DNA of 64,000 bases from Ischnura elegans (lineage: Eukaryota > Arthropoda > Insecta > Odonata > Coenagrionidae). The position numbers were made by a program, and so were the translations under genes. The notes under the pieces were generated by a model. That model ran no database searches, was not told where the DNA came from, and saw only the letters and a program-made list of their open reading frames with translations. Numbering within the stretch: position 1 is the first letter of the stretch; the number at the start of each line of letters is the position of its first letter. Positions 1 through 64,000 of this stretch are shown here, piece after piece. The stretch lies in contig NC_060259.1 of the NCBI RefSeq assembly GCF_921293095.1, forward strand, positions 42,451,812 to 42,515,811. The letters are read 5' to 3'.

Positions 1-136
1 TTTTTTGTGGGTGTAAAGAAAATTTGTTCAAAACTTTCGTTTCAACCCAGTCGGATTTTTCTTAAAGACTTATGGGATTTTTGGTTCTGAGGGGTTGGGC
101 GGCTAACCCCTTCTGCCCCCCCTGGGTACGCCTATG
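1..136. repeat. End of a dispersed repeat at the window edge (partial)
   Basis: The stretch ends in a C-rich block followed by CTGGGTACGCCTATG. This resembles the terminal sequence of repeats common in arthropod genomes. The other end is outside the window, so the family and boundaries are uncertain. Confidence 0.3.
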
Positions 137-2770
137 AGGAGAAGCCAATGTATTTTTTTATAATATCTTTCTGAATGTAGATTATTAACTTCGCCTTTAT
201 TTCCTGACAAGTTGACTGTTTCGAGAGAACTCTTAAAAGTTTTCTGCGCTGCTTTGTCGCCACCACCGTGCTGAGCTCCTGTATATTGTATACCCTATCT
301 ATTCTGGAAGATATTGCATGAGATTAATCGCATAGGTGCTATTATTTTGGTGATTAGGAATAGTTCCATTTATTTGTATCATATTTTGAAAATATTTTTT
401 GCTTCTGTTTGAGTATGGAAAATTACGGTCACTCTCAAAAGTTTTAGGACAAGGTTTTTGCACCATTTCTGCTTCTCAGGGAAACTTGATGTCCCTAACT
501 CCTTTTGTTGTCTTTGGCCTCGCGCCGTAAATATTTCGTCCTCGTTGCGAGTTGCTGAACTCATATTTTTTCAGATCATTCTTTCGTTTTTGATTTTATT
601 TAGATGTTTATAACTTTCGCAAATTCACTGAAATTGCTTTATATCCTTTTATTAATGGCAATGTGTCATATCGACATAAATGGAAACAGAATGATAAATT
701 TGAATATAGAAGACACCTCTCCCCTTGAGTGCTTATGTGTTCACGCACAATCGAAATATTTGCTGTGCGTAGCCAAAGGCAACAAAAGAAGTAACGGAAA
801 CTAAGTTTCATTGAGAAGCGGAAGTGGCGCCATAAACTCTGAGGGAAAAAGAAAACATTTTTCTTCCTCTCCTGAGCATTGAGTATCAGTATACAGAGTC
901 CCCATACTTAATGTTCAGGTGTCAATACACATAGAAGCATATCACGTATAGAATAAAATCCGAGGATTCATGCGTGATGGAGTGTGGAAATGTTCCATGT
1001 TCTAAAACTGAACTGAGCCCGAAAAGAAAAATTAAGTGGTCCCCAATACTGAATGTGTGAAACTCACACGCCTGTGGCTTAGTTCGAGGTGAGCCGTGCC
1101 CTCACCTATCCAAACTAACCGTCAGATTTGATCACGAAGTGAGTGAGGGACGAACAGTTTCGTCTAGCAGGGTACATCATCATATCGCAGCAACGGCGCA
1201 CATTTCAGATCCTCAATTCCGTGTGTACCGATTATCCAAGGATAAAAAGGTGTCAATAATTGGAAAAAAATGTTTAGGGGCTTAGGGTTAGTTATAAATT
1301 AAGGGAGGTAAAATCAAATGTAAATCCTTCTTCATTGGAATTAGGTGGACAGAAAGTGGTTGGGGGACTTTGGGGAACGGGGGTTGGGGATGTAAAACAA
1401 GCAATAAAACCAATGGTAAGTTACAAGATCACGTCCAGAATCTGGGAGAAGCAACTAAAAACCACATTGCTGACCATGCATTCCCGAATTTAGCTGAAAA
1501 AAATTGCAAAAAAATCCCTTAGTTTGTTTGCATCCTTAAGTTCAAATCTCTAGCCAATCGGAGCTTCCTGAGTGATGAAGCCACAGGCTAAGCGATCTCT
1601 CTCATTAATGGTACAACTCAGGAGAGCATCCTGATCAACCGGTCCAATTTGCCTTTTTTCTCGACGTGCCACTTTTTTTTAACATTGAGTTATCATTAGA
1701 AAAATGAAGGATTTAAATTTATTTGTTACGTTTTTTTGTATTTTTCTCGTCAGAATTGTACATCCGAGATAATGCCGCGGTGAAAAGTTCATTTCATACA
1801 ACAATGTGATAAAGATGGTCTCTCCTATGCGTACTGAATACTTTAAGGTGATAACTGTGGTTTTAAACAAGTAAAAGCAGCGAATAAAGACCGGTCGAGC
1901 GGTAGTAATGCGTCTTCTTAACAAATGCTCTTTCCAAACGACGTCCAGACTCCTCTTCGCTGTTGCTGGCAAATTTTATGATAAAATATTTTGTCAAAAT
2001 GATATTTGTTTTCGGAGCAGCATATGGTACGTGTTTTTTGTCTTGTCTCAATCAATTTTTTGCTCTTATGGGTAATCCTAGAGCACAATAAATATTTATT
2101 TATTCACGCAATATCCCCATTGTTCCTCCCACAGCTACAATTCTGCGTAGAACTTTTATTTTCACTTTGACTAATGAAGGGATCGATTACGTAATTGATT
2201 GCTAAATATGTTCGGTGTAAATAGCTAGGAGAAAAATCTATTTTCCCATGAAGATATCTATTGTTTTGAGGTGTTTCTATTACAACACATTCGAAATAAT
2301 TTTGTAGTATCTGTATTGTATGTCTCGCAATGCGGAATTTTGTTCTCAACTATTATCTTCCACTATCTAAAATGAGGTTCCCCAGAACATGTAACTCCCA
2401 AGAACTCTTCCTGTGACTCTATTTATCGTGGAGCAGTACTTTGGTTGTCTTTGATGTTGATCAGGAAACTATCAGTTATGGCTTTTTCACCAAGGTGACA
2501 AAATTTGTTTTGCTGCACTTTTGTTCGAGTGCTTGGCGCACAGAATATGTTTTGATATACAAATTTAAATAGTGCCATCCTACTTCATTTCTCAGCTCTA
2601 AATGTATTACTATTGTAAAGTAACTATGGCTTTTTTCCATTTTTTTCCTTTGAATGTCTTTATGAAATATTTTTGATCGGTTCGATGTAATCCTTAATCA
2701 TCGCTTTGCCCGAGCTTCATGTTTTTTCACACCTATCATTACTAACGCTTAATTTGGTGTTTTATTTCAG
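137..2770. other. Non-coding, probably intron of the actin-related gene
   Basis: Only short ORFs occur on either strand, none with recognisable domains and none encoding the missing actin N-terminus (no DNGSG-type phosphate-1 loop). The stretch is AT-rich with T-runs. It is most simply the intron before the exon at 2771. Confidence 0.5.
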
Positions 2771-3044
2771 TATTCCGTGGATCTTGATGGGTGCTATGGC
2801 TTGATTGAAAAGGTGTTCAGCATGCTTGCCGTCCAGCCAGAAGACTATAATGTATTCTTGTGTGTTCCTCGCTCATTTAATTCTCATACGCTTTCTAGCA
2901 TAGTGAATACTATGTTTGAAAAGTGGAGAGTCAAGAGTCTCAGTGTGAGCCATCAGTCGGTGTTGACGCTCTATGCGTATAATGCCAGAAGTGGAATTGT
3001 GGTTGATATTGGAGAAAGAACTGATGTGATTCCTATCAGTGAAG
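2771..3044 (+). CDS. Actin-related protein, first exon in window
   Basis: The acceptor is a pyrimidine-rich tract ending TTTCAG at 2770. The exon reads YSVDLDGCYGLIEKVF and ends GAA G before donor GTAAGG, which is phase 1. It opens in frame with no ATG near its start, so it is an internal exon and not the gene start. It matches actin from about W79 to the phosphate-2 loop. Confidence 0.82.
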
Positions 3045-6000
3045 GTAAGGAAATCTACCTCCCATTCTTCGCCTCAGATATTTTATATTTGATATGCGAT
3101 TCGTGAATAACTTAGTAGACTTTTTGAAGACCATCATTAATGAGGAACTCACGCGGACATCGCTTGTCTGTCATAGTTATGAAATAGTTTAATCTTTGGT
3201 TTGAAAGCTTGTACTGAAGTGGCGGAAACAAAATATGTTTTTGAAAACACCCCAGAGCAAAATATCGCGAATGTGGCGATGCTCCTAAGCAAGTCGTAAT
3301 GATCACTTGAATTCTATCAGGGCTGGTGCCATTAATATGTGGATTTTTTTATTCTCCGTTTTTGAACTTTTTGTTTTATACTTAGGACTCTTTTTTCTGA
3401 ATTATCGTGAAGAAGAATAACATTTATCTATGCTCTAATGCAATGTTTTTTCTTTTTAGGCTACATACTTGAAAGAGGTGTCTCAAGAACGCCTTACGGT
3501 AGTCATCAAGTGATTGAGATGCTGAAGCAGTTACTTAACGAGAAAAACTATTCCTTTCCTTCTGATGTAGAGACATACTTAGTGAGATACATTGTGGAAA
3601 ATCTGTGTTACTGTGCACAAAACTATTCATCAGAGCATAAAGAAGCAATGAATGACATCGAGAAGGTGAAGAAGGAGATCTCAATCAAGGAAGTGTACTG
3701 TGATGCTAATTTTAATGTTGAGTGAGTATTTCTTATTTTTTTATCCCCTCCATTTTGATTCGCAGTTCAATTGATATCTTATTTTCTTTTTTAAGAATAT
3801 AGAAACGTCTAATGGCGACCTCTGAAAGTGACACAGGTCTAAAATAATAGCTATAATCATCAATTTTGCGTGGCCTATCATGATCGAGGAAAGGCCGCAC
3901 CGCAATCGTTTCGAAATCGATATATTATTATATCTATGATTTTTGTAAATTTTCAGCTGATCTATGGTAGAGGATGATATGATATCACTTTTGAATGCTG
4001 GAAACATATTTCATTTTTATTTGAATTCAGCCATCCTGTAAGTTATTTTAGATACCTAAATGATGTCCATATGCAAAATTTGGGTAATTTTTGGAGCAAA
4101 TTTCAGTGAAATTCACTCTTTTGTTATCAAGCTGTTCGTTTTTAGGGAAGTTTATTTTTTCTTACGGCCTTTTTCGTGAAACTGTTCTTTGTAGATTTTC
4201 GCTCTCTTTCTCGTACTGTACGAGGTGAGCTTTGACTTTTAAATACATCAGTTAATGTGATGTATTAGCAGAATTTCAAGTGAAGTATTATTCTCGTAAT
4301 TTAACCACCCGCTGTGGCCTGGCTATTGTGTACCTCTTGTGGATGACTGGCTAATTATATTTTTTCGATGTGTTTCCATTTCGAAATCGAAAACAACGGT
4401 TTGAATAAATTTCTTAATCCTGGAATTAAAATATATTCCCGAATGAAATGACTTTTTCTTTTTTGTGATTTACTGTTTGCTGATTTCAATGCATCTCAGA
4501 TGTCTCGAGTATATTTACTCATTTATTTTTACAGCTCCATATCCCTGGACATCGCCCGATTCCACGCCCCTGAAGGACTTTTCAATCCGGACATTTGGGG
4601 TCATGATAATATTGGGGTCCACAAAATGGTGCACAAAGGAATTCAGGTAAGTTCCATTTTCTTCAGAGTGTGAAATATTCGAATGAAAAGCAGTCCTTAA
4701 ACTTCCATACCTCCGAAAACAGATGTGCTAGGGAAAGAAATTAAGTCATTCGATGTCCACTTTTTTATTTAAACATTTTTTCTGTGAGACGAAACTCGCA
4801 AAAACAAATTAAAGTAATGCTAAAAATTTTAACTAATCATCAAAAAAATTTTAAATAAAAAAGTGGGCATGGAAATGGTTTCAATGTGAGGCGAGGAAAC
4901 TTCTTGACTGAGGAAGAGGAATTTCCAGAGAGGTGGGAATACAAGGTGGGAATACAAGGAAATAAGCTCAAATTGTTTTGGGAGTTGTTTGGTGGAACAC
5001 CATCGTAAATTTTAAAAACACGGTGATGATTGGTGCATCTACTGATTTAAATAGTCATTGCTAGCGATCGTAAAAAACGAAAATCGTGTAACCGGTCAGT
5101 TGTAAAACCCGGAAATCTGGAGTGTGGGAATGAATATGTTCATTGCTTCTCTGAACTTAATCCACCATTTATTTAACCATTTGCATTTTTTAAAGCTCAA
5201 TGAAAGTAGGTCAGTAATTTAGACCAGATAGTTGACTGAATCTCGGCATTAATGAGCCGAGTTTTAGGTACTAGGCTTATGTTTTTTACGGAAGGAAGTG
5301 TGATATGACCTTTGTTTTAAACGTTTTTTTTTGTATTTCGCAGGAGTGTAGCATGGATATACGTAAGGAAATGATCAGAAGCATTTACTTATCTGGCGGC
5401 GTCACAATGATTCCTGGATTTGCTAGCAGATTGCTTCTGGAGATTGATAAGCTTACTCCACCCTCCATAACCCCTAAGGTAAGCACATTCTTGTCTCGAT
5501 TTTTTCGCCAAATATTTTTTTGACGGCAATATATAACCATTTTTAGCTTTTACATATTTTCCTTTCTGAAAAATCCTTGGAAGGTTTTGTTTAACTGATC
5601 AAAATTGGATTTGTTATCAACATGCATGATGATTTGCTTTTAATTTTGTGGCCAATATATGTCACCCGCTTTTTATATTTTTATTATTATTGTATTTTTT
5701 TATTGATACCTTTGGTGATTCATAATTATTTCCAAATTTGGACAAGCTTGGAGCTGATTTTCATGTAGAAATCGACGGTAATTCGCGACGCGTTCAAGTG
5801 ACGGTGAGACGTTTCCTTTCCGAACCCTTGGGGATTCGTCATTTTAATTTCGTCGAAATCCGTTTCGTAATTCTTCCCAACGCCCAAATCCCTTTCGAAT
5901 ATTCACTGTAATAAAGGTTTCGAGTAATTGTAAATTTAGCCTATCGAGCATAATTTGGCGAAGTCAGAATAACTTCTGATTCCTAATATGAAGCAAAATT

Positions 6001-9000
6001 CACGTGATGATGATGACTTGCACTTATATTTAAAAATTGAAAAAGTAAAATGTATTACCTATCAAGCACCATGCATAGACTTTTGGATTTCAGGTAACGA
6101 AATTCAATTAAATCTTGGTTTTTTATTCTTGGTCGAACAAAGCTAACTAAGATGATAAATCTGAGCTATTGTCGACGTCGTCGTTACATCTGTGTGGAAA
6201 CCTAGATCTTCTTCCACGCTGTAGTAAATACATATTCTATCTATGAGTTGCTCTGTGTAGTCAAGTGAATTGGTCGTTCACCTAGCTGGGCATATACTCT
6301 CTCTCTCTCACTCTTGTTCCAGTGCCGCATTAGTGAAGGGGAAAGGGAGTGACCATTTATTTTACCACGGAAAAATTGACCTCAATATTTGACAGCAATA
6401 ATTGACCATTTTTATTCATTTTACTCTCGGAAAATATTTGGAAAGAGATGTTTATCTGATCAAAGGTGGCTTTCTTAACAACGTGCTTGAATCCGTGTAT
6501 CCGAGTCCGCTGGATAGCCTAGTTCCTTATCACCCCTTCTCTTCGGATGCAATCTTGCGTACACCACTAACCATCCTAGAAGTATACTTGAGCCTTGCAA
6601 AGAGGGTATATCAGTTTTCTAAGCCCCATGCCTACCAATCAAAACTGTAAAAAGTCCCTTGAATCATGAAAATAGTGGCTGGTGACGAATTTCCCATTCA
6701 TTGTGTAAATCGTCGCGATGATAGTCTTACGCGAACTTCTACCACTGTGGTCACTCATCGGGCTATTTCCGAGGGCTTTTTTGTACAAATCTAAGTACAG
6801 TCGTGAATTTTTTTTGCTAACGGCAGAAACAATTTTTGGTCATTCAATACAAAATTAGGTTTCTTATTCTCATTTTTGAAGAATTAGTGCTGTATGTTCT
6901 GCAACGTCACGGTTCGTGCTTTCTATCATGTCTCGCCGAAAATGGGCTTCTTCACCATTTTTTTGCCGTCGGTTGTGATAGAGTTTCAATAATATAAATT
7001 ATATAGAGAGCCATACGTTTTCGTTTATCGACCCGTAGCCTGCTCCTCAATCTAATCGTGGGGAAAAATTGACGGACTTAGCCCTTTCACAGATAAGTTG
7101 ATGACGCCACGAGCTCATGCCGAGAAAGTTACCGCTTATCAGCTACTCCTTCCTCCATCGCATCTGCCTCGCGCCCCCTCAGCGTAGTGTATGGACCTCG
7201 TGTGGTTCGTTGTTCTTTACTCTCTTGTTAGCGATTCCTTCCCTCTATGATTGGTTTTCCCTGTGCGAGGAAATGAAACGGGACTCTATTGACGTCACCA
7301 GCTCATGCAAATTGGGCGGCAACTTTCGCTGTCTTATTTCAAACTGACTGAAGAACGGCCGATAAGAAATATTTTTTGTCGTTATAACTAATATTTCCCA
7401 TCTTTCTACCGAGTCATTTTAATGAATTACGATTTTCCGTCTGAGTGAACAATGTACATGTTCTGTTTATGCAGAACCAGTGGGGTAGCAAGGATTTTCG
7501 TTTGGGGGGGAATCCAAAATCAGGGGGGTGAATTTTTGTAAAACATGGTACTGAGTAGAGGGTTTTAAACTAATTTTAGAATTTTTATGATCTAAAAACA
7601 TCATTTGTCAAACAAATCTGTTGTAAATTCGTGATTTGTCAATATTTTTATTTAATTTAAGAAGGAAAATAATTGTGTTTTTATACTTGGGGGGATTGAG
7701 GGGTTCGTACCCCCCGGACCCCCCTCGCTACGCCACTGTGCAGAACATTTTACTTTGTTGCTGCATTTACTTGGGAGTTAATGGGATATTATGAATTAGT
7801 TTTCACCAGTCATGGTCTCCTAAATGATTAAACAAACTTATAGTTTTCATTTGATAGATTGAACTCTACAGTATAAAACGCGATTTAGTTGAATAATGCC
7901 AAGATGGCTCCCCTTTTGTCGGATAAAAATGTCTACTCCCCTCTTTTGATTTGAATGGTCTCTTAGTTTTATTTCTTTCTCCTATTCTTCTACAGTATCC
8001 ACGATGAAAATATCTCGATTACCTACTTTGCAATATTTGCTCTGCGCAATGAGTCAGACCAGCGAGAGCCTGTGAGAGCGGGCTCAAGGGCAATAGAGCT
8101 ATCAAAGGAGCAAAGATAAAGAGCGGATTGATTTAATCGCTGTAATAAAATTGCGGCCCGGTAAATGAAGCCCTTTTCACTTGATGTGGACTGAATATAA
8201 CGATGCCTGAAGGATAGGAGCGATAGTGCCTTCAAACACATGCTGGATCACTTTCCTGTTGCCATCAAGAATTTTAATTTCTTTGTTGCAAACGGAAATA
8301 ACTTAGAAATTATGTTAAAAGTTTTTTATTTTTTTAATAAAAGAAAAGTATAACAATATCGTCTTGAAATAAGTGTTAATGGAATAATTGAAACTAACGA
8401 ACAAAATTTCATTTCCTATATCTGATGAGATTGGTACAGCAAAATCTCGCATTTCGCGATTTCAGAAAATTAAGGCCTGCTAGTTAGGAAAAATTTATCC
8501 AATTTTGAGCCCAGGTAACATTTTAATGCAAATAAATTACTGTCGGCAATCGCCGAGGGCCCCACAACGCTCGCGTCTATCGTGAAGCGTACATGAAAGG
8601 TGTAATAAAAAAAGACTCGGATCACTTGAACCAAAGTTTTTTTCGCAATTATAAAAATCTACGTTTTCATTAGTTGCTTCAGTTACAACATACTCAGGGT
8701 AAAGATAACATAAACATAAATAAAAGGTGTCGGAAAATAAAAGAGAAGCTGATGCTTTTTCAAAGGGTTATTCGAAAATGCTACTTTAGAGGTTTTTTTT
8801 AGACTTCATTTCAGTTTCAAGGAGAAAATTCCCTGAATATATAATAGAACCATAATGCATACATTACTAAATGTTATAATCTGTGAAGTGCTCACTCTTC
8901 ATAGTATGTTTTCTTACGAATATGCTATTTTTCATTACTTTTTATGTGATTTTTAAGAGCCAGATAGCGTCACAATCCATTTCCAGGCATGAAGTTTCCT

Positions 9001-9630
9001 AAAATTCTCCTGGGGTGGACCCCCGAACTCCTCTTTACGTTGGGCTCCATCATGAGCCGCAGCTGAGGGCCCCCAATCACTCCAGACCGCCCCTCACTGA
9101 TTTAAAGAATAAAAGTGAAGTTTTACTTTATTTCAGAAAAAATCATTCGTAACTTCAGCATATAACTAACGTATTTAACGGGAGGGAGGAGCGGAGTTCA
9201 ACTTCCTAGCAATCGTCCCCATCACACAATTTCACGAATCTGCTAGTGGCCAGAACTCGCAGTTATGGCATGAGAAAAGGAGTAATTTGCATTCTTGATT
9301 TTACACTATAGCCAACTGACAATGTGAAATGTGATTTAGTCACAAAATCCATAACATCCTGAATGCTAGGCTGTGATTCGACCCTAATATTCCCTCCCTA
9401 TACCGATGATAATGACTGTATCTAAGTAGTGTAATGGTAGATTACTTGCATGAAGTGCCTAACGATATGGTTATTTTCCGTTACAGGTTCACGCATCTCC
9501 TTATCGTTATCATGCTGCTTACATTGGTGCATGTGTTCTCGCAATCTCTGATCAAGTTTCTGAATTAACTGTCAGAAGGCAGGAGTGGATGAAATCTGGT
9601 GCTGATTTACTCAGGAAATGGAATATATGA
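2771..9630 (+). CDS. Divergent actin-related protein (3' five exons, N-terminus missing)
   Basis: Joined exons 2771-3044, 3460-3721, 4535-4646, 5344-5478 and 9487-9630 give 308 codons and a TGA. All junctions are GT-AG and all phases agree. The protein aligns from about actin residue 80 to the C-terminus. Seen: SVLTLYAYNARSGIVVDIG (actin subdomain 3 start), EGYILERGV after the phosphate-2 loop, FHAPEGLFNPDIWG (actin RCPEALFQPSFLG), DIRKEMIRSIYLSGGVTMIPG (actin [21 protein letters not shown]), then YIGACVLA and RRQEWMKSG near the C-terminus. The adenosine-binding LSGG is kept, but the phosphate-2 loop, DSGDG in actin, reads DIGER, so ATP binding or hydrolysis may be altered. The phosphate-1 loop exon(s) must lie upstream of the window; none was found in 1-2770. 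It does not match Arp1, 2, 3, 5, 6, 8 or 10 by eye, so I give no symbol. Actin-fold membership is secure; cellular role is unknown. Confidence 0.85.
3460..3721 (+). CDS. Actin-related protein, exon
   Basis: The acceptor is TTTTTAG at 3459 and the donor GTGAGT at 3722. Gly is completed across the junction, giving EGYILERGV. It encodes the subdomain 3/4 segment with NEKNYSFPSDVETYLVRYI, matching actin TERGYSFTTTAEREIVRDI. It ends GTT GA, so the next exon supplies C to make Asp. Confidence 0.85.
4535..4646 (+). CDS. Actin-related protein, exon
   Basis: The acceptor is TTTTTACAG and the donor GTAAGT. The exon encodes SISLDIARFHAPEGLFNPDI and WGHDNIGVHKMVHKGIQ, equivalent to the actin RCPEALFQPSFLG...GIHE region. 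Intron phase 2 enters and phase 0 leaves. Confidence 0.85.
4753..4870. mobile_element. Short MITE-like element with 20-bp terminal inverted repeats
   Basis: The left end ATGTCCACTTTTTTATTTAA is the reverse complement, with one mismatch, of the right end TTAAATAAAAAAGTGGGCAT. The 118-bp interior is non-coding. It lies in the intron after the exon at 4535-4646. No clear target duplication was identified, so the superfamily is open. Confidence 0.5.
5344..5478 (+). CDS. Actin-related protein, exon with LSGG motif
   Basis: The acceptor is TTTCGCAG and the donor GTAAGC. There are exactly 45 codons. The exon holds ECSMDIRKEMIRSIYLSGGV, then TMIPGFASRLLLEIDKLTPP. This is the adenosine-binding loop of the actin fold and is the most actin-like part of the gene. 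Confidence 0.87.
5518..6490 (+). repeat. Local direct duplication (5518-5640 and 6388-6490)
   Basis: Two ~100-bp segments share the order GACRGCAAT...AACCATTTTTA...GGAA..T.TTTGG.AAG and TAWCTGATCAAA, about 870 bp apart in the same intron and the same orientation. They are diverged. This is either an old tandem duplication or two fragments of one repeat family. Confidence 0.4.
7017..7450 (+). repeat. Dispersed repeat family, copy A
   Basis: This copy shares blocks in the same order with 17250-17675. Examples are CCTTTCRCAGATAAK.TGATG, a CACCARCTCATG segment right after TGACGT, AACTTTCGC, ATATTTCCC and GATTTTYSGTCTGAGT. Identity looks like roughly 60-70% by eye. No coding capacity is convincing. 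TGACGTCA lies at 7290-7297. Confidence 0.55.
7478..7738. mobile_element. hAT-type MITE with perfect 8-bp target duplication
   Basis: The 261-bp element starts CAGTGGGGTAGC and ends GCTACGCCACTG (11 of 12 bases inverted). It is flanked by perfect 8-bp direct repeats TGCAGAAC at 7470-7477 and 7739-7746. An 8-bp duplication and CAGTGGCGTAGC-like ends are typical of hAT-derived non-autonomous elements. The interior has G-rich and C-rich subterminal runs and no ORF. It lies in the last intron of the actin-related gene. Confidence 0.85.
9487..9630 (+). CDS. Actin-related protein, last coding exon
   Basis: The acceptor is TTACAG at 9486. The exon encodes VHASPYRYHAAYIGACVLAI, then DQVSELTVRRQEWMKSGADL and LRKWNI, followed by TGA. 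It matches the actin C-terminus (APPERKYSVWIGGSILASL...ISKQEYDESG) but ends in KWNI in place of RKCF. It is separated from the previous exon by a ~4-kb intron loaded with repeats. Confidence 0.85.
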   Translation, partial: VHASPYRYHAAYIGACVLAISDQVSELTVRRQEWMKSGADLLRKWNI

Positions 9631-11969
9631 TAGCCATGGCTATCATTTTACATGTGGCTTTAAAACTCCTTCTGTTGGTGCCGCTAGCTGGGTGTCTCTT
9701 TGTGAATAGAGCCTTTTGATGAATGGAGCCTCATGGGCAATACCTGTCAAATGGCATCATTCTCTCGTTGCCTTGAATGAACTGTTATAGAAAGAAAAAG
9801 TAAATGTTATAGTTACATTTTTATCACTACAACTTATTCAGGCAGACTAATTTTTTAAAGTACCCACTGGTAATGTTATTTTCCATTCCAGGTTATGTGG
9901 TTGGTAATGTAACTACTTCTGGTATGTTATCTTACGATACAGAATGTTTTGGCATGAAATTATGCATTGTTAGGTGAAAGGGGACCTGAGTTTCTGCCTT
10001 GATCTTGAGTTAGGAACAGTTTTGCGTTACGTATATATATCTTTGAAGTAATTTATTGTAAAGAATGTTGAATTGTACTAAAATATTAAATTTTTAATTT
10101 AATTTATGCAATTATATGATACAATTTTGCCTTGGCTTCCAAGTTGAGTGCCTTTTAATGACTACAGTAAACTTTAATTGGTGAATTTGTATCAAATAAT
10201 GTTGAATCATTCGATTAAAACTCTAAGTAACCCACGGGAGGTCATAATATTCCTTGATAATGCTTAGGGGGAAAAATCTATGGCGGGCGAATGTCAGAAT
10301 ATTGTCTCCCCCTTTTGAAAATGGTACACGCATTTCTCAAATCGGGGGAAAATGCTATTCTTTCCTGATGGCTCTGAATTAATGTTAAATATACTTACAG
10401 AATGCGTCATTGGAATACTACCTACTATTTTTGTATGTGATTCTGATTGGGAGTTTGGTTGTGATATGTTTTGTGTAGACTGTTGGCAGTGATGATCCTA
10501 TTCGCCTCATTGCAGTCATCTGCTATGGTTATTGATAAAATTCCATGTAAATAAACACTGTCTTGGCTAGATTTATTAGGGCTTAAGGCATATAACTGAT
10601 ATCTAACTTCTGCACAAATATTCAACTTTAGCTTGAACCAAATTTAATTTTGCAATTTTATGCATTTTGGTATTTTAATTTTTTGCTTAGATATGTTCAA
10701 GTATCATTCTTATGATATATTGTTAAGTATTTGTAATTAGATAAAAACTTTTTTGCCATTAACGATGTAAAGTTTATCAATGTTCAGAAGAGTGGTGGAC
10801 TGTGAAAAGCACTCTGTAAATGATGGTCTAACTGTTGCACTTGCCATATTAGGCTAACTGATGTTGCCACTTAACTTTGACCCCAGTTCTGTAAAGACCC
10901 TCCTAATTATCTTGGTAGGCAGATGGTTGACTGTATCTAATGATGGTTCAGAACCAATTGAACGAGGGAAGTTGATTAACAGATCGGGCAGTCACAGTAA
11001 ATTGGTTGATTTTTGCACAATACTCTGTGTCTGATTACTGTTTAAACTTCCTTTGTTTATATGCAAAAAGAAAACATTATCCTTGCGATAATGTGCCTAT
11101 ATATGTGTGTAAAAGTTACATTTTTCGAATTAAAAAGTTATAATACTGAAATGAAATCAATAACTGTGATTAATTTTATTCCATGTTACATCGTTATCTG
11201 AAATTTAAAATCCTACTTCTTTAGATGAAGGGTTTATACTGTATATTTTAAGCATACAGGTATTCTATACTTTCAGATTGATTAAACCCATAAGGTTATC
11301 TAAATGTGTATGGCCGTTTAAACAGTCTCGCTGGTTTAATAAGCATATTGCTACCGCGCAGCTATGGAGGATTAATATAATTATTTTGCTCCTGTATGTG
11401 CAAGAAAAAGGAATCGCCATTGTGTTAAAAATGATTTTCTGATAGAAATGTGAATAGTTTTCCCGTCATGGCTTTGCCTTTAATTCACAAATCGTATGAG
11501 AATCCACTTTACTAACGAGTCAAACCTCATATCACCCATGAATAAAATTTGAAAATATTTGTGGGATAAATTTTCAATAGAATTATTGTGATAATATTTA
11601 TCAATTCGAAGATTGGTTTACCATATCTTCATATCTTACCATACTAATGTTTGAGAATGCCTCATCATTTTAAATATCAATGCAAAAATGAAAGTTATTA
11701 ACTGTCGCAAACTTAAAAAAATTTCTTTCGTGAGCAAATTCATTTTGCATCATTATATTCGCACCATTCTAGCGCAAGTTATGGATGAGTCCTTTCGTGG
11801 TGTGGAACCCACCTGGTAAAATATGAAATATCTGTCTTCACCTCACATAGGAATTGTGTGTCTTCAAAAATATGCCTGCTAAAATAAGGCAAGGGTAGCG
11901 CGGACTAGCGGCATTTTCCGCAATACGTGCGACTAGCAGAACAGCGTACCACGAGCACCGTCTACAATA
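9631..11969. other. 3' UTR of the actin-related gene and AT-rich intergenic DNA
   Basis: No ORF here resembles a protein family. The first ~0.5-0.9 kb is probably 3' UTR. I see no other structure. Confidence 0.5.
10085..10555 (+). other. Candidate polyadenylation signals of the actin-related gene
   Basis: ATTAAA occurs at 10085-10090 and AATAAA at 10550-10555 downstream of the stop codon at 9628-9630. Either could end the transcript. I cannot choose between them from sequence alone. Confidence 0.3.
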
Positions 11970-12620
11970 GGGTAGTTTCCTTCATCAAAGAAACCGAAAG
12001 GCATTGATTGGGATTTGTTACCCACAGTTACTGTATTCATAATATACAAATTATTTCGATTTAGAAATACCGGTTTTGACGAATGGCAATGGTCCATTTT
12101 TATCCTCATTTGAAAAGGGCCAGATTGGCGCCCATGCGATGCCACTCCACGTGACGTCACAGGGACCTAGTTTCTATAGGAGAAGATAGGAGTTATACAT
12201 CGTCTGAGATTACCAATGCATGCATGAGGCGCAGAGCTCAGGGAAACATGACTTAATAATCACCTATTAAAACTGGCTAAGGTCGGAAAGTTTTCTTCGT
12301 TTGATAAGGTATTAATAAACCTTTTTTAAGCCAAGCGCTACCAGACAGCAAGGTACTCAGCTACCCTCTAGGATCCTGCGTCCTATCAACGCTCAGAGCC
12401 TCGATCAAGGTCACCTCACAAGGCGGGAGGGGGAACCAGAAATACGTCACACGGAGAGATTTCCTTACCCGTCGCGTTTTCGCGCGCTTGAAAATTTTCA
12501 CTTTTCATTTAATCGCGAAAAATAGATATCGTCATTTAAAAATCTAGAAGCGTGAAATACGTACTCCAGGAGTAATAATCTTCCGATATAGGCAATAAAA
12601 AAATAAAAGGGAAACCACCC
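11970..12620. mobile_element. TA-flanked MITE, copy 1
   Basis: The left end GGGTAGTTTCC is inverted at the right end as GGAAACCACCC (10 of 11), each flanked by TA (11968-11969 and 12621-12622). The 651-bp interior matches the element at 43064-43700 along its whole length. It contains TGACGTCACAGGGACC around 12152. A TA duplication fits Tc1/mariner-type mobilisation, but no transposase is encoded. Confidence 0.75.
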
Positions 12621-12622
12621 TA

Positions 12623-15600
12623 TTCGAGCCGCAGCAGTTATTTCGTTGGTTTTGGCTGGCTCAGGTGCACAAAAGACTGCAAATTAGAGATTTGAAAATA
12701 CTTGATTTCCTGTTAGTCAGCGTCGTTCGCCGCCGAAAAACAGATGTCATAGAGGTAACGATCGAAGATTACAAAAGGGTGAAAAAAGACCAAATGTGGA
12801 ATGAAATATATGCGCACAATGCACGAAAGAATTACATTAGCGTACAGTTTCATTTTTCACGCAATGCGATTGCACTTGGCTGAAAGTTAATCATCACTAA
12901 TTCATAAAAGTTTTCTGCCTTATCCTAATCATAGGTGTCGTGAAAACGATATCACTCTGTTGTATCCGCTGGCGGGATTTTCTCGAGTGTTACATTGTTG
13001 ATGTCGTGGAGACCTTCATGAACATGATTTTTGTGTCAAACCTTCGATGTCAATTTCTCCCCCGTGGCTGGATGAATAGAGGAACCATATACAATGGACG
13101 GGAAGAGAGAATTACCCAGGGAGATAATAGGGAAATCACGCGATCTGCAGTCGATACATACCTTAATGCCCTAAAGCAAACCGAGGAAAAATTAGAATAT
13201 AATTCAATGATGTCTTGGTGCCGGAACGCTGTTCCGTCACTGGTTTAGAAAAGACATAATTGTCAAATAACACTTTGATCAATTTTTGTGGGTAAAAATT
13301 TCTAATATATACATTCGCAATGAAAAAAATATTTTAAAATATGCAGACGTAACTTGCAATAAAAAAAATACGGAGTAATATCTCACTTGTAAAAATAGGT
13401 ACGTTCCATAACACCACTGAACACAATGAGATACAAGAATAGAGTTACGTTGTTCATACTCGTAAATATTTCGATGTGCATTTTTTAATTTCACTCTGTT
13501 TATCATGTGTGCGGGCAGCACGTCTCATAATTCGAGTAATTTCAATTTCGGTCGTAACCGGCCGAATATAAGATGATATGCTGTGGAGATCATACCTCCA
13601 ATGCCGCTCCTATCAGTTCGTTTTTTCTCTCTTTCCTAACATAAGCTGATTCTGTGGCCGCCAAGTTTTGGTAATGCTAATAATTTTAAAATCTACCGCT
13701 TTAATTATTCGCGAAAAATTCGTTCCATGGCAACGATTTGGCGTCCATATTTAAACATTAATACAGTGTGTTTTTTTATGTTCACGCTTTGGAACTAATT
13801 TCTCTACCTCAGGTATGGTAAATTTTAACATGAACGGTATTAAATGTTCATGTATAATATATTTGGGTTAAACTTTCGTGTGCATAGTCACTTGGAATGG
13901 GTTTTGCTTAGTTTTTATATTTGCTGCCTGATTTCGGATTTGAAAACGGGAAAAAAGCAATTTTTTAGGAAGACTAAATGTTTCAAAATATATAACCCTT
14001 CGAGAACACATACGGGAGTTGGTCCTGTGAGAAGAATTTAATTGAAGCGAGAAACTCGGATTAACCTTGGCGATGCCAGAAAAATGCAATTTTTATAATG
14101 TTGCCTTTTTCGAGGCCAAATACAAGGTGGGCCGAGAAATGAGGATGGCTTTTAGAGACGAAACAAGACCTTAAGAAACAACTCATTACAGTTGTTTTTA
14201 AATATCCTATTTGAGTTTTTAAATTTTAGTCAAATTAAATCAGTTTGTTTCGATATTCCTTTTTCACCAGGGGCATATCTAAATGGGAGGGGGCATGGGA
14301 TCTCCCGAAATTAATCAAATTTGGACCATCGACCGCCCGCCGCCCACAGCTACCTAACCGAGAACTGCTTACAATCCATCAAATAGTACCTACCGTCCCC
14401 CATATTATTTTTAAATTTGACATTTCTTTTAAATTTAATTTTCATGGGGTGTCCCTGCTTAAAATTACTTGACATGGGTAAAGGCACCGAATAGTGAAAT
14501 GCCTGAGTCCAGTTAAACGATTTTTCTTTAAATAATTGTGATATAGACTACATGGATATACTACATGGACATGCATATATGATGCAGACATGGTTTTTAA
14601 ATTTTTTTGCAAATATTGCTGCGAACTTTTTTGAAATAAACTGTACTTGAAATAGCTATTCGCTAAAATTCAGTGCATCTACGTAACCATGGATTGAAAA
14701 CCGTGATGGAGTGAAGTTTCCATATTGAAATAAATATTTGCAATTTTCCACGATTATAAAATTTAGAAGATGAAGGTTTTGATCACCTTGAAGATTATGT
14801 AGTAACATCGAAGCCTGATGATACAAACAGCTCCATTAATTTTCCATACTTTTTTATTTACCTACTTATTACAGCCGTTGCCATATAATATTACTACAGT
14901 ATTTTTATCATTGCTATCGATGAATTTACACAAATTGAACTCGTCAACAATCAATTTGATTCAAAACCAAGGTTATAATACATTTTATAATCCTGGAAAG
15001 TTGCAAACAGTAATTTCAATAGCCATAGGATCTTGGACCCCCAAGCATGTAATCTATCGTAAATTCGCTACTGTCTTTCATATTTTATGAATCATAAATG
15101 TAATTATTGGTGGAATTTGAGCAATGGCTTATTATCGGCTCACCGCACTAAGAGGGTGAACTCAAGGGGAAGGGAACGGTTTGAGGGCGATGGACCGAAA
15201 GGAGGCCGACCGAGGAGTTGCGGTCGCTCCCGCGGAGGACTTAGGTGAAAGAGATAAGGAGGAGGCAGAGACAGTGAGTGAGGGCGGGCAATCGGCGTGC
15301 CGACGACATATCAGGTGAGCGAGGGACGAGGGATAGCATGCATGAAAGGGATGGTAAATTTAGTTACCAAACCACATCAAAGATGGCACGAAAACACTAG
15401 GTCTTCCGCTTATGCCTAAAAAATCAATACTGCTCCTTACTGAGGATCGTACTGCAGATGATTGAGGTATAGGATATGTCGTTTAAGAAAAGCCTCCAGA
15501 GTTAAAAAAAACATGTACCAATGCACAGTGTTATATCAGGATTGCGTTCTTTCAGAAAACCTGGGATTTTATTGTCTGGAATGTCAGACCAAATTATAGA

Positions 15601-17249
15601 AAGTCTGGAAAAATCCTATTCGCTGCAAAAGTTAAACGGTGTATTTTTCTCATTCACTTTGGTACTCATAATTAAACATCCTAATCCCAAAATGCCGTTC
15701 ACGTGGTGCTCCATAAATTTATCTTGTTATTAGATAGCTGGCCTGCAAAATTTCCTGTCAGCAATTTTTTGCCATAAATATTATAATTTTTTGTCTTTAC
15801 CTACTACTCTGCCCGTTTTCCTCCGACTTACTGCCATCACAATAAAATTGTTTAACTCTGTTGTTTTTGGCCATCTTCCCTCAATTTAGATTTTCAATTC
15901 TTAGTCCCAGAGGTTTTTTTTTTAAATCTGCAGTAACTTTATTATCCACCTGATTGATTACAGTGCCCTATTTCTCGCCGTGTTTTGCAAGCGTCTAAGT
16001 GAATGGGTCGTGTGTTACTACGTTACAGAATTGAGAGAGTCAACATGTCTTAAAACTCACGGCGGGTAACGAGGAGATGGAGGTACCGCCATATTAATGT
16101 AGCTGTTGTGAAATAGGTAACTGTAGCGTAAACTGAATATTCATGGAAGAGCTCCTTCGCTAGAATTCAAACTAAGGCCGAGAGAATTGATATGCGTTCT
16201 CCCCACAAATACAGATGAATGTAAGGTCAGTTTAAGTAACTTTTAAATTAGTACACCCCTGGGCAATTTTAAATTTAAAATAAATGCGACATTAAAAAAA
16301 ATTAAGGAAGCACTAGCATATTGATAGGAAATTTTTACGATAACTCAAATGAACGCGAGTTAAACAGCTTTTTAGCTAAAAAAATATCCTCATTACGGTA
16401 ATGGGAGGTTGCAGGCCTCCCCTTATGTGTGCCCCTCGTTAGTCCTTACATTGCCATATCAAAGAGTGTTCTTACAAAATTTCAACTATATTTTTCATCC
16501 ACGGAAGGATTAGGGAAATTTTATTTGCAGTAAATAAAAATTCCTGGGTTATTTTGAACATAATATGAGGTATGTGTGAAATTTAGAATTTTGAAATCAA
16601 AATTAGCGACTTTTTCCAACTGTTAGATCGCGCTATGCTTTTCGCGGTGCTCTTTATGACAAGGAGGATGGATATGCGGCACGTGATTGGATGGAGTGAT
16701 GTGGACAAGTCGGGGAAGATAAGGGTGAAGGACGGTGGTTGATTTCGGCAATGGAATTGCGATATCAGGCAGCAAGTCTGTGGGGAGAGATTTTATTACT
16801 GTTTGTTCCAGTTTGGCTTATTGATGATCATTCCTCGAAGTCGGGGGAAGTATGAAGAGCCAGATAAATTTAAGGGAGTATCTGATTAAGGAGTCCAGAA
16901 ATGAATGTGGTTGCTGAATTGATTAAAAGCGAGTTAATTATGAATAAAAGGAAGGATTGGCCATTTTTATCGCAATGAAGGGGAAGGTGATATAACAGTT
17001 CATGTTGTGACTGAAGTAGTTTTTCAATTCCATTAGTCTGCTATGAATTAACTCTGTGCGATTTGGAAGGATACCTTTGGGTTTTCCTCACTCTTATTCG
17101 CTTCACTCTTATTACCTGAATCATTAGTACAAAGAGTGAGTCCATTTTATGGGATAAAAGGAGTTATAAGTTTACTCATGACCGCTCTTTGATGAATGGG
17201 CTCCTGCACCAATCTTTTATATCGTTCGTCGTAATTAAGTTTGAGTAAT
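12623..17249. other. Intergenic DNA without a recognisable gene
   Basis: Short ORFs (for example 12940-13248 and 14818-15090) show no family resemblance and no gene-like context. The only compositional feature is a purine- and G-rich stretch at about 15140-15360 in otherwise AT-rich DNA. Confidence 0.5.
15140..15360 (+). other. Purine-rich, GC-elevated stretch
   Basis: There are repeated GAGG, GGGA and GAGCGAGG words on the + strand against an AT-rich background. It could be a repeat fragment. No ORF, splice pattern or RNA structure is evident. Confidence 0.3.
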
Positions 17250-17675
17250 GAAAAGACCCGCATTTGTCCGTTTTTCGATCCGTCGCTTACTTCTCGAGCT
17301 ATTCGCCGCAAAAAAATCGACCGCTTCAACCCTTTCGCAGATAATATGATGGCGTCATGCGCTTCAGCCAAGCGCGTTACAGCTTTTCGACCACTGCTCC
17401 CTTCTTTGCATCATTCTCCCGTGGTCCGTGTTGTTTACTCGGTTTGCACTCTTGTGATCAATTATTTCCCTCAATTAGCGGATCTCCTTGAATTTGTTAG
17501 TGTGTTTGAATTTTAATGACGTCACCAACTCATGGAGAGTGGGTAGAAACTTTCGCGTTTTATTTTTATTTCTAACTTGTGACTGAATAGGGAAGATTTT
17601 TATTCGTTGCAACTCATATTTCCCCTCCATCTGGTTAATTATTCTATGGAATTGTGATTTTTGGTCTGAGTTAAC
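17250..17675 (+). repeat. Dispersed repeat family, copy B
   Basis: This is the partner of the copy at 7017-7450, with the same block order and orientation and TGACGTCA at 17517-17524. The overlapping short ORFs on both strands are not conserved between the copies, which argues against coding. Confidence 0.55.
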
Positions 17676-18034
17676 GACCCCATTGCAGATGGAATGGGAA
17701 TTTGTTGGTGTAGGCTTCCGTGGAGTGGTGCAGTTGGCACAGCAAGGTTTCAGGGTTGTCCTCGTCGTCGATTCATTTTCGGACGACATATTAGCCGGCG
17801 TTGGAGGCGTCTTCAGGTTTGAAGAAACAGTGTAACAGGCAGTTAAACTAGTATAAAAAAAGAAAGGTTCTAAATTTTCATAAAAAACGACGAACCTCTA
17901 AAATCAAATCCTTGGAATATAACCCAGCCAAAAATTGTATTCCACATGAAGACGGACGATTCCACGTCAAAATCTGAAGACGGCTGCTGCAACACCGGCG
18001 AAACTGTCGTCACGAAGATGAATCGACGCGGAGT

Positions 18035-18225
18035 TAGGGCCGAATTTACCGTAAGGCAAAATAGGCACGTGCCTAGGGGCGTCGCAGTACAATGGGGCGC
18101 CCTCTGTCACCTCATGCGAGTGGCAATGATTTATCATAAAAATCGGGGAGGGGGTGGGGCTCAAGAGGGGAGGGGCGCTCAATGGAGAGGTGCGTACAGT
18201 GTAACTTTGGGTGAATCCGGCCCTG
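18035..18225. mobile_element. hAT-like MITE (short)
   Basis: The left end TAGGGCCGAATTTACC is inverted at the right end as GGTGAATCCGGCCCTG (13-14 of 16). The flanks CGCGGAGT (18027-18034) and CCCGGAGG (18226-18233) match at 6 of 8 positions, which fits an eroded 8-bp duplication. The 191-bp interior is GC-rich. Two long overlapping ORFs on opposite strands here are by-products of this composition. Confidence 0.55.
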
Positions 18226-18233
18226 CCCGGAGG

Positions 18234-21060
18234 ACAGCCTTGCGGCCTTGCTGCGCTGGAATGGGGATTTGTTTTGAAGTGAGCGAATCGACGGAGGGAA
18301 ATGGGTTTACCTAGCACCGCAACGGTGTTCTTCAATGGCTGCCCGTCTTAATCTCATTGTTTTTCACCTGAGCACACCCAGAAGGGGGAGGACGGGCATT
18401 GCCAGGTATAGCCTTCATTTATGGCAGGTTAGAGGCGGAGGGAAAATAAGGGCAATCGGGTCAAGGGACGGCGTCGGCGGAAATCGGGAAAAAAAGCTGA
18501 CCAAAACCCTAAACGAATGGCTATTTTTTTAAAACAAACACGATTCCAACTGATTACACAATGTTCTGAAAAAATTTATCAGATTTTCTGAAAGGCAATA
18601 CGTTTGATAGATTACATGGAGAAATTGTATTTGATTTTTTTTGTTGTACAAGCATTTCTTAGGAATTCAACAATGCACTAATTTAAATTTTTTATGAAGT
18701 GGGTAAATCTTTGCAGTCCATGGATATCTATGGAAATATTTATGCCTCACGAAAGTTTCATATCTCTACTATGTGGTTAAAAAGAAAAAAACTAATGCTA
18801 CGGCATTAATAAGTAGGCACCGCACCCTATGGAACGAAACAGAATTTGTTCTTGCGAAATATTAACATGCACCCTTCCATGAAACAATGGACCATCGATC
18901 TCTCTCTCTCTCTCGATGGTTGGATTAGGAACCGGGAGTCCTCGATTTATCGACAGGTTACGTTCACGAATCCTGGACGAAAAGCAGAAAAATAACAGAG
19001 CATCATGATTCCCATACATATTTAATGCAGCTAGCCAGGGACTTCCCTCCCCAATCACATAACTTTTCTGTGATTACTATCGTTCTTTAGAGAGATCATA
19101 TTTTAAATATTTATTATACTGACACCAAAAATGCTTACGGAGGCTTTACCTACCTGTTGTGCACTTATCTAAACAGAGAGCGCCACGAGAAATTTACGCT
19201 TTGGAAAAGGACGGAATATGTATTGATCGTGATAGAAAATGTAGAAGTAAAACACCAATCCAATCATATTTGCACGATCAAATCCAGTGGATTGATACGA
19301 GAAACAATTCTTTTCCATATCCAACTTTCCCTTCACGGGAATATTGTGTAAGTATTGATTTTGTAACCATGGATGGATTTTATTTCTGCATCAGGGAATA
19401 TTCGGCTCGAGGCATGGAAATTCGCGTGCAAATGGGAATCAAATCCTTATGGAGATAGGTTGGAAGGACACCTACCTGCATCTGATTTGGTGTGCACATG
19501 CCGTAGAAGACGTCTGGAAGAGATCTGTAATATCACTTAGTTTTTCGGCTCTGGTAAAATACAACCATTTATTAAAAATCAGGAAATCTTCCTTAAATAT
19601 CAAGGTGTTTAGAAGGATGCCTCAAAATTAAAAAACTACTTTCCTCGCCAAGGCCGCCTATCTTCTTGTTGATGTAGCAGAATTCTCAGCTGATTGGAGG
19701 CTGAATTAATGGGCGATAATTTTATTCGAGTGTTTTTTAGAGCTTTTGATTCTTCTGACTGAAAAGATATAAAGGAAAATAATCAACTGTAGCGATAATT
19801 TCCGTGAAACTAAGAGGGAGCGGAAAAGATTAGAAAGAAAACATCAGATTCTTATCCTCTATCTGAGCAGCAATTCCTCAAGATTAGAGGGTATTTAGCG
19901 GCAGAAATCACAGCAGATGATGAGTCGCGTAGCAAAAATGACTCTGAAATTGATTTTGCCTCTGATATTTTGAATTTTTTCGAAATTTGCACATTCCTGA
20001 CCGATTTTCACGTAGAAGGGAGACGCTAGCTGAACTTCCATCATCAACTCAAGTACAAACCGGAAGACTTCTTTAGCGGAACTGACACTTTTTAATGGAA
20101 AATAATGCACTGAAATGGGACGGGGGATTGTAATTTTTATGAAAGAACTTATGAGACACTTAGCGCGGAAATGCGTGCCTAAGGAGACGGATGAACGAAA
20201 AAAGTCTACTTGTCAGCACAGTTTTAAAAACAGAGGTGAGGGGCCGAGGAACATATTATTTTCGTCGAAAAGTCTGCTTAACATATTTAGAAACTGTACT
20301 CGTAGAAAAAACTGTTAGGCCTAAATACAACCGTGACGTTTCCCCCATAAAACATAATTCGTATCAATGGACAAGGAACGATGGAATGAGATGGGGCTGC
20401 GATAAATTCTTGCAAGCATTCTTTGATAATGAGAAGTAGTGAAACGTTCAATGCCTGGAAGGCCTTTGCATTGTTTTATTTTAGTACGACTGAAATGAAT
20501 TTCTAAGAGGCGCAAATGAGATCTCATACAGAGCCGAGTGTCCAATCCATGTGATTTTCGGAACGACAGTGGATGCGTATCAAAATTTACAAAGTGGTCG
20601 AGGTTGAAGGTCACGTCAGTTGGTGGTGAGTTTAAAGGAAAAATCGTGAGGTAACGATTTGAAAAACTGATAAGGTAAACAAGTCTGTCAATAGTTTCGG
20701 GGTGAGATAGGTTTACGGATGGGCGAGTGGGCTTGGAGTAAATGATCATTGCAGGCTATGGACAGTTTGAGATGGCTCTAAAAATTTAAGTTTTTCACAC
20801 TTACCATTTACATGTTAAGTTTCAAAATTTATACACTCGCTCCTGAGGGGATTTCTATTGGCAACAGTAGCTTGGCCCAATACAGGGCGTTACCTCGGTG
20901 ACGCCTGTGGAGGCATTTTAAAAATATTCGTCATTCTCTCACGTATACCCCGCTTAGTAAATACTTATGGTGATGGATTAACAACAGTACGAAAGGGCCA
21001 TGATCATTTCAAGGCCAGGTTAACTTAATTTTAAGTATCACACCCCACGATATTTTATAT
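18234..21060. other. Intergenic DNA without a recognisable gene
   Basis: It holds a (TC)n microsatellite at about 18898-18914. Several short ORFs occur, including 142 codons on the - strand at 20321-20749, without recognisable domains. I see no RNA gene. Confidence 0.45.
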
Positions 21061-21064
21061 TTAA

Positions 21065-21600
21065 CCCGTTAACGCCTAGCGGTACCAAATGGTACCGGCT
21101 GATAGTGCAGTGCTAAACGTAACTTTTTTGTCATTTATCGTAATTTATTAGGGGTTTTGAGAATTTTAAATTGATAAGAATATTTTCAATAACATTTTTC
21201 CAAAAAGTTTGCTATTTTAAAGCCGTAATTAACGCATTTAGAGCCGTTTGAAATCTGTGAATTATCAACTAGCCCAAAAAAACGGAATTTTTAGACCAAG
21301 CATTTCGATTTGTTTACTTACGCCTTATGTACTGTTAATAAAAAGGTTTTATTATGAAATTATATTGCTATAACATGTATATCTCATATAAAGTATGGTT
21401 ATTTGATATAAGCCTAATATTTGGGATGCAATGATGCAAAAAATTTTGGTGATACCACAGTTACCACTTATGGCGGTACCATAAGGCGTAACTATTAGTG
21501 GTAAAAAATTTTTGCGCCTAATGACTCCGAATTTCATTGATATTTAGATACATGATCACCACAAAAATCGCAGAAACTTTTTAATTCAGGCGTTACCGGG
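21065..21600. mobile_element. piggyBac-type MITE with TTAA duplications
   Basis: TTAA lies at both edges (21061-21064 and 21601-21604). The left end CCCGTTAACGCCT is inverted at the right end as AGGCGTTACCGGG (12 of 13). TTAA duplication with CCC...GGG ends is diagnostic of the piggyBac superfamily. The 536-bp interior has no transposase ORF. It carries extra GGTACC-containing repeats, for example GCGGTACCAAATGGTACC near the left end and GGCGGTACC near the right. Confidence 0.85.
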
Positions 21601-21604
21601 TTAA

Positions 21605-22522
21605 ATATGTACGAATATGATAAAATGTGCATGACGGAGTATCACCGTATGCCGCGGCAATGCTCTTGCTTAATACTCATGAAACTAATTCAGACTGCGG
21701 TATTTATTTTTTTCTTCTATTACTCCTTATTTTTGGGGGCCGTCCAGGCCCTTAATAATGCACGCCCTTGCATCTCCTTTATGTTAAGACACCCCACTTT
21801 TTGCCCCTATTCACAGTCTTCGGCATTGAAGAACACTACAGGCAGCGTGACGGAGTTCCTAAACGACACACCATTAGTTTCGTCACCGAGTTTACCGAGT
21901 CTATTTGAAACCTTCGGAATGAATGGGAGGGAACATCATTTCCTCTTTCGCTCTGTTTTAGTGGCAAGAGGTGTGAGGAATTGAATAGCTTTGCGTTTCA
22001 CCGCGTATCGGAAAGCTATAACAATAAATGAAATTTCGATTTAAAGTGTATATGGTGACGTAAACCTGATCACCCGCTGAACAACCTAAAAGCATGGAGT
22101 CCTAGGTTAATTTCTGATTGACGGAGAGGGAAGGGGATTTGCATGGAAATTTTTGCTGTTGAGGGGCAGTGGAGAACGCTAGCGCACGCCATTAGGGGGA
22201 AGAGCATCCGTGTTACTGCCAGACACTACCTCCGTATTGTTGCTGTCAACTTCAGCCTCAAAGCGTGATCAACCGCCTGAAGCATATATAATTAATATCC
22301 GTCATATTTCTCAACTTGAATGTGCTCCTAGATATCCCCACATTCCCCTTCAAAGGCTGAAAGGTCATTATGACCTACAAGTAGTTATGGGGGTGTTCGT
22401 AATTGTTTACCTTGTTTCTCGGGAAATTAATAACAGCCAATCTAATTAACGAAATGACCACCCAAATTCCTCGAAGAAAATGTCGGATTTTTATTTATTC
22501 GATGTTGATAAAGTTTCCAAAG
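21605..22522. other. Intergenic DNA between the piggyBac MITE and the palindrome
   Basis: An ORF at 21679-21984 (101 codons from an internal ATG) has a signal-peptide-like start but no other support. Otherwise there is nothing recognisable. Confidence 0.4.
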
Positions 22523-22523
22523 C

Positions 22524-22530
22524 CTTATCA
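22524..22530 (+). repeat. Left 7-bp direct repeat (CTTATCA) abutting the palindrome
   Basis: CTTATCA ends exactly where the inverted symmetry starts. The same heptamer follows the other end at 36853-36859. Extending one base gives CCTTATCA against TCTTATCA. This is best read as a target-site duplication of 7 or 8 bp. Confidence 0.7.
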
Positions 22531-23823
22531 GTAGTATCAAAATGCCGAAGCTGGGACAAGGTCAAATTAAGCGTTCCCTTTCACTCCCGGTGAATTCCAG
22601 ACACGTGCCGAGCCCATAGCTTCTCCCACTCGAGTTGGATATGTTCCCATTGGTAGTTAGCAAGATCTCCTCATACGTGGAGGTAACGTGAATCGTATTT
22701 CCCCGTCTCGGCATCGGAAATAACCGAAATAATACCTCTAACTACTTTGTTATTGAACATTTTGAAAATAAATGCTTTTCAATGAGAAAACGGGGACAAT
22801 CCAAAGGCGCTTCCGCGTAGCAACCGCGGGGAAAGGCGTCTCGCTGTACAAGCCCCCATTAGACGCACGTACCGAGGTCGCCTCCGCCCTAAACATGACC
22901 ATACGCATTTCAAAACTTGGTTTTCAAACATAGCTACCGTCGCCATAAGAAGTCAATAGAAATTGGGAGGACCACCTCAGAGAGTGAATTAGTGGGTGCC
23001 AACCTGAGTCCATATTCTTTTGGTTATATTTTTTAGAAGTCCATGGAAGTTTTAGGTCATTAAAACCGATAAAATTGATCTGAGAGCTTCAAAACACCTT
23101 ACAAGGGAAATTCTGTCAACTAGCATTAATCCCTGATATTTTTCTCGAAAATACCCTTTTCAGGGTACTTAAGGGTATTCAGGGTAAGGGAAATTTAATT
23201 TTGTCCTGACACCCCCCTATATACCCCTTAAGGGGTCGATCAGGGCGGGGGGTACTCACTACTACGTAGTGAGTAATTTCCCCAAGTTTCAGACCGATTG
23301 GACCAACGGTTTTGGCCCTATGACCAAAAAACCCGAAAATTTCGGGAATTTTGCTCAATAACTCCTTTATTTGAAGAGATAAAAATATAGTTTAAATTGG
23401 AAAGTTGTTCAGTAAGTAACTGGTCATCCATTACGTATATTGTTTAACACTTTACACTTCGGGTGTGACCCCTACACTCTGAGGGAAGGGCATGAGAATG
23501 AAACTTAAACCTCAGTATCTATCTTATTTGAAGTGATAAATGAAAACTGTAAACGGTAAAAGTGATTTAGTTTAACTATCCTTCGAATACACTAATCAAA
23601 ATTTCTCCGACTCCCAAGGATTCAGGGTTAGGGTAACCATGTACCCTAATTTGTAGAGTTAGCATTTTGACAATAAATATCGAACTTGTTCGTCTTTCAA
23701 CTTTATATACGATAAATAAATTTATTTTTCATAATTCCCTCTTAAAGTGCCCAAAAATCGATTTCAAATGGAGTTTGGACTGAAAATTTTTCTCGTTTGG
23801 GGGAAACTTATAAAACCTTATAT

Positions 23824-25175
23824 ATCTTCCACATTTGAATAGATAAAGTTTTGCTTTAAACAGAATAGCTGTTAACATTTTATCATCCTTCAAATGAAAT
23901 CATCAAATTTCCTAATACTCATTCAGGGTCCAAAGTAAGGGTACTAGGGTATCCAATTTGAAGAGTTAGCGTGTTGACAGTTATTACAGAAAATGTTCCT
24001 CTTTTATTGTTATACACGAATCACTGATTATATTTTACGAATTCAAACTGTAAGTCTCTAAAACTGAATGCGATCCTAGTGCATGACGTCACAGCTTCAT
24101 CTACCTTTCATATCTTCCACATTTGAACAGATAAATTTTTGCTTTAAACGGCAGAGCTGTCAGCATTTTATTATCCTTCGAATTCAACAATCAAACTATC
24201 TAAGACTTATTCAGGGTCCAAAGTAAGGATACCAGGGTATCTTATTTGAAGAGTAAGCGTTTTGTCAGTTATTACAGAAAATGTTCCTCCTTTGTCGTAA
24301 TATACGAATCACTGATTATCTTTTACGAATTTAACCCGTTACTCTCAAAAAGTGAATGGGGAGTTTGGCGCATGACGTCACAGCATCATTTACCTTGAAT
24401 ATCTTCCACATTTGAATAGATAAATTTTTGCTTTAAACGGCATAGCTGTAAGCATTTTATCATCCTTCGAATCCAATCATCAAATTTCCTAATACTCATT
24501 CAGGGTCCATAGTAAGGGTACTAGGGTATCCAATTTGAAGAGTTAGCGTGTTGACAGTTATTACAGAAAATGTTCCTCTTTCATTGTTATACACGAATCA
24601 CTAATTATATTTTTACAAATTCAAACTGAAAGTCCTCTTTAACTGAATGCCGATCATAGCGCATGACGTCACAGCTTCATCTACCTTTAATGTCTTCTAC
24701 ATTTGAATAAATAAATTTTTGCTTTAAACGGCATAGCTGTCAGCATTTTATTATCCTTGTAATGCAACCATCAAACTATCTAAGACTTATTCAGGGTCCA
24801 AAGTAAGGATACCAGGGTATCTTATTTGAAGACTAAGCGTTTTGTCAGTTATTACAGAAAATGTTCCTCCTTTGTCGTAATATACGAATCACTGATTATT
24901 TTTTACGTATTCAACCGGTAAGCCCTCCAAAGGTGCATGCCGAAGCTGGCATATGACGTCACAGCAGCATCAAACTTTAATATCTTCCACATTTCAATAG
25001 ATAAATGTAAGCTTTAAACGGCATAGCTGTTAGCATTATATCATCTCTCGGATGAAACAATTAAATTTCCTCAGACCCTTGAGGCTCCATTGCCAGGGTG
25101 CAAGGGTACTCCTATTTCACGATATATCGTTTTGACGTCTATTACATAAAATTTTCATCATTAAAGCTAATAAAC
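23824..25175 (+). repeat. Tandem array of ~290-bp units, left arm
   Basis: The unit-start motif ATCTTCCACATTTGAA (with variants) recurs at 23824, 24112, 24401, 24692 and 24982, spaced 288-291 bp. Units 1 and 3 share TACTCATTCAGGGTCC and CTAGGGTATCCAATTTG. Units 2 and 4 share GACTTATTCAGGGTCC and CCAGGGTATCTTATTTG. So the array is a ~580-bp dimer repeated twice, plus a partial fifth unit. Diverged related units extend outward to about 23340. Each junction carries TGACGTCACAGC. Confidence 0.85.
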
Positions 25176-25361
25176 GAAACCATACTTTGTATTAACCTGT
25201 TCTCTAATATTAATACTTTCTATTCTAATATCCCAAATTAGTGTTAAATTTTTCACTGTTTTTAATATGGAAAGATCATTCCCATCATTCTAATGCAACC
25301 TCTAACATATTTAAGGGTTATTGTTCTGGGTAAATAAATTAAGAAATAAATAATAAATTTT

Positions 25362-25631
25362 TTAATTTGTAATGTTTTTTATTAATTTGCGTGCATAAAA
25401 CTTTTCATCCCCGTTTAAGTTGTAGAAACATACTCCCCCTTCAGTCGTCCTGAACATCCGGGGATAGTATAGATTTCTCTCTCCCCCATCATAATTAATT
25501 AGGGTCAACAACCCCTCTCCATATCGGGTACTAATCCTCTCCTTCCGATACCTCACCCATCCTCCAACTCTTACTTCTTGAGGAAGGTGAACACCTCCAG
25601 TACATCTTGTAGTCTTCTCCTTAATAATCAC
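25362..25631 (-). CDS. Hypothetical terminal exon in left arm (89 codons)
   Basis: On the - strand the frame ends ...GDEKFYARKLIKNITN-stop and includes GGVHLPQEVRVGGWVRYRKE. A good acceptor (pyrimidine tract then GGCAG) precedes it, so it could be a last exon. Composition is richer in G than its surroundings, as for coding DNA. I recognise no family. Because its mirror at 33755-34024 is an identical copy by duplication, conservation is no evidence for coding. It could be chance. Confidence 0.25.
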   Translation of the reverse strand: MIIKEKTTRCTGGVHLPQEVRVGGWVRYRKERISTRYGEGLLTLINYDGGERNLYYPRMFRTTEGGVCFYNLNGDEKFYARKLIKNITN

Positions 25632-28619
25632 TGCCAGAATAAATGGATAGAGAAAATATCAGGTATTGATAAATTAGATGCATCATCATATATTTCATAA
25701 CGAAAAAGAAAAGAAACTCTTTCAAATTAGCAGGAGGAGCTTGCTGTGTTGGTGAGGGTATGAGGTGGTGGTGGTGTAAGATGTACCGGTCGTGGTAGTA
25801 GGGGGTGATTCCCATCCTTCCATAATAAAAGGAAGCGAATAAATTAACATCACAATGAACAATGAGATTTAAGAACTCCGATTTTTTCCTCCATGATCTG
25901 TATTATTTTTTATTGAAGAAGCAGATCTCATTAGTTATTTCATTGATTATTATAGCAATAAATTATAGTGATCTTCCTCTCAGCCCGTAAAATTCCTTAT
26001 ATTTCACTCATGATCAACTTAAAGTTGAATCTCAACGTTTTCAACACTCATAAATAACACTTTTCACCCATTTCCACGAAACACCGCATGGAAACGGTAG
26101 AGTACATTTCTTCTTCTTTATTTTAGGTATTCTAGTAGACATTTTTTCCATTTCCATTTCCATTCCTTTCTTAGTTCTGCAACTTTTTCTAGTGAGATTT
26201 AGGGGTAGGGGGTACCACAGGGGCCATGACTTCGTAACTATCTACGCAGCTATGCCTGTAATTGTTGAAATAAAAGTGTCCTCCATATTAGATGAGTATT
26301 ATTTTTTTAATTAGACGAACCATTACTTCATAATATTGCGTCAAACTCGGGTGCTTATACTTACGACGTGGGAAGTCAATGAAGATGACAAATATGCGTC
26401 GAAAAGTCGGAAAAGATATTAAAAAATTGACCCAACCTCAAAATAAACCAGAAGCATTACTAATAACTAGATATACGTGTAAATAGCACTTTCATTTTAA
26501 TTTTATAGCACCTTCAATTATAGTTTATAGCATTGAGTAGCGTCTTTCTTTTCTTTTTTCATTACACATTATCAGTAGATGACGACAAAGTGCGGTGAAA
26601 CACAGTTATTTGAAAAAATACGGAACAGTTTTAATAATGCGTTGACAAAAATTAATTAAGGAACTAGCTATATACTAAACTAGATCACCCCCGGTGAACT
26701 TCGTACCACCTGATAATCAATGAACGGTTTCAAAACACCAGTTCTAAATCAAGAACGGTTGTACTGATTTTAATAATTTTTGAATTATTATAAAAATATT
26801 AGTAAAAAATGTGCACTCAAGAAAACTACAAGAATAAGTATTACAATGGCTTGTTAGAAAGACATTTTTATTTATTCTATCTACGTTGGGTAGACGGGAG
26901 ACTTAACTTGCCCGCTCTTGGGACAAGCTTACATAACGCTAGACCGATGCTTGATTGACGTAACAATCTCGTGAATCGGCCCTAAGGAAGAACATTAATA
27001 TGTTATGACTTATGGCGCGCTATAGTTTTAACTCGGTTAGGTAAAGTGCACCGCGTAAATCTACCCCATGTGCAAACGTACCTCTGTCTACCCTACACAT
27101 TCGGGTCTATTCCATTGAGCCAAGCACCTTCCGATATACAAGACAAAACACAAAATGTCATCATCGTATAGATCGCTAACGATCTTTGGTAGCGTTTTTA
27201 ATAACCGTAGTCAAGGTGACAGTCTGAAAAAAAAAACATTCTCAGGAAGAAAGGTAAAGAGGGAGAAATGTCTCTATATTCCAATTGGTGAACTCACCGA
27301 TTTTTGCGCCTTTTAGACGGAAGCGTGCGAAAATGGGCTGGCGGGGGCGGTGATGTAGCCTGTATGGTCTAGTTTGAGTCTCATTCAATTAGCAGTAAGA
27401 GCCGGCAGAGCATTTCCATAGAGCTCGTGACTAAATTTACGAATTTACCATCGAAAAGACAAATTTGCTGATTAAACATCGTAAAAGTCCAGTCATGGCG
27501 CCTATGTCGCATTTATTCACGTGCATCGCATCAATATCGCATTTATCACATTAGCAATTTTTACGTATCACTACAAATAACTTATTGGTCATGAAGCACA
27601 CTCGTTGGTTCAGACAGGAGATACCCATTTCCTCTCGTTTCTCATTGTTCTCTAAGCTCTCATGCTTTCACTTATTCTGTTTTTATTTTGCTAACTATGT
27701 CAAAAAATTAAAGTATTTTCTCAATTATCATTAGGATACATCTATGCTGGTAATCACTTATTTATTCGAAAAGTCAATGGTTTTCATTCAAAAAGTAAGC
27801 ACAATCTTCTACCATAATCAACGTATTTTAATGCGCATCATCCTAATGAGATTTTTTTATTTTGATATTTCGTACAGATAATTTTCGATCACAATTTTTG
27901 TTACGTATCTCCAGCTTAATTTAGCTAATTCCGCAAGCAATATAAGTGTTATGCGTCATCAAAATGGTATGTGAGAGTAGTTTCCATAGAGGCAAAGCCG
28001 TTTCCTGCTCCGAATTCGATCATTATAATGTAAAATTTTAGAACTCAGGTCTACAAGCTCCTTACATGACTTATGATCCCACAAATCAATACAAATATAT
28101 TTTAGACGTCAATTTACGGGAAGAAATCTCTTTTACATTCATTTATAGCGATTAATTTACCCACTGGAGGCGCTCCAAGCCCCCCCCCCCCCTTGCCCCC
28201 CCCCACCCTCCCAAAGCTTTTATTTCTTAGCTTACCATGATCTAACCTTTATATGATCCGGATGCGTCATGTCTCTTTCAAACAAAAAATTTTTAGAATG
28301 TGTAAGCTTTATTTGAGTGATGGAGTCACAGATGGATACTACTTATTTATCTCCAATAGTCAGAAAAATATGGTTCAAACTGGAGGAAAAATATCAATAA
28401 AGTTCAAAGCTCATGCCATAGAGACATAGGAGTAGGAATAATTAACATATTTGAGTAATTATCGAGGATTCTGACTATGGAAAACATAAGTGACTTTTAT
28501 TCATCTAATCAATGAACAGGTAACATAATTTTTTTGTAGTTTATATATTTCAAGCCGTCATGAATCATATGTTGATATCTGCACTGTTTGGTTTCCATTT
28601 CTTCAATCAAATTAAATAA

Positions 28620-28811
28620 TTATCTCCAAACTTCTTTGCAATACTCTGTGATTAGAATTGTTTTGGTAAATATTGTCGTGTCCGTAAACGTCCAGTCGCT
28701 CTCGTTGCGGCTCGTGAGAGAACAGGATGCGTTCCAAGTGTAAAAGGACGAGTATTCTGCTCCACAATTGTCAGTTTTTGGTCCAAAGCCGAATCTTAAC
28801 CTACGGAGCAC
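28620..28811 (-). other. Unassigned 63-codon ORF, left arm (mirror at 30574-30765 +)
   Basis: The frame includes LRFGFGPKTDNCGAEYSSF, three Cys and two N-glycosylation sequons (NAS, NES). It has no ATG start, and neighbouring exons are not evident. It may be an exon of the same hypothetical gene as 25362-25631, since both read outward from the centre, or it may be chance. Confidence 0.15.
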
Positions 28812-29684
28812 TAGCCTCCCAGTGAACTAGAGAGAGAAAGACTAACTCAGACGGTTATAGATTCGTTAAGTGCTTTGACGTCTTGACCCTGATTTCCCCC
28901 AAGCTCCTCCGGTTGTAGCCCGGACGGTCTACAACCCCGATTTTCAGGGTCCTGTCCTGATCGTCGTAGGGATGCGACAATATTTTATTCCAATAGATCA
29001 GCATTTCTTAGAAAAACAAACTTCCATTACGGTGAAATGCAGGTAATTTACAGTACATATTACTGTAATGAAGTTTATTATGAAAAATACTTAGATAGTT
29101 TATCTTCAGCGTTTAATTGCAGGCTATGTTTTATTCACGGAGCCTTGATATTGAAATTTTCACTTTAACCAATTTGTTATACTTGTAGTAACTTGAGTGT
29201 TTTTAAACCAAAGCTCCTTAGGCACATACCATTCTTATCATTGGAATAAATGAAATCAAAAGTGACGGCGATTTGGATTTATCGGTGAAAACTAACGCCA
29301 TCTATTACTATCTATCCAAACAAGGTCGTTATCTTCAATCGCTTCGTGCAATGTGATTGGTTGGATATTTCACCATCCCCTCCAGGACCAACATCCTATT
29401 ATTGCCGAGCATAAATGAAGGGGTAAAGGCTATAACTCCATCAGTGTGCGGACCAAGGCGTCGCTGATGTGACATCGTCTTGCATACGGTGATAAACAAT
29501 CATCAAAAACAAGCAAATGACCATTGGAGAGAAAGAACCACTGGTTACTATTTGGTTTGGAATCCTACGGTACACTTTGGCATTTGGCATTTTTGCTAAA
29601 TTTGAATATTTTTTCATTTTACTGATTTTTCGATACTTCCTGAATGCAAATATTTTTCACTCCATTAGCAAAATGTACCGTAGG

Positions 29685-29700
29685 ATTCCAAATTTGGAAT
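29685..29700. other. Centre of symmetry of the giant palindrome
   Basis: ATTCCAAATTTGGAAT is perfectly self-complementary, and the symmetry continues on both sides without a spacer. The 67-codon ORFs at 29517-29720 (+) and 29665-29868 (-) both run across this point. They are the same sequence read twice, so they are not evidence for a gene. Confidence 0.9.
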
Positions 29701-32700
29701 CCTACGGTACATTTTGCTAATGGAGTGAAAAATATTTGCATTCAGGAAGTATCGAAAAATCAGTAAAATGAAAAAATATTCAAATTTAGCAAAAATGCCA
29801 AATGCCAAAGTGTACCGTAGGATTCCAAACCAAATAGTAACCAGTGGTTCTTTCTCTCCAATGGTCATTTGCTTGTTTTTGATGATTGTTTATCACCGTA
29901 TGCAAGACGATGTCACATCAGCGACGCCTTGGTCCGCACACTGATGGAGTTATAGCCTTTACCCCTTCATTTATGCTCGGCAATAATAGGATGTTGGTCC
30001 TGGAGGGGATGGTGAAATATCCAACCAATCACATTGCACGAAGCGATTGAAGATAACGACCTTGTTTGGATAGATAGTAATAGATGGCGTTAGTTTTCAC
30101 CGATAAATCCAAATCGCCGTCACTTTTGATTTCATTTATTCCAATGATAAGAATGGTATGTGCCTAAGGAGCTTTGGTTTAAAAACACTCAAGTTACTAC
30201 AAGTATAACAAATTGGTTAAAGTGAAAATTTCAATATCAAGGCTCCGTGAATAAAACATAGCCTGCAATTAAACGCTGAAGATAAACTATCTAAGTATTT
30301 TTCATAATAAACTTCATTACAGTAATATGTACTGTAAATTACCTGCATTTCACCGTAATGGAAGTTTGTTTTTCTAAGAAATGCTGATCTATTGGAATAA
30401 AATATTGTCGCATCCCTACGACGATCAGGACAGGACCCTGAAAATCGGGGTTGTAGACCGTCCGGGCTACAACCGGAGGAGCTTGGGGGAAATCAGGGTC
30501 AAGACGTCAAAGCACTTAACGAATCTATAACCGTCTGAGTTAGTCTTTCTCTCTCTAGTTCACTGGGAGGCTAGTGCTCCGTAGGTTAAGATTCGGCTTT
30601 GGACCAAAAACTGACAATTGTGGAGCAGAATACTCGTCCTTTTACACTTGGAACGCATCCTGTTCTCTCACGAGCCGCAACGAGAGCGACTGGACGTTTA
30701 CGGACACGACAATATTTACCAAAACAATTCTAATCACAGAGTATTGCAAAGAAGTTTGGAGATAATTATTTAATTTGATTGAAGAAATGGAAACCAAACA
30801 GTGCAGATATCAACATATGATTCATGACGGCTTGAAATATATAAACTACAAAAAAATTATGTTACCTGTTCATTGATTAGATGAATAAAAGTCACTTATG
30901 TTTTCCATAGTCAGAATCCTCGATAATTACTCAAATATGTTAATTATTCCTACTCCTATGTCTCTATGGCATGAGCTTTGAACTTTATTGATATTTTTCC
31001 TCCAGTTTGAACCATATTTTTCTGACTATTGGAGATAAATAAGTAGTATCCATCTGTGACTCCATCACTCAAATAAAGCTTACACATTCTAAAAATTTTT
31101 TGTTTGAAAGAGGCATGACGCATCCGGATCATATAAAGGTTAGATCATGGTAAGCTAAGAAATAAAAGCTTTGGGAGGGTGGGGGGGGGGCAAGGGGGGG
31201 GGGGGGCTTGGAGCGCCTCCAGTGGGTAAATTAATCGCTATAAATGAATGTAAAAGAGATTTCTTCCCGTAAATTGACGTCTAAAATATATTTGTATTGA
31301 TTTGTGGGATCATAAGTCATGTAAGGAGCTTGTAGACCTGAGTTCTAAAATTTTACATTATAATGATCGAATTCGGAGCAGGAAACGGCTTTGCCTCTAT
31401 GGAAACTACTCTCACATACCATTTTGATGACGCATAACACTTATATTGCTTGCGGAATTAGCTAAATTAAGCTGGAGATACGTAACAAAAATTGTGATCG
31501 AAAATTATCTGTACGAAATATCAAAATAAAAAAATCTCATTAGGATGATGCGCATTAAAATACGTTGATTATGGTAGAAGATTGTGCTTACTTTTTGAAT
31601 GAAAACCATTGACTTTTCGAATAAATAAGTGATTACCAGCATAGATGTATCCTAATGATAATTGAGAAAATACTTTAATTTTTTGACATAGTTAGCAAAA
31701 TAAAAACAGAATAAGTGAAAGCATGAGAGCTTAGAGAACAATGAGAAACGAGAGGAAATGGGTATCTCCTGTCTGAACCAACGAGTGTGCTTCATGACCA
31801 ATAAGTTATTTGTAGTGATACGTAAAAATTGCTAATGTGATAAATGCGATATTGATGCGATGCACGTGAATAAATGCGACATAGGCGCCATGACTGGACT
31901 TTTACGATGTTTAATCAGCAAATTTGTCTTTTCGATGGTAAATTCGTAAATTTAGTCACGAGCTCTATGGAAATGCTCTGCCGGCTCTTACTGCTAATTG
32001 AATGAGACTCAAACTAGACCATACAGGCTACATCACCGCCCCCGCCAGCCCATTTTCGCACGCTTCCGTCTAAAAGGCGCAAAAATCGGTGAGTTCACCA
32101 ATTGGAATATAGAGACATTTCTCCCTCTTTACCTTTCTTCCTGAGAATGTTTTTTTTTTCAGACTGTCACCTTGACTACGGTTATTAAAAACGCTACCAA
32201 AGATCGTTAGCGATCTATACGATGATGACATTTTGTGTTTTGTCTTGTATATCGGAAGGTGCTTGGCTCAATGGAATAGACCCGAATGTGTAGGGTAGAC
32301 AGAGGTACGTTTGCACATGGGGTAGATTTACGCGGTGCACTTTACCTAACCGAGTTAAAACTATAGCGCGCCATAAGTCATAACATATTAATGTTCTTCC
32401 TTAGGGCCGATTCACGAGATTGTTACGTCAATCAAGCATCGGTCTAGCGTTATGTAAGCTTGTCCCAAGAGCGGGCAAGTTAAGTCTCCCGTCTACCCAA
32501 CGTAGATAGAATAAATAAAAATGTCTTTCTAACAAGCCATTGTAATACTTATTCTTGTAGTTTTCTTGAGTGCACATTTTTTACTAATATTTTTATAATA
32601 ATTCAAAAATTATTAAAATCAGTACAACCGTTCTTGATTTAGAACTGGTGTTTTGAAACCGTTCATTGATTATCAGGTGGTATGAAGTTCACCGGGGGTG

Positions 32701-33754
32701 ATCTAGTTTAGTATATAGCTAGTTCCTTAATTAATTTTTGTCAACGCATTATTAAAACTGTTCCGTATTTTTTCAAATAACTGTGTTTCACCGCACTTTG
32801 TCGTCATCTACTGATAATGTGTAATGAAAAAAGAAAAGAAAGACGCTACTCAATGCTATAAACTATAATTGAAGGTGCTATAAAATTAAAATGAAAGTGC
32901 TATTTACACGTATATCTAGTTATTAGTAATGCTTCTGGTTTATTTTGAGGTTGGGTCAATTTTTTAATATCTTTTCCGACTTTTCGACGCATATTTGTCA
33001 TCTTCATTGACTTCCCACGTCGTAAGTATAAGCACCCGAGTTTGACGCAATATTATGAAGTAATGGTTCGTCTAATTAAAAAAATAATACTCATCTAATA
33101 TGGAGGACACTTTTATTTCAACAATTACAGGCATAGCTGCGTAGATAGTTACGAAGTCATGGCCCCTGTGGTACCCCCTACCCCTAAATCTCACTAGAAA
33201 AAGTTGCAGAACTAAGAAAGGAATGGAAATGGAAATGGAAAAAATGTCTACTAGAATACCTAAAATAAAGAAGAAGAAATGTACTCTACCGTTTCCATGC
33301 GGTGTTTCGTGGAAATGGGTGAAAAGTGTTATTTATGAGTGTTGAAAACGTTGAGATTCAACTTTAAGTTGATCATGAGTGAAATATAAGGAATTTTACG
33401 GGCTGAGAGGAAGATCACTATAATTTATTGCTATAATAATCAATGAAATAACTAATGAGATCTGCTTCTTCAATAAAAAATAATACAGATCATGGAGGAA
33501 AAAATCGGAGTTCTTAAATCTCATTGTTCATTGTGATGTTAATTTATTCGCTTCCTTTTATTATGGAAGGATGGGAATCACCCCCTACTACCACGACCGG
33601 TACATCTTACACCACCACCACCTCATACCCTCACCAACACAGCAAGCTCCTCCTGCTAATTTGAAAGAGTTTCTTTTCTTTTTCGTTATGAAATATATGA
33701 TGATGCATCTAATTTATCAATACCTGATATTTTCTCTATCCATTTATTCTGGCA

Positions 33755-34024
33755 GTGATTATTAAGGAGAAGACTACAAGATGTACTGGAGGTGTTCACC
33801 TTCCTCAAGAAGTAAGAGTTGGAGGATGGGTGAGGTATCGGAAGGAGAGGATTAGTACCCGATATGGAGAGGGGTTGTTGACCCTAATTAATTATGATGG
33901 GGGAGAGAGAAATCTATACTATCCCCGGATGTTCAGGACGACTGAAGGGGGAGTATGTTTCTACAACTTAAACGGGGATGAAAAGTTTTATGCACGCAAA
34001 TTAATAAAAAACATTACAAATTAA
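33755..34024 (+). CDS. Hypothetical terminal exon in right arm (89 codons)
   Basis: This is the mirror copy of 25362-25631. A pyrimidine-rich tract and CAG end at 33755, so coding as an exon would start at 33756. The frame runs VIIKEKTTRCTGG to the stop at 34022-34024, followed by AT-rich DNA. No ATG opens the frame, so any gene needs an upstream exon, which I could not define. Confidence 0.25.
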   Translation: MIIKEKTTRCTGGVHLPQEVRVGGWVRYRKERISTRYGEGLLTLINYDGGERNLYYPRMFRTTEGGVCFYNLNGDEKFYARKLIKNITN

Positions 34025-34209
34025 AAAATTTATTATTTATTTCTTAATTTATTTACCCAGAACAATAACCCTTAAATATGTTAGAGGTTGCATTAGAATG
34101 ATGGGAATGATCTTTCCATATTAAAAACAGTGAAAAATTTAACACTAATTTGGGATATTAGAATAGAAAGTATTAATATTAGAGAACAGGTTAATACAAA
34201 GTATGGTTT

Positions 34210-35561
34210 CGTTTATTAGCTTTAATGATGAAAATTTTATGTAATAGACGTCAAAACGATATATCGTGAAATAGGAGTACCCTTGCACCCTGGCAATGGA
34301 GCCTCAAGGGTCTGAGGAAATTTAATTGTTTCATCCGAGAGATGATATAATGCTAACAGCTATGCCGTTTAAAGCTTACATTTATCTATTGAAATGTGGA
34401 AGATATTAAAGTTTGATGCTGCTGTGACGTCATATGCCAGCTTCGGCATGCACCTTTGGAGGCTTACCGGTTGAATACGTAAAAAATAATCAGTGATTCG
34501 TATATTACGACAAAGGAGGAACATTTTCTGTAATAACTGACAAAACGCTTAGTCTTCAAATAAGATACCCTGGTATCCTTACTTTGGACCCTGAATAAGT
34601 CTTAGATAGTTTGATGGTTGCATTACAAGGATAATAAAATGCTGACAGCTATGCCGTTTAAAGCAAAAATTTATTTATTCAAATGTAGAAGACATTAAAG
34701 GTAGATGAAGCTGTGACGTCATGCGCTATGATCGGCATTCAGTTAAAGAGACTTTCAGTTTGAATTTGTAAAATATAATTAGTGATTCGTGTATAACAAT
34801 GAAAGAGGAACATTTTCTGTAATAACTGTCAACACGCTAACTCTTCAAATTGGATACCCTAGTACCCTTACTATGGACCCTGAATGAGTATTAGGAAATT
34901 TGATGATTGGATTCGAAGGATGATAAAATGCTTACAGCTATGCCGTTTAAAGCAAAAATTTATCTATTCAAATGTGGAAGATATTCAAGGTAAATGATGC
35001 TGTGACGTCATGCGCCAAACTCCCCATTCACTTTTTGAGAGTAACGGGTTAAATTCGTAAAAGATAATCAGTGATTCGTATATTACGACAAAGGAGGAAC
35101 ATTTTCTGTAATAACTGACAAAACGCTTACTCTTCAAATAAGATACCCTGGTATCCTTACTTTGGACCCTGAATAAGTCTTAGATAGTTTGATTGTTGAA
35201 TTCGAAGGATAATAAAATGCTGACAGCTCTGCCGTTTAAAGCAAAAATTTATCTGTTCAAATGTGGAAGATATGAAAGGTAGATGAAGCTGTGACGTCAT
35301 GCACTAGGATCGCATTCAGTTTTAGAGACTTACAGTTTGAATTCGTAAAATATAATCAGTGATTCGTGTATAACAATAAAAGAGGAACATTTTCTGTAAT
35401 AACTGTCAACACGCTAACTCTTCAAATTGGATACCCTAGTACCCTTACTTTGGACCCTGAATGAGTATTAGGAAATTTGATGATTTCATTTGAAGGATGA
35501 TAAAATGTTAACAGCTATTCTGTTTAAAGCAAAACTTTATCTATTCAAATGTGGAAGATAT
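34210..35561 (-). repeat. Tandem array of ~290-bp units, right arm (mirror)
   Basis: This is the inverted copy of the array at 23824-25175. TGACGTCA recurs at 34425-34432, 34714-34721, 35003-35010 and 35292-35299, a spacing of 289 bp. The same alternation of unit types is present. Confidence 0.85.
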
Positions 35562-36852
35562 ATAAGGTTTTATAAGTTTCCCCCAAACGAGAAAAATTTT
35601 CAGTCCAAACTCCATTTGAAATCGATTTTTGGGCACTTTAAGAGGGAATTATGAAAAATAAATTTATTTATCGTATATAAAGTTGAAAGACGAACAAGTT
35701 CGATATTTATTGTCAAAATGCTAACTCTACAAATTAGGGTACATGGTTACCCTAACCCTGAATCCTTGGGAGTCGGAGAAATTTTGATTAGTGTATTCGA
35801 AGGATAGTTAAACTAAATCACTTTTACCGTTTACAGTTTTCATTTATCACTTCAAATAAGATAGATACTGAGGTTTAAGTTTCATTCTCATGCCCTTCCC
35901 TCAGAGTGTAGGGGTCACACCCGAAGTGTAAAGTGTTAAACAATATACGTAATGGATGACCAGTTACTTACTGAACAACTTTCCAATTTAAACTATATTT
36001 TTATCTCTTCAAATAAAGGAGTTATTGAGCAAAATTCCCGAAATTTTCGGGTTTTTTGGTCATAGGGCCAAAACCGTTGGTCCAATCGGTCTGAAACTTG
36101 GGGAAATTACTCACTACGTAGTAGTGAGTACCCCCCGCCCTGATCGACCCCTTAAGGGGTATATAGGGGGTGTCAGGACAAAATTAAATTTCCCTTACCC
36201 TGAATACCCTTAAGTACCCTGAAAAGGGTATTTTCGAGAAAAATATCAGGGATTAATGCTAGTTGACAGAATTTCCCTTGTAAGGTGTTTTGAAGCTCTC
36301 AGATCAATTTTATCGGTTTTAATGACCTAAAACTTCCATGGACTTCTAAAAAATATAACCAAAAGAATATGGACTCAGGTTGGCACCCACTAATTCACTC
36401 TCTGAGGTGGTCCTCCCAATTTCTATTGACTTCTTATGGCGACGGTAGCTATGTTTGAAAACCAAGTTTTGAAATGCGTATGGTCATGTTTAGGGCGGAG
36501 GCGACCTCGGTACGTGCGTCTAATGGGGGCTTGTACAGCGAGACGCCTTTCCCCGCGGTTGCTACGCGGAAGCGCCTTTGGATTGTCCCCGTTTTCTCAT
36601 TGAAAAGCATTTATTTTCAAAATGTTCAATAACAAAGTAGTTAGAGGTATTATTTCGGTTATTTCCGATGCCGAGACGGGGAAATACGATTCACGTTACC
36701 TCCACGTATGAGGAGATCTTGCTAACTACCAATGGGAACATATCCAACTCGAGTGGGAGAAGCTATGGGCTCGGCACGTGTCTGGAATTCACCGGGAGTG
36801 AAAGGGAACGCTTAATTTGACCTTGTCCCAGCTTCGGCATTTTGATACTACT

Positions 36853-36859
36853 CTTATCA
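36853..36859 (+). repeat. Right 7-bp direct repeat (CTTATCA) abutting the palindrome
   Basis: This is the partner of 22524-22530. It lies directly after the right terminal GATACTAC(T). The flanking DNA beyond it (TGCCCAAGACGTCACGTCAC) is unique and unlike the left flank. Confidence 0.7.
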
Positions 36860-37950
36860 TGCCCAAGACGTCACGTCACAGGCTCAAAGGGGAGTAATTG
36901 TGCCCTAACTGTGGTATTCCTGGACCTAGAAGGATTTTTGTAAATGAAAAGAAAATTTACGATAAATAAACTCCAATTTATCTCTACACTGCTTACAGGA
37001 TAAGTAGATATTTCTAAGATAGATTCTTAGCAATAGGCAGATTGTTATGGAAGTTTTAGGGGTCTTGCTCCAGGCAGTCAATGTCGTTTTATCTCGATTT
37101 CAGACGAGACCATAGTTTTTCCAGTGAACTCTCCGGATTACCTCAAAAGTTTACCATTCACAAAAAAGCCAACACTTATGTTCTCGAAAGAGGGAAATCC
37201 AAATTCATCAAAATAAAATGGTGTATCGTGTTCCCATTCCACTAATTTCCATGAATATCCAAATTTTCGTGGGTTTTTATCTAGCTCATTTACCATCATT
37301 TATCTTTCCATGTCCGAATTATTTGCCATATGGAACCTCGAATAATTCAACAACCAAAGCAAGACTGCGCAGGAATACTTACTTCATGTTTTATGAATTC
37401 ATAATCATAGGATAGTTCCTTTTTCATTAATTTAGTTATTAAATTTCACCTTAAAGGAAATTACCTTGTTCTTCCTCATTTTCGTATCATAAAAAGCCTA
37501 GTTAATCAATTGTATGGTGATTTATGCAGACATTGGCGGTAAATGGGCATAATATGATATCCAAATATTTCCGGAATCTGATAATGAGTTTTGAACATAA
37601 GTGATGATGCCAGATACCAAAAATCAAATATCCTCTTCCGATTAAATATCAATACCGGTAAAACATTGCCTCTCGATGAATAACACCGTGTATTATATGA
37701 TAAGAAATACTATTTTAAACCAACATTTAACTTTCAATATCGCATAGGCCTAGATTCACAACTCTCCCTAGTTTGAATTTCCGCGCTGAATTTATGAGAA
37801 AGCTTAATATTTGAAATTAAATTAATTAATGAGGATTTAAACGCAAAATTTATTAGGTTTAGTCCCATTTTTTCATTGAAATTCTTTATTTATTGTGATT
37901 TAAATGGAATGCTTTAATCTCCACACCAATTTTTTTCTTGTTCCTCTACC
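36860..37950. other. Intergenic DNA between palindrome and VDAC
   Basis: AT-rich sequence with no supported ORF, RNA gene or repeat boundary. The VDAC promoter probably lies in its last few hundred bases. Confidence 0.4.
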
Positions 37951-37959
37951 TCCCAGAGC

Positions 37960-38053
37960 AGACCATGCGCAGATCTCCTGCGCTCTTTCCTTCGTCTGGA
38001 CTCCTGCATCGCGTTGTGGTGCCTGTAATTTTGCATAGAAAATTTTGATCAAA
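37960..38053 (+). promoter_or_regulatory. Candidate promoter and non-coding first exon of VDAC
   Basis: A locally GC-richer stretch (GCGCAGATCTCCTGCGCTCT) is followed by a consensus donor GTGAGT at 38054-38059. It lies 0.9 kb upstream of the exon whose acceptor is 3 bases before the VDAC ATG. An untranslated first exon is required by that acceptor. The exact transcription start cannot be seen. Confidence 0.35.
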
Positions 38054-38956
38054 GTGAGTGAGTATACGTGAGAAGTAATTTAATTAATAATTCATTGTAT
38101 GGCTATCAATTCTTTTTCCTAGTGAGTATGATTATTTTTACAACTAGCAAGTAATCTGTTCTTGCGTTAGAAGCCGGGGAGTTGTCTCAACGACATGTTG
38201 CCCATAGAATCAATGTACTTTTTAAAAATTATAAGTTTCTCTATGCCTGAAAATGTTATTTTCAGTCATCATACTAATTTTACTAGTTGAAATTCATTAT
38301 TTCTCTTTGTAATATGGAATTGGAGAAGATGCCTTAAATGTGTGACCAATGGGGGGTGAAGTAATGAAATTATGAAGTTAAATGTCAGTGCATTTGTGAT
38401 TTCAAGGAAATTGATTTTTATACGTACTTAGCTATGCATTTATTTCTTTTGGCAGCCAGCATCTACGGATTATATATCGAATTTGTTCTGATAGCTTAGG
38501 GGGTGGGATCTGATGTCTTTGTGGAGGTTTTGGTGTTGCTCATCAATTGTGTACTTTAAATATTCGCATCTTAATCATGCTTCGTTAGGAACAGTTAATA
38601 TGTGACTATTAGAGCGTTCTTACCACTGTGATTATTTGTTAATGAAACTTGTATGAGATTGGGTCGATGAAATTTTCGAATGAGTGAAGTGCTGAAGATA
38701 AATTTGGACAGCAATTTTTCTTGTCTTGTTTTGGCCAGTGGCATTGGCTGATGTTAGATGGACTTGGCTTCAGCCATGCTACTGGCGAAATCATTGAAAT
38801 TAATTACTTTTGTTGTGTCGAGGTGATAATAGTCTCTATACTATAGTAGTCATTTTACATAGTCTTTTCTAGCATTGGGACGAATTATCTACCTCACCTC
38901 CGTTGAATTTGGTATTGAAAGGAATTTGTCAATGTGCCCGTTTAATTTTTCAGAAA

Positions 38957-39155
38957 ATGGCCCCACCTACATACGGAGACCTAGGAAAGGCATCCCGCGA
39001 TGTTTTCGGCAAGGGATACCACTTCGGTCACATTAAGTTGGAATTGAAAACAAAGACTGAAGATTCAGTCGATATTACTGCCGGTGGTACCCTTAATCAA
39101 GACACGGGGAAGGTGTTCGGAACGTTGGAAACGAAGTATAAAGTGAAGGACTATG
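38957..39155 (+). CDS. VDAC: VDAC coding exon 1
   Basis: The acceptor TTTTTCAG is at 38953, AAA follows, then ATG. It encodes the N-terminal helix and first strands through [10 protein letters not shown]. The donor is GTATGG and the split Gly is completed in the next exon. Confidence 0.95.
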
Positions 39156-42100
39156 GTATGGTATCTCCTGTACTCTTTATGTTTTGTACATTCGTGTGGA
39201 TTGGTAGTAATGTTAATTTTATTGCAGGAATGGTTTTCACGGAGAAGTGGAATACGGACAATTCCCTTTCCACTGAGATATCCATTGAAGATAAAATAGC
39301 GAAAGGCTTGAAGCTTTCATTGGACACTACCTTCTCCCCACAAAGCGGGTAAAAGAGTTGAAAACTAAACCATCTCTGTAGAATTAGCTTGTGGGCTTGA
39401 AGTTAATACCTTTCTCTCCCATCTAGAAAGAAGACTGGTCGAGTAAAGAGCCAGTATAAACATGATAGTATCGCAATGAATATGGACGTGAATTTAGACC
39501 TTGGTGGACCAGTTATAAATGGAAGCTCAGTTTTTGGATACAACGGTTGGTGGGCAATTTCTATTTTATTATTTTCACTCTCAACGGCTTAAGCCAGTCT
39601 ACTTTTGTCTGAAACTAATGGTGATGCAGTGACTCATCTGAACGGAAAACATTTGATTGTTTCCTTTTTGCTACTAATTTTCTGTGAACAACAATGTTCT
39701 TGGGAATTCTGGTCATATCAAATTTTTGCATGTGTTGGGTACATCGTGTGTCTGAATTTTTGTGGTGGTATTTAAGTACTTTGGCTGTCTGTAGTTGACA
39801 TATGTCATGGGTAATAATGCAGGTACTTGTGTTTTTAATCACTAAAGCTAGTTATGCGTAGATTTAATTTGATCTATACTTACTAGTCCACCAATTATTT
39901 TATTACTCTGTCTTCATAGTTAATTACTTGTATTGGCTTTTATGGTTGCAGTAATATTGCAATGCAGTGTCAAATCGATGAAAAAGACCTTTTGACATGG
40001 TAAAGGATTTATTTTTCTGTGATGAAGCTGTTGATTATTGTGGATCTATAAAATATTTTTGATACCCATCCTAGCTTCTGGAAGGCAATGTTTCCTATTT
40101 CAATCTATATTTTTAATGCCATTATTTATGATTGTTTCTTTGACTCTTTTTCATGGTAAAGAGATTGAATAATGTTGAAGTTGAAGAGTAATACTTTTGA
40201 GTATGGAATATTAAAGAGTTAAATATTCTTCCCGTCATAATTCCATTAATACATGTTTTGATGCCACAACTAAGAACTAGATTTCTTAGTTAGTAAGGAG
40301 ATAATGGTTTTAACACTATAAATTCTTAAGTAGTAATTTTGATCCATTTTCATTACTGTGCATCCACTATCTACGATAAATTGGTATTATATACTCAGCA
40401 GTTTAAACTGAAAACAATTCAACCCAAACAAATTCAATGCTTACTTAACTTATTAATTATAAGAATCTGAGTTCTTAGTGTCTCCTTAATTTCTCGCTGT
40501 TGTTGAAATTTATCATAATTAAATGCAATTTTGTTGGCACATATCTATGCTTTCAATGTGGGATACATTTTTAAAGACTACCAAATACCTTAAATTATTT
40601 AAGAGCGGTAATAGGAAGCGTTGCAAAGTAATTTAATGAAATTTCTGCCTAACCATTGAAGTGAATGGAGCACAATTCTTGGAAGTCGTTTTTTGATTAG
40701 GAGGAATTTACAATTTCTTTTCAGTTATTCAAATAGGTAGAGTTAGTTGCAAAAATTTTGCTTTCCTTTTGTTGCCCCTTGATGGTTGCTGTGTGAGAGA
40801 GGACATAGGTTTATTTTATTTTGATGTTGGAGCGTTGGTTTCCCCATTCTTATGGGCATGGTTTTTAGATGTCAGTTTTCAATTAGGCTTAACATAGTAT
40901 TCAAAACTACAGTGGCATGCTAAAGGGTTATTTCAATACAGTTCTTCATCATTGATATTGACCATTAACTCATTTGAAGCTGGACATGGATCCTGAACAT
41001 ATCCATTAGTGGAGTCCAATCACATTTCCTTTCAAGCCTGAAACAAACTGCACACGATTAAAGAATTAAATCTTCTGTAGACCACAGTCATGGACAGGAC
41101 TTAGCAGCAGTATCAGGGATAAATGCAATGAATCCTGAATTGATGTGGTCTACACTGTGTTAATGGGTGTGCCTTAGGTACATATTGCTCAGAAAAGGTT
41201 GATGGTTTAAATGTGATCTTTGTGTTTACCCTCCATACCTGGCTATCCTTTCCTTACCATACGTCCACCATTGGCATAAATCTAGATGAGCTATTATTGG
41301 GGTAACCTCCCCAAAAACTGACAATGCGTTGGTGACATCGTTGGTTGAAGGCTTTCATGTATTGCAGGTGTTCTTGCACTTTGGTGGTAGAACATTTTCC
41401 ATTAATGAGGATTCTTTTAAGTATTTCCTGTTGTATGAACATTAATTGTGATATTGATTGGAGTAGAGATACATAGGCTAGTTATGAGTAATTAATTGCA
41501 GATTATATTTGCCCATCATGCAATACTTGATTAAATATTTCTTTTCTTCCCACATCCATTGAGTTGACTTATGATTCAAGTGACTAGGCATCTCTTATGC
41601 TGGACTCTTCTGCTTTTTTCACTCTTTCCCTGATATCCCCTACAAGATTTATGGCATAACTCTGTGTCCCACTCTCACAGTCTCTTTTTTTCTTTGGGAG
41701 CATTTTCATTGTGTAGATATAGTTAACAAGTGATTTTTTTCCCAAATGAAAAAATTTTTAGCTTTACAGATTTTGCTTTAGAAGTGTTTTAGGCTTGCGA
41801 TCAACTCTCAAAGTACCTTATGTCTATGACTGTAAAATCCCAAGCATGTGTTAGACTGAATTAAGAATTAATTGGGCTGTGGGGAAGGGTATTTGGATGA
41901 GGCCACAACGGCTTAGGTCATTTGCCCAATAGGGAGGCAAAGGTGGATAGAGTCCCCACGTCAGCTTTTGCATGCTCCTAACGAAAGGTACCAAAGGGAC
42001 CATGGCTTAGTGTCTCATCCAACGGATGGAGTGCTGTACAAGAACCTTCACAAAGCATTTGAGTAGGGATCACTGGGGCAGTCTCTGAAAAATTTCCACC

Positions 42101-44361
42101 ACTTCCAGGATATTTACCTATGCCCATGGGGTGGTAAGCCAGTACTCTAAGCCACCACACCAACCAGATTCCAAGAACTAATTTCCTCTCCTGTATAGAA
42201 TTTAACAGCTGTCAGATATCTTTCATACAGCACTGGTTAACAATAAGTCTCTTTAGTGTGGCTCGTGCTCATTGGCTTAGATCTGGTTGGCTTAAATAGT
42301 AAATGTCCCGCTATCAGTAATCGAAGATCTAGTCTTTTCAGTGATGGTTGGCATCTGTGCAACCATGACCTTTGGTCTTCGTTAATTCAGGAATTGTTTT
42401 CATGAATTTGCTTCTTCATTAGGTATATAATTTTGAACCGTGGGAATCTTGAGTTTGTTTTTTATCTGGGCATAATGCCCACTGAATGATTAGCTATAAC
42501 ATGTGAGAAATTGGTGTCTATTCATTGGAATTGTTATTATTTGCTGTTTTCAGGCTGGCTGGCTGGATATCAAATGTCTTTTGATTCTTCCAAATCCAAA
42601 TTTACAAAGAATAATTTTGCTGTTGGATTCTCTACTGGTGACTTTGTGCTGCACACTAATGTGTAAGTTTAACTGCATGTTGTCATTTGACAAGTGAAAT
42701 GGATAGGACGTGTTCAATGCTATTTAGACTTATTCTCTTTGGCTCCTAATTATGAGAATCATCTCTTATTTCATGGACTTAGCAATGATGGACAAGAGTA
42801 CTGTGGCTCCCTTTACCAGAAGGTCAATTCTCAGCTGGAGACTGGGATCCAGTTAGCGTGGACAGCTGGATCAAATTCAACAAGATTTGAAATTGGATGC
42901 AAGTATGCTTTGGCTGAGAATGCTGCTGTTCGTGCTAAGGTGGATAACTCAAGCCGCGTTGGTCTTGGTTACCAGCAGAAGTTACGAGATGGTATGTTTG
43001 CCATCATCAATAAGTACAAATATGTATGTAGCTGCTTCAGGCAGCTCTCTGTTAAAGTTATTAGGGTAGTTTCCTTCATCAAAGAAAATGAAAGGTATTG
43101 ATTGCGATTCGTTACCCACCATTAGTGTATTCATAATATACAAATCATTTGGTTTTAGAAATCTCTTTAGACGAATGTTTATGGTCAATTTTAACCTCAT
43201 TTGAAAAATGCCAGATTGGCAGCCATGCGATGCCACTCTATGTGACGTCACAGGGACCCAGATGCTATACGAGTAGTCAGTAGTTTTACATTACCTGAGA
43301 TTACCAATGCATGCATGAGGCACAGAGCTCAGGGAAACATTTCTTAATAATCACCTATTAAAGTTGCCTATGGTCGGAAAGTTTCCTTCGTTTAACAGGG
43401 TATTAATAATCCTTATATAAGCCAAGCGCTACCTGCTAGCAGGGTTCTCTGCTACCTGCCTGCATCGTATCTGCGCTCATAGCCACGTACCAAGGTGGCC
43501 TCACACAGCGGCAGCTGGAACTAGAATGACGTCACATGGGCTTTTCCCAGCATTCATACTTAGCCGTCGCGTTTTCGCGTGCTTGAAATTTTTCACTTTT
43601 CATTTAATCGCGAAAAATAGATATTGTCATTTAAAATCTAAAAGCGATTTTTATCTAATCTTTCGATTTAGGCAGTAAAAAAATAATAGGAAACCACTAT
43701 TATATTCAAGGTTGAATTAACATTGTATCTTTCTATTAAAATTTTTTTGTTGTGGACATGAACATGAAAGGTTTTTCCCATCAGTTTTTAGGTACAGTTA
43801 TTTGTTTATATTTAATTTTGTCGTCATTGTTTAGTTAATATTAAATTATAAGAGTGTAAATTTAACATACCTTTAAATACAGTAATGAAAAAGTTAAACC
43901 ATTTGAATAAGTATTTTAACTGGCTGCCAGACATGGTTTTCAATGGTAATTTATCAGAGGGAAGTGTATAAAATCATGAATAACTGATCATTGAAGGGGA
44001 AAAAGGAATGCTTTATTGTTTCAATTTGCTCAAGAGTATCCATCTAGAGCTGTGGGGAAAGTAATTTAAAATTAGGTTTGTTACAACTCTCAGAGTAATC
44101 ATTTCCAGTAAGATGTTTTGCCTAGAGGAGAACTAAATTCCTATTTTTATAACCTGTAGAATGTCATGTAATATAAGTGGGCTTATTTATCATAGGGATA
44201 CATTAGCAATCAACTTGTTCCATGAAGTCTTATATTTACCTTACACATTTAAAATGTTATTATTTGCAGGTGTGACACTAACAATGTCAGCTTTAATTGA
44301 TGGCAAAAACTTCAACCAGGGTGGGCACAAGCTTGGCCTGGCCTTGGACTTGGAGGCTTGA
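38957..44361 (+). CDS. VDAC: Voltage-dependent anion channel (mitochondrial porin)
   Basis: Coding exons 38957-39155, 39228-39348, 39427-39545, 42554-42662, 42783-42991 and 44270-44361 join to exactly 282 codons plus TGA. Animal VDACs are 280-283 residues. The product is the 19-strand beta-barrel of the mitochondrial outer membrane that passes ATP, ADP and other anions. Seen: the N-terminal helix [40 protein letters not shown] with the conserved Glu at residue 72 (vertebrate E73), [54 protein letters not shown] and the C-terminal [19 protein letters not shown]. All junctions are GT-AG and in phase. The start is the first ATG after the acceptor at 38953. The long intron 39546-42553 holds a possible SINE, and the last intron holds a MITE. 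The gene appears intact and functional. Confidence 0.97.
39228..39348 (+). CDS. VDAC: VDAC coding exon 2
   Basis: A short 72-bp intron precedes it (acceptor ATTGCAG). It encodes [20 protein letters not shown] through [12 protein letters not shown]. The donor is GTAAAA after AGC GG, and the next exon supplies A to complete Gly. Confidence 0.95.
39427..39545 (+). CDS. VDAC: VDAC coding exon 3
   Basis: The acceptor is CATCTAG. It encodes [20 protein letters not shown], then [19 protein letters not shown]. The donor reads GTTGGT, a weak match to the GTRAGT consensus, but it is the only junction that keeps the GYNGWLAGYQ reading frame. Confidence 0.93.
41880..42180 (-). mobile_element. Possible tRNA-derived SINE in VDAC intron
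   Basis: Read on the - strand, the segment begins GGTTGGTGTGGTGGCTTAGA, which resembles a pol III A-box region (TGGCTTAGAGTACTGG). It continues GC-richer than its surroundings for ~300 bp. A matching B-box is only degenerate. The overlapping 61-codon ORF on the - strand has no family resemblance. Confidence 0.4.
42554..42662 (+). CDS. VDAC: VDAC coding exon 4
   Basis: The acceptor is TGTTTTCAG. It encodes [20 protein letters not shown], then [15 protein letters not shown]. The donor is GTAAGT with phase 2. Confidence 0.95.
42783..42991 (+). CDS. VDAC: VDAC coding exon 5
   Basis: The acceptor is GACTTAG. It encodes [40 protein letters not shown] and on to [10 protein letters not shown]. The donor is GTATGT. 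The MITE at 43064 lies 72 bp downstream in the intron. Confidence 0.95.
43064..43700. mobile_element. TA-flanked MITE, copy 2, inside a VDAC intron
   Basis: This is a second copy of the family at 11970-12620, in the same orientation. It starts GGGTAGTTTCCTTCATCAAA after TA and ends GGAAACCACTAT before TA. It sits in the VDAC intron 42992-44269, about 70 bp past the donor. It contains TGACGTCA at 43243-43250 and 43527-43534. Copies differ by many point changes, so both are old. Confidence 0.75.
44270..44361 (+). CDS. VDAC: VDAC coding exon 6 and stop
   Basis: The acceptor is TATTTGCAG. It encodes [20 protein letters not shown], then LGLALDLEA and TGA. The GGHK-LGL-LEA ending is the canonical VDAC C-terminus. 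Confidence 0.96.
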
Positions 44362-44863
44362 TTTGCTGGTTGGCAATCCCTCGCCGTAGACGGAAGCAGG
44401 TGCATTGTGGGAGGAGGGCTTGAATTTTGTGGAATCCATCCACATGGTTTGAGAGAAGTGTGGTTCGAATCTGGTCCGATGGCATCAGCCAGGGGGCTGC
44501 CAATGGTTGTTTGCTTTTATTGTTGAAGTACTCTCTAGATTCGCCTCAATTTGTTCACCACATGTAAATATTGTTGCTTGTGAAAAGCTAATTATTATCA
44601 CCTTCACTTTTGTGGATGGAAAAAAAGATGTTGAGATGGCATGAAGTCCCTATCTTCATTACTCCTGGCTTGCTCCTGTGGGTCCCATGGCGAGAGGGTA
44701 TCTTTGAGAGTGAAATTAGCCATGGGAAGCCAATATGGCATATTCCTTTGCTTGAGAGGAGGGGAGTTAATTGTCCCATCACTAGTGTCTTGTAGTTCAA
44801 GTTATTTTGTACTCGTTTAATGAATTGTGAAGGCAATTTGTTCAGATTCCAACTGTGTGATTA

Positions 44864-44869
44864 AATAAA
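44864..44869 (+). other. VDAC polyadenylation signal
   Basis: AATAAA lies about 500 bp after the VDAC stop, in AT-rich DNA followed by a GT-rich stretch. It is a likely 3' end of the transcript. Confidence 0.6.
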
Positions 44870-44879
44870 GAGGAATGCA

Positions 44880-47475
44880 ATGTATGGTTAGTCTTAATAA
44901 ATGACTATATACAAACATCAATGCTGATGTTGCGGGTGATTTCCTTTTACTAGTGGCAGTAGAGGTATTTTTGCTGTTATCTCAAATTATGGCTAGTTAA
45001 AATTTTCTTTGCTTTGCCTAGTAGTGTTCCCATGCATTATTTTAATCTTATTCAGCTATTTACAAGGCATATGTGTTCTGTTGAAAGTGCAGAGTAAGAG
45101 CATTCCGAACTCAAATTAAATAGTTATCATTGTAGACATTTGCCAAACAAACAGCCTTTAGTTAAAATGATAAAAAAGTATTTTTCCGACAACTACAGCC
45201 TTGAATTCTGAAGGTATGAACTGTATTGGACTGAATGTAAAAATGATCATACCTTGAGGTTGATAAAACAAAGTCAACATTAATATCACTGAAAAACTGC
45301 ATCAAAGTTAGTCTAATTTACTTTTGACCAAATTCTATTAATTGCCAAAGCATGTTAAAGTATTCCAAATTATTGTGATAATCAATCTAGTCAATTTGTA
45401 TTGAGTAATTTCAATGTAGGAAATAATGGAAAAGAGACTATTACAGGGCGAATTATGCTAATGTGTGAATTTCCATTGGTTATGGTGTCAAAGGAGTTCT
45501 GCCTTTCTAATTCAAAGGTGAGAGCATGACTTATATTAGCATTATTTTCCATTACCTCCGTTATTTGTGTTCTTATTGTTTCTCTTTGAGCTCAGTAATA
45601 CACCTTTACTCATAGTGATTAATTTCATTATGATAGCACAATGTGGTAGCTTCCCTGAAGGCAACCATTTTGAATGCTTATTGTAGATGTAAGGAATTCA
45701 TATTGCCCACTGCTGTGGTTACTGTTGGAAAACTTGTAAGATAATATTTATAGTGGTAGAAAGTTCTTCAGGTAGCTCTGTTCCATGCAGTATGGTGTTA
45801 AGGTCATTAAGCAATGGCTGTATACCATCAAAAGAAATTCAAAGGTCTATAATGGCCAATGAGAGATGATCATATTACATATATTCGTATTGTTTGTCTC
45901 ATAATTATGAAAGGTCAGCGTATTTGAACCACAACCTGTGTAAGTGAAGTTCCTCGCCATGCTTGCATCTACATAAGTCTTACATCTATAGTGGAATGGC
46001 CTTTGATAATTTAAAGAATGTAGGGTTATGTTGTCTTAGAGTCTATATGAGATTAAACTCTTGTTTCTTCCCAAAACAAAGTCTATTTCTTCCTATAATG
46101 TGGTCATCATGCAAATGATTATTTTTCATACTTACAATTGTATACCACAGTGTGATTATGAGATACCCTTTTTAACAGAGCAGAGCTAGTAAATGGAGGC
46201 TGACATGGATCAAGGTATACTCTCTGCATTGATTCTTACACTCATTCTGTTTCTTATTAAGAACTTGTATAATTTGGAGTATTTTTAATTGTGGTAGCTA
46301 AGGAATGTCCTCTGACTAAAGTTGTTTGTGGTGCAGGCAAAGTGGTTTTTTAATGGGCCTTCTGGCCCTATTGCATTTTTGCACTTCAATTTTCTTCATT
46401 CTACTCCCGTTGCTCTGATTTTTCTTGATTAGGACCTAGAAATATTTGAATTTCAGAAACTATTTTAGATCCAGAAAACCATCCAGTAATAGAAATTGAC
46501 TCACTAACCATTGAGAATTGTCTGACAGATCTGTTGAAAAACGTTTGTTTCCATGTGGAAGAATAGGAATTCAACAATTTCTGTATCAAGTTGCTATCTG
46601 CAGTTCATGTCGTATTTGCTCTAATCGTGTGTGATCAAGCTGCATGTGACACCTTGGTGTTATTTTACTGGGGAATTATAATTATTACACTTAGTGGGAA
46701 TGCCCACCATTTTTTTCAGTTGAAAGAAGTATTTTATGCATTGGTTTCATGCCATTTGTTAACACAATTTCATGAAAACCTTGGGCAGCCCTGGTTTTTC
46801 ACAGCACTGCATACTTTGAATTACTGAGGGGGTTAGCATGTATTATTATGCTTAGCTTGTTGGAATAAGAAGTGAATTTCTTGGTGTAGCTGGGAAAGAG
46901 ATTATTTACTTATTTGGGGCTATGTGAATTTACCGATTTAATGAAAGAACCTAAGTTACTTTTTGTGATGCTCAGACAATCTTCAGGTGTGGTATCAGAA
47001 TTTAGTTGCTTGAGGGTAACTTTAGTTGGACTTGATAATTGATTTTTAACTCTGAAATTAGGAGAGGGTGCTTATTGTTAAAAGTTTTTTCAAACAAGCT
47101 ATGACATAAGAATACAACTGCAACTTCTGAAGCAAGAACTATGCTGAATCTAACACAGTCTCCAGCTGTCTAACTTGTTTCATCCCGTTGTTGATTCTGG
47201 GTTGTTAAATTTATCAAGTGGTTGAAGTGTAGGAATGTGAAATTACATATTGCTTAATGATAGTGCTAGGTGAAATAAAATGTGATTGTGGAAAGACTGT
47301 TAATGTGTTATTTTTATTTTTAAATTTAACATTTTCATAGCATAAAGCTAGTACTTACAAATGTACATACGTGTGTAAAGTTCTCAGTATTTCTAGGTCG
47401 GGAATACACCGTAACTTACATTTTGATGCTTAATATATGCTTTATCCTCACAGCTGATGTTAATTACATTTATAT
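44880..47475. other. Intergenic DNA downstream of VDAC
   Basis: AT-rich and without a supported gene, RNA or bounded repeat. Short ORFs (for example 46591-46827) have no recognisable content. Confidence 0.5.
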
Positions 47476-48075
47476 AGTCAAACCTCGATAAGCGAGAACT
47501 GGATAGGTGAAAAACCTTTCAGTGTTACTCATTGCTATGTCCCATCATTTTTACCCATGAAAGCCTCTACAAGTGAGACTGGGAACCTCTATTAACGAGA
47601 GGTTTCTTGGTTGACTTAAGATGGGAAAAGATGTGCATGCTGTCCGGCTCAATATGAAATGACAGGAAACCTATGTTGCACTCAAATTTAGAATTTTGTA
47701 CATTTTAGTTTACGTTGACTTGTGGGGAACACATTCTTCGCATGACCCTATCAATTCGTAACACCCTTTGATGGAAGCTGAGAAAGACTGATACTTTTTG
47801 AAAGAAAATTTCAGAAGTTTACATTGTCGCATCTTCAAATTCAGTGAATAGTCATGCTGTTTTTGAGTCATTTTAAAAAGGTAACAATCTATTTTCGAAT
47901 AGAGAAATGAAATCAAGAAAACCTCGAAAGACATCAACTGATTTCTTCAAATGGACTGTGTAAATAATAGGCCATTCTGGAACCTTTGTAAGTGAGAAAC
48001 TGGGTCAGTCAGAAACCTCTACAAGCAAGAAAAAAATGCCAGCCCCTTAAACTCTCACTTATTAAGGTTTGCCTG
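47476..48075. mobile_element. pogo/Tigger-like MITE
   Basis: The left end TAGTCAAACCTCGATAAGCG is inverted at the right end (TCACTTATTAAGGTTTGCCTG). Ends of the CAGtcAAACCTCGATAA type are typical of pogo/Tigger elements. TA precedes the left end; the right flank is TC, probably mutated. Subterminal copies of CCTCTACAAGTGAGA-like sequence recur several times near both ends. The 600-bp interior has no intact transposase. Confidence 0.6.
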
Positions 48076-51000
48076 TCGTTGCATTATTATTTCTGTGATA
48101 TGACTGCGAGATGAATGAATCGTACATCAAAACTCCTTTTGCAATGCCAATCCTCACCTGATCCATTTGTTGAGAACTTATCACTCAATTGTTATTGGAA
48201 TCTTCATGTGTGGAGGAGTTAACTCGGTAACATATTATTCAGGGGTCATAAAAATTTTGAATTATATAAATATACCTAATTATTATAATATTATATCTTC
48301 TAAGTAATGAAAAAATGAACCTTATGGAGAGCACAATATCTGATTCATATGATTTACAAATGGGGTAATGGTAATGCTCAAACCTTTCTAACATGAAAAG
48401 GTTGTAGCCTGTGAAGATATGGTGAAATCCTTAATCATATTCCAATAGGCTTTAAGTGATGCTTAGGATTCATGTGACTTAGAGACTACCGTCGACCAAT
48501 TCCTAGGTAAGGATCATTCCTGATTCAGGAATGCATACATGCTTGCATGTTTGATGCAATGCATACATGTTTGTTACAAGGACTCCAGATTAAAAGAATC
48601 AACAGTTTCTCTTTCTTTCAATCTCAATATATAACTATGCTTCATGAATTTCGAAAATGCACTCAAGTTAATTTTCATTCTTTAAAGAACAGAAAATTGG
48701 TATGACACATTTCATATGAAATTTATGTATGGTAAGAGTTAGGTAGCAAACTGAAAATTTGGGTGAGCCAGGATAGACACTGGCATGTGAGAAGGCTGTC
48801 CTCAGTCATCCTTGTTACTTATAGTGTAGGCAGAGACCATGGTGAGGAAGGTCTAAGAAAAGCTAGATGATGTATTCAAGTCTGAAGCTAGATTGCACTA
48901 GCAAAAACATGGGTCATTATGTGACTCCGTACGTGGGAATACCAAAAATGTGGTGTGAAAGCATACCCCAGCAAAAAGGTATGCACCAAGAGGGTTAATA
49001 GGTAAGTGTAGAATCTTTTGAGTTATGTTTTCTCTTTGAGTGCGTCAAGAGGAATGTCTACTAGGTAGGATATCCAACCACAGAAATTGTATCACGTGAC
49101 GTAATGAACAGTAATGAGAATAGGATGCGTTAGACACAACCAAAAGTAGAATAATTGGCTTTAGGACATGAGATACACCTACATACTAACTTTGGTTGCA
49201 ATCCGTGCAGCTGTATGGAAATGCAAAATGGATGGACAAACTGACATCCTCTCTTGTAAATGTTTAGCATTAGTTGCATTCCCATCTATATGACACAATT
49301 AAATAAAACAGCAAATCCAAGGTGACAGCTGGACTGAAAGGCAACATGAAAACCTGATTAAAACTACAAACACATGATACTGAACATTTTATTTCCCAAA
49401 CACTGCGCATGGCCAGGAATACGCCCTAATATTAACCCAGGGTGGGGTCACAAACAAATTGGAATAGAATATTAATCCAAGTAAATGACAATTTGATTTA
49501 AAAAGATATGAATACTATAACATGATTAAATGGAGCAGTATGCACATTACAAGGAATACCTCGGTTAAATTTTCCTGTCACGGTACCTCAACCATCTTCT
49601 CCTTTTGATTCCTGTCACTATAGTAGATACTGTATTCATGCACGCCGCGTTAGACGATTTCAAAAAAAGAAATGAATACCGCTATGCCTGGGCCAATGAG
49701 AATCTCTGTTTACATCACATTGAAGGGCCGAAGTTTTGTTTACTTTCATGAAGCGCATAGTTTAACTTGATTATAAAATGGGAATAGTTTTCAAAATTGG
49801 TATTTTTTGAATAAAAATAAAAGCGTTTTTCATTGCGGACAGAATTATTCTTAAACGAATTCAATATATTGTATGAATCACCTTCAATTCAAACAATTAT
49901 TATTTGCATGGCCTGTTAATCGGTCATCAATATTATTCACGAATCATATATGTTAGTGAGTGAAATATAATGATTATATATCAACCTCTGCTGAGAAGTA
50001 CAGCGCATTTTTATCCTGCTTATATAAGGGGTAAAGAAATCCATGCACGTTTTCTCAGTCCTTCATCAATCCACAGGCTGAGCCTGATTTGCACTTCCAT
50101 CTCAGAGTATTACTATTACCATGAACATACAAATGTATGTTCATGACTATTACGTAAAAGCTGCAAGAAAGATTAACTTCGTCCTGATGTTACGAGTGGC
50201 AATAAATGGCAACGTTGAAATATTCTACAACGGGAAGAAGGGGACACGCGAAAGAAGGGCAACATCCTCATTCCATCGTTATTCCTCCAGATGAGGAAGG
50301 ATGGTACCATGTCCGACGAAATTTTCACTTTTCTTCAAGAGAGATGTTTTAAATGAACATCAATGGCATCACAATCGAGGGATATTTCGTAACCAATACA
50401 TCATCACGTCGCTTTCCCCATTAGTATTTATCCTGTGTGCAGAACTTTAGAACTAGATGTTATCTACCTTATCTGAAGTTTGAAATCACATTTTAATTCT
50501 GTGATGATAACATAAATCAGATTTTTAATATTATTAATTACCCTACCCAATTTGAGATGAAGCTTTCTTACTGGAAATTCAAAAGAAATGTGAGGAAGCC
50601 CAGAAATTCTTCGATATTCAGAAAAGAGTTTACTACATGAGTCAATACTGTCATTCTCCTCTAGTCATTTTTCTATAATATCTTTCCTTTCTTTACCCTC
50701 TGTTGCCGGGCCGATCGTCTTGATAACTTTGGCACGACGCCATTTTCAGAAGCACCAAAATAAACATAGCTGATTGGATGAAACTTCAGGGGTGAAGTTA
50801 ATAAATATTTCAAATTGCTCTAGGGTTCGGATTGTTATTGAATGCTTTTAAAACGAGACCTGCAATAATAGGAATACAACCAGCAACCTCATTCCGTAAT
50901 ATGACAAATAGCGTAGAAGGAGAGACGATCGCTGACGACGACCTTCGTTCCTGTACGTACGCTGTTATTGCAGGGGATTGTGGTATGGTAATGGTGGGCG

Positions 51001-52041
51001 CGTTCGTTTGAACAAATACGGGATGCCATCAACTGAAACAGGTATTTGAGGTGACCATACCTTGTATTAGTGCACATACAGTAGTAGACATTTATGCCTG
51101 TAATCAAAGTCGTATGTATTCGTTGCAAAAAATGCAGTATTTTTAACATTAACTTGGCGAATGTCATGGAAGCCTACACCCATTCTTGGGGCTTCCCTCT
51201 GAGATGCTTTAGTATTTATGAAATAGTAGCGGTTTCGTGTGCAAGAGACACTTTTTTTGCCTATATTGTTACGTAATCGGTATATAAGCATATTTTAATG
51301 CTAGTTGTGTTTCACCAATTGCCTCGAAAAATCGATATACATCGTATATAGGACCCATGTTTCAAATTTCCCTGCCTTGCTGGCAAAAAATGGCGCGTCA
51401 TTTAAGAATGGTAGTCCTTCAAAAGGTGTTAATGTTTTGGTTTTAATTACTAAAATCGAAATGTTATTTAGTAATCTATGGAAAAGGCAATTCTAGTTGC
51501 AGTCATAGAATGTACCGAAACTCAAGTTTATGGTTGTACCAATTTTTCTTTGGACGATGTGCTTGGGGTCCCTTCTACTATTATCATTAATGAATTGGGC
51601 AATAACTGAGTGTTTAGTCAGGAAGCAATTTTCAGTTAGAGTCATCACTTTTTAGGAGAATTGAATACCAGTTTGCCAGGCTAGTGATGATATTTTGATT
51701 TCTCCTTTTATTTCTCATAGTTCAGGCACTCTGTGTTATTTGCCATTTGAAATTCCCCGTAGCTATTGGTCTTGAGTGCCGTTTATTTATTTCATGGAGA
51801 CAGCATTTTAAGCCTCTCAGAGTTCGGATGGCTTCGATATAGTTTTTCATTCACAGTATTTCAGAAGTAATGTATGGTTTATCTGTTGGTGATACTTCCC
51901 TGTTGATGTCGATAATCTTATCGACGTTGATGTTTATTTACTGTTTTAAGTAACTGGTTATTAGAAATAACCTCTGCCAATTAGTTGCTGAGGTGAAAAA
52001 TAATTCAATTTTCGTAATAGGCTCTACCTTTGTTTCTTCAG
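48076..52041. other. Intergenic region / 5' part of the lin-54-like gene
   Basis: No protein-coding exon can be supported. A 24-bp perfect palindrome with 10-bp arms (ATGAACATAC...GTATGTTCAT) lies at 50121-50144. A CGCCATTTT motif (YY1/Pho-like) near 50739 could mark a promoter for the downstream gene, but this is only suggestive. The start codon and first exon of that gene should lie here or overlap the acceptor side. Confidence 0.35.
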
Positions 52042-52348
52042 GGGACACTTTGCATATAGACTGTGCGGTTGCTACAGTCGAAGGCTCTGAAACTGAGGTT
52101 GCTGATTCAACAGTGATTACTCAACCACGATTATCCGCATCTGAATTAGAAACTTTAGAAGAAATCCGGGCGGAGTTGGATTGCCTTGACACGGGTCCTG
52201 AGGATATGGCAGAGAGTTCACAAACAAATGATGCTCAGGATAATAAGAGCAAAGCAGAAACTGCTCAGGAGGTAGTACAAACTGGTGAAGCTGAAGATGT
52301 ACCTGGTAGAATATCGGCTGTAGTTAGACGTGGAACCTTTCCTGCCAG
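52042..52348 (+). CDS. lin-54: lin-54-like exon A
   Basis: The acceptor TTTGTTTCTTCAG ends at 52041 and the donor is GTATGG at 52349. The frame encodes GDTLHIDCAVATVEGSETEV and continues acidic to RISAVVRRGTFPA. Codon use and base composition are clearly more coding-like than the flanks. It leaves phase 2 (AG completed by C in the next exon to give Ser). Confidence 0.75.
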
Positions 52349-55300
52349 GTATGGAGATGTTCTTACACTTTAAATATTGACAGCTATGTAATTTTTTTGG
52401 GTATTTAATGTGGAAGTTAAAAATTATTTTAACACTGCCCAAAAACGTATTCTAAGTAGCTTGGCTACAGCTGTACCTACTGTCAACCTTCATTGGGTTA
52501 TGTGGTGGTTTGATGATGGATGAATTTGGTAGGAAATTATATATTTTCGGAAAAGCATTTTCAAAGCATCCATTTTCTGGTTTGGAAGTGCACCATTGAT
52601 GTTTCCTTAAATTGCTTCTGCTTCATATATTAAATTTTTGTGTTTATAGTTTTTTAGACAATCTCGTGTGCACTACTGAAATAAGGTTTACAGAATCAGT
52701 TATTGGAATTATGTACCTATGTGATATATTCCAGCGATTAGCAGTTATCACAGGGAATATGTTCCCTTTCCATGGTTTCTCTGCAGTGATAGATTCTCTC
52801 TCATGGACTTGATAAGTGAGGTACCACTTCAGTAGTTGTGGTAAATTAGACAGTTCTGTTTTGGAAATATTTGTCAATGTCTCTAGTGGTGCCATTTTAC
52901 ATAGTGTTTGGATGTATGGAATAATTGAAGGGAATTATTTCGTGATGAATGACATTGAAAAGCGATGGAGCTGCACCTGAATTAGTTGTACTGTCAATGT
53001 AGGTTTAGTTGTAATGCTATACGTGAACACTTGATGATACTGCTCCACTACTGAAAAAAAGGCATCATTTAAGTGAGTTTACTCTGAATAATAGAATTTC
53101 TGGGAATAGTTTTTCTCCCAAGTTCATTTAAGTTATTGCTTCGAAATTATCATTAACTCATATTAGATCAATTCACAATTTATTTGTCTAGGAGGAGGTT
53201 GACCAGAATTATTGTTTTTCCTGCCATGGATTCCTGGTTTAATATTTACAGTGACATGGAAAGTTGACCCTTGGAATCATGAATCAGCTATGTTGGTTTT
53301 TGTTGACATTTTAGCCCTCAGCATCTGCTTAGCAATGAAATGTTATAAGTTTAATCAAAGCCTTCCTATTCAAGATTTATCATGTAGTCCAATTTTTTTG
53401 GAATTTGATTGATTTTGTTAAATAAATGGCTATTTCCATGTAGTTTTATATAGTACCATGTTGTACCCATTGGAATAACCATTATCCCTGGGAAACTTGA
53501 TGGTGAGGAATATCAGAATACATTGGTAAAAATTTGTAGTACATATTTTAAAGTATTACAGTATATTTCATGAATATACAAAATTAGGTATTGTAAAATA
53601 AAGGATACATGCATGCTATTTTTGAAATTGTTAACCTCTAATTATGTTATTTATTATTATTTACTATTTCCACACCAAAATTTTAACCTTCAGGTGGACC
53701 TATTTTTGGAAATTTTTACATTGGTTAAGAGTATCAACACATATGTTTTTACTAAAACGTATTTAATGCTGCTGTGCTGTCATTATAGAGATTATATAGA
53801 TTATATACAGGGTTTGTCAGGAAAGTAATAGGACTGAGTCGATTAAAAAAAAATTATTGAGCCAATCGTTACAATTCTTTAAAAACTTTCAAAATAGGCT
53901 CCTTCGGCGTCGATGCAGAGCTGTCAGCGTGATTTTCAAGCATTGAAGTCGTCACGGAAGGCATTCTCTGGAATAGCCTTTAGAGCCAAGGTGCATACTG
54001 CTTGGATCCCCTTTGTCGTCTCAAAATGCTTGCCTTTCATCGGCAATTTCAACAAGGAATCAAAAAAAAAGTTCGGGGGGGCCACATTTGGGCTGTAAGG
54101 CGGCTGCGGAAGCGTTGGAATGCCGTCCTTGGTCAGGTAGCTGATCACAAGAAGGGCGGTGCGAGCCGCAATTTCTGGTCGTCAGTGAGCACTTTTGGGA
54201 CCATCTTCGCGCACACCTTGCGCATGTTCAAATTCTCCGTCATAATTTCATGAACCACAGATTTCGATAAATTTAACATCTGGGCAATTTAACGAATACT
54301 TAGTCGACGGTCTGAGTTCAAAACTTTGTGCACTCGAGTCACATTGTCGGTGTTTGTCGAAGTCGCAGGTCTTCCAGCACGGTCTTCATCAGCGACCTCT
54401 TCCCGGCCCTCCAAAAAGGTCTGGTGCCACCGAAACACACCACTTCTTGCTAAAGCAACATCTGAGTAAGCCTGCTTGATCATATTAAACGTCTCTGTTG
54501 CAGATTTACCGAGTTTCACACAGAATTTAATCGCGTACCTCTGCTCTAAAGAACGCTGCATTTTCGGCTTGCACCACTAACAGAGACACGTAGTGCAAAA
54601 ATGTCTGTCCTGACTCTCCAGGTGCTCAGAGACAAACGACAAGCCACTCGTTCGTTAGCTAGAAACGCCCTCTACCGAATGCAGTCGGTGCGTGCACGCT
54701 TCGAAGTACAGTCGCGGCGGAAGAAAATCAGTCCTATTACTTTCCGGACAAACCCTGTATATAGAGATTAGAGACTGCTATAGCGTTATTATTGAGACAA
54801 AATGAAAGATCGCATACAAAGTCGAGCCTTTGTATATCTTATGATGGGAGGAGAGGGGGAGGAGGGGATGATGGGGTGGTTCAGAATGTAGTGGTGTAAT
54901 GACGAGGAGGAGAGCAGAGGGAAGGTCAGGTGGTGATGAGTCATGGGGGAGAGGGAGGATTAGCGAGGAAAAAGTCAGGTTTTAAAGCAGTTTAAAAGAA
55001 TTGGGAACATTGAAATTCAGTGAGAGGGTAAAGTAATTTTTAACTCCAAAGACAAAGTGTGTAATGAAGATAAAAGTGATATCCGCATTTCTGTTAGCAG
55101 ATTAGGGGTGTTGTACAACAAAGATTGATTTACTTGTGAATAAAGTTGTGTGGTTAGGTTTTTTGCATTGTACTAGTGGGTAAGTGGTACAACTGAGGGT
55201 TATGCAATTGAGAGGTCATGCGATCGAGACTGACTGTCCATAGAAGTGCATGTATTTACTCTGGGATCACCAAGGTACAACCAAGAGTTGTGAAACGGAA

Positions 55301-58300
55301 GGTCATTCAATGGAGGTTCCATTGTTCACTGTTCAAACATAAAAATGCAACTGAAATAATGACGACGCTTAATTTTACTCTTTAGTAATTATAATGTAAT
55401 TAGCAATTTATGTTTTAGGGGTCAAAGGTGTGTATTTCAAATGAAAGGTTATTAAAATCACTTATTATCCTGATTATGTGTGAGAAATATGTCTAGTTCC
55501 CGGAGAGGTGTGGTGGTTTTATGTGGTTGTTCTGCATATGATGTGGAAAGGAATTTGTTATAAAAGAGAAGAAAATTAATATTATTTTGAATTAGTTTAT
55601 GGAGAGACAAAATACTGCTAATAGTTCTTTGTGCGTGATGAGTATGGAACACAATTATATCCAACAGTAAATTATATTTAATGTTTTGAAAATAACTAGT
55701 ATGCAAATACAATAGTAGATGCAGAAATTTATTTTGAACATTTTCAATTTGTTTGAAATGATTATTATCGAATGGAGACCACAGTACAATTTCAAGTAAG
55801 GATCTTACAAGTGAAATGTGCTGGTGAATAATACATTGAGGTTTCCCAAAATCTTTGGAAATATGATATACAAATCCCAACATTTCATACACTTTTATTG
55901 AAATATAGTTACCTAACATGAAAATTAAAACTAAGATCTGATTCAGAATAGATACCCGTTCATGTAAAAAATATTCAATAAAACATAAATGTTTGCAATC
56001 ATTAGTTTTTGCATTAAATGTGTTTAATCGAGCAGTTCCTCTAATCAGACCGCAGTTAAATTTATTTTTGGTGATTTTTGTGTATAATCTTACATTTTTA
56101 TGCTCTAAATTTATTTAATTCGTACTTTAATGTACCATTTGAGCAGATGTTGTTGGTTTAGTGTAATAATATAGATAATTACCTCATTACCATTATTTAT
56201 TACTGGTACTTAAGGGTCATAATAATAATAATAATAATAATTTGTCTTTATTATACAAGCGAATTTAGGACAGCGTTGTCCTCTCTTACAATTAACTTGT
56301 TAGACATTCACAAACATCCATGCCCTGGATGGTAGTCAAGCCACCCAGGCGGGATTCGAACCCGGGTCAATCCATTTCAAATCACCCAGGCAATGTTGCT
56401 CAACATTTTTAATTTTCTTGATTTTTTAATCATGAGTTCCCTATAGGTAGACAGTCACAAATCACTATTTGAAAAAAATTTAGAAGCCATATTTTTTTTT
56501 TGGCAGCCATTTTTAAAATGGCGGCTGGGCAAATTTTGATGAAAAACGTGGTTTGCATAAAGTTAAATTTCGAAGCTATTTTTAAAGATATCAGAATAAT
56601 TAAAAAACCAGTGAGTTTAGCATGAAATGAGCTATAGGAATTCATTGTTTTAATTGCTCTATCATGAAAGAGAGTCAGTCAAACTCTTTCTGCAAAAACC
56701 CGGGAAAAATTTGTCAATATTAACTTTTTAAGACCTAAAATTTTTATGAAGGGAATGAGACTCACTAACCAAATTTTATTTCTGTGTTAAATACTTAAAT
56801 AACTATTTGCAGCATAAGTTTTAGTTCTGAGAAGGCACTCCTTTTTTTAATACGGGCTATCAAAAATTGCTGAAAACCTTTTAACGTCAATTTTCGCAGG
56901 TCAATATCTAAAAAGGGACTGAGTGAAAACAAGCGAAAATTTTACAAAATGTTATTTAGACACATAAGAACATCTCCAAAAAAAATTATGACTGAGACTC
57001 TACTACATTTAGAGTAGTGGAGCAGTGAATTTCAGAAAAAAAACGCTACCGTTCCATGCGCTCATGCAGTGCAAGTTAGCAAACAAGGGCTTGATTAAAT
57101 AATTAAATTAGCAATAATTTTTATCTAAAACAATTACTTTACACATAAAATTTTATTTATTTATGTAGGTCTGCCTTACATTAATAATAAAAATTGATTT
57201 ATAACTAGAAATCTTTTGTATCAGCAAAAAAACTATTGAATTATAACATAGCAAGAAGTTAATGCACTTATGTTTACAAAAAGTATTTATTTCATCTATT
57301 GTACTAAAAAACCATGCATATCAATATGTGTAGAATATAAAAATATGCAAGAATGCATTTGCAAGTGAATAAACTTTCTCAATTGACATATCAAGTATCA
57401 TGTGTCATTAAGTCAGTGAGAGTTTTGCAACTGTTGTCTTAAATTCTCCCATCTACAACACTTTGTACAGCCTACAACTACGTAATCAATTATTTATAAA
57501 TTGGCATAGTGAGCGCTAGGGCATTATTATTCTTCTAACCTTGACATAAAGTAAAAGCTGTGTCACTTCCAGAAGCTTCCTGTAGATAATAATGCTATAG
57601 TTTTCTCTATCCCGTGATTATCAGTTACCTCACATTGACTTGATACCAATGAGACTTTTTCTCTTCACTCTCAAGAATTTTAAGTTTTCGTGTTCGTTAA
57701 TAAATTATCTCTGGTCATTTTCCTTTGAGGCAGAGTTTGTTGATTAGAGCTCTCTTACTAAGAGTTCTTTGTTGGACTTCATGCATCTTTCCTTTGATAT
57801 ATATATTCGTGGAGTATGTACGTATCGTCAGTCTTAGCATCTATAGTACTCCAAAGTATAATTCCATTCATACAAATCTTATTTCTCATCTATTCAGTAA
57901 ATTGATAGAGAGTATTGCATAGAAGTAGGTGACTTTTCACTGTTAGTTTTGTTTCTACCCAGGTCCCTTTTTTCCCGAAATACAATAGCTATGAACAAAT
58001 TCCACATAGTAGATGCTTCAGCTATTTTGAAGTCACTGCAGTTGTGTCATATTCCCTACTTGTTCGAGAAATCTTGGTAAGCATGTTTCTAGCCGGTTGT
58101 GGGCTAAGAAATGGCAGACAAATTTGTGTTCACTATTGTCGTAGAAATTTTCTGTTCCAATTTCTCAGCACACATGCATAAATCGTAGTGTAACTTCCTT
58201 GGACTTGTATTCCACACTCCAACTATTGTTAAGATGAACTTCTGAGATTCAATTATCAATTTATAGCTATAACGTACAGCATAATGCTGCTGCTATAAAT

Positions 58301-61300
58301 TGTCATATGCTGGAATACCTACCATTTTCCCTGGGGGAAGATAAAAGAGATCCTTCCACGACGCAATATACAGCATGAATAACTTAAAAGGGACTGTAGA
58401 GGGAAGACTGGCGGTGTGAATTAGGATAAACTTCTGAGAACGGTAGCTTATTCTGTAAAACTTTCTCTTTACTGTTTTTATGGTTCTTTCAGGTATATGG
58501 GTGTTAAAAGTTACATTTTTACAGGCTCAAAATTATTGGCATTTAGTCATAATATTCATAGTCAAATACGATTTCAAGTCTGGAAAATTGAAAAGTGTTG
58601 GAATTGTAGCGTTGAGACTACTGCCAAGGTACCTGTCTAAAATAATGGGCGTGATCCCTGAGTTAAAATCTCTCGAAATTTTTTTAATTCCCCCCAAAAA
58701 AATTTGTATAGTATAACAAAACCCCTGTTGGTGGCCCTGCGCTATGCTCTTCCACACCAATGTGGCCAAATGATTTTTGGCATTATTTGTACTCACCACT
58801 GTGGGGAGAGATTGGTAGAGGAGGGGTTATGAGGAACTTATTCCTGGAAAAAAATTTCCCATCTACCTTCCCCCACCCAACCCTTTCCTCCCATAGAATT
58901 CGCTCCTTTTCAGCCACCATTACACCCTCCTGTTCGCCAATGTCATGGAAGTCTAATATCTTGGGCATGGTATGAGGAGATTTGTGTCTTAGGCTGGGAA
59001 TCCTTTATTTACCTGATTATGTATTTTCACCCTTTCTCATTGTTTGCATATTTTCATGATGTTTGGTATACATTGCATTATTTGTGATATTATCCATAGT
59101 TTAGAATGGTTTTCAGACCTTACTTCTCCATTTTAAAAATGCATACATCAAGCTGTATGGCAAACTGAGATACCCCCCACTTTAACAACTGCCAGGGTAT
59201 TCACAAAGCATACTTATCAGAGGTCTGAGAGTGACTGAATTCCCAAGTTGGGAGGATAGACTCTGAGGCTCTTACATTACTATCTCTTCCATCACCTATG
59301 AAAATTTTGGACCTGTGTCCCATTGCCCGTGTTCTCTAATGGTCACTCATACCCAGGTGCTCCTTCTCCATCGTCCTCTCAATGGTGTTCAAGGCTCCCT
59401 TTTCTTTATTTCTTTATTTTGGTATGATGGTTGATATTTTGTAGTCTCCCAAGTATAAATGTGCATTTGCATTACTTTTTAGTCATGAGTGGTTTCTTAA
59501 TCTTCCTATTATCCACTGCTAATATTTGATTGATTTGGCTTCACTTTTGTATTCATGTTATTGGCTGTGCATTGCCTATCCAAAGCTGGGTATTATTGGT
59601 TATTATGCGTATTTGCTTCTTTCAGCACAACCCCTTCTGTAGTTGTCATACAGCGTCCTGCTGGGACATCAGATAGAGTTACAACTACCAGCAGTGCCAA
59701 TGTTGTCACTTCAGCGGTCCGTACTGTGGTCGGAACTACAGCAACTACTGCAAAACGCCCTGCCTCTGGAAGCTGTGGTCCAGTAAGTAATGTAGTTAGT
59801 TCTTAATAATTTTGATATAATCAGCTCTGAAACCTGCAAAAACGTGGATTCGAAGACTTTCTAAAACCTTTTAAAAATGTGGCTTGAAAACAGCAAAATT
59901 CCTCTCTTATCATTGCCAAAACTGTGCTCTGCTCTCAATATTCCTTTCAATTGAAAGAGAACTTGTTTCTTTCCTTCAACATTTCTACCAAATACAGGGT
60001 GTAGCTTTTTTAATGACATTATTGAAGGCTAAATCTACTCCACAGCTCTTTACCATTTCCTCAACTCCTGTGGATGTCATGTTAAGACGACTTCATGCCT
60101 CTGCATCATAGGTTGTGTTTACTTTCCCCCCCTCAACTCGACAATGCCTTTCCATTCTTCACGTCTGAGGATTATTTCCTTGTTATTAGCAATAACAGAC
60201 ACTTTGTTACTTCCACAATATATTGAAAAATTCCGAATGGTTTCGGCTATTACACCATTATCAAGTACATAAAATATCAAAAATATGGTGGGGATGGGTT
60301 TTTATGATGGTGGTTAATGGAGGAGATGGTTGGTAATTCCTGGATGGGGTGGGGGTGGGGGAAACAAAGTTTGTCATTCAGGTTGTGGGGGTGGGATTTT
60401 TTGGAGGGATTATGGGTAATATTGTTTCTCAAACCCTCCAGGAATCACCCATCCCAGCTCTGAACCAACCCCTCCATTAACCACCATAGCATATTAACCT
60501 GTCCTCACCATATTTTTTGATATTTTATGTACTTGATAATGGTGTAACAGCCGAAACCGGTCGGAATTTCCAATATATTATGGAAGTGACAAAGTGTAAT
60601 GTTATTGCTACTATGGAGCCCTTCCTATACATACAAGCTTCAAGTTTCGATTTATTTCCTTCTTCCCGTAGTGAATCTCACGATACAGCAGGAAAGTCAA
60701 CATCTTTACCCAGTAGAATCTAGAATGAAAAACATGGCGCAGCTTAGTCAATAGCAGAGGCCTGCAGATGGTCTTGCCCCACTTTCACATCAGAAAGAAG
60801 GTCTGCCATGCTCAAAGTAAACAAATTCAGTATGCTTCATTCTCCAATCCTAGGTTAAGTAAATGAAAGATTTGAAAGAATGACACAATTTTCCAAAGGA
60901 AGTGCTCCCGCCTTAATTACCTTATCTGAACCACACTGAACACCCTTTACTGCAGAAAGAATATCCCCTCAATCAAATTTATCAAATGAACTCCATAACA
61001 TAACTGTAGTATTCTTCAAAATGAGACTCAGAAAAGCAAGCCCATTTATACCAAGTAAATTGTTGGCCCCCTCGTCTTCGTTACTGTAGACTCTCGATAT
61101 TACCAAGTTCGTGGGAACGAAAAATCGGAGGTTTGTAATAACGAAGTTCGTATCAACGGTTCTTTCAGTAATTCGCAAAAAAAACATGATTTGTCAAAAT
61201 TTCCTGTCTCTTCAATCTCCCGCACTTTTAATCTTCAGAGTCAAGTGTATAATTTACGTCATTAAACTATGCGCAAGTCCTCGATATACGAAAATGATCA

Positions 61301-63824
61301 ACTTAAGGCTGGACGGCGATTGGTGGAACTTGGTGACAGGAAACAGAAAGATACACTGTTGTATCTTTATTATGTTTCCTATGAAAAAGATGCATTCCGA
61401 GACCTTGCTCGTAAGTTTATAAACCTATGGAACGCATCAAGGAGAGTAGTTATCCTGCAAAATGCAACTGTGCATCACAATCGTGCATTAACTCATGATT
61501 GTGACAAATTGATCTAGCTTACAATATAGCCAAAGCTGAAAACAATCACTGTCCGTGGGAAGAAAGAATGGGCGAAACACTGAACAGTTCCTGACTTCAC
61601 ACCGGATTAAATGATACTTCCTTCAGATTATGCCCAAAGTGTGAATTAATCTATGAAATGTCGTGTTGCATCGGCAAACTCCAAAGGCGCCAAATTTGAA
61701 ATTTCGGGCACGCTTGAATTTTTCGAATGTTTGGATCTCTCAAAGGTCATAAATCGAATATTCATAAGAAGAGGACTAAATTCACATCCATTTACGTGTG
61801 GTAATAAGTGGGTGACCATGATTCCACTGGAATGAAGCTTATTATATGATGTTGTGTGCATACTGAAGTATCTCGTACTGAAGAAAGTACCATGATTGAC
61901 GCTCTTGGGCACATTACACGAGGAGAACTTAAACGTAGCGCAATGATTATGACGTAGCATATTATATATCCACCTAAATGCTGTTGCTTACCTGTGGGAC
62001 TTAATAATCAAGTTTATTTCATAGCAGCTGGGACTGTAACTGAGTTTCGTAACTTTGTAATAACGAAAATTTCGTAATAAAGTTTCTTGTCCTATAGATA
62101 AGATTAGCCTCTTCATCAGGACTTGATTCACTTTGTAAAAACAAGAACTTCGTAATAACATTCTTCGTATTAATGAGAGTCTACTGTATACAACTTCTGC
62201 AATTGGACATCCTGCCGGGTAGGCACACGCATTGACACACTCAAAGGGAAAACATAACTCAAAGGACATAACACACACCAATTAATCTTCTCTGTGAGAA
62301 CCTTTTTGCTAGGTATGAGTCACATGACGTTTTTGGTCCACGCACATACGCACACATAACAATCAATGTTGTTGAGCGGGGTATAAGGTGATCGGGGGCA
62401 CAGTATACAGAAATGGTATTTTCCATGAATACATCTCCTAATTGCTAAATTTCACAGTGTACAAGAAAATGACCTAATGGTCGAAATACATTGTACCATA
62501 ATCAGTAAATTTGTGGAAAAAGTGCCATATCTTTTTCATTAAATCAGGATGTCATTCCACAGCATCTCCCTTGTCTCGTATACTTTTATTTGGATTGTGA
62601 GTTCATACTAAGTGTCTGTGAATTATGTTTGTATGCACCAAGGGTGAAATATGCCATATGCATGCATGAAATGTGCATGAAAAAATATTTTGGTTTGGCT
62701 GGGATTCAAACCTGGATCTCCCAATTTTTGGGCAGTTATGCTAACCAGTTGAACCACCAAGTCATGTTATTCCGTGGTGAATTTCTAATTTCGAGGAATC
62801 AAGCGAGATGGAGTGGAATTGATTCATAATGAAACACTGACTTGCAATTTTCCACAAAAATAAAATTTTACTTTGACTCGAGTTTCAATGATAGTACATC
62901 ATTTTCAAGTAACAACTGAGAGAGGAGAAATGGGGTGGAAGGTCCTTAAGGAGCTGGTTGGAATGGGTAGGGGTGCAAGGCGTGGGAGGGGGGGAGGGGA
63001 GAGTGGAAAAACCAGAGGAGTTTTCCACTCTCCCCTCCCCCCCTCCCACGCCTTGCACCCCTACCCATTCCAACCAGCTCCTTAAGGACCTTCCACCCCA
63101 TTTCTCCTCTCTCAGTTGTTACTTGAAAATGATGTAGTATCATTGAAACTCGAGTCGAAGTAAAATTTTATTTTTGTGGAAAATTGCAAGTCAGTGTTTC
63201 ATTAATTTCTAATTTCTAACCCTACCAGATGCTGACGTCTCAAGATGACTTGGTGTCAAAATTGGGAGATCCGGCATCGAATCCTGGCTAAGCCAAAATA
63301 GTTTTTCACGATGATTTTCACCCTATGTGTATATTCAAACTTGTGTTTGTGACTGTGTACAAAATATATACTATTTTCATGCAGTGTTTTCGTATTTGTA
63401 TGGTTCATGAAGATGTATCTCTTCCAGGCTTTACTCCGCGTTGGTCCATCTACGTCTACAAGAGGTTTGAAGAGCTACATCTTCAATTTTGTCAGCCTAT
63501 GGAAGCCTTCATAAGGATTGTATGGTTCATGGTTTATAATACGCATTTTAACCCAGGGTATTAATTTATTTTTAGGTTATTGCTAAGGTGATCATCACAG
63601 GGAATCCAAATACAGCTCAAGCCCGTCCAATAGTGTCAATGGCAAGTCGGACCGAGAATGGTGCTTCAACTCAACAGGTCAAAATCCTTGGAAGTGGCCA
63701 AAGTGGTGTCACAACGTTGCTGGCTAGCCCCACTAAGGCAATAACCTTGGCTCAGGCACAACAAATGGGGCTTCTCTCCCCTGGAAAAGTGCAGCAGATT
63801 CTACCGAGAACAACTATGAAACAA
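52042..63824 (+). CDS. lin-54: Probable lin-54 / Mip120 (three N-terminal-half exons)
   Basis: Exons 52042-52348, 59626-59782 and 63576-63824 join in frame with GT-AG introns. They encode an acidic, Ser/Thr-rich start (ASELETLEEIRAELDCLDTG), then a Thr/Val-rich stretch (PSVVVIQRPAGTSDRV), then GPVIAKVIITGNP and AITLAQAQQMGLLSPGKVQQ. GPVIAKVIITGNP matches the GPVITKLIFAKP segment of LIN54, and the SPTKAITLAQAQQMGLLSP region resembles insect lin-54 proteins. LIN54 is the DNA-binding subunit of the DREAM/MuvB complex. Its twin CXC domains bind CHR promoter elements of cell-cycle genes. Those domains are not in the window; the gene continues past 64000. The first exon is also not identified. Low complexity of this half leaves some doubt about the family call, but the exons themselves are convincing. 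Confidence 0.65.
52349..53805. other. Intron of lin-54-like gene, first part
   Basis: AT-rich and without supported features. ORFs of 60-80 codons are chance. Confidence 0.5.
53936..54148 (-). pseudogene. Mariner transposase, C-terminal fragment
   Basis: The frame contains YLTKDGIPTLPQPPYSPNVA and LKLPMKGKHFETTKGIQAV, matching the mariner C-terminal third. The third catalytic Asp of the YSPDLAP motif is Asn here (YSPNVAP). The fragment is out of frame with the N-terminal part. Confidence 0.92.
54289..54561 (-). pseudogene. Mariner transposase, N-terminal fragment
   Basis: The frame reads MQRSLEQRYAIKFCVKLGKS, then FRWHQTFLEGREEVADEDRA and GRPATSTNTDNV, the DNA-binding helix-turn-helix part of mariner transposases. 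After VLNSDRRLSIR an in-frame TAA interrupts. Sense continues for a further ~45 codons (IAQMLNLSKSVVHEIM...VLTDDQK) before the internal deletion. It is inactive. Confidence 0.92.
54760..55457. other. Intron with a purine-rich stretch
   Basis: About 54840-54980 is rich in GGGAGGA-type words. No coding or RNA feature is seen in the rest. Confidence 0.4.
55458..55925 (-). pseudogene. LINE reverse-transcriptase C-terminal relic
   Basis: The - strand frame reads KVYEMLGFVYHISKDFGKPQ, SLVRSLLEIVLWSPFDNNHF and IENVQNKFLHLL. This matches the conserved segment after the reverse-transcriptase fingers and palm in jockey/CR1-like non-LTR elements (K.YRMLGFI...DF.....L..LVRS.LEY...WSP.......IE.VQ..FLR). 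Upstream sense decays at once, so it is a 5'-truncated, inactive copy in the lin-54-like intron. Confidence 0.75.
56219..56405 (-). mobile_element. tRNA-derived SINE with (ATT)n tail
   Basis: Read on the - strand it begins with a tRNA-like B-box context (CCGGGTTCGAATCCCGCCTG). A body follows with GGTGGCTTGACTACCATCC and GGATGTTTGTGAATGTC, and it ends with (ATT)n at 56243-56219. A perfect GGTTCGAATCC B-box plus a simple-repeat 3' tail is characteristic of tRNA-derived SINEs. The A-box half is degenerate or truncated. Confidence 0.65.
56410..59625. other. Intron of lin-54-like gene
   Basis: Long AT-rich sequence, followed by C/T-rich and G-rich patches at about 58800-58930. No supported gene, RNA or element with clear ends. 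Confidence 0.45.
59626..59782 (+). CDS. lin-54: lin-54-like exon B
   Basis: The acceptor is TTGCTTCTTTCAG and the donor GTAAGT. It encodes TTPSVVVIQRPAGTSDRVTT through KRPASGSCGP. It is Thr/Ser/Val-rich, as is the disordered N-terminal half of LIN54. Confidence 0.75.
60188..60610. repeat. Inverted repeat with ~190-bp arms and hammerhead-like cores
   Basis: The left arm (from AGCAATAACAGACACTTTGT) and the right arm (to ACAAAGTGTAATGTTATTGCT) are imperfect reverse complements. They include TACTTGATAATGGTGT and AAAATATCAAAAATATGG in opposite senses. A G-rich centre lies between (60330-60430). Each arm carries TTGATAATGG-loop-GCCGAAACC, which resembles the CUGAUGA...GAAAC core of hammerhead ribozymes. 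The invariant C3 is U, and I infer the resemblance only. Confidence 0.65.
61084..62186. mobile_element. pogo-like non-autonomous element
   Basis: Left end CTGTAGACTCTCGATATTAC and right end (GAGAGTCTACTG) form inverted repeats flanked by TA at 61082-61083 and 62187-62188. Subterminal AACGAAGTTCGT and TTTCGTAATAAAG sequences occur at both sides. CAGTAGACTCTC-type ends are typical of pogo/Tigger relatives. The 1.1-kb interior has only short ORFs with no recognisable DDE transposase, so it is a deletion derivative or heavily decayed. Confidence 0.6.
62187..62666. other. Intron sequence without recognised features
   Basis: No ORF, repeat boundary or RNA motif that I can support. Confidence 0.4.
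62667..63330. repeat. Fold-back repeat with tRNA-like outer ends and a near-perfect central hairpin
   Basis: The core 62827-63204 is a near-perfect palindrome with ~182-bp arms and a 10-base loop (ACCAGAGGAG at 63011-63020), and paired coordinates sum to 126031. Symmetry continues outward, less perfectly. The left side holds a tRNA-like sequence on the - strand (62697-62765). The right side holds a diverged, shortened copy on the + strand (63244-63298), followed by matching outer sequence. Confidence 0.8.
62697..62765 (-). other. tRNA-like (SINE head) sequence
   Basis: On the - strand, an A-box TGGTTCAACTGGTTAGCA (62756-62739) and a B-box GGTTTGAATCC (62712-62702) are spaced as in a tRNA gene. 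The acceptor stem does not pair cleanly, so it is not a functional tRNA gene. The partner at 63244-63298 lacks about 20 bases, including most of the A-box. Confidence 0.6.
63331..63575. other. Intron end before lin-54-like exon C
   Basis: No feature other than the branch/acceptor region leading to TTATTTTTAG at 63575. Confidence 0.4.
63576..63824 (+). CDS. lin-54: lin-54-like exon C
   Basis: The acceptor is TTATTTTTAG and the donor GTTAGT. There are exactly 83 codons: VIAKVIITGNPNTAQARPIV, QQVKILGSGQSGVTTLLASP and AITLAQAQQMGLLSPGKVQQ, ending TTMKQ. The junction with exon B forms GPVIAKV, the most LIN54-like motif. Confidence 0.8.
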
Positions 63825-64000
63825 GTTAGTGTATATAGTTCATCTGCTTTGAATTCTTTACTAGTGTTTTTTGTTGTTCATGACATATATCACCTTTAAC
63901 TATGGGCTAATATTATACTGATGCTATTAATTCCACCTGAATTCACTGGTTTCTGGTATGTACCCATTAATAATGACAGTGAATATTTTATTGCTTATGC

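Follow-up and report, generated by a model that had tools for sequence, protein, structure and literature searches.

Very large palindromes of Ischnura elegans as probable dependants of an adintovirus-type Maverick/Polinton

The damselfly Ischnura elegans carries a family of very large palindromes whose mobility is probably due to an adintovirus-type Maverick/Polinton in the same species. The member described here lies within a stretch of 64,000 nucleotides of contig NC_060259.1, in the following called the window. As it inserts like the resident virus-like element, and as its sister copies have the end sequence of that element, we take it for a probable palindromic parasite of this virus that copies itself, and not for an assembly mistake. 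We consider it likely that it represents a non-autonomous, almost fully palindromic satellite of adintoviruses/Mavericks with arms regenerated by snap-back replication, where both the dependence and the mechanism are what we infer from sequence comparisons.

Self-BLAST of the window revealed a single inverted repeat at 22530–36852 with its centre at 29692/29693. The arms of 7163 and 7160 bp are 99.90% identical and meet without a spacer, which confirms an earlier note on this DNA describing reverse-complementary arms of about 7.16 kb with few differences and this spacer-free centre; of the boundaries proposed there (22531 and 36852) the end holds, while the start was off by one base. Judged from the sequence, a match so long and so identical cannot be a product of chance. 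The arms differ by two transitions and five 1-base indels, all of the latter in runs of at least two identical bases, and pairing is perfect over the first 1,420 bases on either side of the centre. Each arm also contains the tandem subrepeats hinted at earlier, with about 4.3–4.6 copies of a 289–291-bp unit. The features are as follows:

22524..22529, + strand: left target-site duplication, CTTATC (shifted-offset control over seven copies, 0/2716)
22530..29692, + strand: left arm, 7163 bp, 5' start AGTAGT
23815..25178, + strand: left-arm tandem subrepeats, about 289 bp
29556..29579, + strand: short inverted repeat a, 24 bp, the stem base of the sister-copy loop
29580..29668, + strand: 89-bp sequence, single-copy loop in 4/5 sister palindromes read, flanking the centre on either side in this copy
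29669..29692, + strand: short inverted repeat a', terminating the left arm at the spacer-free centre
29693..36852, − strand: right arm, 7160 bp, 3' end ACTACT
29717..29805, − strand: mirror copy of the 89-bp loop sequence
34208..35568, − strand: right-arm tandem subrepeats, about 289 bp
36853..36858, + strand: right target-site duplication, CTTATC

Within the window arms, there is no stop-to-stop frame of 150 aa, and the 10 of 45 arm fragments scanned gave no Pfam match above the cut-off, with a few sub-threshold matches at E 0.06–0.23. The window contains no Rfam match at gathering cut-offs and no tRNA in a scan run in bacterial mode. Likewise, the left arm matched no phage records, a 21-base stem motif had 0 matches in IMG/VR, and an adenain match was present in 0/9 elements of the palindromic family. 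By these scans, the Maverick/Polinton gene set (protein-primed PolB, integrase, ATPase, protease, capsid) was not found in the window palindrome. Since the arms revealed no coding genes, we do not file it as a Maverick, but only as a presumed non-autonomous dependant.

The palindrome is not unique. Five sister palindromes of 11.9–14.3 kb (at C10, C6, C5, C7 and C4) and one single-arm derivative (C12) were identified, all at unrelated loci. In each sister palindrome, the two arms show at least 99.4% identity to one another, while sister arms are about 95% identical to those in the window; the flanks are unlike. All seven copies with both ends read (window, five sisters, C12) are bordered by perfect 6-bp target-site duplications, which set the exact element ends; shifted offsets gave 0/2716 over the same seven copies. 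Outside the duplications, just 43–64 positions agree per 200 bp between copies. The elements end in AGTAGT in 6/7 cases and in AGTAGG in C5. These copies and their perfect duplications support the proposal in the earlier note that the palindrome is an unusually large foldback-like element, non-autonomous and with long inverted arms, although not of the FB/Galileo kind, and the existence of a family excludes the alternative raised there, a recent one-off inverted duplication.

Copies vary in how the arms meet. Among the 38 loci matched, the spacer-free centre is matched end to end by the window copy alone; none of the sister palindromes read showed it, and four out of five of them have a loop of about 89 nt at the centre. 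A relative at C4:1.486 Mb (82–87% identical) has its centre placed differently. Among the truncated copies examined, several stop at the loop/stem border or close to it. The C12 copy consists of one arm plus a 34-bp inverted tip, and three C13 copies comprise one arm followed by other sequence past arm position 7153, a divergence point coinciding with the end of a 14-bp inverted repeat. One junction and the downstream flank are common to the three C13 copies, which are thus counted as one event. The idea that they represent a pre-palindromic ancestor was dropped as unproven, given this single event and the other truncated copies breaking nearby.

As a further aspect, the two arms change together. 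Comparison of the window with C10 showed 335 concerted and 11 single-arm sites. In the trio C10/C6/C7, 34 of 57 variable sites are concerted, 17 are single-arm and 6 are asymmetric in all three; all six of these are located at the loop, and the trio shows no inherited arm asymmetry outside it.

A link of the palindromic family to Maverick/adintovirus elements appears likely. The 25-bp tip pattern of the sister copies gave 43 forward and 43 reverse matches (reversed control: 0), which form 39 facing pairs, seven with and 32 without a centre match, and leave 8 tips unpaired. Of the 32 pairs lacking the centre match, 26 measure 14.7–16.0 kb, and 30 contain an adintovirus-type protease (adenain match), which lies about 2.87–2.90 kb from one end in 29/30 protease-bearing pairs; the remaining two pairs gave no protease match. 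A 178-aa frame from one of the 32 pairs shares 53% identity (E 3.7e-50) with 'adenain [Ladona dragonfly adintovirus]', the sixth match in the protein search after five unnamed ones. Its Pfam match to the adenovirus protease is weak (E 0.09, below the cut-off), so that the assignment is based on the protein search. An adjoining frame looked capsid-like, gave no convincing match and was not used. One pair of 9,741 bp (C2:140816313-140826053) contains the protease twice in inverted orientation, 2868 and 2873 bp from the ends; by these coordinates, the coding virus itself seems to form palindromes.

Between the tip of the window copy and that of the helper, only AGTAGT and some scattered bases further in are the same. 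The census of ends, based on the 25-bp pattern, misses such tips; consequently, the link to the helper runs through the sister copies with their closely related arms. Comparing the arms with two 1.2-kb stretches of one protease-bearing element showed no detectable DNA in common. Among the polymerase-B matches listed (83 of 364 candidates scored), none was found inside the 32 tip pairs by eye, and the one polymerase-bearing Maverick with ends read has the opposite repeat, ACTACT..AGTAGT. According to passages of PMC8097293, vertebrate Mavericks have (AGT)2//(ACT)2 ends and 6-bp target-site duplications, with inverted repeats of 46–1,447 bp in intact elements. No palindromic Maverick family was found among the best-ranked matches in the open-licence PMC literature, and a word search in the text of the I. 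elegans morph-locus paper (PMC10781644) gave no hit for Maverick, Polinton or palindrom-.

A satellite of this kind could be maintained as follows. Polymerase and integrase would be provided in trans by the virus. As protein-primed replication proceeds by strand displacement, the strand displaced from one arm would fold back at a/a' and prime its own copying. In each cycle, one arm would thereby give a full palindrome of about the length of the helper element, which the helper integrase would then insert. The spacer-free centre of the window copy would reflect a turn-around that came later, 24 bp past the loop. That snap-back regeneration is the reason for the identical arms has, in our view, an even chance of being correct. 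More speculatively, and with somewhat less than even chances, these elements could form a persistent satellite lineage of adintoviruses/Mavericks existing solely as the full-length palindrome, with one arm snapped back into both in each cycle, at roughly helper size and integrated by the helper; they may then behave like a defective-interfering genome and, in addition, be an inherent source of dsRNA directed against the virus.

Gene conversion is a possible, though rather unlikely, explanation for the identical arms: the element would still depend on a Maverick, but the palindrome would have formed once, long ago, with its arms kept identical in the chromosome. Gene conversion between arms occurs in the long palindromes of sex chromosomes and would explain the concerted change without special replication, including the 34 trio sites at which both arms of one insertion changed alike. 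However, conversion would have to be very complete, as the trio shows no inherited asymmetry outside the loop. A single ancient formation is also at odds with the differently placed centre at C4:1.486 Mb and with the palindromic form that the coding virus seems to own; taken together, these two observations indicate that palindrome formation probably recurs. Improbable, in our estimate, is an origin of the palindromes as head-to-head dimers formed by joining two monomers, the single-arm copies being original. The C13 and C12 copies would fit this scenario, but the former represent one event, the latter still has the inverted tip left by a second arm, now lost, and the breakpoints of several truncated copies lie at the loop/stem border or close by, as expected for palindromes broken there.

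A foldback element moving by cut-and-paste, as in P/Galileo or FB/MULE, is very improbable. Long inverted arms with tandem subrepeats would suit it, and the earlier note had suspected a kinship with FB/Galileo. This is not supported by the 6-bp duplications in 7/7 copies, the Maverick-like AGT-repeat ends and the tip which the sister copies have in common with coding, adenain-bearing elements of the adintovirus type; the scanned arm fragments (10/45) also lacked any Pfam match at the cut-off. Even less credence is given to an assembly fold-back or a chimeric read. The absence of a spacer would be compatible with it, as would the 1-base indels in one-base runs, which make up five of the seven differences between the arms and resemble residual sequencing error. 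It was rejected, however, on account of the independent copies at unrelated loci of several chromosomes; flanks, arm length and perfect duplication are individual to each of them.

A palindrome of many kilobases without a spacer would be expected to be unstable and to disappear quickly. In this insect, members of a family of very large palindromes occur on several chromosomes, and their arms have stayed nearly identical. If these are Maverick snap-back satellites, they would provide chromosomal evidence for linear replication of these elements with displaced strands. In that case, defective-interfering genomes would have left a natural record in an animal, and a way in which virus infection may give rise to long hairpin RNA loci would be suggested. 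Palindrome breakage could also be tested on these copies, since several truncated ones end at or near the loop/stem border.

Among known systems, FB, Galileo and Tetris of Drosophila likewise have long inverted arms with tandem subrepeats; they belong to other superfamilies, have a different duplication length (7–9 bp in FB/MULE and Galileo/P, compared to 6 bp in the damselfly family) and are mostly shorter. Adenoviruses and certain linear plasmids, both of them protein-primed linear replicons, give rise to inverted duplications of one end, in the former as symmetric defective genomes and in the latter as palindromic deletion forms. To our knowledge, none of these products forms an integrated, amplified family, and in this respect the damselfly palindromes differ. 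With Mavericks/Polintons and adintoviruses, as far as the passages of PMC8097293 describe them, the family has the 6-bp duplication, the (AGT)2//(ACT)2 ends and a similar total length in common, and adenain-bearing elements of this genome carry the 25-bp tip of the sister palindromes; in contrast, the palindromes revealed no coding genes and have inverted repeats of about 7 kb each. Finally, the sections of PMC8235507 on AAV snapback genomes describe defective interfering particles in which duplication of one end of a linear viral genome yields a self-complementary molecule, either symmetric or looped. In anatomy, the damselfly palindromes would fit such a scheme, as would the 9,741-bp C2 element by its coordinates, although the arm of the palindromes was not detected in the two stretches read of a coding element; unlike AAV snapback genomes, they are Maverick-like, multi-copy and inserted in host chromosomes.

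The large inverted repeat described in the earlier note is real: the 64-kb window holds a single one at 22530-36852, centred on 29692/29693, with arms of 7163 and 7160 bp that are 99.90% identical and differ by two transitions and five 1-base indels. Each arm carries a 289-291-bp unit in about 4.3-4.6 tandem copies. The arms contain no stop-to-stop frame of 150 aa, and none of the ten arm fragments scanned (of 45 fragments of at least 45 aa) reached the Pfam cut-off. The surroundings comprise the following features.

Features of the window around the palindrome
11968-12618 and 43062-43697: dispersed repeat, two direct copies, about 80% identical
38957-44361, + strand: voltage-dependent anion channel gene exons, right of the palindrome (start codon about 2.1 kb from it); once joined, they match an Ischnura elegans protein at 100% identity
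53936-54181, - strand: fragment resembling a mariner transposase (translation read by eye)
60184-60331 and 60463-60613: the two halves of an inverted repeat (87% identity), perhaps a further miniature element
62827-63204: 378-bp palindrome, 96.8% self-complementary, with TA at each end; resembles a miniature foldback element of the mariner type

Searching the assembly (1.72 Gb, 110 contigs) with 600 bp spanning the palindrome's centre yielded 63 matching stretches, grouped as 38 loci on 14 contigs; 21 loci match parts of both query halves, a count that takes in one-arm-plus-loop copies. Reading 20 kb around each of ten loci revealed large palindromes at five of them.

Family members read (by contig), with the 6-bp duplication directly outside the ends
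Window palindrome (on contig C19): CTTATC
C10: palindrome, 13,712 bp; ACTTTC
C6: palindrome, 14,338 bp; GCTTCT
C5: palindrome, 11,867 bp; GTAATA
C7: palindrome, 13,765 bp; TATGTT
C4: palindrome, 12,713 bp, central spacer about 650 bp; CATGAA
C12: one arm plus a short inverted tip; CTCCAC
C19: partial palindrome; no end pair with a 6-bp duplication found
C13, three copies: single arms; no end pair with a 6-bp duplication found

The duplications are identical pairs in 7/7 copies, compared with 0/2716 shifted offsets in the control, and the flanks beyond them match at 43-64 of 200 positions. Six copies start with AGTAGT and C5 with AGTAGG, with the complement at the other end in all seven. Since the sister copies lie elsewhere with their own duplications and unlike flanks, assembly fold-back is excluded as a general explanation. 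An artefact is unlikely for the window palindrome too, with the proviso that sister copies do not certify its every base, its arm differences being mostly 1-base indels in runs. The earlier FB/Galileo reading is also unlikely, given 6-bp duplications and AGT-repeat ends of Maverick type. The three C13 single arms (stretches L011, L012, L015-L018) have one common junction; around the one at 11.115 Mb, about 1.65 kb of upstream sequence recurs as a direct repeat immediately behind the arm, while an insertion with a 463-aa frame sits in the one at 11.547 Mb.

The host genome is rich in matches to the Pfam family DNA_pol_B_2, with at least 151 of them (83 of 364 candidates scored). One polymerase-bearing Maverick (L043/L044, C9:21349000-21357999 and 21361000-21370999; ends read separately) is bounded by the 6-bp duplication GTTATG and has subrepeats within its terminal repeats; its ends, ACTACT..AGTAGT, place it in a different Maverick family. 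The tip of sister copies points to a likely helper. With up to 2 mismatches allowed, the 25-bp tip pattern AGTAGTNNGGATTTGGGGAGTCTGG of C10/C6/C7 and C4/C12 has 43 forward and 43 reverse matches in the assembly, and its reversed control has none. These 86 tips form 39 facing pairs, with 8 left unpaired. Seven pairs enclose a centre match and represent palindromes or deletion products derived from them. The remaining 32 pairs comprise 26 that span 14.7-16.0 kb, two shorter ones and four of 19.4-20.9 kb. Two 1.2-kb stretches were read in one of these (C3:3217145-3232573), and a 178-aa protein encoded by one of the two stretches shares 53% identity with 'adenain [Ladona dragonfly adintovirus]' (E 3.7e-50). 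With 150 of 319 candidates scored, an adenain-like protein lies inside 30/32 pairs, absence from the other two being no proof at this coverage, and in none of nine elements of the palindromic family, namely the six palindromes that were read, C2:147773276-147785138 and two C12 derivatives of 5.8 kb. In 29 of the 30 it is 2.87-2.90 kb from one end. Sister palindromes and an adintovirus-type element therefore have an exact end in common, and the palindromes lack the adenain-like gene. The tip of the window palindrome itself has diverged and is missed by the pattern; this copy is placed in the family by its arms, which are about 95% identical to those of C10, C6 and C7.

In four of the five sister palindromes (C10, C6, C5, C7), a 24-bp inverted repeat, a/a', encloses a loop of about 89 nt that is present once; C4 has a longer spacer instead. 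The window copy runs through a, loop and a' directly into their mirror image and alone among the 38 loci matches the query end to end; the spacer-free centre noted earlier thus holds for this copy and not for the sisters read. Ten further centres, L025 to L034, were read as well.

Centres of further copies
L025, L026, L027, L028: break no more than a few bases away from the loop/stem border
L029: break at the far end of a'
L030, L032, L034: deletions elsewhere
L031, L033: altered loops
C12 and C13 copies: break inside a'

If the DNA broke immediately past a', closed by folding back and was then copied, the result would be the spacer-free centre seen in the window copy.

Palindromes seem to have arisen repeatedly, as two cases suggest. 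The 9,741-bp tip pair C2:140816313-140826053 carries the adenain-like gene once on each strand; the two copies lie 2868 and 2873 bp from its two ends, as in full elements. Judged from coordinates rather than letters, this pair is most simply explained if one end of the coding element was duplicated in inverted orientation, and it is probably a palindromic form of the coding adintovirus; the adintovirus-type element itself thus seems to make palindromes. A diverged relative of the palindromic family at C4:1.486-1.490 Mb (L045, C4:1485600-1489599) is 82-87% identical to the arm in the window. Its own arms, at least 1.9 kb long and 99.95% identical to each other, meet at a centre in another position.

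Both arms change together. A comparison of the window palindrome with C10 shows 335 sites at which the copies differ in both arms and 11 at which only one arm differs. Among C10, C6 and C7, the 57 variable sites comprise 34 concerted ones, 17 confined to one arm of one copy (four adjoin the loop, in C7) and 6 asymmetric in all three copies, all at the loop. C4 gave a higher single-arm count (103-104 sites) because halving at the midpoint put its spacer into the alignment; its arms proper differ at 2/6031 positions. Independently inherited arms would pass on their differences, and outside the loop no such inherited difference was seen in this trio. Two readings fit this: each cycle rebuilds the pair of arms from a single one, or conversion is very thorough. 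Chromosomal gene conversion between arms, the main rival, would account for their identity. The reading that fits best is a non-autonomous element that depends on a Maverick/adintovirus and is renewed by snap-back synthesis, which would rebuild both arms from one each cycle. Dependence on a helper is suggested by the common tip only; against this reading, the gene recognised in the tip-sharing elements is the adenain-like one and not a polymerase or integrase, and the palindrome arm was not found in the two 1.2-kb stretches of the C3 coding element.

In behaviour the element resembles a Maverick/adintovirus satellite, and we keep it out of the Maverick class because the defining genes are lacking. 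Since adintoviruses reported with flies measure 13.3-14.6 kb (PMC8363768), the palindromes are about as long as a viral genome, which may reflect selection on length, although 5.8-kb derivatives with both tips exist. According to passages of PMC8097293, vertebrate Mavericks likewise show 6-bp duplications and most commonly end in 5'-(AGT)2//(ACT)2-3', as our AGTAGT-ended palindromes do; their terminal repeats (46-1,447 bp) are tied there to protein-primed replication. The proposed snap-back regeneration resembles that of AAV snapback genomes, as outlined in part of PMC8235507.
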